Shown in pieces: positions 1 to 64,000 of a stretch of 64,000 bases of DNA. Below the pieces are notes generated by a model, which was not told the DNA's origin, made no database searches, and saw only the letters and a program-made list of their open reading frames with translations. Where the stretch lies: contig CAMRHE010000021.1 in the NCBI GenBank assembly GCA_947044405.1, positions 11,268,501 to 11,332,500 of the forward strand. The letters run 5' to 3'. Source of the DNA: Leptodactylus fallax. Its lineage: Eukaryota; Chordata; Amphibia; Anura; Leptodactylidae. The position numbers were made by a program, and so were the translations under genes. How positions within the stretch are numbered: position 1 is the first letter of the stretch; each line of letters begins with the position of its first letter.

Positions 1-1267
1 GAATATTGTGTAATTGGTATCTGCCTTCCTCTGGATTAACACTGTAAGATTATATGTTGAACTTGATAGACTTGGATTTTACTAATCCTTATTAAAGGGA
101 TTATGCCATGGAGAATCTTTAGGCTAGAGAATAAATTACTGATTGGTGGGAGACGGACAGTTGAGATCTCCACCAATGGGAGCGCACATTTTAGTTTTTA
201 CCAGTTTTTTAAAATTTTCTTGAATATGTCAATTTAGTTTGACTTGTCCATGGTTTGTTGATTCCTTTAAACATCAGATCCCTCAAATAGTGTTTTGTAA
301 AAATATGCATGTGCTGTATCTGATAAGAGAAACCTAATAAATGTATTGGAGCTATTTCAGTGATTTGGCTGTTATGATGATAAAATGTGACTCCATTGTG
401 ATCTGAAACTATTCTGAGAAGCAGCTGCTATCCTTAAAGTATGCTAAATATGAATATGTGTTCAGATTTATGATGAGCATCATATTTGTGGCTAGGAGCT
501 GTTTTTATTTATGAGCAGCTCATCTGAAGTGACTTTAAAGGGGTTGTCTAGGGACAAAAAATGTTCTGCTGTTTTGCAAATATAAATAAGTAAAACTTAC
601 TACCATAGATCAATTATGAAAACTACACCATTGGAATCAGTTCAGACTTCTCTCATGGTTCTGCAACTGAAGCTTGTTCTGCTGTTCTGACATAGGTAAG
701 CCCCCCCCCGTGATAGATCAGCCAGCTCCCTCGCCTATAGGCAGGCAAATGTTTGAAAAAAAAAGAAAAGAACAGTACTCAGTCTTTGAATACACCCAGT
801 TCTATCACTGTGGCTTTTGTCCGTGCTATTTCATGTCCCCACCAGAACAGAACTGTCCTTATTTTGTACACTTTTTAGGAGACTTCAACTTACACTTTCT
901 TGATTGCTTACAGTATACATTGCACTACTTTTTTTTAATGCAATGTATTATGCCATCTGTGTGGAATTAACAGGCTGGCTTAATTAGTTGCGGTTGCCAT
1001 GTAACGACATATACACTTTGCGATTGTCTTCACAAGCAGGTGCCTAATAAAGGGAGCACCTATAAGGTTACCATCCAGAATCATAGGTTTTCCGATCCTG
1101 GGCATCAGGATCAGGTTCCCAGATGTGAGTATACAGCTGGGCACCCACTTCACATGGCGCGGGGGACCCTGCAGGTTTCCAATGTACATTACATATAAAA
1201 TTAAATGCACTGGAATAAGACCAGTTAGAGGCCAACATAAAAAGTTGATTGGTAGGTCACAAATGTG
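1..1267. other. intronic stretch without a recognised gene
   Basis: AT-rich sequence. Around 126-185 it has a decayed inverted motif (ATTGGTGGGAG ... CTCCACCAAT), shared in style with dispersed repeats near 25610 and 32390. A small open frame at 674-970 has no domain and low-complexity content, so I do not call it a gene. No RNA gene is visible. Confidence 0.6.
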
Positions 1268-1752
1268 TTAAAGGGGTATTCCCATTTCAAAGATCCTATC
1301 TATACCACTAGCTTATGTAAATTCAAGAGTTTTCCTAAATACATTGCATTAGAAATGCTTTGTTTGCCTGCTATGTAAAATTATTCTCTCGGGTTGGCTG
1401 TCTGGACATCTGATACAGTTTATTGCAGTTTGCTGATCACAGTTTAGTTGTCTCTGTATGTAAACACAAAGATAACATTGAATTCACTGCAAGTCCGTTG
1501 TCTGGGAGCATGTAAGTGTTCTCTACAAACCTGTGTAATGTACTGTGCATATTATTTGATCTGCATTATTGTAGATTATAATAAATAATCTCTCATGGTA
1601 AAGACAATGTCTATATCTATTGAGGTACTTCATAGTGTCCTGGCCATTAAACAATCAAAGCCTGCCCACCAGCTTTCTGAAGAATACAGGAAGTGAGATG
1701 AAGAGAGAGCAGGCAAAGGTGCTGAGAGAGAGATGGAAGAACCCCTTTAAGG
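1268..1752. repeat. dispersed repeat R1, copy 1 (AAAGGGG ... CCCCTTT ends)
   Basis: The segment opens with TTAAAGGGGTATTCCCA and closes with ACCCCTTTAA, an imperfect inverted terminal pair. The inner part, from about 1490 to 1745, recurs at 30120-31050: TTATTTGATCTGCATT, AATAAATAATCTCTCAT, TACTTCATAGTGTCCTG. In the second copy it is interrupted by a solo LTR. The ends suggest a non-autonomous DNA element, but the superfamily is not established. Confidence 0.6.
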
Positions 1753-2345
1753 CTAAGGCCCCACGCAGCAAGCCGCAGCGAAAAAGCTCTGCTGAAAAGA
1801 CCTCTGCGGAAATGCATCGCATTTTTTGCCAAACATTTTTCACAGAAAGAAATAGTTTTCCTCAGTGGACTTTCTGCCCCTAAACAGAAAACGCGTTTCA
1901 GTAGGTATAATTGACATTATTATTTATGCTTACTTGTATAGCGCCATCATATTCCGCAGTGCTTCACAGATATATTGTCAGTCACTGTCCCATATAGGGC
2001 TCACAATCTACATTCCCTATCGGTATGTCTTTGGAATGTGGGAGGAAACCCATGAAAACACAGGGAGAACATACAAACTCCTTGCAGATGTTGTCCTTGG
2101 CAGGATTTGAACCCAAGACTCCAGCGTTGCAAGACTGCAGTGCTAACCACTGAGCCACTGTGCCGCCACGCAACAGTTTTTTAAATCGTAGCATTTCCGC
2201 TGCAAATTATATTTCTGCAATGTGTGGATGGGATTATCCAGAATCCCATCCATTTTTGAGGTACTGTAATATGCTGAGTTTTTAGCCGCAATGTTTCCCC
2301 ATGGCCAAAACACTGCGTAATCGCAACGTGGGGCCCGGCCTCAGT
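1753..2345. repeat. foldback repeat family B, copy 1, split by a SINE
   Basis: The left half (GGCTAAGGCCCCACGCAGC ... GTAGGTATAATTGACAT) and right half (ATTTCCGCTGC ... GGATGGGATT ... GCAACGTGGGGCC) are the arms of a self-complementary repeat seen again at 4418-4735, 28508-28795 and 34723-34922. The SINE at 1916-2168 interrupts it, so the foldback element is older than the SINE. Confidence 0.65.
1916..2168 (-). mobile_element. tRNA-derived SINE, copy 1
   Basis: On the minus strand the element starts GGCGGCACAGTGGCTCAGTG. It has a pol III A box (TGGCTCAGTGG, 2147-2157) and B box (GGTTCAAATCC, 2103-2113), then a conserved body (GGAGTTTGTATGTTCTCCC, GGGTTTCCTCCCACATTCC) and an AT-rich tail. This is the layout of vertebrate tRNA-derived SINEs. 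A diverged copy lies at 49014-49242 in the same orientation, and a fragment at 13926-13975. It is not a functional tRNA gene because no cloverleaf follows the B box. Confidence 0.85.
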
Positions 2346-4270
2346 GGGCCTCGAGATGCATCTGCCATCAATATCAGTTTGCAGCAGTATTTGTGAACTC
2401 AGTTTATCAGTCCAATATTGTAATACACATTCAAACTTTTAAGTCTGCTGTCTAGTATGGAGATCAATGGCGCAAGTGCAGCAGATATCTGTTTGTATAC
2501 ACTGGGACCTGCCCAGAGTGTAGTGAACAGATCAGTTACACACCGTTAGTATGAGGATGTTGAGTGCACTTCTAACACAATAATGTGTATGCTCAGAAGA
2601 ATCAAGAAGCCACATAATCAGGACACACCTTTGTGGGGTCCCCTATGTGTGGCACAACTCATATAAAACGGCACTTCTTGTCACTTTATATATCAACATT
2701 CCATGTGGACATAATTGTTAAGATTATAGCATTCACATCTGAATGGATTTCTATTGCACATTAGCCCCTTCCTGCCAAAACCATTTTTGTATTTTATTCC
2801 TTCTTTCCAAGAGCCCTTTTTTTTTTTTCTCCTCTGTTCACAGATTTGTATGAGGGCTAATGCTGGACAAATTGTTCTTACTAATGATATCACTTAATAT
2901 TTCATACAATATACTGGGAAGCTGAAAAAAAAATCAAAATGGAGGTAGAATTAGAAAAACTTCAGTTGCACCATATTCTTATGAGTTATGTTTTACAAAG
3001 TTCATTGTGCAATAAAAACGATGTTCTGTGGGGTGTAATGATCAAAGAGATACCAAATTTATATACTTTCTTTAAGCCACAGTATTCTGATATCCATAAC
3101 ATTTTTTTTATATATTTCCACACACAGAGCTGTATAAAAAAATCTCTTTCTTGCAAGGCAAGTTGCAGTTGTTTTTTTTATACCTTTTGGTGAGTGCCTG
3201 ATGTTTTCACTACCTTTTAATCAATTTATATGGGTCTCAAATCAAGTAAATTTACATTGAGGACCATTAGACTACATGCACACAAATGTAAAATGTGGTA
3301 AAACGACACAAACAACACTTGGATGACATTTTTGTCCCTCTACATTCACTTCCTTCAGTGAGCCTTGGCCACAAAATGGACAGGTATAGGACCTGTTCTG
3401 AGTTTTGCCCCTGGCTCATGAATCTGGGATAATACATGTGTGTGTATGGGGCCAGTGTGCTAGCCATGAAAAATATAGCTAGCACACTGCCCGAGCACAT
3501 GATCATGTGCATGAAGCTTTAGTGTCATTATTAAAATATCTAGTGGCAGATCATCTTTTCTTCAATACTTATTTAAATGATTTATCTGCTTATCGAGAGT
3601 TTAGTATAGTACTGTGTGCTTATAATATTATAGCTGCTGAAATAAATTCTTTGGCTATGTCATTTTCTCACTGACCTTTAGAAATATGTATTAAGCTGGC
3701 CACATATTAGAAAGGATTTAAGTCACAATTTTGCATGAAAATGCTATTGCATTTCTACCTTATCATTTCACATAATTGAGTCTAGCCAACAGGTATTTGA
3801 AAACTGAATGCATCCCATAGTTCAAACAAATTTAGTTGCTAATGCAAAATTTTATGAAAACGTATCAAAATAGAATTAAATCTCACTTATTAGTAAAGTC
3901 TCATAGATCCTTTTAAAAATATGTAAAATAAAAACAGAATGGCTGTTTTAAAATCCTCCTTAATGGAAATTTGGCAGAATTTATCATGAAAAATGAAAAG
4001 CCATAGATATACATGTACATACCTGGAGTGAAATATCAGTCTGATCAGACAAAAGACCTAATTAAAATTGTAAAGTCTCAGAATTGAATCCCTTGGCGCA
4101 AAAGTTCATACATGCATGTTATAGAATGCATTAATGGGATTTTCCCATCTTCCCTTCTCAACCTTTTGTCAGCTGTCTCTTTTTCTCCCTACCTGTATTG
4201 TTCAGCAAGCTAGTGGACAGACTTTGACTGCTAGATGGACAGAACACTATGAAGTACCTCAGTAGATATA
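2346..4270. other. intronic stretch without a recognised gene
   Basis: AT-rich sequence with short homopolymers. The part at 3265-3520 (GACTACATGCACACAAATG ... GTGCATGAAGC) is an imperfect inverted element resembling 27350-27580 and 51365-51580. No exon-like open frame with splice signals was found. Confidence 0.55.
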
Positions 4271-4417
4271 GGCATTACCTTTAGCATGAGAGATTTTTTA
4301 TGGGGTCCCCAGGTTTCCTTATGTAAACCGCTCTCTCTGTGTATAGGTTTCCATTCGGGGGGGTCCCCAAGCAAACTCTCCTATACGGAACCGAATGCAG
4401 ATGTGAACCGGCCCTTA

Positions 4418-4735
4418 GGCCCCACGGGCGTCCCGCAGCAAAGGCGCTGCGGGAGAAACCGTGACAGGATCGCATCACGGTTCTTCCTGCAGCGCTTAGA
4501 CAGAAAGTTTGCAGAGTTTTCCTCTGCGGACTTTGTTTCAATTATACCTATGGGGAAACCGCTGGAGTTTCCGTAGGTATAATTGACATGCTGCGATTTC
4601 CAAAACCGTGCTGGTTTTGGAAATTGCCGCGTGTCCACAGCGCGTCCACAAAGTGGGCATGGGATTCACTAGAATCCCATCCACTCTCTGATTGTAAAAC
4701 GCCGCAATTCGTTACGCCAAGTGGACTCCGGCCTT
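4418..4735. repeat. foldback repeat family B, copy 2
   Basis: The arms are GGCCCCACGGGCGTCCCGC ... GGACTTTGTTTCAATTATAC and GTTTCCGTAGGTATAATTGA ... CGCCAAGTGGACTCCGGCC. The centre has TATACCTATGG facing CCGTAGGTATA, giving a strong potential hairpin. GC content is clearly above the flanks. No coding capacity. Confidence 0.6.
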
Positions 4736-4739
4736 AATC

Positions 4740-5685
4740 TTTAACGTTCCTCCACTAGGCTCCCTCTTTGTTAATTTGCTCTAACTCTCTTTCCTGGGAA
4801 TGTCTGTCTTTAAAACCACCAGGATCAAGATGGGAACACAGACAGTGGAGGGGGCAGGGAAAGGTCTTCTTCACATCCTTTGTATCTTTTGACACTAATC
4901 TGCTGTTCTGTGTTCCCTGCTTGTGCATTGCTCAAAGAGTGTGCAGCTCTCACAGCAAGTGAAAAGAGATTCTATCTACTCTACTAGCCTTTTGTCTTAT
5001 TGCTGATGGGATGTTAGTCATAGACATCAAGCAACTTCCTTGTGCTCAGATTTCTCTTTTTATGTATCAGGGATATCTTTAGGTGCATCATAACCTGGAT
5101 TTGTGGTCCAGTGTCCCGGAATCTCCTATATTCACTTGGCTTTGCTCACATTTGTTTCTATGTTACAGTTACTTGTGGCAGAATTACATGTAAAGAAACC
5201 AGAAATAGTAATGATGGATTGGTGTGGACAGACTCTTTGCATGGTACCTGACACCTTCCTTTGAGAGAAATAAAAAATGTTATGTAGCCATAAGGGGGCT
5301 AGCAGCAGAAAAAAAAATCACAAGACAGCATGTATGAAGGCTTAGACAGCCATAGAACTGATTGCCCAGCAAGACCCACATATTTCAACAGCTCACCATC
5401 ATTAATGGGCAGTGTGGAATACTTGCACTGTAAAGTATAATTCTATAGAATGTTCCTCTCCTTCCAGTGATAATGCGAGGCAGTGGGGCCGGCCCCTCTG
5501 ACGGTGCAGTGATATCAGTAATCCAGACTAATGGCCCCAGTATCTGTGGAAGCAGGCACGTACCTCAAAACTTAAAAGTGTGCAGAAATCAATACACTTC
5601 AGCTTTACAACAGTATATAACATGTCACATCTTAGGGGACATGAAAAGTCCCCTTTAAGTATTGCATTTTTGTGAGCAATACTTT
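4740..5685. other. intronic stretch without a recognised gene
   Basis: No domain, RNA gene or clear repeat boundary is seen. Several short open frames are present but none is flanked by credible splice sites or shows a recognisable motif. Confidence 0.5.
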
Positions 5686-5689
5686 GTGG

Positions 5690-5990
5690 CAGATTTATCA
5701 AGCAAAATGTTCCAGAATTCTGGTGCAATTTTCACTGAAAAACTAGTGTTTTAGACACTATTTTGACACGCTTACAACTAGCCCGAAAAAGGTTTTAAAA
5801 GGGAAGGGAGTGTGACTTCACAGAAAGTGGGCATGGCCTAAGTTGACACATTGTGTGCCAAACATTGGTGACTTTTCTGGTGCAAACTAACCCAACTAAT
5901 AAGAGGTGTAATGATAAACCAGATAGTCTTATGTAATAGATTTATCAAACAGCATTGGAAACTTTGATAAATCTGGTGCAGTTTGATACG
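5690..5990. repeat. palindromic MITE-like repeat (AGATTTATCAA ... TTGATAAATCT)
   Basis: It begins GGCAGATTTATCAAGC and ends TTTGATAAATCTGGTGCAG, an inverted pair around AT-rich sequence. Similar inverted TTTATCA motifs occur at 29550-29780, 44150-44310 and 52500-52880, which points to a dispersed small non-autonomous family. Confidence 0.5.
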
Positions 5991-6370
5991 GTGTAGTCTA
6001 AGTTTGCGCTGTCTAACCTTTAAATAGTATTAGTAAGTCTACCCTATTATATAAACAGTTGCCTCATCCAAACCAACCTTTTCAGAGTACAGCCGCTATT
6101 AAGAACAGCTTGTTGATTTTGGCTCGAGAAACTGGCTACCGTTAATATTTCCCCACTTCAGCAACATGGCTCTCCATTTAACACTATAAAGTCTATATAA
6201 CCTAACTGGGTATATGGTAAGGTGGTAGCCTCCTAAAACAATCCCTTTAATATAAACGCTATGTTCTCCTGTTATTGCTCCAATGTATCTAAAATACCTC
6301 TTACCCCTCAACACGCGTGAGTACCTGGGTTCGTAGGATAACATGAAACATGCTTTCTTATTTTTATACA

Positions 6371-7976
6371 CAGTGGGGAAAAATAGTATTTAGTTAGCCA
6401 CCAATTGTGTAAGTTGTCCCACTTAAAAAGATGACAGAGGTCTGCAATTGACATCATAGGTAGACCTCAACTATGAGAGAAAAAATGAGAAAACATATAT
6501 AGAAAATCACATTGTCTGATTTTTTAAGAATTTATTTGCAAATTATGGTGGAAAATAAGTATTTGGTCAATAACAAAAGTTCATCTCAATACTTTGTTAT
6601 ATATCCTTTGTTGGCAATGACAGAGGTCAAACGTTTTCTGTAAGTCTTCACAAGGTTGGCACACACTGTTGCTGGTATGTTGGCCTATTCCTCCATGCAG
6701 ATCTCCTCTAGAGAAGTGATATTTTGGGGCTGTCGCTGGGCAACATGGACTTTCAACTCCCTCCAAAGGTTTTCTATGGGGTTGAGATCTGCAGACTGGC
6801 TAGGCCACTCCAGGACCTTGAAATGCTTCTTATGAAGCCACTCCTTGGTTGCCCTGGCATTGTGCTTGGGATCATTGTCATGCTGAAAGACCCAGCCACG
6901 TTTCATGTTCAATGCCCTTGCTGATGGAAGGAGGTTTGCATTCAAAATCTCACGATACATGGCCCCATTCATTCTTTCATGTACACAGATCAGTCGTCCT
7001 GGTCCCTTTGCAGAGAAACAGTCCCAAAGCATGATGTTGCCACCCCCATGCTTCACAGTAGGTATGGTGTTCTTTGGATGCAACTCAGCATTCACTCTCC
7101 TCCAAACACGACAAGTTGTGTTTACACCAAACAGTTCTACTTTGGTTTCATCTGACCATATGACATTCTCCCAATACTCTTCTAGAACATCCAAATGCTC
7201 TCTAGCAAACTTCAGACGGGCCCGGATATGTACTGGCTTAAGCAGGGGGACACGTCTGGCACTGCAGGATCTGAGTCCCTGGTGTCCCGTAGTGTGTTAC
7301 TGATGGTAGCTTTTGTTACGTTAGTCCCAGCTTTCTGCAGGTCATTCACTAGGTCCCCCCGTGTGGTTCTGGGATTTTTGCTCACCGTTCTTGTGATCAT
7401 TTTGACCCCACGGGGTGAGATCTTGCGTGGAGCCCCTGATCAAGGGAGATTATCAGTGGTCTTGTATGTCTTCCATTTTCTAATTATTGCTCCCACAGTT
7501 GATTTCTTCACAGCAAGCTGCTTGCCTATTGTAGATTCAGTCTTCCCAGCCTGGTGCAGGTCTACAATTTTGTTTCTGGTGTCCTTCTACAGCTCTTTGT
7601 TCTTCACTATAGTGGAGTTTGGAGTGTGACTGTTTGAGGTTGTGGACAGGTGTATTTTATACTGATAACAATTTCAAACAGATGCTATTACTACAGGTAA
7701 TGAGTGGAGGACAGAGGAGCCTCTTAAAGAAGAAGTTACAGGTCTGTGAGAGCCAGAAATCTTACTTGTTTGTAGGTGACCAAATACTTATTTTCCACCA
7801 TAATTTCCAAATAAATTCTTAAAAAATCAGCCAATGTGATTTTCTGGATTTGTTTTCTCATTTTGTCTACCTACCTTTAGTTGAGGTCTACCTATGATGT
7901 CAATTACAGGCCTCTCTCATCTTTTTAAGTGGGAGAACTTGCACAATTGGTGGCTGACTACTTTTTTTCTCCACTG
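6371..7976 (-). mobile_element. Tc1-family DNA transposon, copy 1 (CAGTGGGG family)
   Basis: Terminal inverted repeats begin CAGTGGGGAAAAATAGTATT at the left and end ACTTTTTTTCTCCACTG at the right, next to TA. The body is a minus-strand Tc1 transposase. The same family occurs at 45359-47573 in the opposite orientation, so the two can be aligned along their whole length. Confidence 0.9.
6586..7629 (-). pseudogene. Tc1 transposase pseudogene, copy 1
   Basis: This encodes a cut-and-paste DDE transposase that would bind the element ends and insert at TA. Two open pieces are seen: 7212-7400 (part of the DNA-binding region) and 6685-7194 (catalytic region with [18 protein letters not shown] and [11 protein letters not shown], spacing DD34E). 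Breaks: the start ATG seen in the 45.7-kb copy is ATA here, the frame shifts near 7280, and a TAG replaces a Trp codon near 6685. It cannot make a functional enzyme. Confidence 0.88.
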
Positions 7977-8065
7977 TATTTATTAGCAGAAGGACCCGGT
8001 TTCGCACAGGTATATTTCATTTTTTGTTTGTGTTGTGACCCCATAAGAATTGGCCAGTTTTGCAC

Positions 8066-8165
8066 TTGACATCCAGTATGGCAGTCCAGTATAGGTATAG
8101 TCTATTTATGGCTGTGTTGCTATGGAAACCTGGTAAATGAAATGTGAACTTAAATTGGCTGATAT
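8066..8165. repeat. repeat R2, copy 1 (GACATCCAGTATGGCAG)
   Basis: GACATCCAGTATGGCAGTCC ... TATGGAAACCTGGTAAAT ... ATTGGCTGAT is repeated at 9163-9830, where the hAT MITE interrupts it. The two copies lie in the same orientation on either side of the Penelope-like remnant. Confidence 0.7.
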
Positions 8166-8166
8166 T

Positions 8167-8508
8167 GACTGCAGTTTCCTGCAGGTCTTCCAATGTAGTG
8201 AACCTCATAATGTGTGTGCAATGTCCCACCACAGGCCTCTATGTGGGGGAAACAGGGCAGAGACTTAGTCAGCGAATGAACTCACACAGATCCAATATTA
8301 ATAACAGCAGAACCGATCTCCCAGTGGCTGCACATTTCTCCGGAGAAAACCACTCTATTGAAGATTTGCGGGTTGTGGTTTTAATGGGACAGTTTAAGAC
8401 GCAGTAGGAAAGGAAACAATGGGAGTACAAGTTTATGCAAAAATTTAAAACTCTGCAATTTGGACTTAATATTCATGCCAGCTTCATGTCACACTGTGTA
8501 TGAACTGT
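8167..8508 (+). pseudogene. Penelope-like GIY-YIG endonuclease fragment
   Basis: The frame reads CRSSNVVNLIMCVQCPTTGL, then YVGETGQRLSQRMNSHR. This is the GIY-YIG core with its variant YVG, the conserved Arg-containing helix, the CxxC that precedes it in Penelope endonucleases, and downstream HFSGENHS. An in-frame TAG at 8405-8407 follows LMGQFKTQ. The similarity continues in the same frame after it (ERKQWEYKFMQKF ... LNIHASFMSH) to about 8508. In Penelope elements this domain nicks target DNA to prime reverse transcription. It is a pseudogene. Confidence 0.85.
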
Positions 8509-8716
8509 GAGGGTCACAAATCACCTCCTGATAGCAAACAGATAACAGATCCCTCTGTCATGCACCACAACTTTCCAGATTGTTTTTTGACCGGTTGTAA
8601 ATAACTTTTCTACTTAGATTGCATTTTGTTTTTTTGTTTTTTTAAGGACTCTAAAATCCTTTGAAGACCATGTGTATAAAAATCTGTGAATTTTCAGTTC
8701 TTGTATAACACCATGT

Positions 8717-8744
8717 CTGATGAAGGAAGCTTGCACTTCTGAAA
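8717..8744 (+). ncRNA. candidate hammerhead-ribozyme core in the Penelope-like 3' region
   Basis: CTGATGA (8717-8723) and GAAA (8741-8744) are the invariant hammerhead core boxes. The intervening 17 bases can form a short stem II (AAG/CTT core with flanking A-T pairs, loop CTTGCA). Hammerhead motifs are known in the terminal repeats of Penelope-like elements. The short stem III and the cleavage site cannot be fixed by eye, so activity is not claimed. Confidence 0.4.
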
Positions 8745-9185
8745 GCTTACTTATAAATATACTCAGTTAGCCTCTAAAAGGTATCGCCTGATTTCTTCAC
8801 TCTTTCACTACTTTCAATGGCTAACATGGTACAACATTATACTACTATCAACTTGTGTAATAGTGTCATACACAGCGCCCTGCCCCTTTAAAGCTGACCT
8901 ACAGCAGTGAAGAAAAATGGCTGGGTTGTTATGGAAACATGGAGTGCAGCTGTGTGCATGTGGCTGACAATGCTTTGTCAGATTGGAGACGGGCTTGGAT
9001 ATGCTGGGTTGTTTCAGCAGCTCGCTGTTGTCTGTGACATACCTTGTCTGATTAGAGACAGGCTTGGGTCTGCTGAGAGTTTTCATTACCTCAAGCAGCA
9101 GCCATGCATTTTGCTGCAGGGGGCATGAGTAGTTTAAAAACGTTTCAATTTATGAGAATGCTGACATCCAGTATGGCAGTCCAGT

Positions 9186-9742
9186 CAGTGGCATAAATAC
9201 CGGGATAGCAGTGGTAGTGGCTGCCACAGGGCTCGGGACATTAGGGGTCCCGGTGGGCCCCTGATGTTTTTTTTTTTTTTAATAGGCCGTTACCTGCTGG
9301 TGTAACACCAGCAGGTAACAGGCCCTATTTACTTACTGATCCCCGCTCCTGCTCACGGCCGTGAGCATTATACTTTGTGGTCTTTTCAGCAGGCTTCGGG
9401 CCTCCTTGGTGATGTCCCAGATGTTGGTGGGCCAGTCTGACATCATTATGCATTGCGATGGATGCCGGGCTCACGTGACATCTGGTCCAACATTGAAGAG
9501 GTAGCGGGGAGTGCGCATAATACTATATAAAGGGGCCACTATGATACTGTGTGCAGGGGCCACTGTGGGGCAGAATACTGTGTGCAAGGGCCACTATGGG
9601 GCCTAATAGTGTGTGCACGGGCCACTATGGGGAATAATAGTGTGTGTAGGAATGCAGTTTGTGTGTGGGGGGGGCGGTTGCCGGGGGGAGTCTCATGTCA
9701 AAGGTTCGCCTTGGGGCCCAGCCATTGCTAGTTACACCACTG
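9186..9742. mobile_element. hAT-type non-autonomous transposon (557 bp)
   Basis: It starts CAGTGGCATAAATACC and ends TAGTTACACCACTG, giving short inverted ends CAGTGG...CCACTG. It is flanked by a perfect 8-bp duplication, AGTCCAGT (9178-9185 and 9743-9750), the hAT signature. The empty site can be read at 8066-8165. The interior has an oligo-T run, GC-rich sequence and a short tandem array. No transposase. Confidence 0.88.
9532..9655. repeat. short tandem array inside the hAT MITE
   Basis: Roughly three to four diverged units of about 35-40 bp, each containing GGGCCACTATGGGG and AATACTGTGTG-like blocks (first unit GGGGCCACTATGATACTGTG). The array is confined to the MITE. Confidence 0.65.
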
Positions 9743-10039
9743 AGTCCAGTATAGTTACAGTCTATTTATGGCTATGTGTTATGGAAACCTGGTAAATTAA
9801 ATGTGAACTTATATTGGCTGATACACAAGATATGACTGAATATTTAAGGACCTGCGAACTGCTATTGACTAATACAGGTCATAAATAGCTTGGTTGCTAT
9901 GGAAACCTATGTGTCTGAGGAGAGTAAGTGCCTGTGAGCTCTTATTGGCTGATAAGGGACATGTGACCGTATGTATGGCAGTTGGAATATGAGTGAAAGA
10001 CTTGCAGGTTTGTATTAACTAATGTTGGTCATTTTTTGG

Positions 10040-10206
10040 GAATACTGTATCTCAGGAACAGTACGTCCAAGACAGCTGAGACCCAGTCTAAAATATTCCC
10101 GGACACCTGATGTACATGTGTGCCAAATTTGGTGATGATCGGTCCAGTCATTTGGTCGCACATAAAGAACAGACAGACAGAAACTAATTTTTATATATAT
10201 AAGAGA
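10040..10206. repeat. dispersed repeat tail (CAGACAGACAG ... TATATATA)
   Basis: GCCAAATTTGGTGATGATCG, then GTCATTTGGTCGCACATAAA and a CAGACAGACAG / TATATATA tail, looks like the conserved 3' end of a dispersed repeat. It lies directly downstream of R2 copy 2 and may be its terminus. The class is not identified. Confidence 0.4.
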
Positions 10207-10449
10207 TTAACCCAAGTGTGTCGGTACTAGCCACTAAAGTATACAGAATACACATCAGTGGATGGTCAAGCAAGTACAGGTAAAAACAAGGAATACAGTA
10301 CAAGAAAATAAAATGGGATTAAAAGAGAAAATGAATACCAAACGAATCTGTAGTCTGGTTCACTGAGGCCTCCAGCTGTTAGTCCCAGGGCACTTCCTTA
10401 AGTCAACAACACATCTATCCTCACACCTCTCCCAGGATCAGAACTTGCC

Positions 10450-11548
10450 TCTCTCAGGGGCTCTGTAAAAACCAAACCACGGTCAGGTAGACCAACCAAA
10501 ATTTCGGCCACACTGCCCGGAAAATTGTTCGGGATGCAAAGAAAAACCCAAACATAACATCAGCTGAAATACAGGACTCTCTGAAAACTATCGGTGTGGC
10601 TGTTTCAAGATGCACAATAAGGAGGCACTTGAAGAAAAATGGGCTGCATGGTCGATTTGCCAGAAGAAATCCATTACTGCGCAAATGCCACAAAGAATCT
10701 AGCCTTCAATATGCCAAACACCACAGAAACAAGCCTCAAAACTTCTGGAACAAGGTAATTTGGAGTGATGAGACAAAAATCAAACTTTTTGGCCACAATC
10801 ATAAACGTTACATTTGGATAGGTTTGAACAAGGCCTATGATGAAAGGAACACCATTCCTACTGTAAAGCACGGAGGTGGATCACTGATGATGTGGGGATG
10901 TATGAACTTCAAAGGCACAGGAACCTTGGTCAAAGTTGAAGGAAAGATGAATGCAGCACGTTATCAGCAAACACTGGAGGCAAATTTGCACTCATCAGCC
11001 AGGAAGCTGCGCATGAGATGTACTTGGACGTTCCAACATGACAACGACCCAAAACACAAGGCCAAGTCGACCTGTCATTGGCTACAGCAGAAGAAAGTGA
11101 AGGTTCTGGAGTGGCCATCTCAGTCTCCTGACCTCAATATCATTGAGCCACTCTGGGGAGATCTCAAGCGCACAGTACATGCAAGACAGCCCAGGAATTT
11201 ACAGGAACTGGAGACTTTTTGCCAAGAAGAATGGGCAGTTTTACCATCTGAGAAAATAAAGACCCTCATCCACAACTACAACAAAAGACTTCAAGCTGTC
11301 ATTGATGTTAGAGGGGACAATACACGGTATTAAGAACTGGGGTATTATGAACTTTTGACCAGGGTCATTTTTATGTTTTTGGTTGTCATTATGATTTAGA
11401 AAGAGAAAACACAGAAGTTTGATAATAAATGGCTTCAACCAACCACTAACCATGAGTGGAGAAAAAGTTTTTGTGTTATCATTCATATTCTCTGAAAAAA
11501 GGCCAAAAAAACAAAAAATCTGCCAGGGTATGTAAACTTTTTAGCACA
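10450..11548 (+). mobile_element. Tc1-family transposon, 5'-truncated (second family)
   Basis: It retains the transposase and a right inverted end (GTATGTAAACTTTTTAGCAC, then AACTGTA). I found no matching left inverted repeat: similarity starts abruptly inside the DNA-binding region near 10465. It is a truncated insertion distinct from the CAGTGGGG and CAGTGGCTTGC families. Confidence 0.85.
10465..11333 (+). pseudogene. Tc1 transposase, N-terminally truncated
   Basis: The first piece (KPRSGRPTKISATLPG) is the GRPR-like hook between the two helix-turn-helix parts. A one-base shift near 10522 then moves to the frame that stays open to the stop at 11333. That frame holds KIVRDAKKNP, VSRCTIRRHLKKNGLHGR (paired-like HTH), WSDETKIKLFG, HDNDPKHKAK and SPDLNIIEPLW, giving all three catalytic acidic residues with DD34E spacing. 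It ends DVRGDNTRY. The catalytic domain is intact by eye, but the first HTH is missing, so the product would not bind DNA properly. Confidence 0.88.
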
Positions 11549-13399
11549 ACTGTAAATATATACAACCATAAGTCCTTGCTGGATGACTGTAGTATCATAA
11601 TAATATATTCCCTTTGATGATTTACTGGAGTCATCCTGTCTACTGGAAAAGCTAGAATATACATCACTCCAGGATTTCCCCTGCTGAGTTAACGAGGTTT
11701 ACACTTGTATGCAAACAAGGGATGGGTCTTTGACTGCAGACATTAGGTCTGTGAGGATCTCAGGGCATAGAAGGTGTGATAACAGTCAGTCACAAATGGA
11801 ATCCATATCCAAGATTAATCCCCCTTGGCTGATCTTGTACCACAACAAGTTATAAATTTATTATAGAGAAGGAGTAGAAATCTGATAGATCTGGCACTTA
11901 TATTAAGTTTTGGAGTTGGAAAACTGATTGTAATAATGTAAATAGCAGGGTAAATAAATTGTTGATCTTGAAGAATCTCAGAAGTTTACAGCTAACATGT
12001 GACCCTCTGAAGGACCACTGTGTTCTTAGTATATAACCATTGTGTCTGTGTACTGCTTTTTGTTCACTTTATATTCTGTATGTTACTTTGCAGAGAAGGG
12101 AAAATAATGGTTGTCATTTTGAATGCACTTCCATCTCCAAATGTTGTAGTTGCTAACAATACATCTAAAATAGAAGTAAGAATGAATATAAAGATACTTT
12201 CTATTGAATGTGTTCACATCACCACCAGACATGCATCATTGAATGCTTTGTTTGTCTCATAACATGTAGTATGAGATCTTGGAATTGTTGCAGTTTTCAT
12301 TTACTTTTTATTATAATAAGTTTACTTATGTAAACATCATGTTGTTTTTAACATATATTCTCATATTCCGGATGACAGACTATGCTAATATTTAGATACT
12401 GTAACCTATAGAAGCATAGAAAAGATTTGCAGTAACATTGATGTTTTGGTACTATGCAATGATGATACAAATTAAGACTAACAGATGCTCTGCAGAGAAA
12501 TAAGAGAAGCTTGTAAAAGATACACTTGTCGTTTCTCTTAGTCTTTGAGAAATTGATGGAGTGAAGCAAAATTGACTGCCAGAATCATGGAGAAGAGTAA
12601 AATGATCATTGGTAGAACATGGTGTTACAAAATTGTGCTGAGCTGTAAGGTTGTAAATGGTAGAGACATATAAAGTTGAGTCCTAGAGGAACAAAACATT
12701 CTTTCAACCATGCTGGTCTATGGAATTACTGATTTCTCAATCATTCAACTTCAAATCTCATAGGTAATATATAAAGATACTTAAAAAAAAACCAAAAAAA
12801 AACACCAGGCTAAAAAATAAAGATGCTAGTATTTCTTGAAGCTTTTTTCTGGTTTTTTTTTGTGTAAAGATACAGAGCAGGGTCGCTCACTGACTGCTGA
12901 GGTACACACTGCATAAATGTCACCAGTGCAGCATGGAGACAGAGAAGACAAGAACAAGCAGTAGTTTTCTCTCTCCTATCTGCTGGAGGATGTCAGTGCT
13001 GCACTACTAAGGCTAAATTCACATCTGTGTTGGAGTCTCCGTAAGAGATTCTGTCTAAAATTGGAATGACTGGGAGCTGAACACAACCTAGCGTAGGTGG
13101 AGAAACAGTCATTCCACTACACCGCCAATCGGTGCAAACAGACTGGAGTTGGGTCAGCTGAACAACTGAACTGTAGGTTGTTGTGATCCTTGAAAAAATG
13201 GGGGGTTGGTTTGTAGTGGAGTATGCAGTGTGGAGATGGAGGGCAGTTGTGAGGAGACAAGATGTCCAGCAGTAAGGACAGACAGGAAGAAAGGCTGTCT
13301 GCAGTGTAGCTTTAGCAGTCTGAGACAGACAGTGTAAGGTAAGAAAACTTTACACTGTGCCCAGTGGCACATCTTCCATGAGGCCGTTCTTTATAGCAT
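11549..13399. other. intronic stretch without a recognised gene
   Basis: AT-rich sequence. Family-D-like repeat sequence near 13012 (GGCTAAATTCACATCTGTGT) resembles 47995-48300. No exon or RNA gene is recognised. This is one of the longer stretches without clear transposons and could hide conserved non-coding elements, which one sequence cannot show. Confidence 0.5.
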
Positions 13400-13925
13400 A
13401 AACTGAGGGGCAGCATTCTTTTTTTTTAATCGTCCGCCACTTATTGTATTATTCAAATAGCTAGCAGCCGATAATTTACTCACCCATTCATGCTCCTGTC
13501 CAGGATGGACACTGTTTCTGTCTATAGGCAGCGCTGCACTTACATCACACCGCTGAAGAACGCCAGAGTGCTACGTTCAGTGTCCTAGCATTCTTCAGCA
13601 TTGGGTACAGTGGCCCTGGAGGTGGCAGTGGAGGCTGGCCTGGTCAGGAGTATGGATGGGTGAGTTTAATGATTGGCCGCTACCTATTGCAATAATACAG
13701 TAGATTCCGACCAAATATATTACTGTGTAGGCGCCATAAAAAAGGAGGTAATATACTGTGTTGGGGAAATAAAAAATGTGGGTCATATATTGTGTGGGTG
13801 GCCAAAAAAATGGGTGTCATATACTGTGGGGTGGCAAAAAGGGGGGGTCATATACTGTGTGAGGACCAAAAAGAAAGGGGGTTTTGGAGCTTGTGTGTTT
13901 ATCATTTATTTATCTTACTTGTAAC
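13400..13925. repeat. GC-richer repeat related in style to the 9186-9742 MITE, with an internal tandem array
   Basis: It opens GGGGCAGCATTCTTTTTTTT and has a GC-rich body. It then shows diverged tandem units of about 38 bp at 13745-13870 built on GTCATATACTGTG and GGCCAAAAA. The oligo-T/GC/tandem layout mirrors the hAT MITE at 9186-9742, but terminal repeats and target duplications are not visible. Confidence 0.45.
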
Positions 13926-13975
13926 TGTCAGTCACTGTCCCATCACTAACAATCTAATTTATCTCATCTAATCTA
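13926..13975. repeat. SINE fragment
   Basis: GTCAGTCACTGTCCCATCAC, then TAACAATCTAATTT, matches the body of the minus-strand SINE at 1978-2020 with a short deletion. Confidence 0.55.
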
Positions 13976-13976
13976 A

Positions 13977-13978
13977 AT

Positions 13979-14012
<34 letters not shown>
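13977..14012. repeat. (TCTA)n microsatellite
   Basis: About eight near-perfect TATC/TCTA units between AATTC and TTTGCTTC. Confidence 0.9.
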
Positions 14013-14015
<3 letters not shown>

Positions 14016-15665
14016 GCTTCTTCTTCTTTCTGTTATACAACCCCCAAATGAGCATCTTGATGAAAACTGACACTGACCTCTATTTCATATTTCACAAATA
14101 GACTGGGGGAAATTTTACCAGATTTACCTCTCCTCATAAAAACATCCACCAAACCTAAGACATTTCCCAGCCAAGACCTGTACCCACATCTTATCAATAA
14201 ATACAGTCCACATAACTAACATACAACTGGCACATTTTCATGTCTGTCCTGATCCTCCAATGTGATGTATATGATATTGTGTTCTAACTAGCCACCTAAA
14301 TTATTCTATATTAGAAACTTACACCCAAAAAGCTACAACCCAGGATGAACCTCTTAAATATTGTGCCCTTTTCTCTGAGCAATTCATTGGTAAACTTGCC
14401 TAAAGGGGCCACAGTGCTCTGAAAGCTTACAGATGTATTTTTTTGTATCACTCCTTAAAAATACTTTTTCTACACAAAAGTATTTCACATGACAAGGGTT
14501 ATTAAATGAATGTGAATTTCATTGGGATGAATTTTCTTGGTATTCCTCATAGATTGCAATATGGAAGAATAATCCTTTTAAATGTCTCAGTATTTGTTAC
14601 CTACAACATAATTCATCCCACTTTATTAGAGTGTGAATAATAAAATAGAATGGATAAAGTACAATTTCTGTAAAATCCATATTGTCAGCCTGTGGCTTAA
14701 AAACTCCTGAACCTTAAGGTATCACAGGACAAATATGCTGTCCTCGCCAAATTGGTGTAAATGAGCCATGTGACAAATGATATACAGTGCATGTCAAGGT
14801 TATTGGTTTTCGAGCACTGCAGTGGAAACCACTGAAAAATGCATCAGCAATAATTACTGATGGGAAGCAGCACAACAATCTGAGATCCTGAAGCTCGTCC
14901 CTTGGCAGTATATACATAAATATGTTGGGACCAATAAAACTGGAAAATGCTGAAATTTCATTAATATTCAGATGGAATTAATATGTAGAATTTTTTAATA
15001 TTCTTCTATTTTTTTTTTTTAAATAAATGATGCTTTCTTTAGAAGTATGTGGTATGTCAGGTGGATTTCCTCTTATATACCTATGATATACAATGTAAAT
15101 ACAGTGTGAATACAACCTAAAATCTTTGCTAAATAAAAATGAGAAAAGATGAATTTGATGCATGTATCCTTTTATCCTAAGTAACTATGTGACAACTTAA
15201 ATATGAACTGATGTGGATTATGTTGGCACTATATAAATAAAAAGTATTATTAGTATTATTAAGGAGCTACATTATATTATTCACTTAAATACATTTTTCT
15301 CAAGTTTTTATAGAGAAGGATCCCTTAAAAGGGGATTGAATCATAGACTTTATTTTAAAATTGTATAGTATCAGATTCTTTTTCACTTAGTAAATGGACA
15401 AGAGAATCCCTTGTCAAGAACTGCTTCATAATTAAAAGAACTGGCTATTAAGCTCAATACCAAAGGTAGTGGAATAAAAGCGTTGGCTGAATAGGTTTAT
15501 GCTCTTTTAGAAATGATTTTTCGAAACATTGGTTGTGGTCCTCAAAAGTGCTTCCACAAATGAGGTAGCTGTATTGAAACTCCATTTTAGTTCACTCTCT
15601 AATCTCTCTTATAGAACCTGGTGGAGGAGAGGGTGGGAAGAAAGGAAAGTTTTAGATAATCATGT
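14013..15665. other. intronic stretch without a recognised gene
   Basis: AT-rich. 15218-15260 (GGCACTATATAAATAAAAAG, then TATTATTAGTATTATT) resembles the 3' tail of the SINE in the + orientation. Nothing else is recognised. Confidence 0.5.
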
Positions 15666-15786
15666 GTGTAGGGCTAAGGCCCCACATTGCGGAAAATCAG
15701 CTTTTTTTATTGCAGATTTTGCTGCGTTTTTTTGAGCCAAAACTAGGAGTGGATTGAGCAGAAGGGAGAAGTATAATAGCTTCATA

Positions 15787-17395
15787 TAGTGGCTTGCAAA
15801 AATATTCATACCCCTTGAACTTTTTCACATTTTGTCACCTTACAATCACAAACTTAAATGTATTTTATTAAGATTTTAAGTGATAGATCAACACAAAGTA
15901 GCAGATAATTGTGAGGTGGAAGGAAAATGATACATGGTTTTCAAAACTGTAATCAAATAAAAATCTGAAAAGTGTGACGTGCAAAAGTATTCAGCCCCCC
16001 TATATCAATACTTTGTAGAGCCACCTTTAGCTGCAATTATAGCTACAAGTCTTTTGGGGTATGTCTCTACCAGCTTTGCACATCTAGAGACTGAGATTTT
16101 TGCCCATTCTTCTTTGCAAAATAGCTCAAGCTCAGCCAGATTGGATGGAGAGCGTCTGTGAACAGCAATTTTTCTTGTCTTGCCACAGATGCTCAATGGG
16201 ATTTAGGTCTGGACTTTGACTGGGCCATTCTAACACATGAATATTCTTTGATCTAAACCATTCCACTGTAACTCTGGCTGTATGTTTAGGGTCATTGTCT
16301 TGCTGTAATCTCCTTCCAAGTCTCAAGTCTTTTGCAGCCTCCAACAGGTTTTCTTCCAGGATAGCCCTGTATTTAGCTCCATCCATCTTCCCATCAACTC
16401 TGAGCAGCTTCCCTGTCCGTGCTGAAGAAAAGCATCCCCACAGCACGATGCTGCCACCACCATGTTTCACAGTGGGGATGGTGTGTTCAGGGTGATGAGC
16501 AGTGTTACTTTTCCACCACACACAGTGCTTTACATTTAGGCCAAAAAGTTCAACTTTAGTCTCATCTGACCAGAGAACCTTCTTCCACATGTTTGCTGTG
16601 TCCCCTATATGGCTTGTGGCAAACTGGAAACGGTACTTCTTAGGTTTTTCTTTCAGCAATGGTTTTCTTCTTGCCACTCTACCATAAAGACCAGATTTGT
16701 GGAGTGCATGACTTATAGTTGTCTTGTGAACAGATTCTCCCACCTGAGCTGTGGATTTCTGCAGCTCCTCCACAGTGACCATGGGCCTCTTGGCTGCTTC
16801 TCTGACCAGTGCTCTCCTTGCTCAATCTGTTAGTTTAGGTGGACGGCCATGTCTTGGTAGGTTTGCAGTTGTAGAATACTTTTTCCATTTTTGGATGATG
16901 GATTGAACAGCGCTCCTTGGGATGCTCAAAGCTTGGGGTATGTTTTTATAACCTAACCCTGCTTTAAACTTCTTCACAACTTTATCTCTGACCTGTCTGG
17001 TGAGTTCCTTGGTCTTCACTCTGTTTGTTCACTAGTGTTCTCTAACAAACCACTGAGGCCTTCACAGAACAGATGGATTTATATTGAGACTAAATTACAC
17101 ACATCTGGACTCCATTAACTTATTAAGTGACTTCTGAAGGCAATTGATTGCCCTGGATTTTATTTAGGGGTATCCAAGTACAGGGGACTGAATTCTTTTG
17201 CATGTCACACTTTTCAGATTTTTATTTGATTAAAATTTTGAAAACCATTTATAATTTTCGTTCCACTTCACAATTATGTGCTTCTTTGTGTTGGTCTATC
17301 ACTTAAAATCTCAATAAAATACATCTAAGTTTGTGCTTGTAAGGTAACAAAATGTGAAAAGGTTCAAGGGGTATGAATACTTTTGCAAGCCACTG
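15787..17395 (-). mobile_element. Tc1-family DNA transposon, copy 3 (CAGTGGCTTGC family)
   Basis: The inverted ends are (T)AGTGGCTTGCAAAAATATTC on the left and GAATACTTTTGCAAGCCACTG on the right, extending inward through CCCCTTGAACTTTTTCACAT. A full-length but broken transposase lies between them on the minus strand. A fragment of the same family is at 35357-36001. Confidence 0.9.
16005..17019 (-). pseudogene. Tc1 transposase pseudogene, copy 3
   Basis: It starts MKTKELTRQVRDKVVKKFKA (first HTH, with IPRSAVQSIIQKWKKY) and runs to an in-frame TGA at 16822, replacing an Arg codon. It resumes with the second HTH ([20 protein letters not shown]) and the catalytic domain ([28 protein letters not shown]). 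A small in-frame deletion removes residues before DNDPKH, and the usual His is Gln. A frameshift near 16180 separates the C-terminus (63 codons, ending GGSTKY). It is inactive. Confidence 0.88.
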
Positions 17396-17470
17396 TGTAT
17401 ATTACCCATTCCTTTTGCAAAATCTGAAACAAGAAAAAGCAGCTTTTCCACAAAATGGAGCCTTAGACAA

Positions 17471-17700
17471 GAAGAAAAACGCTGCATTTTACAGTACCAC
17501 TGTTTTAATTTCATCCATACATTGCAGAAAAAAGAGCTGCGGAAAAGCTATTTTTTTTTTTTTTTTAAATGCAGCATGTTAATTTTGGTTGAGGAATAGA
17601 AATAGTTTTCTCTATAGATTTAATAGGGGAAGGAAAAAAGCTGAGAAAAACGCAGCAAAACTCAATGAAAAATGCAGTAGAAAAAAATGTGATGCGTTAT
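17471..17700. repeat. foldback repeat family A, partial copy
   Basis: CCATACATTGCAGAAAAAAG, GAGCTGCGGAAAAGC and AAACGCAGCAAAACTC ... ATGCAGTAG match the arms of the family-A foldback repeat. The boundaries are blurred. Confidence 0.45.
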
Positions 17701-17939
17701 ATGATTAGCTGATCAGAGATGCCCTGTCTTGGCATCCATTTCTCTGTCAGTAGCATGTTATGGTGGCCATTTATATAGATGGTTGTCAAAATTATTCAAG
17801 AACATGCAGCTTTGCTAAAGTAACTCTCTGTTTTGGTATGGAAAATGTTTTTTTTGTTTTTTAAATATAATTATAATTTTATTTATATTATCATTATTAA
17901 ATAATAATTATACTATCACTGTTGTCATCAAAAATTGCA

Positions 17940-18130
17940 ATACAATACATGTGAATGGGGTTATTCACATGAGAGATTTTTTTGTTTGTCTGTCTTATTT
18001 TTACCCGTTTTCAAGGATCACAAATCTATGAGGGGTCTGTGAAAATGGGTACCCCTTGGATGCAAAATGCCTGTGAAAAATTAACCCTTTTCTCTGCCAT
18101 TTTGCTCATCGGTCATGTTAAAATAGCCTT
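17940..18130. repeat. family C repeat fragment
   Basis: CACATGAGAGATTTT, GTGAAAATGGGTACCCCTTG and TGCCTGTGAAAAATTAACCC match the family seen fully at 27066-27350, 44590-45025 and 50360-50665. Confidence 0.45.
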
Positions 18131-19680
18131 ACTGGATTACTTGAAGAAGAAATCCAGCTGAGAGAAAATAACTTCATACAGTTCAGTTTCTCTGTGATAG
18201 AACTGAGATACACTCCCACCTTTGCTTGAGATATACACATAGTAACAGAGGAAGGGGAATGGGAGCAAGTATAGCTAAGCTCTACTCAAAGCTTCTGCAT
18301 GGTCAGCCTTTCCAGTATTTATTGCCACGGGAAGTATACAGCTGCATACATTTTTGTAACAGCAGTATTTGAAAATGCAGTCACCTATCCTTTCAAAAGT
18401 TGGGGCTATATGCCCATAGTGAATTACTTTGTGCTGGCGCAGCAATAATCTAGTAATTCCAAAATAAAAATATAATAAAATGCTAAGTGACCAAATATTT
18501 CCCTGCAATCTTGCTGCAAATGTCTGAAAGTGACATGTATTGTACAAACTCCTTTAGTCAGCTTTAATTAATCAAGATAGCAATATATGGAAATATGTCA
18601 GGAAAGCAAGCGTCAGGGGATTGTAAGCAAAGATATGTCAAAGACAATAAATGTAGCAACAAACTATGGACAAATCTATTGTGATGGAAATGGTGCAGTC
18701 AGCTTTGGAGACATAGCATTTATGTCCATTAGAACTTATTCCTAAATCTTTAAACAAGCTCTTGTCCCCATACAGATTATATAGTACTCAGAGTAAACTT
18801 TTTATCACTTATTTGCTGGAAAAAATTGGGCGATCACTTTGTATAAAAATGAAATTATTTTTATGCCACCCAACCATACTGTCAGGGACTATTTTCCCTG
18901 TTAAGGACACATTATAGACGTCATAGACATATATAATAATGTGCTGATATCATAGAATCAATGTTATATCAAATCCACATGAATTGCTACTTTTCAATAG
19001 TTTTGTGTCCTTTAATAAATCCTATACACCAGCTAAAGGCAAGAGATGTCCTAAACAAAATGATAGTCTTTCTTCTTGGACGTCATAGTGATGATGTCAG
19101 TGGGGCAAAGTGCACATATTTGCTACTGATATACATGAAAAAATGCAGGGAATATTTTGTGATCTAAATGCTTCTGGTTTAGGCAATTATGTTAAATTAC
19201 AAAAAGAAAGAAGGAAATGTGATTTTCTCTCTATTATTCCCATTTAATTCACTAAATAAAACCTAACAATTAAAAAGATCTCACTACCACATTAAAGCCC
19301 AATCTATGCCCCCTCCCAAAAAATATACATATATTTCGCCAAAGTGGTAAAAAAAAATACATACTGTATATATTAACCATTTGAATGTTTAATTCAAATA
19401 AGTGAAATTCTGCTCTGAATATTTGGGCATTAGAACTCTTGTTCTTGAAAGTGTTGAATGGCAATTATACCCCTTTATACAGTAAAGAATATTGAACGAT
19501 CCTTATTAATATTGTTAAATGAAGCCAACCCTATCATTATCCCTGGATATATAGTCAGTTAATAGAAAATCTTGCATTTTTATCATACATTTCTATTCAC
19601 TTTTTGCTTTTAACTTTGTTACAGACTAATTTCCCCATTTTTTTTTTCGTTTTCTTGCTGTTACTCACAGCTTTACCTAG
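18131..19680. other. intronic stretch without a recognised gene
   Basis: AT-rich sequence with no transposon ends, domain or RNA gene recognised. Confidence 0.5.
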
Positions 19681-19682
19681 TA

Positions 19683-20049
19683 CAGGTGCATCTCAATAAA
19701 TTAGAATATCTTTGAAACATTCATTCATTTCAGTAATTCAGTAATTCATTTCATAATCAGCATCTTCCATGATTGTGTGTCCTACTGAACCAGACTGAGG
19801 GACCATTTAAAGGCTTAGGAAACCTTGGCAGGTGACACACTGAATTTACAATACTGAACTTTTTCACAATATTCAAATTTTCTTAGATTTGGGTTTTCAT
19901 TACCTGTAATCCATATTCAACATTTACAGAAATAAAACACTTGAAATAGAACACTCTGTTTGTAAAGAATCTAGAAAATATAGGAGGTCACTTTTTTAAT
20001 TTAATTACTGAAAGAAATAATGATATTCTAATTTATTGAGATGCACCTG
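19683..20049. mobile_element. MITE with perfect 28-bp terminal inverted repeats and TA duplication
   Basis: It starts CAGGTGCATCTCAATAAATT and ends with the exact reverse complement. The inverted match runs 28 bases without a mismatch by eye and is flanked by TA (19681-19682 and 20050-20051). It is 367 bp and non-coding. The ends and TA target put it in the Tc1/mariner superfamily as a deletion derivative. Perfect ends suggest it is young or its family was recently mobile. Confidence 0.88.
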
Positions 20050-20051
20050 TA

Positions 20052-20808
20052 TTTGGTTGTACAACAAATTTTGATAAATATTGGCACATCTAGTTTTAGA
20101 AAATTTTTCTTGCTTCACTTGAAAAGGGGAGAATTTACTGGAAAGGTGGTTTGACTTATACATGGCAAAATGCCCCAAACTGCACCTAACTTATGGGGTA
20201 AAAGCCAACTAATATGTGATATAAGCCTAGATTGTCTTAAGAGCCACAAAAATTATCATCCATCATTTCAGACTGCCTGTCTAATGCACAAGAGAGTGAA
20301 AAACAGACCTGTAACAATGTCTGTTTTTACAACAATTGGAGTCAATGGTTGGTTATTTATCTCTTGCCCCTTTTTTGGCCATATTTTTAGACTCGCTTTA
20401 CTGTGGTGTTTATTTATGATGTCGGTGCACCTCCTCTTAAATGTTGTCCACATGTTAGTTAGTTTAGATGCACCCTTTTAGACCATGAGCACTTTGCCCC
20501 TTTTTTGTTCAAAAAGGTGCAATTGCTTAAAAATTGTGCAATTGCCCCTTTTTTAATGTTTTCTGACTTGATGGGCTGTTTTACACTGCCTATGGACCGG
20601 AGTGCATTTTTAAAAAAGGCGCAAGTCATAAATGCACAGTGAAAAGGATCTCCATTAAGGCCACAAACCGTTTTCTCACCAAAAAGCAAAAGTGGCGAGG
20701 GCAGCATAACACCTGGAAAAAAAAAGGAGCAAATGCTTCACAAATGAAGCATAGAGCAAAAAAGACTTCAAAAAGGCACAATTTACACAAAAACAAGGCG
20801 CAAGTAGG
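20052..20808. other. repeat-like AT-rich stretch hosting the TTAA element
   Basis: It contains many AAAAGG/GCAC motifs (AAAAAGGCGCAAG, GGCACAATTTACAC) and ends at the TTAA where the 3.9-kb element begins. The element's right flank continues with AATAAATGTGCCCC. The host sequence is probably an older repeat cut in two. Confidence 0.45.
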
Positions 20809-21279
20809 TTAACCGGTTAAGGACCGGGCCTAAAAGTGACTTATGGACATGGCCTCATTTTTCAAAACTGACATGTGTAACTTTATATGGCAATAGCTTT
20901 GAGACGCTATAACTTACACAAGTGATTTTGAGAATATTTTTTCATGACATATTGTACTTCATGTTAGTGGTAAACATTGATCAATATTTTTGTATTTATT
21001 TATAAAAAATTAGGAAATTTGATGGAAACTTGGGGGAAAAAAATAAATAAATAAATAAATCACAATTTTCACCAAAATACATGAATAAATATTATCTACC
21101 ATATCTCTGCTTTATATTGGCATCATCTTTTAATCGTCCTTTAATTTATTTTGGATGTTAGAAGGCTTTACAAGTGTAACAGCGATTTTCCAGATTTACA
21201 AGAAAATTTCTCAAACTCATTTTTTAGGGACCACTTCAGTTCTGAAGGGGATTATAAAGGCCTATATATTAGAAACCCC

Positions 21280-22330
21280 CATAAATTACCCCATTTTCAA
21301 AACTGCACCCCTCAAATAATTCAAAACAGCATTTGGGAAGTTTGTTAACCGTTTAAGCATTTCACAGGAATTAAAACAATATGGAGGTGAAATTTAGACA
21401 TTTCATTTTTATCAAATAATATATTCATGTATCCCTATAATTACACATTCACAAAGGGTTGAAGGAGAAAATGCATCTCACAGTTTGTAGTGCAATTTCT
21501 CCCGAGCATAGAAATACCCCACATGTGGGTGTAAACTGATTTTTGGGCACACGGCAGCGCAGATTTTGCAGGAATAGTTTTCAGGTACCATGTCTCATTT
21601 GCAGAGCCCCTAGAGTACCAATACATTGGAAACCACCCAAAAATGACCCCATTTTGGAAACTACACCCGTGACAGAATTTATCAAGGGGTATAGTAGGCA
21701 TTTTGACCCCACAGCTATTTCACAGATTTTATTAACATTGGGATGTGTAAATGAAAAATTACTAAAACATCACACACCACAGCTTGTTACACAATTTCTC
21801 CTGAACACAGAAATGCCCCATATGTGTTTGTAAACTGCTGTATGGGTACATGGTGGGGCTCAGAATGGAAAGACTTTTGGAGGCAGATTTTGCTCGAATA
21901 GTTTTCAGGTGCCATATTGCAATTGCAGAGCCCCTAAAGTACCAATACAATGGAAACCCCCCAAAAGTGACCCCATTTTAGAAACTACACCCCTCAAGGA
22001 ATTTCTCAAGGGGTATTATCATTTTGAGCCTAAAAGTGCTTTCCAAAAATTAATGTACAAAGTGAAAATTGAAATTTTTAAGAAATATGCCATTTTGGTG
22101 CCCAATACGTTGTACCCACTTTGAGTCATCAGAGGCATGCACTCCTAAAACTATTAAGTGGGTTATCCAGGGTACAAAAAAATTATATATGTAGGTGTAA
22201 ACTGCTGCTTGGGCACACAGCAGGTTTCAGACGGGAAGGGGCACTGCGCTTTTTAGCTTTTGGAGAACAGATTTAGAGGGACTTTCTGGATGCCATGTTG
22301 TTTTTGCAGATCCCTGGAATTCCCCAAGAA
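21280..22330. repeat. diverged tandem units inside the TTAA element
   Basis: At least three units of about 300-350 bp recur in the same orientation. Each contains CAGAGCCCCTAAAGTACCAA, CCCATTTTGGAAACTAC, a (T)CAAGGGGT block, ACACACCACAG-like sequence and CCCCACATGTG ... GTAAACTG. Examples start near 21285, 21600 and 21925. The units are too diverged to be a simple satellite. Confidence 0.6.
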
Positions 22331-23165
22331 GTGACCCCATTTTGTAGGGGCAATTTTAGGGTCTCTGCAAATATGACATAATGTCCAAAATCCAACAATC
22401 TAAATCTACGCTCCAAAAGCCACATAGCACTCCTTCACATCTGCACCCTCCTGTATGCAGTTTACGCCCACATGTATGACGCTGTTGTACCCAGGATAAT
22501 GTACTTAATGTCATATGTGGGTATAAACTGCTGTTTGGGCACAGTCTGGCACAGAAGGGAAGGAGCGCTATTTTGATTTTTGGAGCACAGTTTGGTTTTT
22601 GGACACCATGCCACTTTTGCAGAGCCCCTGAATTGTCAGTAAAGTAAAATCTGCAGACATGTGATCCCAAACTACATCACTGAAGGGATTTATCAAGTGG
22701 CGTAGCGAGCATTTTAGCAACACTTGGAGGTTAAAAATGCTCACTGTACCCCTGGATAAATTCCTTCAGGGGTGCAGTTTCCAAAATGGGGACACATGTC
22801 AGGGGATTCCACTTTACTGGCATTTCAGGAGCTCTGCAAAAGTGGCATGACGTCAAAAAGCTAAACTGTCTAAATCTGTGCTCCAAAAACCAAATATCGC
22901 TCATTCACATTCTGTGCCCAGCTGTGCCCAAACAGCAGTTTATACACAGATATGACATTAAGTACGTTATCCTGGGTACACCAGTGTCATACATGTGGGC
23001 ATAACCTGCAATTTGGGCACACAGCAGGGCGCAGATGTGAAGGAGTGATATGTGGCTTTTGGAGTGCAGATTCAGATGTTTGGTATCTGGATGCCATGTT
23101 ATTTTTGCAGAGCCTCTAAGGTACCAGAAAAGTGTAATCCCCTAAGGAGTGACCCCATTTTGAAA
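22330..23165. repeat. large imperfect palindrome (arms about 375-400 bp)
   Basis: The left arm runs from about 22330 to 22706 and the right arm from about 22735 to 23165, in inverse order. The centre is GAGCATTTT ... AAAATGCTC. Paired landmarks include GTACCCAGGATAATGTAC with GTTATCCTGGGTAC, CATGTATGACGCTG with GTGTCATACATG, and CCACATAGCACTCC with GGAGTGATATGTGG. It can form a very long hairpin. Confidence 0.75.
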
Positions 23166-24830
23166 ACTGCACCCTTCAAAGAATTTATCAGGGGGTTTAT
23201 TAAGCATTAGTATCCCAGGCGGGAATGCACAGCGCATGGTGAAGAGTGAATATGTAAGCTGTGCGGAGTGCATTGGGAACACCAAATTCCCTACTATATC
23301 CCCAGTAGCTCCTATGATTGGGGTGGGGGGGGGTCACTCTGGGGGTCACTTTTAGTTTATTTTCCCTTGTAAGCGCTAAAGTTGGAGTGTCCTGTGATAT
23401 ACGCTCGCACAGCTTATACATAACCTTCCTGCGGCAGCCAGTTGTGTTCTAATGATTTGGTGATTTTGGGGGGTTTTGTCTTCACATTGTACAAGCTATA
23501 TCTTTTTTATTTTAGTGGTGATGTAGCCATATGAGGGCTGATTTTTTTGTGGTATAAGATGCATTTTTTAATGACACCATTTTAATATGTTAAAAAAACA
23601 TCAAAATAATAAAAACATCATGAATAATATATTAACTTTTTCTGGGTGGATTAAAAAAAAAAAAACATGAATTTTGGCATTGGTTTTTACATTTTAATTT
23701 TTTTGCCGTGTGGTGAACAGCATAAGTAACATGTTACCTTCATTCTGCAGGTCGGTACGATTGTGGCGATACCTAATTCATATTTTTTTTTATGCGTTAA
23801 TAATTCCGCAGAACAAAAACCCATTTTTGGACATAAATCAATTGTTTTTGCATCTTCTGAGATGCGTAACATTTTTATTTTTCAGTTGACAGAGTTGGTT
23901 GAGGGCTTATTTTATGTGGGAGGACATGCGCTTTTTATTGGTATTGTTTTTAGGTGCATATGGATTTTTGATCACTTTTTATAGCATTTTTTTGTAAGTG
24001 AGATAGCCAAAAATCATTACTTCCAGCGTTTTATTTCGTTTTTTTTTTTTTTCAACGTTCACCATGTACGTTAAATATCATTTCAGTTTTATTGTACAGG
24101 TTGTTACGGATGCGGCGATACCAAATATGTATTGTTTTTATTAATTTTTAGGGTTTTTTTTATATATGAAAAAGGAATTTTTGGGGCTTTATAACTTCAT
24201 TAATTTTTTTTTTTTTTACACACTTTATTTTTTATTTTTTATTTTTTTTTTTTTACTTCTCCTATAAGGAAACATGAACCAGCAATGCTTTGATCACTAG
24301 TTCAGTATTATAGACTGCAATACAAAGCATACAGTATTGCAGTCTATACAGAAAGTTCGTCTATGCAGACGCATAGGCTAACTTCCTGAGGTCCCCGCAG
24401 GATCAACCAGGTAGTGGGGGCTCCAGGCAGCCTGGGGTCACTGACCAGACCCCGGGCTGCAGAAACTAGATATCGGCACCCCCTGATCTCGCCACGGGGG
24501 TTGCCAGGGGGCGGCAACATGGCGGAACTCAGTTCCGACTGGGGGTTATGGGGCAGGGTGTTAGCTGTCATTCACAGCTAACACCCGCTCCTGATCTCGC
24601 TCACAGTGTCTCTGAAGTGCCGGGCGTAAATTTACAATTAGGCGGACTTTAGAGACCAGGTCGTCAACCGGTTAATAAATGTGCCCCAATGTGTATATAC
24701 ATGTCCCTTTTTTTTAACTGACAGTGAAAAACATCAGGCAAAAAATAGAACATGCCCTATACAATACAAGTCTATGAGTCAATTTTTAACATCTGTTTTC
24801 TAGGCAATGTATCAGTTTCACTGACATTAA

Positions 24831-25536
24831 CCACCGGCCCGACCATAGAGTATATACGCCCGGAAGTGGCTCTCTTGTTCTGCAATGATGTACCGATACA
24901 TCCTTGCAGTTTTCAGTAGCTGCACGAAATTGTGCAGAGTTTATTACCGTTCCTGCCTTCCCGATCGCTGTGTACACAGTGCTCAGAGCCGGCAGTCACA
25001 TGATCCCCCGAGATCAGAGTCTGTAAGAGCTTCTGGGTCCTACAGGACCCAGATCAGCTCTATAGTTATGCACAGAAGGCTGTATTTCTCCTGCAACTGG
25101 GGCTAAATGTACCAGCCACAGTTACAGGGAAAATCAGCCTCCCCCATCAAAACAATAGAGTTCAGATGTCCCCAAAGGTCTATTATGACCTTATGGGGGC
25201 ATAATGTAAAAATAAATAAATAAATAAGATGAATAGAAAAGTAAAAAAAAAAATGTAAATAAAAAATAAATAATATGTCAATAACATGCCTTTATTACAG
25301 GTTCTAGCCCGAACCCAGACGACACCATAAAAAATAAAAATATTTTCCCACATATAAAAAAAAAAATTAAAAAACATGCAAAAATAAAAACAACATAAAA
25401 ATAAAGCCCTATGTGTCACCGAAAAAAGATGCAGAAATTAGTTGAATAGCGCAAATGATAAAAATGTTGTAGCCCTCAAAACCACACATACTAACAAAAC
25501 CTCCTGAACCAGAAATTGGCCCGGTACTGAAGTGGT
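24831..25536. mobile_element. 706-bp TTAA-flanked non-autonomous DNA element
   Basis: It begins CCACCGGCCCGACCATAG and ends ATTGGCCCGGTACTGAAGTGG, and TTAA lies just outside both ends (24827-24830 and 25537-25540). The inverted ends share GGCCCGG and CCAC. It contains AAAT-rich simple sequence around 25206-25270. It is probably a short relative of the 20813-24671 class. Confidence 0.65.
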
Positions 25537-26867
25537 TAAAAACAGATGAGTGGGTTGGGTCAAAAAAATGGATGACAAACTGATTCAAAACAGATGTTAG
25601 AGGATAAATAGCTGATTGGTGGGGGTTTGACTGCTGAGACCCCTACCAATCACAAGTGTTTTCCCCAACTGATCACAGCCAGACTAAATATAAGCATATA
25701 AGCATGTCACATGATGGATAGCTCTCTCAGTAAAGCACTCAGCTATCCCCAGCACACCCATTGAAGTGAATAGAGGTGCAGGTTCATTTGTCCATCAAGC
25801 GATACGCCTACATTCAGCCTGGCCGCGGTCAGGTTGTGTGCGCAATGGGAGGAAAAGCCCTCCTTCTCAGGATCAGTTGGGGTCTCAGCGGTCAGACCCC
25901 CTTCCCAATCAGATATGTATCCTTTACCCATGAATAGAGGATAAATACTTTTTGTGGCATAACCTCTTCAATGTCCGCTTTTTTTTTCACTGTTGTGTAC
26001 AAGTAGCCTACGTTTACAAATTCTAATTAGTAAATATGGATCAATATTTTTTCTATTCTGCATAGAATAAAAGCAAATTGAAAAAAGTGAAAACTAAAAA
26101 TTGAAAAGTGAAATTATTGCTAGTCAAATGTGCAGCTTAACTTCATGCTTTAAACTTTTCTAAATTACAGATTTAGTTGTTTTCTTTGACATTCACTACA
26201 TAAAACAAATCAGTAACTTCTTATTTGTACCTGGCAGAAAACCACAAAGCATATGAAAAGTAGACGCTCTCTCTCTTTTCTGTTCCTGCACATTGCTGGC
26301 CATACTTCACCCAACTAAGCATACTTTTTTTCCCGTACAATAATAAAGCATAGGTATGCATATGACCCAAAATATCTACAATTAGCTGTAAATTTTAAAA
26401 CAATTTCAGCTTCTCATTTCACGCTTCAGTGTTTTTCCTGAGAACACAGTTATGTAGTGGAAGTGAAATGTGGCTCAAGGGCAAAATTCCACAGATTTAT
26501 CTATCATGCATAGTTTATTCTTTTTTTCAGGCTATTGCTTAAATGATTTACACAGCCAGCCAAGACCACTTAGTGTTTGATTTTAAAAACAATGAACCTG
26601 GCATGTACTACGTGTATGCTTGCATCTACATAACATTGTCCAAAGAAATATACCAGCTGTGTGGTCAGGACTCAATATGTGATTCAGTATTATTACATAG
26701 TCCCTTAATGATAATGCTACGTTCTACGGTGGTAATTAATGGTCTTTATTCTCCAGTATTTTCTTGTATGGTAATCTAACATAACAATTGTACTGTTTTG
26801 GATGATCATCTATAAGAGAGAACAGTATTTTTCTGTTCTGTCGTCTTGATTGTCAGAAGGACAGAAC
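25537..26867. other. dispersed-repeat sequence and intron, no gene
   Basis: 25600-25950 is an inverted repeat (GGATAAATAGCTGATTGGTG and GGTTTGACTGCTGAGACCCC facing GGGGTCTCAGCGGTCAGACC). A related decayed repeat is at 32330-32530. The rest is AT-rich with no recognised feature. Confidence 0.5.
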
Positions 26868-27075
26868 TTTAGGCTGAGGACACACATTGTGGAAAAGCTG
26901 TGTTTTTTTGTTGTTGTTGCAGCCAATGTCAAGTGTGGCTTTGAAAGTAATGGGAAACATATAGGAACACTTATGCTTATCCCTTTTTGCTAAATCCATC
27001 CCTGGCATTGGCTAAAAAATGCAACAAAATCTGCAGCAAAAAAACACAGCTTTTGTGCAACATGTGGCCTTAACC
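26868..27075. repeat. foldback repeat family A, copy
   Basis: AGGCTGAGGACACACATTG ... GCAGCCAATGTC pairs with GGCATTGGCTAAAAAATG ... GTGCAACATGTGGCCTTA. This is a self-complementary element of about 205 bp. Confidence 0.6.
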
Positions 27076-27350
27076 TACATTCAGACTATCGTGGGTGAAA
27101 ATGGCCGTGAAAAACATAAATTTTTCATGGCAGTTTTGCACCCGAGGGGTGACCATTTTCACAGATTCCTCATACATTGCAGTGTATGAAGGAATCCTTG
27201 AAAATTAGCAAAAATAGAACATGACCGTCCGGTTACAACGGACGGTCAAAATATTGGTCATGTGACTAGCTCCCATTTACATGACCGCAGTGAAATTAAT
27301 GCGGCCTTGTGATGCCTGTTAAAAAACAACTGATATGTCGTGTGAATATA
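27076..27350. repeat. family C repeat, near-complete copy
   Basis: ATTCAGACTATCGTGGGTGA, GTTTTGCACCCGAGGGGTGA, CCATTTTCACAGATTCCTCA and finally GTGTGAATATAGGGTTAG form a unit also seen at 44590-45025 and 50360-50665. The ends are loosely complementary. Confidence 0.55.
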
Positions 27351-27589
27351 GGGTTAGTCCAAATCTGGTTGCACACGAATGAATAGGAGACGCGGAAACA
27401 GGGCCGCAAAATCGGACAGGAATAGGACCTTTTCCATATTTTGTGGCCCAGACTGTCGACTCGCACACGTGACCGTGTCATTCACGGTCATGCATACGGG
27501 CCCATAGAAATGAATGGGTCAGTGTGCTATCCAGGAAAAACCAGGATTAGCACACTGACCAGTCATACGGTCGTCTGTAAGGGAGCTAA

Positions 27590-27640
27590 ATGAGATCTCC
27601 TGAGGAAGCAGTGATGCAAAATGCGCGTCGAGGTGCTGGG
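27590..27640 (+). repeat. degenerate hammerhead/Penelope-type motif
   Basis: CCTGAGGAAGCAGTGATGC, then AAAATGCGCGTCGAGG, resembles the CTGATGA ... GAAACGCG block common in amphibian Penelope-related repeats. One core base and the GAAA box are altered, so it is a remnant only. Confidence 0.3.
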
Positions 27641-28209
27641 ACACGCAGTTTAGTGGGGTCACTGCAGGACATTTAAACCATTATAGTGCTGAACATAATG
27701 GGAATAAACTATATGAACTAAGCAACCATGGAATATTGATAAATTATATTGTAGTGTATAGGTGAAAAGTTTGTAATTTATTTATGACCTAGTCATATAT
27801 TTGGTGATTAATTATTTCCCTATACAGTGATATATCTATTGCTGAAGGACTACATGTATTTTATGGATTTTATATGGTATTAACTTTAGACTTAAATTAT
27901 AATTTAAGAGATAAAATAAATAGATATAAAATAAGATTTGTAATTCTTTGGAGTGAGCACTCTGGTTTATTTGTTTGTAGGTATATGGCATTATACACGC
28001 AGTGACACTGAAAATGATCTGATTTCACTTCAATATAGGATTAAATGAGTCGTGTGTCTAGAATGATGGCAGTGAATTTACTGCACCTTTTATTGGTCCT
28101 AGCAAATGTGGTGTTGTGAGCAAAATGTTTGGTAACTGGCCTCCAAGGCTCATTTCAGAGCATGAGTAAGAAACATGTTTTGTTTTTTTTCTTAAATGTT
28201 TTTCTTAAG

Positions 28210-28440
28210 AAAAAAAGGCCCCGCGTTGCAGAAATGCAGCTTTTTTTTGTTGTAGATCTTGCTGCTTTTTTTTTTTCTGAGCCAAAGCCAAGAATGGCTA
28301 CAAAAGAAACAGGAAATGTATAGGAAGTTCTTATACTTCTACCTTCTGCTCGATCAACTTGTGGTTTTGGCTAAAAAAAAAAAACACAGCAAAATTTGCA
28401 AAAAAAAACTGCGTTTCCGCAACTTGGGGCCTCAGTCTTT
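28210..28440. repeat. foldback repeat family A, copy
   Basis: AAAGGCCCCGCGTTGCAGAA ... TGAGCCAAAGCCAAGAATGG pairs with GTGGTTTTGGCT ... TGCGTTTCCGCAACTTGGGG. This is the typical palindrome around GAAATGTATAGGAAGTTC. Confidence 0.65.
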
Positions 28441-28507
28441 GGCTGCAGTGGAAGTGCAGCAGGAGAAGACACTGTGTTTTAGATCGGGGCCCCATGTGGC
28501 ATAAACA

Positions 28508-28795
28508 TTGTGCATTAGCGAATCCCATCCACACATTGCAGAAAAATGCCGAAGTGGAAATGCTGCGATTTTCAAAACCGTTGCATTTTTGGAAATCTCA
28601 GCATGTCAATTATACCTATGAAAACGCTGGCGTGTTTCCCTATAGGTATAATGGAAGCAGAAAGTCTGCAGAGGAAACCTCTGCGGACTTTCTGTGGAAA
28701 GCGCTGTGTGATAAACTGCAATGCGTTTCTATGGTGGTTTTTCCTGCAGCACTTTTTCGCTGCGGCCCGCTACATGGGGCCTTGGCCTTACAGTA
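28508..28795. repeat. foldback repeat family B, copy 3
   Basis: GAATCCCATCCACACATTGC ... CAATTATACCTATG pairs with CCCTATAGGTATAATGG ... TACATGGGGCCTTGGCC. An inner hairpin GAAAGTCTGCAGAGG/CCTCTGCGGACTTTC is nearly perfect. It lies directly next to a family-A copy. Confidence 0.65.
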
Positions 28796-28799
28796 GCAG

Positions 28800-28945
28800 A
28801 ACGAGATATTGGTCAATCTTATCCACACATTGCAGAAGAAAAGAGCAGCGGAAAAACTGCTTTTTAAAAATGCAGGAAAAGCTGTGGAATTGTGAGGAAA
28901 AAAGCTGAAAAAAATGCAGCAAAAACTCTGCAGAACTCGTGATTC
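28800..28945. repeat. foldback repeat fragment
   Basis: ATCCACACATTGCAGAAGAA ... GCTGAAAAAAATGCAGC is a partial arm in the style of families A and B, truncated on the right. Confidence 0.4.
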
Positions 28946-29975
28946 TGCTATGCATAAACAAAAGTATAGTGTAATTTTTACTTCATTGCAACCTTATACT
29001 AAGCCTAAATTAAAGCTAATATACACTGACTTACAGAGACAAATTCCTTTAAAATTCTGATCGCATGCCTTATTTAGATGCATTGTTAGACATATACTGT
29101 ACTATATATCATTGTGCTAATTAATGTGACTACAGGTGCACTAAATAACCCTTTTACTCGCTCTCCCTGAGCAGCCTGAAATTTATGAAATTAGCTAATA
29201 ACAATTCTTACTTCATGCAGACCTGTCTGCTGTGACATATAGCTAATTACTGAATATCTGTCATAGCTTCTAAATTATTCATATACCTAAATAGAATTCA
29301 ATAATTAAAGACAAACTCTACTTAGAGCATTATAAATGTCTGGAAACAGTGGCAGAATATCTAAAAGAATGCATATATGTAGCAAGAAATAAGATATACC
29401 TCTATAAAGTAGTGAATGTAAACTTAATAACAAAAATATATAGTGAAAATTGGACAAGATGGAGAGATAGCAAAGATAAAAATACTGAAAATAAAATGTA
29501 ATCATGGCCTCTCAATGATAAGGAGAAATTTAGGGATCTATGAAGATGACTCATTGAGGCCAGTTTACTAAAATCATCAATTTTTGCGCAAATTCTAATC
29601 TACTTGTGAGCTGGAGTGAGATGCTCCAGAATTATTATGAGGCTCTGAGGTCATAATAATTCTGGTGGATTATTACTGGCTGGTGTAGATTTTAGCTGTA
29701 ACTCATGCCAGTTTTCTGGTCCAGATTATAGTACATATGTTGTAGCCAAGGCATCCCCTCAGATGATAAATCAGCCCCATAGAACAATCTTCTTCAAATT
29801 ACTTACATTTGCAGTGGCCTTTCATATATGTAAAAAACTTTTTTTTTTTTTTGTGTACACTGGTAGCAAAAGTATTCTATGTTTGATGGTGAGCTATAAT
29901 ACTGTTTCAGGCATGGTTACATTTTGTTTTGCATTGATTTTATGTTTAGACCAGGGGCCCACATTGCGAAAACTC
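28946..29975. other. intronic stretch without a recognised gene
   Basis: AT-rich. 29555-29780 is a decayed inverted repeat (CCAGTTTACTAAAATCATCA ... GATAAATCAGCC) of the TTTATCA type. No exon is recognised. Confidence 0.5.
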
Positions 29976-29979
29976 CTCG

Positions 29980-31055
29980 CTTTAAAGTACCTGCAGAGTG
30001 GATGGGATTCTGAGTGCTGAGTGCACGCACTGTTATCTACAGCTCTGCCGATAGGACAATCAGTTCAGCTTTCAGTTTGCAGAACAGAAAGAAAACACTG
30101 AGTCTGTTCTCTCCTCTGCAGCATGTAAGGTTTTTGTTCTCTCCAACCCTGTGTAATGTAATATACATTTACTGAGCATATTATTTGATCTGCATTTACA
30201 TTCAATTTCTAGTAATCATAATAAATAATCTCTCATTGTAGGAAAAGTCTATATTTTGATACTGTAAGGGAAATGCCTGTTGAACAATTCCCCAGTGGCT
30301 GATGCTGAAACCAGGAAGGAAGGGAATGACGGAGACAGTGAGTCCTAAACTGAACCCACCCCCTGTCCCTGCCTACTTGACTCACTTCCCTAGGTGACAG
30401 CGGACAACTGGGTGCCAGTCCCTTCTTAGATAAGTGACAACACAAAACGCAGACAAGACAAATAACACTGAAGGAGTCAGCAAACCAAGGGTTAAAGCCA
30501 GAGAGACAAAGAAGTACCAAATTGCAATCCAAAAGAGTAGGCACAAGAAAGCCAAAGGTCATAAGTCAGTAATAATATACAATAGCAAGAGAAACGCTTA
30601 GCGAGGACATAGTCACAATAGCCAGCAACAAAGTGTGGGCTGATGGGCTGTAAATAGGAAGTCAGAACCCGCCCCAGGATTAATTGGCAGATAGGCTGTC
30701 AATCACAAGGCAAAGCTGAGATTAACTATTAGAGGAGAGAGAGATACAAAGGTGAGAGAGATGGGTGTGGTGGAAAATCAATTACAGAGGTGAGGGAATA
30801 GGATAGTGTTCAGACAGGGTACTACAAGAACCTAAAGCAAGGAATGAGAGCCGGACACGCCTCCTGTGCCACAGCCTACGACCGGAGGATGGCGCAGAGG
30901 CCCGAACTGGCAAAGACGTTACAGATACTTCATAGTGTCCTGTTCACCAAGCTAGGGGGGAGGTGGCTTTGACTGTTTTATAAAGAATACAGCAAGTGAG
31001 AAGAAGAGACAGCAGGCAAAGCTGCTGAAACAGGGAGTTGAGAAAACCGCTTTAA
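29980..31055. repeat. dispersed repeat R1, copy 2, split by a solo LTR
   Basis: It matches copy 1: GCATGTAAGGTTTTTGTTC, CCTGTGTAATGTAATATACA, TATTATTTGATCTGCATT, AATAAATAATCTCTCATTG before the LTR, then TACTTCATAGTGTCCTG, AAGAATACAGCAAGTGAGA and a CTTTAA end after it. Copy 1 supplies the uninterrupted reference for the LTR insertion. Confidence 0.7.
30263..30923 (-). mobile_element. solo LTR (661 bp) with 5-bp target duplication
   Basis: It begins TGTAAGGGAAATGCC and ends GACGTTACA on the + strand, the canonical TG...CA pair. The perfect duplication GATAC (30258-30262 and 30924-30928) flanks it. On the minus strand its text parallels the LTR-like insertion at 46736-47337 (GTCTTTGCC, TTGACAGCCTAT, ATTTGGTAC, GTGTTGTCACTTA), so both belong to one gypsy-type LTR lineage. 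No internal region remains, as expected after LTR-LTR recombination. Confidence 0.85.
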
Positions 31056-34000
31056 TGCAGAAAAATGTTGTCAGTCCTGCAGCACTATTCTTGTCATAAA
31101 AATTCCAGAACTACAGCAGAAACCTGATAAATCCCATAATAAGGCAATATGGTCCATCAGGATTCATCAGTATCTCCTGTACTTGTAAATAGATCTGGCA
31201 TCTAGCTGTCATGACTACACTATAAGCAGAAACTATGACACCAATGTGATCATAACCCAATATAAACAATAATAATATTTGGTAAGCCACATTTAATATT
31301 CATGTAACTACTTTCAACATTATCCAGTAAAATCGAAGAAATCCTCATTCAATCATCTCGGAACTTGCAGTTGTATTTTACAAGAGTCCTGAGGGATCAA
31401 ATAAATATTCCATCTTATAGCAAGCTGTGCTATATATATTATGACATCCCTTTGTTGATTTCTTTACAACTACTTATAATTATGATTTTTGAGAGCAATA
31501 TTTATTATAATTAAAGAAAAAACAGTATTTTTTTCCAAACCAGGTGTGCCAGTTCAATTAATTAGTTTTTACTTCTGAACAGGGAATAGAAAATGACAAA
31601 GTAAAATGATAGAGTAGATTGTTAAGCAAAAGCTACAAGCAGATTAGTTATGCTTGATATCCTTAGCCCGGAGCTGAGAAACTGCATGAAGATGTAACAG
31701 CCTTTAAAATTCTCAAAGGATTGACAAAGTGGAACAGACAGATTTATTTGATGTGGTGAGGTCTAGCAGAACTAGGGGCTATGTGATGAGCCACAGAGAT
31801 GTATATAAAAACATGAGAAGCCATTTGTTCCCATCATGGGGCATACACCTTGACACTACATCATAAGCTCTGTATACTTCCTCTAAATCTATATTTTAAT
31901 CACATTCTTTAATAATAACATTTCCAGGCAATCTAAATACAAATATTTTTTTTCCAATTTGTCTTACCTTGTAGTACAGTATGAAATGCAAAAATCATGG
32001 ATATACTTTGCCACCATGGTTGTTTACTGCATTACTGTTATACTCTTATCAATCATTTACCTTTTGAGTTTATTGATGCACTAAGTGGTTAATAGGATGC
32101 AAAGGCTACAGAATAACCTGATCCAACTTTACACAGGAGTGATAATAAATTCTCTTTTATCACCTGACTTGTAAGATGAATTGGTAATTTCTTTATACTA
32201 GTTATTGTACTAAAAGAGCATCTTTGAGTGTTTAAGAATGAATATCTATAAATGTGAATAAAATTGTACGATTTTCAATGTTTATTGTTTTCCTAGAAAT
32301 TTATTGTAAGAGAAATTATCCAAGGGTTCATATTGACTACCTTTCTTTAAGATAGGTGATCAATATGAGTTTGTTGGGAGCCCCATTGAATGGGAGCTGA
32401 GCTGTAATATCACAGCTGTCTGCATCTGGCTTCATATACTGTGCAAATATCAGCTGATCAGTGGGGGTGTCAGATGTTGACCCACACCAGTCTTATTCTG
32501 ATAACCTCTCCTAAGGATAATCTTTTTTTCATGTACATTTATATAACATTTCTGCTTTATATTACTTGTTTTTGCAGAGCAATTATGTGCAATTCTTGTT
32601 TATCATTGCATGAATTTTGACAATTTTAGCATAAAATAGATGATACTGATCTTCTAGACTTATGACCTGACATAAAAATAGGTCATACAAATCCATAGTA
32701 CAGTGTCCATATCCACTGTGTACTCATACCATACCTCCAAGAATCTGTGAAGTTATGCTACTTTCATCTTTACACCAGGTGTCAGTCCAACTTAGATCTA
32801 TAAGAAATCAATGGCCGAAAAATTGCTGCAAGCCCAACTGTGATTTCAGTTAGAAAAAAATAAAAAATTGACACCTGATGGACTCCAAAATAATCAATGG
32901 CTTCTTGGGATCGCTTCTTGTCTGCTATTTTCAGAGTCTGCTTTTGTACATTTTTCTGTTTTTCTGGTCCTCCAATGGACCAGAACAGTAGACTTCCTGG
33001 TGCAGATGTGAACCTAGTGTCACTGGTGCTGGCGAGCAGCAACTCAAACAAGATGGCTGCTCCCATATTCAAGTGCAGTCTATGCAGTAAAAAAAAAAAA
33101 TGTTAGGGAGAAAACCTGATATGAAAGAACGTTTCAGTAAATATGTTTAGATGGCAAAAACCCACTGTGTTTGAGTTTTGCCTTTGGAAATGTTGTCAGC
33201 TACTTATCACCGTCTCCACAACAGAAAACTGTCACTTTTATGAAATAGCGATAGATGCCTACAAAGTGACAGTTTCAAATCTGTTGTCAAGCACCTTAAA
33301 AGGAACAACTGGGACGTGGCAAATATGAGCGATACTGAGCCTGTGCTTTAATGCTATTTTACTATGAATAGTCTGTATAATGCTCCTACTTTTTTACCAT
33401 ATGATTTTAGGGTTCAGATTGGGAATTGGAAGTAAATATCCAGGCGGCTATCAGTGTGACAGTTTTAGATAAACTGTGCCTAACTAAAATATATTTCAGT
33501 TTATAACTGGTATCATTTACGCAAGATAAATTACATAAAAGATGATGAATCTGGTGTGGCCAGTGGCCCAACCCACAGAACACCCTCATCACAACACTTT
33601 TTTGGAAATTGCTGAGGGCAATGTAAAAACAGCACTTAATACAAAATTTTGTCAAGTGCTGTTAAAAAGTCATAAATTCAAGGTTTGCCACTTTTTAACT
33701 CCACTTTGCTGGTGGAGAGCCTATGTTCCATCATTTTGGATCTCACAACTGGACATTTTGTAGTTGTTCACAATAGAAACTTCTATCTATACTATTATTG
33801 TTTTTTTCAGAGCTTTGAAGTTATAGCAGTAAAGCATGAACTAATTTTCTCTCTACTTGAAGAGTTTCCTCATAACTGTGTAAAGAATATTCACAATACT
33901 TGATAGTAATAAGATAATTCCACTTCATATGATTTTAGCTTTTATTAAACTAATTGCGCGTTTTTAGCAGAGTACTTGAAGGTCCATTTGCACTTGCCGA

Positions 34001-34722
34001 TTATCAGCTCAACAGGATAACACAATAATTGACCATTATAAATGACAGAATTGTTCTTTTCTGACCAATGAAAATATTGTTCATAAGTTAGAAAAATGAC
34101 AATTCATGTGTGAAATTTTCTGTAACCTACATGCTCCGTGTGTAAAAATGTTATGGTTAAGTTGGACATTGAAATCTTTTAATTCTATGTGCGAGAAAAA
34201 AAAAAACTATATAGCCAATATCCCAATAACTGATATCCCAATATTGAATTATTGTCATTTTAACAATATCTGTGCTGAAACTAAACATTGTAAACCTGTG
34301 TTATGCATGTACAGTAGTATTGTATGAAGATGCAATGGCATCTTCAGGCATTGCATTGGCCTTTCCAATGGGAAGATCAGAGTGACTGTTTTTAGAAGTT
34401 CTGGCTGAAAAAGCACAACACACAGGTCATGGTTTCACCGGGCATCTCATGGGAATTTCACAGAAATTTTGCAGCAGTTTCAAAGAACACAGGTAACAGC
34501 TTCTTCTGACAGAATTAGAGTTGCCTTCTTGCATAAAAACACCAGTGTTCCTGTTCACATCAGGGATATTGCAGGTTCACGTGGCTCCTTCTACTCAAGG
34601 CTATAGCAGGGAAAAGCTGCAGTTCCACTCTCTGACTCACATGGTCCTGCAACAGATACTCTGCAATAATGTGCCAGAGTTTGTCTTGATTCCCTAAAAG
34701 GTGCCTTAAAAATCCTAATAAA
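31056..34722. other. long intronic stretch without a recognised gene
   Basis: 3.7 kb of AT-rich sequence with few clear transposons. 32330-32530 is a decayed inverted repeat, and there is an A run at 33090. Open frames around 32782-33328 lack domains and splice context. It is comparatively repeat-poor and hence a candidate for conserved non-coding sequence. Confidence 0.5.
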
Positions 34723-34922
34723 GGCTAAGGCCCCATGTAGTGAGCCGCAGCGAAAAACATGGAGGACTTTCAACCTCAATTATACCTATATGGAAAACAC
34801 CAGTGTTTCCGTAGGTGTAATTGACATGCTGCGATTTTCAAAAACAGAATCCCATCTGCAATGTGTGGATGGGATTAGTCGACCAAATTGCTGCATTTTT
34901 GCAACGTGAGGCCCCAGCCACA
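34723..34922. repeat. foldback repeat family B, copy 4
   Basis: GGCTAAGGCCCCATGTAGTG ... AATTATACCTATATGG pairs with CCGTAGGTGTAATTGACATG ... GCAACGTGAGGCCCCAGCC. Confidence 0.65.
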
Positions 34923-35356
34923 GGGAGTTTTTTCCAGCCCCAGTGTAATAGAAAATAAGCACGGAAAAACACCATCCACAACACAGCCTCCAGGCACAAC
35001 AGAGTTCTGTCCATAGGATTTTCCTGAGGCAGGATCCCAAGAGCAGCTATATTGTAGGGGAGACGTGACGCTGACACACAGAAGAAGTGGAAAGTCCTAG
35101 GATTGGTGAATGCTGAGAATCGTACTTACTGTTCACTTTCTGGGCCCCGTCGGTAACCAATGGAAACACTCATTGATTACCAGTCCACTCTTCCCCTGAA
35201 GCATCATTCACAAGAGTAGTGGCTGCCTAGATTCAGCAAGAGGTGCGGTTTTAAATGTAAAACTGCCCCCATGTGTACACCCCTGATTGCACCACTTCCT
35301 ACCCAGAATGCACCAGAGGAAGAAATAGCACAATGACTGAGCAGTGGCAGTTAAAC
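34923..35356. other. intronic stretch without a recognised gene
   Basis: Mixed-composition sequence between a foldback repeat and a Tc1 fragment. No motif is recognised. Confidence 0.45.
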
Positions 35357-36001
35357 TCGCTGCAATTACAGCTGAAAGTCTTTTGGGGTATGTCTCTACC
35401 AGCTTTGCACAGCTAGAGACTGAGATTTTTGCCCATTCTTCTTTGCAAAATAGCTCAAGCTCAGCCAGATTGGATGGAGAATGTCTGTGAACAGCAATTT
35501 TCATGTCTTGCCACAAATGCTCAATGGAATTTAGGTCTGGACTTTGACTGGGCCATTCTAACACATGAATATTTTTTGATCTAAACCATTCCACTGTAGC
35601 TCTGGCTGTATGTGTAGAGTCATTGTCATGCTGGAAGGTGAATCTCCTTCCCAATCTCAAGTCTTTTGCAGCCTTCAACAGGTTTTCTTCCAGGATTGCC
35701 CTGTATTTAGCTCCAACCATCTTCCCATCAACTCTGACCAGCTTCCCTGTCCCTGCTGAAAAAAACATCCCCACAGCATGATGCTGCCACCACCATGTTT
35801 CACAGTGGGGATGGTGTTTTCAAAGTGATGAGCAGTGTTACTTTTCTGCCACACATAGCGCTTTGCATTTAGGCCAAAAAGTTCAACTTTAGTCTCATCT
35901 GACCAGAGCAACTTCTTCCACATGTTTGCTGTGTTCCCTATATCACTTGTGGCAAAATGCAAATGGCACTTCTTACATCTTTCTTTCAACAATGGTTTTC
36001 A
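35357..36001 (-). pseudogene. Tc1 transposase fragment (same family as 15787-17395)
   Basis: 645 bp collinear with the catalytic half of the 15.8-kb copy and very similar to it. It lacks both inverted ends and the first half of the gene. Open pieces encode [47 protein letters not shown] and SPDLNSIEHLW. The NDPKH motif has become NDSTH. A frameshift near 35760 separates two pieces. Both boundaries are abrupt, at GCTGCAATTACAGC and CAATGGTTTTC. Confidence 0.85.
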
Positions 36002-36828
36002 TTAATACCAGTGATCTGCAGGGGTCCCAGGTATCCTCAGTCAAAAACTGTACTTTTTTTGTATTGAAAAACATAAATGATTGCTCAATTACTGTATATT
36101 CATTTTAAACAAAGGGATATGCACACTATCACATACTAGGATGTGATGTGGGTACAGCTGTCAGGGGTTAACTCACTCTACTCACTCAATCTAGTATTCA
36201 CCCTTCACTCAGGTTGCAAATTCACTGTAACTCACACCCCAACACAGTCCACGCTCCCCAGATACATACTGCCACCAATGGCTTTGATAGGTTTAGTAGG
36301 AACCATACTCACAGATGCACATGTCTCTTTAATAGTCAGACGCAAACACACTTGAAAAAGGTAATGGGTTCATAGAGCATTCATGGATGACCATTAAATT
36401 GAATGATTTTGATATGAATTAATACCAAAGGATTTAGTGCTTATGTATTAAAAAAACAAATGGTGACAAAATGAGCAAAACAGTTATACAAATAAAAAGG
36501 AGAAAAGATAGAAAAACCTTGTAAGTTTTAGGCCTTCTGGTTCCATGGAGCTTGGAGGGAAGATGAGATGCCCAACACCCAGCTCAACTGGCTCTAAAGG
36601 TGTAACAGTATCCTGTACCCGCTTCCCCCACCCCCGTATAAAGTGGGGCGTTGAAATGTTTCTTCTCTGTTATCACTGATTCTGGGAAAGCTGGCTTCCC
36701 CATACCTCTTCCCGCACCCTCTCTGATGTCCAGGAATAGTTTTCTGTGTTTGGAAATTTCCAATCTCCTTTATCTGTTGTGTGCTACTTCAAAGAGAAGT
36801 GCCCAGACCCTAGGTGATAAGCTGCAGT
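36002..36828. other. sequence flanking the gene-capture element; possible gypsy LTR/leader on the minus strand
   Basis: On the minus strand the region next to the 3' LTR continues as ACTGCAGCTTATCACC and later reads CTATCAAAGCCA, then TTGGTGGCAGTATGTATC and GGGGAGCGTGGACTG (about 36290-36240). CA/TTGGTGGCAG is a frequent LTR-to-leader junction in vertebrate gypsy elements. Part of this region may therefore belong to another retroelement or to a longer U5. I cannot decide which. Confidence 0.35.
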
Positions 36829-37166
36829 ATAAAATAAAAGTGGCTTTTATTCAGCTTAAACTGCAACGTAACAAAACAATAAACGCCTAGGACACAGTTA
36901 GGGCACTAACTAACACCTCGAGCCCCTAACTAGCCTCTTGTTCACTTGAGCAGCCAGACTAATGCTCCACTCAGCAAAAGTCCCCTGTGGCCCCAGCCCC
37001 TCTGGCACAGACCGTCTATCTGTCCAACTGGTCCACCATTTCCTGCTCTGTGCAGGATACTCCAGTCCTCTGGAGTTACATGCCACCCCCTCAAATGTGT
37101 GGCTGAAGGCCTTTTCAGGGCTGGGCCTGGGTCGCTCAACAGCGCCCTCTGGCTCACATACCTACA
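36829..37166 (-). repeat. 3' LTR (U3-R part) of the gene-capture element
   Basis: On the minus strand it starts TGTAGGTATG right after the polypurine tract. It contains the AATAAA signal about 19 bases before the point where the two LTRs stop matching. The 5' LTR continues differently from that point, so this LTR lacks the U5 seen there or was joined to other sequence. Confidence 0.85.
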
Positions 37167-37184
37167 ATACCCTCCCCCTCAGCT
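37167..37184 (-). promoter_or_regulatory. polypurine tract (plus-strand primer site)
   Basis: The minus strand reads GTGAGCTGAGGGGGAGGGTA immediately upstream of TGTAGG. This is the expected position and composition for the primer of second-strand synthesis in LTR elements. The tract is also read in frame by the long ORF. Confidence 0.8.
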
Positions 37185-37329
37185 CACTACCCATAGGGTA
37201 AGTTACAATGGGACAAGACATATGTCGCCGTCCCTCTTCAATGCTATACACTTGTCCAGTGTCTCTCCAGATGTCCCCATCTGGCGGTCTCAACCTCCAA
37301 GTTCCAGTCAGTCGAGCCTTCCGTCTTCT

Positions 37330-37893
37330 CACTTTAAACGCTATGCCAAGATCCTGGCCATTCTGCGCAAAGGCAAGCTCTACTCCATCACCTCCACAAT
37401 TCGCCACACAGGGAATCACATCATTTTCATCACATTTTCCATCATAGTCTTCAGCCATCCCATTGTATGACTTTGATCCCTTTAGTGAATAGCCGTAAGA
37501 ATCTTCATCTTCACCTATCACGAATCCACAGGAGCTCAGAGACCAACTAACACGTACTTCATGCACTTCAATGTCTTTAGAGTATAAATGTTTCACGGGT
37601 ACCTTTTCTGTAACCTTTATCTCAAAGCAAACTTTGCCATTCGAGACACCATATGAGGCTCTTCCACCTGCCCACAGGAAGGCAAAACTCTCCATGGTGA
37701 GAGAAGTGGCGCTCAGACGATCCCGTGGCATTTTGAAGTGAAGATCACAATTATAAGTGTCGAGAAGAACATTAGTTTCATCCATTTTTTCATCTTCCTC
37801 TTCCACCGGTGGCTGTGGGGACTTAGACCTGTTGTATTTGTTTTCTTCAATACACTCGAAGTAGCCACGGCCATGATCTTCACGTGGTCTTTT
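37330..37893 (-). pseudogene. hnRNP U-like SPRY segment within the captured ORF
   Basis: The frame reads [114 protein letters not shown] and [17 protein letters not shown]. This matches the region before and through most of the SPRY domain of hnRNP U, closer to HNRNPU itself than to the UL1/UL2 paralogues from memory. hnRNP U is a nuclear RNA- and scaffold-binding protein. The SAP, NTPase-like and RGG parts are absent. The last SPRY strands are replaced by an unrelated tail ([19 protein letters not shown]). No introns are present, so the source was spliced RNA. Confidence 0.9.
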
Positions 37894-38359
37894 CACACCA
37901 CATTTCTTATCATTTTGATCTTTGCCATCACCATCAAGGCTTAGAAGTTTAGGAGACATAGGCCGCTTGCTCTCCCCTTTGTTTGAGATACACAAGCTCT
38001 GTACCACAATATCTTCTCCTTTTGCACAAGGGCCATACAGTACACCCTCACAAAATAGCTCACGCTGAACTACATTTTCTGGTATGTCTTTAACAACTGC
38101 CACATCATATATTGGAATGGTTTCTGTATAATGCGTCCGCACCTGTACGGCAGCCGGAGAACCACTTCCATACTCTAGTCTTATCTCCTCTCTCTCATAC
38201 ACACAACTTTCGGGAGGCATGTTACGATTCTGTGATAGATTGCAAGAATCTTCGTACCAACCCCTTTCTGACAGTACAGGAGCTGGTGACATCGTCATCT
38301 CAACATTCTCCAAGTTATTTTCATTCAATGTGCTAACACCGGAGGACTGGGATACCAAG

Positions 38360-39337
38360 TTTTCAACATCACAGTTTTTTTACTGTCAGTACCCGGATGC
38401 TTTTTGGTTACATGTTCTGGCTGCCTTAATGGCTCTGCTTTCTCTGCCTCTAAAACCTTCTGTAGCGCACAAATCTCTGATTCCAGTTCCGGAACTTTCT
38501 TCACTGCCACATTTTTCTGCACAGCCTCTATCTCAGTTTTTACTATTGCAACTTGCAGAACTTCCTCAATCTTCCTGACATCTTCTATGGCAGCAGATGT
38601 AGATGCCATCTCTTTATCCACTATGCCTCCTAATTCTAGGATATTCTGCAATGTTCTTCTAACATTTGTCAGGTCAGCATCCTGGATAATATTTTCTGCT
38701 TCCCCCACTGTTCCCTGAATTATATTGGATTGATCCTCCAACATCTTCTGATAAAGCTTCTGCTCATCTGCAGACTTTTTGTCAAGTCTTTCATTCAAGT
38801 CCCGTATCTCAGTGGCTCTCTTATCTTGCTCTTAGTTGAATAAAGACTCTATTTCTTGAATCACATTTTTCAGGGATAACAGCTCTGATTCTTTAGAGGT
38901 TAACAGGCTCTGCAGCGAGTCTCTCTCATCTTCTAGTGCTGCCAGCTTTGAAGATAGTGCAGATGCCAACTGTTCCGTATTGGATAAAGACTGCTGCAAT
39001 CGATCCAATTCTTCTTTTTTAGATTCCACTTCGGTTTTTAACTGTTCAATCTGAGAAGTGCGCTCTTCCAACTTTATTTCTGATTCACGCTTCACTTGAT
39101 CCATCTGAAACTCCAGCTGTTTCTTGATTTCCTCCTGCTTGTTCACTTGCACCTTTAATTTAGCAACAAGCATTTTTAGATCTACAATCTCAGCAGATAA
39201 ATTAGACAGGTTTCCTTCAAACTGAATCCTCATGTCTTCTGTCTGGAGGTCCAATTCTCTCTTGGCCTTTTCCAGCATCTCATAAGCATTAGCTTTGTTC
39301 TCATACAATATCTGCACAGATTCCAGGTTTTTCTCAA
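38360..39337 (-). pseudogene. second coiled-coil segment of the captured ORF, source unidentified
   Basis: Heptad-rich sequence ([55 protein letters not shown]) interrupted by TAA at 38834-38832. It is followed in the same frame by KLYQKMLEDQSNIIQGTVGE, AENIIQDADLTNVRRT and MASTSAAIEDVRKIEE. The EAENIIQDA block faintly recalls the clathrin-adaptor protein HIP1/HIP1R, but that is a weak impression. It could be a third captured gene or diverged linker. Confidence 0.6.
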
Positions 39338-40146
39338 CTTCATCCTTGGAGCTAACCAAATCCTCCATTTCAGTGCGCAGTTGCTTGTTGAACCTCTCTA
39401 ACTCGGCCTTCAATTCAAGGGTCTCTTCTAGGGAGCGAGCCAAGGCAAGAGCTATGGTCTCTTTTCCACGAGCCTCTGCTTCAGCACGTTCACGTTCTTC
39501 TGCATATCTAGCAGAAAGAGTCTTCTCTTCACCAAGCAGCTGATCAAACTTTTTCTGCTTCCTTTCCAAATTTGACACCATCCAACGTTGATGATCAAGA
39601 TCTACACCTATATCTTCTAGTTCCTGCTGCAGTCTAATTTTTGTTTTCTCAAGTTCGTCATAAGCCGCAACCTTTTCCTCAAACCGTTGATTTGTAGCTT
39701 CTAGCTCCTTTTGCAACTTTTCCTTTAGTTCTTCAACAGAGTCCAAGGACCCAATACTATCCTCCATTATTTTCCTTCATGTCAGTCGCCTGAGCCTGTA
39801 GTGTTAAAATCTGCTTTGTCAAATCTCGTTTTGCTATCTCCTCTTCCTCTAGTTGCTCAAGGAAACCATTTTTCTTATCTTCCATTTGTTTTAGTTTTGT
39901 ACTAAGGTCAAGCTTCTGACGGGTTTCTTCTTGCAAAAGTTCCTGAGTGTCCTGAAGCTGAGATTCTAGTGTAGACAACTCTTTGGAAAGTTTGATAAAC
40001 TTGTTGTCTGCTTGAGGCAGAAGCCCTGTGACATTATCCAATTCCACCTGTAGTCTGTTTGCCTTGTCTAGCAGCTCTGCTTGAAACCTGTCCCCTTCTG
40101 TGACTTTTAGTTGCAGCTCTTGAAGTTGAGTCTCTACTTCTTTGTG
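39338..40146 (-). pseudogene. class II myosin heavy chain rod segment within the captured ORF
   Basis: Landmarks include [120 protein letters not shown] and [17 protein letters not shown]. This is the MYH9/MYH10/MYH11 type of rod, continuous over what are several exons in the host genes. The frame shifts by one base at about 39770 inside the match. No head or IQ motif is present. The segment would form a dimeric coiled coil. Confidence 0.88.
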
Positions 40147-40149
40147 ACT

Positions 40150-41205
40150 CTCCTGTAAGGTTTGCACTTTCTGAGCATGGACAGATGACATCTCCATCAA
40201 TTCTTTGTCTTTATTTTGCACCAAAACAGACAATTTCTCATTATCTTCACAAGATCCTGAGAGCGCCCTCTCCAGGCTACATATTCTAGCTTTGAGTTCC
40301 CTTTCTCTTTGTTCCAGAACTCCAGCTCTGCTCCGCCATTCGTTGACTTCACTATTTAGGCGAACTTGCTTTAGTGCATGCAAGTTTTGCTCTGACTGCA
40401 ATGTCTGTACTACAGATTCTAAATCACTCTCTTGGTCAGAGACATGCTTCCTCAGCTCTGCAATTTCATTTTCTTTGTCAATTAATGCAGCCGAAAGTTT
40501 TTCACACCTCCTCACTTGGTCATCCAGACACTCTGACTGACACTGCAAAAATTCACTTCTCTCACGTTTAGCAGTTTCAAGGTCATCTCTTAATTTTTCA
40601 ATGATACACTCTTTGGCACTGGAGTCTTGGACATGCTGCTCCTTTAAATCCTGCAATTGCTTCTCAAGCACTTGCTTTTGCTCTACACTCTGTACAACTT
40701 TATTAGCTAGAGCACATTTCATAACAGCAAACTCCTTCTTAGTGACACAGTCCATTCCAGGCAAACCCAGTACTACATTTTCACAATGACTAGGATATGA
40801 ACTCTTTACAGTTTCAAGCTCTTTCTTTAACTTAAGGTTCTCTTTTTCTGATACCTCAAGTTGCCATTTCCAATCAGATATTTCATCTTCATAAATGAAC
40901 CTGATGCTTTTAATCTCATCTTGAAGCTGCTGCACCATAATATTTTCATCTTTGGCGCTCTGATGCACTCCAGTATGAGACATAGTCATAGTCATAGACA
41001 TACAGTCAGCAGTGACATATTCATTCATAGAACAGAGTTGCTTTAGAAAAACTGAGTCACTCTCATGCAACACATTATCTTTACTTGCATTCTACATGCT
41101 CTGTTCCAGGTTTTGTATCTCTCTGCATTCAGACTGCTGCACTAATAAACCTGTGCATGACTTCTCTGCTTTTTTACAAGCTGAAATTCTCTTTTTCTTG
41201 CCCAT
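40150..41205 (-). pseudogene. N-terminal coiled-coil segment of the captured ORF, source unidentified
   Basis: It begins MGKKKRISACKKAEKSCTGL and has an in-frame TAG at 41094-41092 shortly after the start. It then continues with IMVQQLQDEIKSIRFIYEDE, ISDWKWQLEVSEKENLKLKK, EKQLQDLKEQHV, RCEKLSAALIDKENEIAELR and QRERELKARICSLERALSGS. It is rich in E, K, L and Q with heptads. I do not recognise the source protein. It leads straight into the myosin match. Confidence 0.65.
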
Positions 41206-41699
41206 GGTTTACTAACAAGATAACACAGTATTCCAAAGCAACCTTGGGTTCAACCGACAGCAACTTTTTGCTATCTTCTGCAGTCACATGTATTCAAACA
41301 GTTAACTTATGTGGCACTACAACAACCAGCATTTTCTTCTGTCTTCCACAGAAAACACCAACATGGCACCATAGCCTTTTGCATAGACTGTTTGCAATAT
41401 CCAGCTTCTATACACATTGCTCACTTTCTTGCCATCAGCAAACACTTCACAGACTTCTGTGCCACAGTATACACAAAGTCCATTCCCTGGATTCCTCTTC
41501 CAGAGTTTTACTTTCACCAGGTTTTACAAACACCTTGCTATGTTGCAATTCACTCACCCCCCTCCTGGGTTTCTTCAGTTGAAATCACAGATTTCTTCCA
41601 GCTGTAGGCCACAATGCACACTTTGCAGTACTGCAATCACAAACCACTTGTCTTCCAGGACTTGTGTGGATCTCTTTATGCGCGCGATTCTCCACCATA
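41206..41699 (-). other. leader of the gene-capture element with candidate splice signals
   Basis: On the minus strand the segment after the 5' LTR opens TATGGTGGAGAATCGCGCGC, in the position of a primer-binding site. It contains a consensus donor GGTGAGTG at 41558-41551 and a candidate acceptor TTATCTTGTTAG (AG at 41213-41212) seven bases before the ORF's ATG. A 66-codon frame at 41517-41317 contains LCVYCG, which could be a relic of a gag zinc knuckle, but the rest of the knuckle is absent. Confidence 0.45.
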
Positions 41700-42138
41700 T
41701 GTGACAACTTGGGGAATTAATCTCAAATGGCGGCTTTCCTGGTCCCGACAGCAGTGGTTCATGGTACTGGGCGCCAGAAAGATAGCATTCAGACGGTCCA
41801 AGCATAAAATAAAAGTGGCTTTTATTCAGCTTAAACTGCAACGTAACAAAACAATAAACGCCTAGGCCACAGTTAGGGCACTAACTAACACCTAGAGCCC
41901 CTAACTAGCCTCTGGTTCACTTGAGCAGCCAGACTAATGCTCCACTCAGCAAAAGTCCCCTGTGACCCCAGCCCCTCTGGCACAGACCGTCTATCTGTCC
42001 AACTGGTCCACCATTTCCTGCTCTGTGCAGGATACTCCAGTCCTCTGGAGTTACACGCCACCCCCTCAAATGAGTGGCTGAAGGCCTTTTCAGGGCTGGG
42101 CCTGGGTCGCTCAACAGCACACTCTGGCTCACATACCT

Positions 42139-42141
<3 letters not shown>
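41700..42141 (-). repeat. 5' LTR of the gene-capture element
   Basis: The shared 338 bp (41804-42141) starts TGTAGGTATG on the minus strand. After the AATAAA/TTTTATTTTAT block it continues with a U5-like part ending CCCAAGTTGTCACA at 41700, giving a TG...CA LTR of about 442 bp. An alternative end is just before TGGCGCCCAGTACC (about 41775), which resembles a lysine-tRNA primer site. Confidence 0.7.

Positions 42142-42181
<40 letters not shown>
42142..42181. repeat. (AT)n microsatellite
   Basis: About 20 AT units directly abut the 5' LTR. The element probably integrated at, or next to, this AT run, which hides the target duplication. Confidence 0.95.
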
Positions 42182-42184
<3 letters not shown>

Positions 42185-42234
42185 AAAATATAATTCACTA
42201 ATAATACATACAAGTAAGGTTCTTTCATCACAAA

Positions 42235-42865
42235 CACTTTATGGGCAAAAGTATTCAGAATCTGCCACCAGACTGTGGGGCAGTGGGAGTGTGTTCTGTA
42301 AATCACACTTCTCTATCTCACAGTCTGATGGACTACTCTGGGTGTGGGATATGCCTGACTTCATTGTGCCAACTGTAAAATTTTGTGGAGCAGTGATAAT
42401 GCTGTGAAGTTTGTTTTCCAGGAGTTGGCCTAGGCCTTAGTTCCAGAGAAGGGAGACGTTAATGGTTTGGCCACAATACATTATGGACAATTGTATGCTT
42501 CCAGCTTTGTAGGAACACCTTTTCTATTCAAACAAGACTGTGCCCTAGTGCACAAAGCAAGGTCCATAAACAAATGGTTGAGTGAGTTTGGTGTGGAAGA
42601 ACTTGTATGACCCATACAGAGCCCTGACTTACCCTCTATTCAACACCTTTGGGATGATTTTGAACAGAAATTGCAAGACAGACCTACTCATCCAACATCA
42701 GTGCCAGACCTCACAAATGATCTTCTAGATGAATATGCAAAAATTCTGTTTTACCTACAAAGGCTGATTCAACTCCATATTATTGCCTATGGATTTATAA
42801 TGGGATGTCTGAAATATTCCAGTAGGTGTAATGTATAGGTGCCCAATACTTTTGGCAATGTAGTG
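42235..42865 (+). mobile_element. Tc1/mariner-like remnant with inverted ends
   Basis: The left end is CACTTTATGGGCAAAAGTAT and the right end is ATACTTTTGGCAATGTAGTG next to TA. The centre encodes the C-terminal half of a DDE transposase. It is a 631-bp internally deleted copy. Confidence 0.75.
42540..42790 (+). pseudogene. Tc1/mariner-like transposase C-terminal fragment
   Basis: The frame gives VHKARSINKWLSEFGVEEL, a TGA, then SPDLPSIQHLWDDFEQKLQD and RPTHPTSVPDLTNDLLDEYA. These correspond to the last catalytic block ([11 protein letters not shown] in relatives), with the catalytic Glu replaced by Gln in SIQHLW. The first two catalytic Asp blocks are absent. Clearly inactive. Confidence 0.75.
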
Positions 42866-44589
42866 TATGTGTAACAAAATTTTCTAAGGAGGTGCCTTGG
42901 GTAATGATAGCCTATAGGTATGTTAGAAGTATACACCATAGACAGACATAGTGCCAAAGCAAATTGTAGCCTAATCAATGATTTTCCAAATTCTATCCAC
43001 ATGTAGTGGAAAAACTCTACATTCGGATCATGCTGCATATTTTTTAAATCCACAGCATACTTGTTTTGTAGCAAAAACTTAAAATTTTCACAGACGATTT
43101 AACACTTGTTCTTGGTCTATCAAGAAATGTCATAGAGTATGTAACTACAGTATTTTCCAAATGGAAACTTTTTTTAAGGTTTAGTTAAGTGGATCAATTA
43201 CAAAAACTATACACTTGGCATTCACTTTATTCATTTTATTTCTAAAATTAAAGTGGATGCTTGTTTTTCACTTTTTCTTTTGACAGACCTAAAATTGTGT
43301 TAAAGTATGTAAAAAAAATTACCTAAATATTTGGAAATATATTTCATTTACTTCCAGCACTTTTCACACTGTAAAAAAAAAAATTAGATGTAAAATATTC
43401 TTGATGTCTGCACAATAGAAGGCCACTATACAGTATATGTCATGTATACTGTCAACTGTATGAACAAATGTGATGTGAGCCAAGTACTATTATTACTCTA
43501 TGGGAAAAAATGTCACGCATCTAAGCATTCGTGTGTAGCTGCAGGCCTAATGCCGATAGTAGCAAACATATCTGCTGGCTTGTTTATTTGCCTTAAATGG
43601 TTTTTCCTATAACAAATAATAATAATGAAATGTCTATATCTTGGAGAATATTCTGTCCCCAGTGTTAGCTTTTCTACTTGCCCTTACTTGTGCTTATTTA
43701 ATTACCGGTTCTCTAGAGCTTTAACAAACCTCATATATTCCTCTGGCCTAATTCCTGCTAATACTTAAATTTTGAAAGCAATAGGTCCTATCTCTAATTA
43801 ATTGAGTGCTGACACATTTAACGCCACACGGGGATTTTCAGCAGGGTCTATTCATAGCTTAGTAGATTTAGGTTGTATTACCTTTTAATAGGACAACTAA
43901 GTGATTACTCTCCATTTACACCTTTCACTTAATTAACCCCCATGCCTGCTTTCCAAACTGTATACTGTATACACGGTTTATATTGCAAAATGTTCATGTG
44001 CTAGTTTACAATAGGGCGGAATTGCTGTTGCGGTTGCAAATTGTCCTTAAAAGTGTGCCAAAATATGGGAAAATTGTCCCACTTGCTCAGAAAAGGTGGT
44101 GTGGCTTCAGGGGAAGGACATGTGGGTTTGTGGGAAAAAGGCAGAGCTTAAGTAATCAAGAAATGTTCCAAATCACTGCAAAATTCTGAAGTAAAATTCT
44201 GACTCAATGTAAGCAAAGGAAAAGGTATACATATAAATTGGACGGTCCACACAGCACCAGATTTATCATGCAGTATCAGCCACTGATATATCTGGCACAT
44301 TTTCTGATTGCCTCAATTCTCATTGTCTATTAATAAATGTAGACCACTGTTTTATTAGTTATGTCTCCATCCGTTGAGCTGCATGCCTCAGTGTACTTCC
44401 ATAGACAATATATAGGGTATCATTATCAGTCTTCCTTAACATACAGTTTTTTGTTTTCTGGGAGCCTTGCAAAATGTGTAATGAATTTCATGCATTTGTT
44501 TGGAAGCATTTTTTTGGTGATTTTATTTAGCATACACATTTTACATGCATTTTTTCAGGTGGTTTTTTTTTCTCTGTAAAGCCTATAGG
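42866..44589. other. intronic stretch without a recognised gene
   Basis: AT-rich. 44000-44310 contains TTTATCA-type repeat sequence (GCACCAGATTTATCATGCAG). No exon or RNA gene is recognised. Confidence 0.5.
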
Positions 44590-45025
44590 AAATGCTTGAA
44601 TAAGGCTACATTCAGATGACTGATGTGCAAAATCGTCCATTTTCACAAATGTCTTGTAACTGAGGGGCGGCTGTTCTCACAAATCCCCAATACATTACAG
44701 GTTATGAAGAGATCCGTGAAAAATGACTAAGGCCTTAGTTGCGGAAACGCAGCTTTTTTTGTTGCAGATTTTGTTGCGGTTTTTTGAGCCAAAGCAAGTA
44801 TGGCTGCAAAAGGAATGGGAAATATATAGGAAGTTCTTATACTTCTACCTTCTGCTCAATCCACTCCTGGCTTTGGCTCAAAAAACCGCAACAAAATCTA
44901 CAACAAAAAAAGCTGCATTTCCGCAACATGGGCCTCAGCCTAAAATAGGATATGACATATCGGTCTGTTACAATCATTAACATTGAATTTAATGCTGCCA
45001 TATGACGTCTGTTGTGTGAATATAG
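44590..45025. repeat. family C repeat split by a family A foldback element
   Basis: The left part (GGCTACATTCAGATGACTGA ... GTGAAAAATGA) and right part (GGATATGACATATCGG ... GTTGTGTGAATATAGCC) form one family-C unit. The family-A palindrome at 44728-44943 sits inside it, flanked by CTAA on both sides. Confidence 0.6.
44728..44943. repeat. foldback repeat family A, clean copy
   Basis: GGCCTTAGTTGCGGAAACGC ... TTGAGCCAAAGC pairs with GGCTTTGGCTCAAAAAACCG ... GCATTTCCGCAACATGGGCC. The arms are about 90% complementary by eye around a short GGAAATATATAGG centre. This is the best-preserved copy of the family in the window. Confidence 0.7.
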
Positions 45026-45356
45026 CCTAAAACAGAAAAAAAAAAAGCCAAAATCCTGTAAAAGCATACAAATGCAACTAAGAAATCCAAAAAAGGATGT
45101 ATTTTATGATATATTAAGACAAGTTAAGTACTCCAATCTATGGCACTGTTGTGTATTTTAGCTATCACTTGTACCAGTTTTCTGTCATAAGTTATATTAA
45201 GTCTGTTGGATCGAGGCATCTCTGCCGTGGCGTGTATTGAACTCTGCCCTGTCCTGCCCACTTTTTACAAAACTGGCATAAAATTGGCAAAAAGTTGTCA
45301 CTTTTTTATGCAAAAATGGCGTGTGCCAAAAATATAAACTGGCATACAAAGCATTA
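45026..45356. other. intronic stretch without a recognised gene
   Basis: AT-rich repeat-like sequence (TTTGGCATAAAATTGGC type). Nothing specific is recognised. Confidence 0.4.
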
Positions 45357-45727
45357 TACAGTGGGGGAAAAAAGTATTTAGTCAATTATTTTAGTATTGT
45401 ACAAGTTCTCCCACTTAAAAAGATGAGGCCGGCCTGTAATTGTTATCATAGGTAGACCTCAACTATGAGAGACAAAATGAGAAAACAAATCCAGAAAATC
45501 ACATTGGCTGATTTTTTAAGAATTTATTTGCAAATTATGGTGGAAAATAAGTATTTGGTCACCTACAAACAAGCAAGATTTCTGGCTCTCACAGACCTGC
45601 AACTTCTTCTTTAAGAGGCTCCTCTGTCCTCCACTCATTACCTGTAGTAATGGCACCTGTTTGACATTGTTATCAGTATAAAAGACACCTGTCCACAACC
45701 TCAAACAGTCACACTCCAAACTCCACT

Positions 45728-47357
<1,630 letters not shown>

Positions 47358-47573
47358 AATGAACGTTTGTTATTGACCAAATATTTATTTTCCACCATAA
47401 TTTGCAAATAAATTCTTTAAAAATCAGACAATGTGATCTTCTGGATTTGTTTTCTCATTTTGTCTCTCATAGTTGAGGTATATCTATGATGAAAATTACA
47501 GGCCGGCCTCATCTTTTTAAGTGGGAGAGCTTGCACAATTGGTGGCTGACTAAATACTTTTTTTTCCCCACTG

Positions 47574-49013
47574 TATATCAGATCCACTGTTCCCCATTTT
47601 CTAATACTGTGTAATATATAGACGGTGTTAACTTACACTAGACAGTCTAAAGATGAACCTGATTTATCATGGTGATGCATGCTATGTGAAAGATTTGGCT
47701 CATATAAAGGCTGGTTCACTTTTTAGCGTTATTTTATGTCAAAAAGAGACTGCATTTCATTAATCTGGTGTATTTTAAGAATCTATCTATCCACACATAC
47801 TTTACAAAAGTGTGTAGTAAGGCATGAAAAGTGTCTTTATCTATAATTAAATGTGGCGCACATGGAATTCTGACTCTGATTTTGTATGGTAAATTTGCCC
47901 CACTCTTTGTTGTGCACTTCATAATTCTTTTTGATTTACAGCAGATCAGGTCACAGTGCATTGTTTCCTAAAAATATTATGTGTAAAAGTACCGTTCAGA
48001 CTAAAGGTTTGTTCACATCTGAGAGGGGGAAGCTCACAGAGTCAGTTCATTTCAGAGATGGAGGCTGTCGCAGAGTCAGTGAAAAATTGTGGATGCATAA
48101 GTCCTGCATGCAGGACTTTTTTGCGAAGCAAAACAATGGGTACCTTACAAGATACCTGATGAGTCCCATTATAATCAATAGAGTCTCTCAGGAGCTTTTG
48201 GTGTTCGTCATTTAACATATCCGTTCATGGCAGGATTTTCGTTTCTATTGCGATGGAATATTTCCAATGGAAATGCAAACTTCCCTTCATGGTTATTTTA
48301 ATAGTCTCCAAAAGAAAATAATTTTTTACCTACTTTTACAGTAGCAACATCACAAAGAATATTATAATGACCATCGATTAATGAATATATAAACAATATG
48401 AAGCAGGTCACTGACCACAGATTTACAGATATTTAACAAATTAATGTAATGAATGATAGTATTGCCATCAAAGTACAATTTTGTGTAGCTGTTGAATTTG
48501 ATACCAGCCAGGTCCTATAGAAAACCATTGATTGCAATAGAGAAGAGAGAGTGACACATGACATTGCAGTTCAGTAGCTGTAACTGAACACTCGAAGCTT
48601 TCATTATGAAGCATTCACCCAAAACATACTATGAACTAGCAAACATGCTGAAGTTGTATGATCAATAGTAAGCATTTAAGGTTCTTTTGCTATCTACATA
48701 CTAGTCTTTTGTTGGAATCATTATATTTATTTTGTATTAATTAATTAATTAAATAAATGCAAAACAAAATATACATTTTATGGATTAGAAGATTGGAGCA
48801 TACATGATAAATGGAAATGTGGTTAGATTTTATCTATTTTATTCTACTGGGGAAAAAAGCATTTTTGCCATTTGACTTAATCCTTGTCTCTAGGCTTTAA
48901 GAAAGTTTTAAAGGATTTAGAAGGATCTAATATAATTTGAACTAGAAAACAATATTTTTTTGAGATTTGTAAAACTGTCTAAAAGCAAAACTGCCTTTTG
49001 TATTAATAATTTT
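47574..49013. other. intronic stretch; includes family D repeat
   Basis: 47990-48300 has complementary blocks (GTCCTGCATGCAGGAC; CCATTATAATCAATAGAG) and resembles sequence near 13012. An AATT-rich run lies at 48738. No gene is recognised. Confidence 0.5.
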
Positions 49014-49242
49014 GCTTGTTTATGTAGAACCGACATATTCTGCAGCGCATTACAGATATTGTGATCACTCACTATCCCTAGTAGGGCTCACAATCTAAAT
49101 TAATCAGTATATCTTTGGAGTGTGGGTGAAACCCATGCAAACATGGGGAGAACATACAAACTCCTTGCAGATGTTGTCCTTGGCTGGATTTGAACCCAGA
49201 AATCCAGTTCTGCAAAGCAGCAGCGCTAGCCACTGTGTTGCC
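49014..49242 (-). mobile_element. tRNA-derived SINE, copy 2
   Basis: It has the same body as 1916-2168: GGGCTCACAATCTA, AACATACAAACTCCTTGCAG and ATGTTGTCCTTGGCTGGATT. The B box is GGTTCAAATCC at 49186-49196. The A-box region (TGGCTAGCGCTGC) is decayed. Confidence 0.8.
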
Positions 49243-49617
49243 AATGTAGCAACCAATCAAAGTGTAGATTTGATTTTGTATACTGCTCTTGAAAAACAAA
49301 AGCTGTGCTGTAATTGGTTGGTATACATATTCATAAATCAGTGCCAAAAATATAAAATAGGAAGGAACCTTCCATCTGTATATGTAATACTGTAGTCTAT
49401 CATGACTGATACAAATGAAAAGTGTTCTCTGCTTATCAGTCATTATGTAGTTCCTTGTTCTAATCCTCTGACAGATCAAAGCAACGGACTGTAGTATGAA
49501 CCTTGCCTAATAGAGGAATGACACAACTTAAAAATTCTAAAAAATTGAATTATTATTATATCGTAGGGAATTCAAGTATTTACCAAAGTAAACATGAAAG
49601 GAGTAGTCACAGTTAAA

Positions 49618-50058
49618 GAGGACCTTTGACCACCTCCACCAATACTAGTTCTTAGCATCTGTTAATAGGCACCACTCCACTGATTTCATCCAGCAGAGTT
49701 GGAATTTTCTCTCTAGCCTCCACCATTCCCAGGCAACAAGCACAGCTAGTTTCGATGCCTGATGTGCTATTTAAACTCTGTAATGTCAGAAGGGCAGTGT
49801 CAGACATGGGGTTCAGAGCTCCACTCAATGTCTGGCAGTGTCAGAGCTCAGAATCACACCCCTTGTCTGCTCCTGCCTGACATCGCCCACCTGACAGTAC
49901 AGAGCCTAAACAGCATATCAGGTACCAAAACTAACAGCATTGATTGCTCAGGAATGGTGTGGGCTAGAGAAAAAATTCCAACTTTTACAGAATCAGTGAA
50001 GAAACAGCTATTAAATGATGTAAAGATCTGGACTTGTTGGACGTGGTAAATGGTCCTC
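49618..50058. mobile_element. MITE-like element (GAGGACC inverted ends)
   Basis: GAGGACCTTTGACCACCTCC at the left faces GGACGTGGTAAATGGTCCTC at the right, an imperfect inverted pair of about 20 bases. It is 441 bp, non-coding, with a higher GC content than the flanks. Confidence 0.6.
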
Positions 50059-50359
50059 CATAAGTGGTACAGAAGGACAATTAAGCTGTCCACAAAAACA
50101 TCAGCATGTTCTTCTATTTCACTGATGCTGATGCATCATGGATGCATCACATAAATGAAAGTCTGTGAAAAAACAATGGATGACATCTGTGTGTCATCTG
50201 TTTTTCAAGGGGCGAAGACATTCAAAATGTAGAAAATAAAAATTAAAAAAGTCTGACGTGATGTGAAAAGCGTATCAACCACAGAGAGCGCACCATCTGC
50301 AACTGAGCAGGGTGGAGTGCTGTCCATGAAAAGCACAGACCATGTATACAGACATATGA

Positions 50360-50670
50360 GCAAAGCCTTAGCTTACAAGCACACAACCGTGGTGCAAAAT
50401 AGCTGTGAAAACATCATTTTTCACTGCCTTTTTTGCACCTGAGGGGCAGCATTTTCATGGATTCTTCATACGTTGCAGTGTATGTAGGGATTTGTGAAAA
50501 TGGACAAAGAGCATAACATATATGTTGACAGTCTGTGACAATGGTCCATAAAATTATCATTCATTTGAATAGCCCTTATTCACCGATTAATACAAATTAA
50601 TACAGCCGTATCACAGCTGTAAAAAAAAAAAAAAAAAAACAGCTGTCACATTGCCAATACTCATGTGAAT
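50360..50670. repeat. family C repeat, copy with long A run
   Basis: TACAAGCACACAACCGTGG, TTTTGCACCTGAGGGGCAGC and CATGTGAATATAGGAATAG match the family-C order. A run of about 19 A at 50621-50639 lies within ACAGCTGT...ACAGCTGT. Confidence 0.5.
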
Positions 50671-51763
50671 ATAGGAATAGTCTTTAATGGGTTCAAGTTA
50701 CACAATTTCCTTTCTTGTAAGATTAAAGTGTCAATAAACATACTAAAAAGTAATATGCATAGATTATAGTGGCAAAGTTCTAAAAAATAGTCTATTATAT
50801 AACACATAAATAAAGAAACTCTAAAGTACTTAGTGACTCAGATGGAAGTTGTCCAAGGGCTGTCTATCACTGTTCTCTGTTAAGTATTATTTGGTATGTA
50901 TTTGCCATCAACTCAACCTCTATGAATGATTCACAAGGACAGCTGGGTCAGAGAGTATTGAAAATGAATGGTCCCTCTGGGAAGCCCAATAACAGAAGAG
51001 TTATCCAATTACCAGTCGGTTTGCAGGACATTCATTTTTTAATTTATTTTATAGTTATCACATATAATTGTGATGAGATTTAGAATTTTAAAGAAAGATT
51101 TCCGCATCTTCGTATTTTTGTGTGTTATACAAAACTATGACATATAAATATTAGTGAATCATTTGTATTTGATTCGTAATTGCAAACTATGCAATTTTAT
51201 TGCCAGAAATGTTCTGTTTGTATAGTTTTTATATTGTGTTTATGTCTTGTTCTAGTAGTCTCACACAGCCTTAATACGGTCACATTTAGCATTCTTAATA
51301 TGATAAGCAACAACTAGATTCTCCTGCAATTCCACTGAAAAAGCTTAGAGCACTGTAGAAATCTATGATCAAAGATTACGGTAAGGTCACATGCACACAA
51401 CACAATAAAACAGACATTAAAAATGGATGAGACGAACTGTAATGTCCATTTTCCATCAATGTGTCACATTTTTCATAAATTTCCTGGCAGTTCCAATAAA
51501 AATACGGACATATGTATGTCCCCATCAATTCTCATTTTTGTAAACTCAGACATTCGTGTGCATGGGGCCTAAACAGGGCAAGAGGGATCCATGTGCTGAT
51601 GGTAAACTACAGCCATATAAAGGCAGGGTCAGATCAACCTAAAGTGCATTATTATTTCACATGTATGAAACACTTTCACATATACAAATTTCTGAAATGA
51701 ATGTTTATTAATTCTAATGCTGACTACAATAAATGCGGTAACAAAATTATTATGCCTGAAATA
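50671..51763. other. intron just upstream of the GPC6 exon, no repeat recognised
   Basis: AT-rich sequence. 51365-51580 contains a decayed inverted repeat with CATGCACACAACACAATAAA ... GTGTGCATGGGGCC. The last 150 bases before the exon are AT-rich and lead into the pyrimidine tract. Confidence 0.5.
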
Positions 51764-51790
51764 TCTGTTGTATTTTCTTTTCTCTGACAG
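51764..51790 (+). promoter_or_regulatory. GPC6: splice acceptor and polypyrimidine tract of GPC6 exon 2
   Basis: A pyrimidine-rich run, TGTATTTTCTTTTCTCTGAC, ends in CAG immediately before the glypican reading frame opens. This is a strong consensus 3' splice site and it sets the exon start at 51791. Confidence 0.88.
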
Positions 51791-51949
51791 GGGAACATCT
51801 TCGAGTATGTCCTCAGGAATATACATGCTGCACAACTAAAATGGAAAATAAACTTAGTCAGCAAAGTAAATTGGAGTTTGAAAATCTTGTTCAAGAAACA
51901 AGTCATTTTGTCCGCACCACATTCATATTGTGGCATAGAAAATTTGATG
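51791..51949 (+). CDS. GPC6: glypican-6 internal coding exon (probable exon 2)
   Basis: This exon encodes part of the N-terminal, cysteine-rich domain of a glypican. Glypicans are GPI-anchored heparan sulfate proteoglycans of the cell surface that modulate Wnt, Hedgehog, BMP and FGF signalling. The 159-bp exon carries 52 whole codons plus two leading bases and one trailing base (phase 1 in and out). It reads [20 protein letters not shown], then a helix containing [29 protein letters not shown] holds three of the conserved glypican cysteines. From memory of vertebrate GPC6, the match is near-identical and distinguishes it from GPC4 and the GPC3/5 group. The acceptor is TTTTCTTTTCTCTGACAG and the donor is G/GTAAGT. 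No stop or frameshift is present. Residues near the end (FILWHRKFD) differ from the mammalian form I remember. The gene runs on the + strand and its neighbouring exons lie outside the window. Confidence 0.94.
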
Positions 51950-51958
51950 GTAAGTGGT
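51950..51958 (+). promoter_or_regulatory. GPC6: splice donor of GPC6 exon 2
   Basis: GTAAGTGGT follows the last exon base, a near-perfect U1 donor site. Reading on in the exon frame gives intron-like sequence with no glypican similarity. Confidence 0.88.
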
Positions 51959-54078
51959 TTGCCTGCAAAATAGTTTGCTATGGATTTGATCTATTATCTT
52001 TTTCAACACTCTAGAATTTTATATTAGTTAGCTCTGTTTCAAAATCTGATTTCCTCCTAGTAAGATTCTGGATTATCAGGTAGTTCTCTGCAGAAAAAAA
52101 AATGCAAACGTTTTAGTCTACAGCAGGTTAACACACAATGTGTGTTACCTGTTATTACTTTCTTCCCCACAGCTTTCTTTTTGATATTTCCTTATATGAC
52201 AGTTGTGTGATGTGATATGATGTCAGGAAAATTTATTAAGATAAGTAATAATGATACGTCACATGGTGGATCACAAGAAGAGGTGCTCAGAGAGGATTAT
52301 TCACCCATACAGTAAATAACGCAAGTGACTCTGGCACTCAATTAATTGCTCAAATGTTCCAGTTTTATTACATCTGCATAGTCAAAGATGAAACGTTTCA
52401 GTCAGCACATTCTGACCTTCATCAGTTATCGGATGTAGGATGGAACATGGTTATAGGGTGAGAGGCAAATGGTTTACAGCCACCTGTAAACTTATTTATT
52501 AAATTTAAATTTATCAAGCCCTGTACTCCAGAATTCTCGTGTGAACCCCCCCCCCCCCCACAAAATAAATATTTGAGCTTATTTACAACATATTGCTTGT
52601 TTATCTCACTTACTCCACTTTTGAAATGTGGGTGAGAAGGTGGGTGTGATTTTCCTCTCTACCTCTCTCTACACCAGATTTATCAAATGTGACTTTTTAA
52701 AAAGTTGCAAAAATATTTGCAATCTCACCTCAGTGCAGTAACGGGGTAATGTAGAAAGTGGAAAAACCTCTGGACAGAATTCTTAGCCTTCAATAACTGC
52801 TAAATTTATCAAACAGCATGCAACATTTGATAAATTTGGCAAAAATTACAGCAAATATATTCCAGCAAAATTGACTTTACAAAATCTTCTAATGATACAT
52901 TTTTTTCAGTATATGTAATGTACAAAGAATATTGCATAAAAGTTTTTATTGCTGCTATTGTAGTGTAAAAAAATGGAGATGTTCTGTATTACAATCCAAG
53001 TCTGTAAATCCATACAAAAGACTGGCCAATCACATATTTGTTGGCTGAAAGTGTGCATGTGTTCTTAATAGGGATAGGGGAGTACACTGCTTCCAGACAC
53101 CTCTAGTGGCAGCTTATTTCTCTGAACACTAGACTGTCAGCTAGTCCCACTGAGTTGTGAATATTCGCTGACATACATCTACTGTACATAGCCATCTTAA
53201 TACTTTACTCTGTTCAGATGTTGATGACTTGCTCACCAATCTAGGTAATCTTCAATTGCTTGATTGGTCTCAGGTGACTGCTCACAAGATTGGCACGGTC
53301 AGTAGAAGAAGTCGTGTAACCACTACTTACACTGTATTCACAGTACTTATATTGATCAAAGAATATTCAAATGATCTTCTATAAGCAAAATCAGAGTTTC
53401 CGGTCAGTAGAGAGCACTCTACTCTACTTATCATTACAGCGTAGGTTAGTAGATTAGTAGAGTTGAAGAAAAAGATGTATTTGTACCCAAGTGAGTCAAC
53501 CAGTATGCAGCAACATTGGGAATGTCTAGAAGAGACCTGGGATTAGATTTTGGTCCATACATGCTTCAATCTGATCAAGAGCATGCCCAGAAGGATTCAG
53601 TCAGTGTTGAAAGCCAAAGGTGGATTTACAAAATACTAAAAATTAAAATTTAGATTTTTAGAAGCAAAACAGTAACAATGCAGTTACATGACAAGAATCT
53701 GCATAACTAATCATATGCTAAATAGTTGCAAGTCAAATTTATGTATGAGATAGCTAAGATGATTGTCTATAAAATGATGGTAGTCTCACGTGTGAAGCTG
53801 TAGTGGATGATGAGATATGGAGCCTGAAAGTCAAAAGTTCTAAACATTGTTACCCTTTTGCTCGTCAGTGTATAAGATGTCCATAAAGTTTTTTTAAAAA
53901 GGGAGGTGGCTAAGAGTTCCATGTATACAGCCCCAGAATCAAAGTTCGTTTTCTATGTGCTCTGCCTTGCATCTAGATAAAAAAGGACATTTAGAAGAAG
54001 TATTGGAAGAAAAGATTATTGATTTATGTATAACAGCGCCCTATGCTGCTGCCAAATGTAATTTTCATCAGTATACTA
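51959..54078. other. intron downstream of the GPC6 exon; small repeats only
   Basis: It contains the Penelope-type motif at 52380-52430, a C run at 52546-52559 and a TTTATCA-type repeat at 52500-52880 (TTTATCAAGCCC ... GATAAATTTGGC). No further exon is recognised. Confidence 0.55.
52396..52425 (-). ncRNA. candidate hammerhead-ribozyme core (Penelope-related)
   Basis: The minus strand reads CTGATGA (52425-52419), a stem-loop GGTCAG/AATGTG/CTGACT, then GAAA (52399-52396), followed by CGTTTC. Both invariant boxes are exact and stem II has five Watson-Crick pairs plus a G-T. It is the better of the two candidates. Stem III is very short, as in Penelope hammerheads, which act as dimers. Activity is unknown. 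Confidence 0.5.
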
Positions 54079-55645
54079 CAGTCATGGCCAAAAGTTTTGA
54101 GAATGACACAAATATTATATTTTCACATGATCTGCTGCCCTCTGGTTTTTATGTGTGTTTGTCAGATGTTTTTATCACATACAGAAATATAATTGCATTC
54201 ATATTATGAGTAACAGAAGCTTATATTGACAGTTAGAATGAGTTAATGCAGCAAGTCAATATTTGCAGTGTTGACCCTTCTTCTTCAGGACCTCTGCAAT
54301 TCTCCCTGGCATGCTCTCAATCAACTTCTGGACCAAATCCTGACTGATAGCAGTTCATTCTTGCAGAATCAATGCTTTAATTTTGTCTGAATTTATTGGT
54401 TTTTGTCTGTCCACCCGTCTCTTGATGATTGACCACAAGTTCTCAATGGGATTAAGATCTGGGGAGTTTCCAGGCCATGGACCCAAAATCTCTATGTTTT
54501 GTTCCCTGAGCCATTTAGTTATCACCTTTGCTTTCTGGCAAGGTGCTCCATCATGCTGGAAAAGGCATTGTTGAGCGCCAAACTGCTCTTGGACGGTTGG
54601 GAGAAGTTGCTCTTGGAGGACATTCTGGTACCATTCTTTATTCATGGCTGTGTTTTTAGGCAAGACTGTGAGAGAGCCGATTCCCTTGGCTGAGAAGCAA
54701 CCCCACACATGAATGGTTTCTGGATGCTTTACAGTTGGCATGAGACAAGACTGGTGGTAGCGCTCACCTCTTCTTCTCCGAATAAGCTGTTATCCAGATG
54801 TTCCAAACAATCGAAAAGGGGATTCATCAGAGAAAATGACTTTTCCCCAGTCCTCAGCAGTCCACTCCCTGTACCTTTTGCAGAATATCAGTCTGTCCCT
54901 GATGTTTTTTCTGGAGAGAAGTGGCTTCTTTGCTGCCCTCCTTGAGACCAGGCCTTGCTCCAAGAGTCTCCGCCTCACAGTGCGTGCAGATGCACTCACA
55001 CCTGCCTGCTGCCATTCCTCAGCAAGCTCTGCACTGCTGGTAGCCCGATCCCGCAGCTGAAAGACTTTTAAGAGACGGTCCTGCCGCTTGCTGGTCTTTC
55101 TTGGGCGCCCTGGAGCCTTTTTGGCACCAATGGAACCTCTCTCCTTGAAGTTCTTGATGATGCGATAGATTGTTGACTGAGGTGCAATCTTTCTAGCTGC
55201 AATACTCTTCCCAGTTAGGCCATTTTTGTGCAGTGCAATGATGACTGCACGTGTTTCTTTAGAGATAACCATGGTTAACAAAAGAGAAACAATGATGGCA
55301 AGCACCAGCCTCCTTTTAAAGTGTCCAGTGGTGTCATTCTTACTTAATCATGACAGATTGATCGCCAGCCCTGTCCTCATCAACACCCACACCTGTGTTA
55401 ATGGAGCAATCACTGAAACGATGTTAGGTGGTCCTTTTAAGGCAGGGCTGCAATGATGTTGAAATGTGTTTTGGGGGATAAAGTTCATTTTCTAGGCAAA
55501 TATTGACTTTGCAAGTAATTGCTGTTAAGCTGATCACTCTTAATAACATTCTGGAGTATATGCAAATTGCCATTAGAAAAACTGAAGCAGTAGACTTTGT
55601 AAAAATTAATATTTGTATCATTCTCAAAACTTTTGGCCATGACTG
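54079..55645 (-). mobile_element. Tc1-like transposon with CAGTCATGGCC ends (possible DD35E type)
   Basis: Inverted ends CAGTCATGGCCAAAAGTTTT and AAAACTTTTGGCCATGACTG are perfect over at least 20 bases and lie inside TA on both sides. The element is 1,567 bp, full length, with a minus-strand transposase carrying two nonsense changes. Confidence 0.92.
54264..55272 (-). pseudogene. Tc1-like transposase pseudogene (spacing DD35E by count)
   Basis: It starts MVISKETRAVIIALHKNGLT and has the first HTH (STIYRIIKNFKERGS), the GRPRKTSKRQD hook, a second HTH (SARTVRRRLLEQGLVSRR), FSDESPFRLFG, QHDGAPCQKAKV and [12 protein letters not shown]. Between the Asp of HDG and the Glu of IENLW I count 35 residues, one more than in the other copies here. 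Breaks are TAA at 54790-54792 and TGA at 54355-54357. The frame is otherwise continuous to KKKGQHCKY. It is only lightly damaged. Confidence 0.88.
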
Positions 55646-58272
55646 TATATAAGAAATAAAGTCCCAAATTCTGGATAGGAATGCTATATAAAGAAAGCTA
55701 GTATGAAATATATATTCTTGAATCTTGTAGGCACCAAAATTCTCTCTTGTAAGATTCTGATAATCTAATGTAAAACTGACAGACAGAGCCACCACCCCAT
55801 GAATATCTGAATGTTTACTAGTGATAGCAGTTTGGTATTGCCTGGTCAGCTCTGCCAGAGGTACATTGCATTAAAAAGGACTTGTCATCAGGTTTCAAAA
55901 GTCCAATGACATACATTATCTGATAAATGGATAGTTGAGGACCAGAACCACAGATAAACCAAATCCATAAATAAATGGAGTGTGGAAGAAAATCTGCGCT
56001 TACTAGGATGTCGTAGGAGAGTCCTTTATTATTACCAGAAGGCACAACGCATTTCAGAGTGATAAATTACTCCTTTTTCAAGTGCATAAATTGGTGCATA
56101 CAAACCATGGCTAAAAATGCCAAGTTTAAATAGCAAAGACAAAAAATAGACACTCCCAGTGGGAGTGTTCTCACCATACAGCAACAACAAGCAAAATGTA
56201 TATTAAAAATAAATTTTGTTCAGGTTCAGTGAGTAAGATAAAATGAGAGCAACATTATTAAAAAGATACATGATATTGTAAGAATAAAAGCAAGATTTCA
56301 GTAAAAATACCATGTAGGGCGTCCACGTGTTACAAATTGTGCATGTCTAGTTAAAAACCGCCAAGGGAAGCCTCTAATAGGCTGACTATACTACACTAGG
56401 TGCTGCGCTGTGCTGTATTTTTGTATTTTTTGATTGGCACATACATCATCTGAGCAATTTTCTTTCTTGTATATCCAAATCCATTCAACCATTCCAAAGA
56501 TTTAAACCCTGGTAGTGTTTATGCAAATGAGGGTCTTTTAGCCAAGTGGGTGTTAACACTGAGTGACATACAATGTTACTGCCAACTTGACCAATAGACC
56601 CTCATTTCTATAAAAACTAACCGGACTTATATCTGAAGGGATTTGTATAAACAAAACACCAAAATTCTTAAGCGTTTATCAAATGAGTTATGTCATTGGG
56701 CTTTTAGACCTTCTTTAAAAAGTGTCTATTGCATCCTCTATGTTTTGAGTAAAGTAGGTATCACCATCATGATATGTCGGATTCTTTCCTGTTAGAGAAG
56801 TAGACTATATAACTCTCTGTTGCACAATGTTGTGCTGGTTGACTCATTGAAAAAGTTGACAGGGGGCCTGGATGCTGATCTTGAAAGTTAGTGTTACAAG
56901 TTATAGTTCTGAATATGGGATGTTAAACCAGGGATTTATTCTGATTGCCATATTTGGAGTTGGGAAACAATTTTTAATATGGGCAATTGCCATCCACTTC
57001 ATTGGTTTTATTTTGCCTTCCTCTAGATCAGCATGGAAGAAATAGGTTGTACTTGATGGACCTTTAAATTTTTTCATTCTTATCAGCTCTATGTAAAAAC
57101 ATGTAACCCTCCCTGCATGAGTTGTACTTCATTCCTGACCCTGTATTCATCTGAAAACATTATTCCTCAAATTGAGGGTGATGAAATGTTCATCGTCAAT
57201 AGTTTTATTGACTCCGTTTATGATCTGAACAGACAATATTAGTGGCATATAACTGAATGTGATGTAGTGGACAAACTACACAAATTTCTGTAGTCTGGAG
57301 GGAAGTATGCTATGCTTAGTAATGATAGATACATTTAATTTTAACTTCATGAAAAACATGGTCTCTGAGTCTGTGGAATGTATTGAAATCTCACAAGAGC
57401 TAATTTACAGATTGGGCAAAAACATTAATTGACAGCTATACAGACTCATCATAATGTTTCTCTGTGAAGTAGTTTTTTCTGTGATAAATTAAAGCAATAG
57501 AAATCAAAATTTCTATAAAGATTGCACTTCAGTGCTGGAACAGAGCAAAGTAAACATCATATATTTGTTATATAATAAATTGTCATTACACCATGTGGAG
57601 TGATTTATCTAGATCTCCTAAGAGATATAACACTCGCAACTCAAGAACTTTTATGGAGAGAAACAATAAAAAATCTCTTTTGAACATAAAATTGATTCTT
57701 ACTGCTCTTAATGTAAAAAAAAAAACCTGCTGCTTAATGCTTAGAGTGTGCATATTAGCCTACTGCTGAATGGATCTTTATTATTGGCCCACACAGAATG
57801 GAAATAATTTATTTTCCAGAAAAAAGAACATTAAATTGTTGCCACAAATTTGTGACAGTAATCTAGAATCACCAGGGAATTTATTCAACCTTGCAATTAG
57901 GCCTGCAAGCTCTAACTGGCTTCTTGTTCTTTTTCACAGATTAATTTTATTGAAATTCACGATCTAGTGATTTTTGTGCTATACTTAAAGGGGGAACTAT
58001 CATTAAATGCCATTAAAATGTCTGCATAAAATTAATCACAATGGCACTTTTATATTTGTTTGCAAAGATATAAACCACCAATTATTAAGAAGGCTTTCTA
58101 TCCAAAAGATTAAATTGGCAACATATTAGTAAATCAGAAGTTAGAGCAGTAGCCAATGTTTGGCAGTTATTATGCTGTATATACTTACAGAGGTATTTTA
58201 GATTTTAATATCAATAGTACATCAGTTATGGGGCCAATTTTTGTAAGAGGCACAACTGGAAGCTCTACGTAC
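55646..58272. other. intronic stretch with old repeat remains, no gene
   Basis: 56040-56095 holds a decayed hammerhead/Penelope-type block on the minus strand (AAAGGAGTAATTTATCAC, then TCTGAAATGCGTTG). The remaining 2 kb is AT-rich and comparatively unique. No exon is recognised. Confidence 0.5.
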
Positions 58273-58455
58273 TGTGAGTATGTGAACCAGAGGGCGCTAT
58301 TGAGCGACCCAGGCCCAGGCCAGAAAAGGCTCTCAGCCATGCCTTTGGGTGGGGGGGCGTTTCTCCAGAAGGCTGGTGTGAAAGATCCTCAGTGCGCCAA
58401 ACCGCTTTGGCTCCCACCTGAGTCCTCTTTCATATAAAACCACACTCACCGCCAG
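58273..58455 (+). repeat. LTR fragment related to the gene-capture element's LTR
   Basis: It starts TGTGAGTATGTGAACCAGAG and continues GCGCTATTGAGCGACCCAGG, CCCAGGCCAGAAAAGGC. This is collinear with the first 110 or so bases of the LTR at 42141 read on the minus strand (TGTAGGTATGTGAGCCAGAG ... TTGAGCGACCCAGGCCCAGC), at roughly three-quarters identity. A TATA-like CATATAAAACC is at 58430. It is cut off where the Gmr1 LTR begins. Confidence 0.65.
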
Positions 58456-58459
58456 TTAA

Positions 58460-59331
58460 TGTCGGGTTCACCAGATAAATACAAGACAAGCTTTCTAAAT
58501 TTTATATATTTATTAACCCCTAAATGGGTCGGTATTAACATCTAACATATACAGTTCAGAACAGATATGCAGATATATGCAAGCATTAACAGTTACTAGT
58601 TAGAAGATACAGTACAAATAAAATAAAAGGGATAAAGGTGAAATAGTTACTTTACCACACATGTCCTTGATGTGGTTCTATAGTCCAACACTCACCAATG
58701 GCATGTGTGAGTCACCAGTGGAGGCTTCTCAGCCTTAACTCCTAGCATGTGGCATCAATAGAATAATCCCGCCTGCATGCTTTTCACAGTCTCTCAGTAT
58801 TAGTCCAATAGTCTCATCACAAAAATCTCCTCATGGTGTTCGCTTGTAATCCCAACACAAATATCTTTTCAGGGTTAGTCTGTGATGGTCTGTCTGTAAC
58901 AACTCTGTATTCTGTGAGGGTCTCAGCCCAATCTTCATAGCATAATCTCCTCCCACAGACCTCTTACCTCATCTTTTATACCCTTTATGCCACCTCCCAG
59001 AATGAGGTCATCGGCAGCAGCAAGTCTGATTGAATAATGCAATCAAGTCCAGATTCTTTGTATATGGCTGATCCAAGTGAAAGGATACAATGTTATCAGG
59101 CAGGTCTGATCAACAGCCCAGGCTTGAACAATGCACTATTGTTTCTTTGATCACTCAGGGCTGTATAGGAGTACGATGGAGCCCTATTGTTCCAGTGTTG
59201 CCACTACTGCCAATATACACCTATGGTTATGGCGGCGTACCTTATGAGTAAATGGAACTAGAGAGAAATACGCTACCCAGAGACCAAAATACATTCCCGA
59301 GCCACAGCCACACTTAAGCAGAATCATCACA
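58460..59331 (-). repeat. 3' LTR of the Gmr1-type element (872 bp)
   Basis: On the minus strand it starts TGTGATGATTCTGC directly after the polypurine tract and ends GGTGAACCCGACA, giving TG...CA. An AATAAA lies in GGGTTAATAAATATAT close to the 3' end, and GGGTATAAAAGATGAGG (near 58978) is a good TATA box for the U3 promoter. Confidence 0.8.
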
Positions 59332-59345
59332 CCTCCCCCTTTAAA
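59332..59345 (-). promoter_or_regulatory. polypurine tract of the Gmr1-type element
   Basis: The minus strand reads TTTAAAGGGGGAGG immediately before the LTR's TGTGATG. Confidence 0.85.
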
Positions 59346-59796
59346 TGAGGCTTGTAGGAAGTAGGGGCCTGTGCCCCTCTTCTGAGAGCACCTCTGCCGC
59401 TTCACCGCGCTGGGATAGGCCGTCTGCATTGCCATGGGCCCGGCCGGGCTTGTGCCGAATGTCGAAATTGTATTGCTGGAGCACCAGGCTCCAGCGCAAC
59501 AATCACCCATTCTGACCTGCGATACGCTTTATCCAGATCAGAGGGTTGTGGTCCGTCACCACGGTGAAGTGGAGCCCATACAAGTAAGGCTGCAGATGCT
59601 GCAGGGCCCAAACAATTGCCAGGCATTCCTTCTCCACTGTGGCGTAGGCCACCTCCCGCGGCAGAAGCTTTCTACTGAGCTACTGCACTGGGTGCTCTTG
59701 CCCCGCGGAGTCAATCTGGCTCAGCACGGCACCGAGACCGTAGGTGCTGGCGTCGGTCTGTAATACAAGTGGACGAGATTCATCGTACGCTTGAAG
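59346..59796 (-). pseudogene. RNase H domain of the Gmr1-type element
   Basis: It begins LVLQTDASTYGLGAVLSQ (catalytic Asp in TDAS) and continues LSRKLLPREVAYATVEKECL, AIVWALQHLQPYLYG, VVTDHNPLIW and NFDIRHKPGRAHGNADGLS. Two in-frame stops break it: TAG at 59680 after HPVQ and a TGA at about 59510 after GQNG (Arg to stop, CpG-type). The domain degrades the RNA strand of the RNA/DNA hybrid during retrotransposition. Confidence 0.88.
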
Positions 59797-60018
59797 TACA
59801 GGACCGCTTGCCAGGGCTGCCTTCAGGGCCTGGAAGGAGTGCTCACAGGTATCCGTCCATTGGACGGTTTGCGGCAACTTCTTCTTGGTGAGGTCTGTCA
59901 GAGGAGCAGCAAGGGCACTATAGTTCGGGACGAACTTCCTGTAGTACCCTGCTGTGCCCAGGAAAGACATCACCTGTCGCTTGGTCCGTGGGGTTGGCCA
60001 TGTGGTGATTGCCTCCAG

Positions 60019-60726
60019 CTTCTCAGGCTCTGGCCTCAAGGTTCCCCCACCCACCCGGTGTCCCAGGTACTGGACCTCACGCATGCCCAGCTGACACTTC
60101 TCTGGTTTGATGGTCAAGCCCGCGTGGTGAACCCGCCTCAACACCTGCGCCAGGTGTTGTAGGTGTTCTTCCCAAGTGGAGCTAAAGACGGCAATATCAT
60201 CCAGGTATGCAGCTGCAAACCCTTCACATCCCGACAGCAGGGAATTGACCATCCTTTGAAAAGTGGCAGGGGCATTTTTCATGCCGAACGGCATGACAGT
60301 GAATTCATACAGTCCGAAGGGAGTGGTAAAGGCCGACCGTTCCCGTGCCTCTGGGGATAGGGGAATTTGGCAGTATACCCGGCTCAAGTCCATGATGGAC
60401 AAATACTGGGCCTTACCTAACGAGTCTAGTAAATCGTCGATGCGTGGCATGGGATACGCATCATCAACTGTAACCGCATTGAGCTCCCTGTAGTCCACAC
60501 AGAACCGGGTGGTCCGATCTTTTTTAGGTACCAGGACTACAGGCGAGGCCCATGCACTGTGGGATGGCTGAATCACCCCCATTTCCAACATCTCGCCGAT
60601 CTCCTTATGTATTTGGGCCCGTACTTCCGAGGAGACGCGATATGGCGGTCGCCGGATAGGGGCATGATTCCCGGTATCCACGTGGTGGATGGTCCGGTCA
60701 GTTCTCCCTGGCTTTCCGGAAAACAG
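60019..60726 (-). pseudogene. reverse transcriptase domain of the Gmr1-type element
   Basis: Motifs in order are HAPIRRPPYRVSSEVRA, VIQPSHSAWASPVVLVPKKD, RFCVDYRELNAVTVDDAYPM, LSIMDLSRVYCQIPLSP (catalytic Asp), FTTPFGLYEFTVMPFGMKNA, AAYLDDIAVFSS (YLDD box, 60196-60207) and KPEKCQLGMREVQYLGH. This domain is fully open. It lies downstream of, and in the same frame as, the integrase C-terminus. Confidence 0.93.
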
Positions 60727-60900
60727 ACCGGGGAGGGCACACCGAACACTGTTAAGTTGTGACCTTTGGGTCTCAGTCAGTAGGGGGTTTAACTGCGCTT
60801 CCTGGGGTGTCCTTCGCTCCCCCAACTGAGTGAGCATGTCCACAAGGTCCTCCTCTTCGCCCTCCTCTAGCAGACTACATACGGGAAAGGCAGTGGCTTC

Positions 60901-62104
60901 CCTGTCATGATAATCTTTCATCATGTTAACATGGAAGACCTTGTGCCTGTTCCGGCCTGGGTCAATGGTAACCAGGTAGTTGACGCAGTTGACCTGCCAG
61001 TGCACGACGTATGGACCAGACCATTTGGCCTGAAGCTTATCCTTAGGCTCAGGGACTAGGACCCATACCTTCTGTCCCGGCTGGTATATCCTCTCGCGAG
61101 CATTCTGATCATACCAGCGTTTCTGGTCGGTCTGAACCTGGACCATGTTGTCATGCACCAGCTGCGCCATCATCTGCATTCGGTCATGGAATCGCAGGAC
61201 ATACTCCACGACTGGCACACCCTGGATAGCGGCGTCTCCTTCCCAGGACTCCTTCACTAGAGCTAGGGGCCCACAGACACGTCTCCCATACAAGAGCTCG
61301 AAGGGGGAGAACCCAGTTGACTAACATCCGAAGCATCTGCTTCAGTGTGCCATTGAACCGTTCACACAGACCATTGGTCTGCGGGTGATACGGGCTGGAC
61401 ACCAGATGTTGCACCTCGGTTATCTTACACAGGCCTTGCATCAGGGCAGACATGAACTGGGTACCTTGGTCTGTGAGCATCTCTCTGGGAAACAGAACAT
61501 GGGAGAAGATGCCTACCAGAGCCTTGGCCACTACATCAGCCCGGGTAGAGGACAGTGCGACGGCTTCTGGTTATCGAGTAGCGTAGTCTACTACCATTAA
61601 GATGAAGCGTTTACTGGAGTGGCTGGGGATGGACAGGGGTCCAATAAGGTCCACAGCCACTCGCTGGAAAGGTTCGACTATGATGGGCATAGGCACCAGC
61701 GGAGCTTTGGAGCTTTGCCCCGCCTTGCCCATCCTTTGACACGTGTCACATGAACGGCAGTATCTAGCTACGTCCTTCCCCAGATTAGGCCAGTAGAATA
61801 AGTGGCTAAGGCGAGATTTGGTCTTGGCAATCCCTAAGTGACCGGCCAATGGAATGTCATGAGCGATCCGCAACAACTCTCTCCGGTAAGGTTGGGGTAC
61901 CACTAACTGTCTCTCATTTAGCTGACCTTCCTTCCCCTGGGTGGGTATCATTTCCCAATATAGCCTCCCTTGATCCCAGTAGACTCGGGCCTTGTCAGAC
62001 TCTGAGGGTGGTTGAGCGGCACGCTCCCTCAATATGGCCAGACTAGGGTCAGCTTGGACAGCTTCTCTGAACTCTTGGCTGGAGTGAGACAAAAAGAGGT
62101 GCAT
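60901..62104 (-). pseudogene. integrase domain of the Gmr1-type element
   Basis: It has an N-terminal zinc-binding HDIPLAGHLG ... YCRSCDTC (HHCC) and the first catalytic Asp in VAVDLIGPL. The second Asp is in MLTDQGTQF and the Glu in GLCERFNGTLK. A GPY/F module in AKWSGPYVVH sits near the C-terminus. Breaks: TAA at 61571-61573 after VVDYATR, and loss of roughly 25-30 codons with a frame change near 61315, between RMLVN and GFSPFELLYG. The start is in a different frame from protease. Confidence 0.9.
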
Positions 62105-62667
62105 GTTGCATAGCTGCCGGACCTTTCCGGCTCTAGGGTGGGGGAATTTCTCAAGGCGGTCTCAGTAATGCGTCCGAGCGACGGAGGGACCGGTGCAGAG
62201 GCTGGAAGGCTTTCCACCCCTTTGGCACTTTGACTGCGGGTAACCACCGCAATACCAGCAGTCCGTCCTACATCCGGACCGTCACTGAGAGCCCAGAGAG
62301 ACACCGAACCACCTGGTACAACATCCGCAGTTTCATGGCAGACATTTGCAATATCATTAACAGCATTCCTATCATCATTGGTTCTATCACACTGAGCTGG
62401 AGGGAGGACTGGCGGACATAGAGACACAGACTGGGGAGGTGAGGCCCCCGCAGATGTGGACGGGTCTACAGCCCAGTCCTCACTCAGCTCCTTTACACCT
62501 ACATTAATCCCAGATACATTAGAATTAGCATTTTCACAGAATGTATGAGGAGACATTTCAGAGGGAGGGTTACCAGCCCCCTCTGCAGGTATTCCCACAG
62601 GTACAATAAAATTAGCATCTTCACAAACTGTATGAGGAGACATTTCAGAGGGAGGGTGATTAGCCCC
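62105..62667 (-). pseudogene. spacer between protease and integrase, with an 87-bp duplication
   Basis: Low-complexity sequence rich in P, S and V, open in the gag-pro frame. A duplicated block reads PPSEMSPHTVCEDAN and PPSEMSPHTFCENAN, repeated at about 29 codons' distance (62525-62668). It has no known domain. Confidence 0.7.
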
Positions 62668-62964
62668 CGCTGCATATTGGCACACCATAGGCCCCAAATC
62701 TGTCCCCAACAGTACATTGGCAGGCAACTCAGACATCACTCCCACATCCCGCATTCCTTTCCCTGCACCCCAGTCTAAATGAACACAAGCCATGGGTACA
62801 GTAAAACGTTCCAATCCAATACCCCGTAGGGTCAGAGTTTTCCCGGGAATAATACTGTCTGGGGGGACCAAATCTGGTTGTACCAGCGTGACATCTGCCC
62901 CAGTGTCCCGGAATCCCATCACCACTTTGTCCCCCACAGTGACCTGCTGACGGTTAGCATTAAG
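62668..62964 (-). pseudogene. retropepsin-type protease domain of the Gmr1-type element
   Basis: FRDTGADVTLVQPDLV carries the DTGA active-site motif of an aspartic protease. GVMSELPANVLLGTDLG gives the C-terminal LLG(T)D turn. The domain is about 95 residues, normal for retroelement proteases, and is fused in frame to gag. It would cut the Gag-Pol polyprotein. Confidence 0.88.
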
Positions 62965-63048
62965 CTGGGGCCCCTCCCTCGCAACTAGATACACAGATGG
63001 GCCGGCCGCTGTAGTTTGGGGAGCAGGGGGGTTCCTAGGGTGGTTGGG

Positions 63049-64000
63049 GCAGTCTCGTTGAAAATGTCCCGTTTGATTACAGGCATGACACCGCCTGATC
63101 TCTCCCTGGGGTATGAGAGAGGTCGCCGGGGAGCTCAGAGCTCTAGGGGCAGGGGACGTATAGGAACCACCCGGGACAGAGTTTGGCCTACCCCACCTGG
63201 AAGCAGAGGGCTGTGGTGACCTCCAGCTTGGTTCAGGATTCCCTGGGACAGATTGTGTCTTACCCCTCCTCCAGCCGTCGCTGGCAGGTTTCCACGGCAA
63301 CTGGTTGGCAACATAACGATCCGCCATTGCTGCAGCTGTTTCAAGGTCCTTGGGCTCTCGGTCCAAGAGGTATTTTTGCACTTCCTCGGTACAAATGTTC
63401 AAGAACTGCTCTTGAAGCATGAGGTCTGCAAGGCTTTCTTGCGAGGTGACGGGCTTGCCCTCCGTCCACTCCCGGAACCACACGCGCAGCTGGGCCGCTG
63501 TATTCTCATGGCTCTCTGAAGGCTTTTTCTGCAGTCCTCGGAACCTTCGACGGTATAGCTCCGGCGTGAGTTGGTACCTCCGGATCAGCGCTGCTTTAAC
63601 AGACTCATAGTCCTGGTCAACTGGCAAATTGGCGTAAGTGTCCAGGGCTTTTCCCCTCAACCGGGGAGCCAGGTAACGGACCCAATCCGTCTGTGGTAGC
63701 TGATACTGCTTACACAATTTCTCAAAGGCCCGAAAGAACGAGTCCAAATCCCCGTTTGTTTCAAGGATTGGAAAGTCCTCGGATCAGAGCCTTGGTACTT
63801 GGGCTTCTGGAGTTTGTGCAGTGACAGACGGTGCCTGCTGGGAGAGCTCCATTCTTTTGAGCTCAAGCTGATACTGCCGCTCTCGTTCTGCAGCTTCACG
63901 ATCGGCCTGCCGTTCTGCTGCCTCACGATCGGCCTGCCGTTCTGCGGCCTGCCGTTCTCGTTCTGCAGCTTCACGATCGGCCTGCCGTTCTGCGGCCTGC
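63049..64000 (-). pseudogene. gag region of the Gmr1-type element (partial)
   Basis: It has a SCAN-like capsid helix region (FFRAFEKLCKQYQLPQTDWV, ALDTYANLPVDQDYESVKAA, NTAAQLRVWFREWTEGKPVT) and then a basic/proline-rich linker. A CCHC zinc knuckle, CHACNQTGHFQRDC, follows at 63049-63090. Upstream of an in-frame TGA near 63783, the same frame continues as a charged repeat of AERQADREA type to the window edge. Gag forms the particle that packages element RNA. Confidence 0.85.
63885..64000 (-). repeat. in-frame tandem repeat in the gag N-terminus
   Basis: Units of about 27-30 bp built on GATCGGCCTGCCGTTCTGC and GCCTCACGATCGG repeat at least four times and run off the window. On the minus strand in the gag frame they encode a charged, helix-forming A-E-R-Q-A-D-R-E repeat. 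Confidence 0.8.

Follow-up and report, generated by a model that had tools for sequence, protein, structure and literature searches.

A probable decayed LTR retroelement joining coding segments of at least three host genes in the genome of the frog Leptodactylus fallax

A decayed, non-autonomous LTR retroelement with its coding strand on the minus strand and an internal region made of joined spliced host mRNAs is the probable content (probability roughly 0.78) of one part of the window, the 64,000-nucleotide stretch of contig CAMRHE010000021.1 of Leptodactylus fallax that was analyzed here. The repeat pair, the purine tract next to one repeat and the joined host segments are directly read from the DNA (Table 1). 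The interpretation as an LTR element is based on two near-identical 338-bp repeats, the purine tract close to one of them and a relative of their TG end within the window, while the capture of several genes is indicated by sense, intronless segments of three unrelated host genes that run in one direction. Against this reading stand two long segments for which no donor was found and the lack of a second internal-region copy in the window.

Table 1. Features of the putative element and of its relative in the window (start and end as window positions).
Feature	Position	Strand	Basis or remark
5' LTR (as read on the coding strand)	41804..42141	-	direct-repeat partner of 36829-37166; TG start on the minus strand
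Leader	41092..41803	-	Pfam-negative in the scanned pieces
Coiled coil, start of the coding reading	40144..41091	-	first ATG at 41028; sub-cut-off coiled-coil matches
MYH9-like myosin II rod, about 270 codons, spanning a frame change	39327..40143	-	Pfam Myosin_tail_1; MYH9 matches
HIP1R/HIP1-like segment (clathrin-binding coiled coil followed by the first part of the C-terminal region; one stop inside)	38547..39137	-	Pfam, PDB, comparison with a presumed HIP1R sequence
Segment of about 160 codons after the second frame change	37900..38379	-	no Pfam or PDB match
hnRNP U-like segment, most of the SPRY domain	37324..37899	-	SPRY profile; comparison with a presumed human HNRNPU sequence
Polypurine tract beside the 3' LTR	37170..37180	-	11-nt G-rich purine run (pyrimidine run on plus)
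3' LTR	36829..37166	-	direct-repeat partner of 41804-42141; 3' edge may be incomplete
Diverged fragment of the TG end of the same LTR	58270..58379	+	81.7% over 104 bp, 79.5% over 112 bp

Both of the direct repeats and the adjoining polypurine tract claimed in the original prediction were recovered, and they support its assignment to an LTR element. When aligned over 338 bp, the repeats share 330 bases (97.6% identity, 8 differences) and are separated by an interval of about 4.6 kb; the tract lies on the coding strand, 3 nt from the LTR edge, and is one of 11 purine runs of ≥ 11 nt with ≥ 7 G on the minus strand of the 64 kb, three of which fall inside the element. The AATAAA motif is also present in both repeats (minus strand, position 316 of 338), as had been stated, but it can be read on the plus strand of both as well and so does not fix the orientation of the element. 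On the minus strand it is located about 20 nt from the 3' edge of the repeat, and a search of the LTR for a TATA motif was negative, which makes the LTR look incomplete or odd. The TG start of the 5' LTR adjoins a (TA)n run, and a check for target-site duplications of 4–6 bp gave no clear result, as one flank of the element is such a run and no matching bases occur on the other side. No primer-binding site was found at the canonical place just inside the 5' LTR; the leader contains a 9-nt match to a presumed tRNA-Lys-type primer site, beginning some 27 nt in from the LTR edge, and a similar match to a presumed tRNA-Ala primer site about 100 nt from this edge, neither of them flush. The diverged LTR-like piece elsewhere in the window adjoins a gypsy-type LTR. 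Its setting, where the shared end would be the U5 end, first suggested a plus-strand orientation of the element; this was rejected because the plus strand shows no purine tract in the 25 nt preceding 41804, whereas at the other repeat such a tract is present on the coding strand. We infer the minus-strand orientation from this one copy.

In place of the single frame of about 1,350 codons that had been predicted, the minus strand is read through four open stretches (41091-39760, 39776-38835, 38831-38328, and 38379-37165) of 444, 314, 168, and 405 codons, 1331 in total. A stop (38832-38834) separates the second from the third, and the frame shifts from the first to the second and again from the third to the fourth, the latter two overlapping at 38328-38379. 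The hybrid frame is thus not intact in this copy, although the coding sequence is without introns, as predicted. The same path through base-shuffled sequence contained about 93 stops (minimum 72 in 300 shuffles), which places the coding character of the real one, with its single stop, far beyond chance. Approximately 2.2 stops would be expected over the 1331 codons since insertion, as judged from LTR divergence, and one is observed. The fused frame probably stayed coding in ancestral copies and acquired its stop and frame changes since then.

The host-gene segments between the LTRs, all sense and in one direction, follow the order coiled coil (no donor found), MYH9-type rod, HIP1R/HIP1, about 160 residues (no donor found) and hnRNP U SPRY domain. 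The myosin II rod and the SPRY domain of the original prediction were both confirmed by Pfam, the former also by MYH9 matches to the rod pieces (E = 4.9e-40 and 5.7e-52). The rod is identical to human MYH9 at 194 of 270 positions in two ungapped blocks, an identity raised by trimming ragged alignment ends before counting (32 weakly similar starting columns were left out of the alignment with E = 4.9e-40, and the one with E = 5.7e-52 was cut after column 147). What had been described as more coiled coil after the myosin belongs to HIP1/HIP1R (PF16515, E = 2.5e-14; in PDB, 2no2 HIP1 with E = 1.7e-4 and 1r0d "HIP12" with E = 2.6e-4). The claimed multi-gene chimera is supported, with three named donors and not two. 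Comparison with a presumed HIP1R sequence also supports this identity of the coiled coil; a HIP1R C-terminus in the third open stretch was rejected (score 40 vs. a shuffle maximum of 44). For the hnRNP U segment, the SPRY domain was detected with E = 1.3e-6, and 142 of 192 residues are identical, ungapped, to a presumed human HNRNPU sequence, a comparison on which the naming of hnRNP U depends; a PDB search with the SPRY piece listed DDX1 and ASH2L, hnRNP U being absent. A single-sequence structure prediction of the 405-codon piece was unusable (mean pLDDT 31). The initial coiled coil gave sub-cut-off Pfam matches only (Filament 20.6 bits, cut-off 40) and two weak PDB matches (E 0.22 and 7.1), and the segment of about 160 codons matched nothing in Pfam or PDB up to E = 10. 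In agreement with the original prediction, the Pfam scan of open stretches, which included only some leader frames, gave no gag or pol family, and no family at all in the leader pieces 41320-41523 and 41578-41760 (minus) or 41085-41579 (plus).

Such an array could also be a chimeric processed pseudogene, generated by LINE-type template jumping between mRNAs and only afterwards surrounded by two inserted LTRs of the same family. The only run of ≥ 7 A on the coding strand of the element, an A7 at 38375-38381 near the end of the HIP1R part, would suit this origin, and passages of the literature describe tripartite chimeric retrogenes from LINE template jumps in a fungus (PMC2104539) and mammalian chimeras between LINE-1 and mRNAs (PMC13174262). 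We nevertheless consider it unlikely, as it needs two same-direction insertions of so similar an LTR, one of them 3 nt from a polypurine tract, and the coding strand of the element has no run of ≥ 8 A, nor any long A tract where the segments meet.

The coding past of the myosin part was addressed by neutral simulations that started from the element's own codons. Of 500 runs, 4 reached the MYH9-level identity of 0.72 without a stop, compared with 15 at an identity of 0.80 and 67 at 0.90; the real segment is without a stop as well. Unfavourable replacements (22/76, 0.29) were as few as in the lowest of the 500 runs (mean 0.47), and favourable ones (32/76, 0.42) were inside the neutral range (mean 0.36, maximum 0.53). 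The myosin part seems to have served as coding sequence before the decay of this copy, the test being a weak one: host evolution accounts for some of the difference from human MYH9, and together with the starting codons this means that the simulation says little on selection inside the element. The few unfavourable replacements and few stops would also fit a host retrogene, or a domesticated chimeric gene, that was once functional, decayed at this locus and is now merely flanked by LTRs, an explanation that seems quite improbable given the LTRs with their adjoining polypurine tract and a frame broken three times (one stop, two frame changes).

Under the preferred reading of a decayed LTR element with captured mRNAs, a retroelement reverse transcriptase would have switched templates repeatedly onto spliced host mRNAs (MYH9, HIP1R or HIP1, HNRNPU, with one or two further ones likely) to produce the internal region. 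The LTR would then have driven transcription of the chimeric RNA, and proteins of a helper element would have packaged and copied it before integration. A more far-reaching version, in which the chimera functioned as a protein under selection in a vertebrate element family that was amplifying, and was a wholly host-derived substitute for a Gag-like assembly protein, with the hnRNP U part attached to self-associating host rods (myosin II and the HIP1R coiled coil), appears highly doubtful.

With the element masked, neither blastn (two pieces) nor tblastn (four protein pieces) found a second internal-region copy in the 64-kb window, and Rfam and tRNA scans of the window returned nothing. Two stretches among viral contigs fit the pattern searched with the 314-codon piece, and neither encodes a relative (records of the element's own genome were possibly excluded). 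The locus is single, as a misjoining of repeats or coding segments in the assembly would have it, but such an artefact is very improbable, since, unlike contaminating cDNA, the segments diverge from the human proteins (26–28% for MYH9 and hnRNP U, more for HIP1R) and the frame is broken, and the repeat has a diverged relative.

A text search of the literature with hnRNP U peptides found no paper, and the one paper that combined ≥ 4 of MYH9, HIP1R, HNRNPU, retrotransposon, and LTR deals, as judged by its title, with something else. The original prediction took the maize element Bs1 for a single-gene capture and held a multi-gene chimera in a vertebrate LTR element to be undescribed. This novelty argument fails: passages on Bs1 report three transductions from three different host genes (PMC13317346), and those on the avian retrovirus E26 report part of gag fused with MYB and ETS1 (PMC8061683). 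The frog element likewise joins spliced sense host coding segments between LTRs, whereas Bs1 is from a plant; the donors here are MYH9, HIP1R/HIP1, and HNRNPU, and the scanned stretches gave no gag/pol family. E26 and AEV, the latter carrying v-ErbA and v-ErbB (PMC8061683), are vertebrate LTR elements with two host genes according to the same passages; they are chicken tumour viruses, while the frog element has at least three other donors, no detected gag part and a place in the genome. It would be a natural vertebrate case of a protein that an LTR element put together out of at least three host mRNAs, with gag/pol undetected, and show how LTR elements can stitch new proteins, similar patchworks being known from maize and a chicken virus. 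Dispersed copies with intact frames, if there are any, would make it possible to test directly whether such chimeras are under selection and which role they have for the element. Several template switches along mRNAs are stated to be theoretically possible in LTR-mediated retroposition, for which a figure legend has one parental gene mRNA (PMC5408686), in contrast to at least three here. The vertebrate endogenous retroviruses CrocERV29 (KIT-ligand) and CrocERV31 (nectin3) captured one host mRNA each according to the available passages, again compared with at least three, with purifying selection reported; the capture of KIT-ligand cost no ERV domain, that of nectin3 cost env, and one of the nectin3 copies shares about 76% identity with its host counterpart, close to the 72–74% in the frog element (PMC4299795).

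The chimera, a putative LTR retroelement with fused spliced host coding segments, had been read in the original prediction as a single intronless frame, but its DNA shows four minus-strand open stretches between the repeats (1331 codons in sum), numbered here in coding order, with one stop and two frame changes. The second and third stretches lie in the same frame with the stop between them, and the frame changes at the first-to-second and third-to-fourth transitions. As base shuffling of the same path produced about 93 stops (minimum 72; 300 shuffles), the element certainly has a long coding past. From the difference between the LTRs, about 2.2 stops per 1331 codons were expected since insertion, with at most one stop in 34% of runs. 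The single stop observed means that the breaks are consistent with decay of the inserted copy. The sole run of at least seven A on the chimera's coding strand (38375-38381) adjoins the overlap with the frame change after the HIP1R part.

Coordinates of the chimera's repeats and open stretches and of transposase-like stretches in the window
Feature	Position	Strand	Details
Direct repeat (3' LTR)	36829-37166		338 bp, 97.6% identical to 41804-42141
Direct repeat (5' LTR)	41804-42141		338 bp, 97.6% identical to 36829-37166
First open stretch	41091-39760	minus	444 codons
Second open stretch	39776-38835	minus	314 codons
Third open stretch	38831-38328	minus	168 codons
Fourth open stretch	38379-37165	minus	405 codons
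Tc1/mariner-type transposase-like open stretch	6685-7194		by eye
Tc1/mariner-type transposase-like open stretch	10596-11333		Pfam run
Tc1/mariner-type transposase-like open stretch	16132-16782		by eye
Tc1/mariner-type transposase-like open stretch	35208-35774		Pfam run
Tc1/mariner-type transposase-like open stretch	45728-46234		by eye
Tc1/mariner-type transposase-like open stretch	54790-55305		Pfam run

The Pfam match to Myosin_tail_1 continues from the first stretch (profile 383-531) into the second (530-702), and the best PDB match of this part was human MYH9 (residues 1216-1371, E=4.9e-40, then from 1373, E=5.7e-52). In two ungapped blocks totalling 270 residues, counted without the ragged alignment ends, the element shared 194 residues with MYH9 and 173 with MYH10, while MYH9 and MYH10 shared 192 over the same columns. 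The higher identity to MYH9, together with 36 residues common to the element and MYH9 only vs. 15 to the element and MYH10 only, favours a MYH9-type donor. Neutral simulations (500 per setting) were started from 277 of the element's own codons; the real myosin segment has no stops, and stop-free runs numbered 4/500 at 72% identity (mean 4.9 stops), 15/500 at 80%, and 67/500 at 90%. Unfavourable replacements (22/76, 0.29) equalled the lowest of the 500 runs at 72% (mean 0.47), with 21/78 between MYH9 and MYH10, so the replacement pattern partly resembles that of a protein evolving under constraint, some share of it in the host gene before capture. The favourable share (32/76, 0.42) was no higher than neutral runs can give (mean 0.36, maximum 0.53) and thus adds nothing.

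A third donor joins the two originally predicted. PF16515 (E=2.5e-14) follows myosin in the second stretch, which also matches HIP1 (PDB 2no2, E=1.7e-4), and the third stretch matches HIP12, another name for HIP1R (1r0d, E=2.6e-4). Alignment to a provisional HIP1R reference sequence yielded 49/101 and 21/31 identical residues with a weaker 19/52 between; a provisional HIP1R C-terminus scored no better than shuffles (40 vs. a maximum of 44). For the hnRNP U-like part, Pfam returned SPRY (E=1.3e-6), and the PDB search of it matched DDX1 (E=4.2e-7) along with ASH2L (five sequences), without hnRNP U; a provisional human HNRNPU reference segment aligned gap-free at 142/192 identical residues (score 777, shuffle maximum 50). 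Neither Pfam nor PDB gave a specific match for the roughly 310 residues that precede the myosin part or the roughly 160 that precede hnRNP U, and the donor assignments likewise exclude two short stretches, one linking the myosin part to the HIP1R part and one following hnRNP U.

The repeats differ at 8 positions and start with TGTAGG on the coding strand. An 11-nt minus-strand purine run (37170-37180) stops 3 nt short of the repeat start; 11 runs of matching length and G content occur on the minus strand of the 64-kb window, 3 of them within the element. AATAAA, also readable on the plus strand of both repeats, lies at position 316/338 on the coding strand, and this nearness to the repeat's end means that the true LTR may be longer than 338 bp, with a truncated 3' copy. 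The LTR showed no TATA motif on the coding strand, no target duplication is readable at the element ends because a TA run forms one flank, and no primer site was found flush with the 5' LTR. A 9-nt match to a tRNA-Lys-type primer site begins about 27 nt inside its edge, and a similar match to a tRNA-Ala-type site at about 100 nt; neither is flush, so both carry little weight.

According to a review (PMC5408686), templates can be switched between the RNA of an LTR element and an mRNA packaged with it, in theory repeatedly. Switching onto host mRNAs would yield sense-oriented, intronless joins between LTRs, and those of the chimera fit this route. The scanned open stretches contained neither a gag nor a pol family, so Gag and Pol would have been provided by a helper element.

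The chimera is not of an undescribed kind, as originally proposed, but belongs to the known host-gene-capturing LTR elements, given the precedents: maize Bs1, which took up parts of three host genes in separate transductions (PMC13317346); E26, with MYB and ETS1 fused to part of gag, and AEV, carrying v-ErbA and v-ErbB (PMC8061683); and crocodilian ERVs with captured KIT-ligand and nectin3 under reported purifying selection (PMC4299795). The last are the nearest reports among the matches listed on host-gene capture by LTR elements. No vertebrate element with three host genes is named in the titles or abstract beginnings of those matches, which cover subscription literature thinly and leave absence unproven, and the search for MYH9/HIP1R/HNRNPU in a retroelement returned no relevant paper, its sole match being off-subject by title.

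A Ty3/gypsy-type element (59340-64000, minus strand) with SCAN-like gag and CCHC continues past the window end. Its integrase zinc finger precedes reverse transcriptase and RNase H, a Gmr1-like order. At 58270-59340, its putative 3' LTR appears to be followed by a stretch resembling a tRNA-Trp primer site and then by a chimera-LTR-related fragment; this fragment (58270-58379) corresponds to the TG end of the repeat (79.5% identity over 112 bp), and the arrangement appears nested or recombined. One of the 11 purine runs (59332-59342) sits before the apparent 3' LTR of this element. About 200 Gmr1-like copies are given for the Silurana frog genome in PMC4131045. Around two of the transposase-like stretches, 6601-7979 and 45356-46735 are 94% identical in opposite directions.
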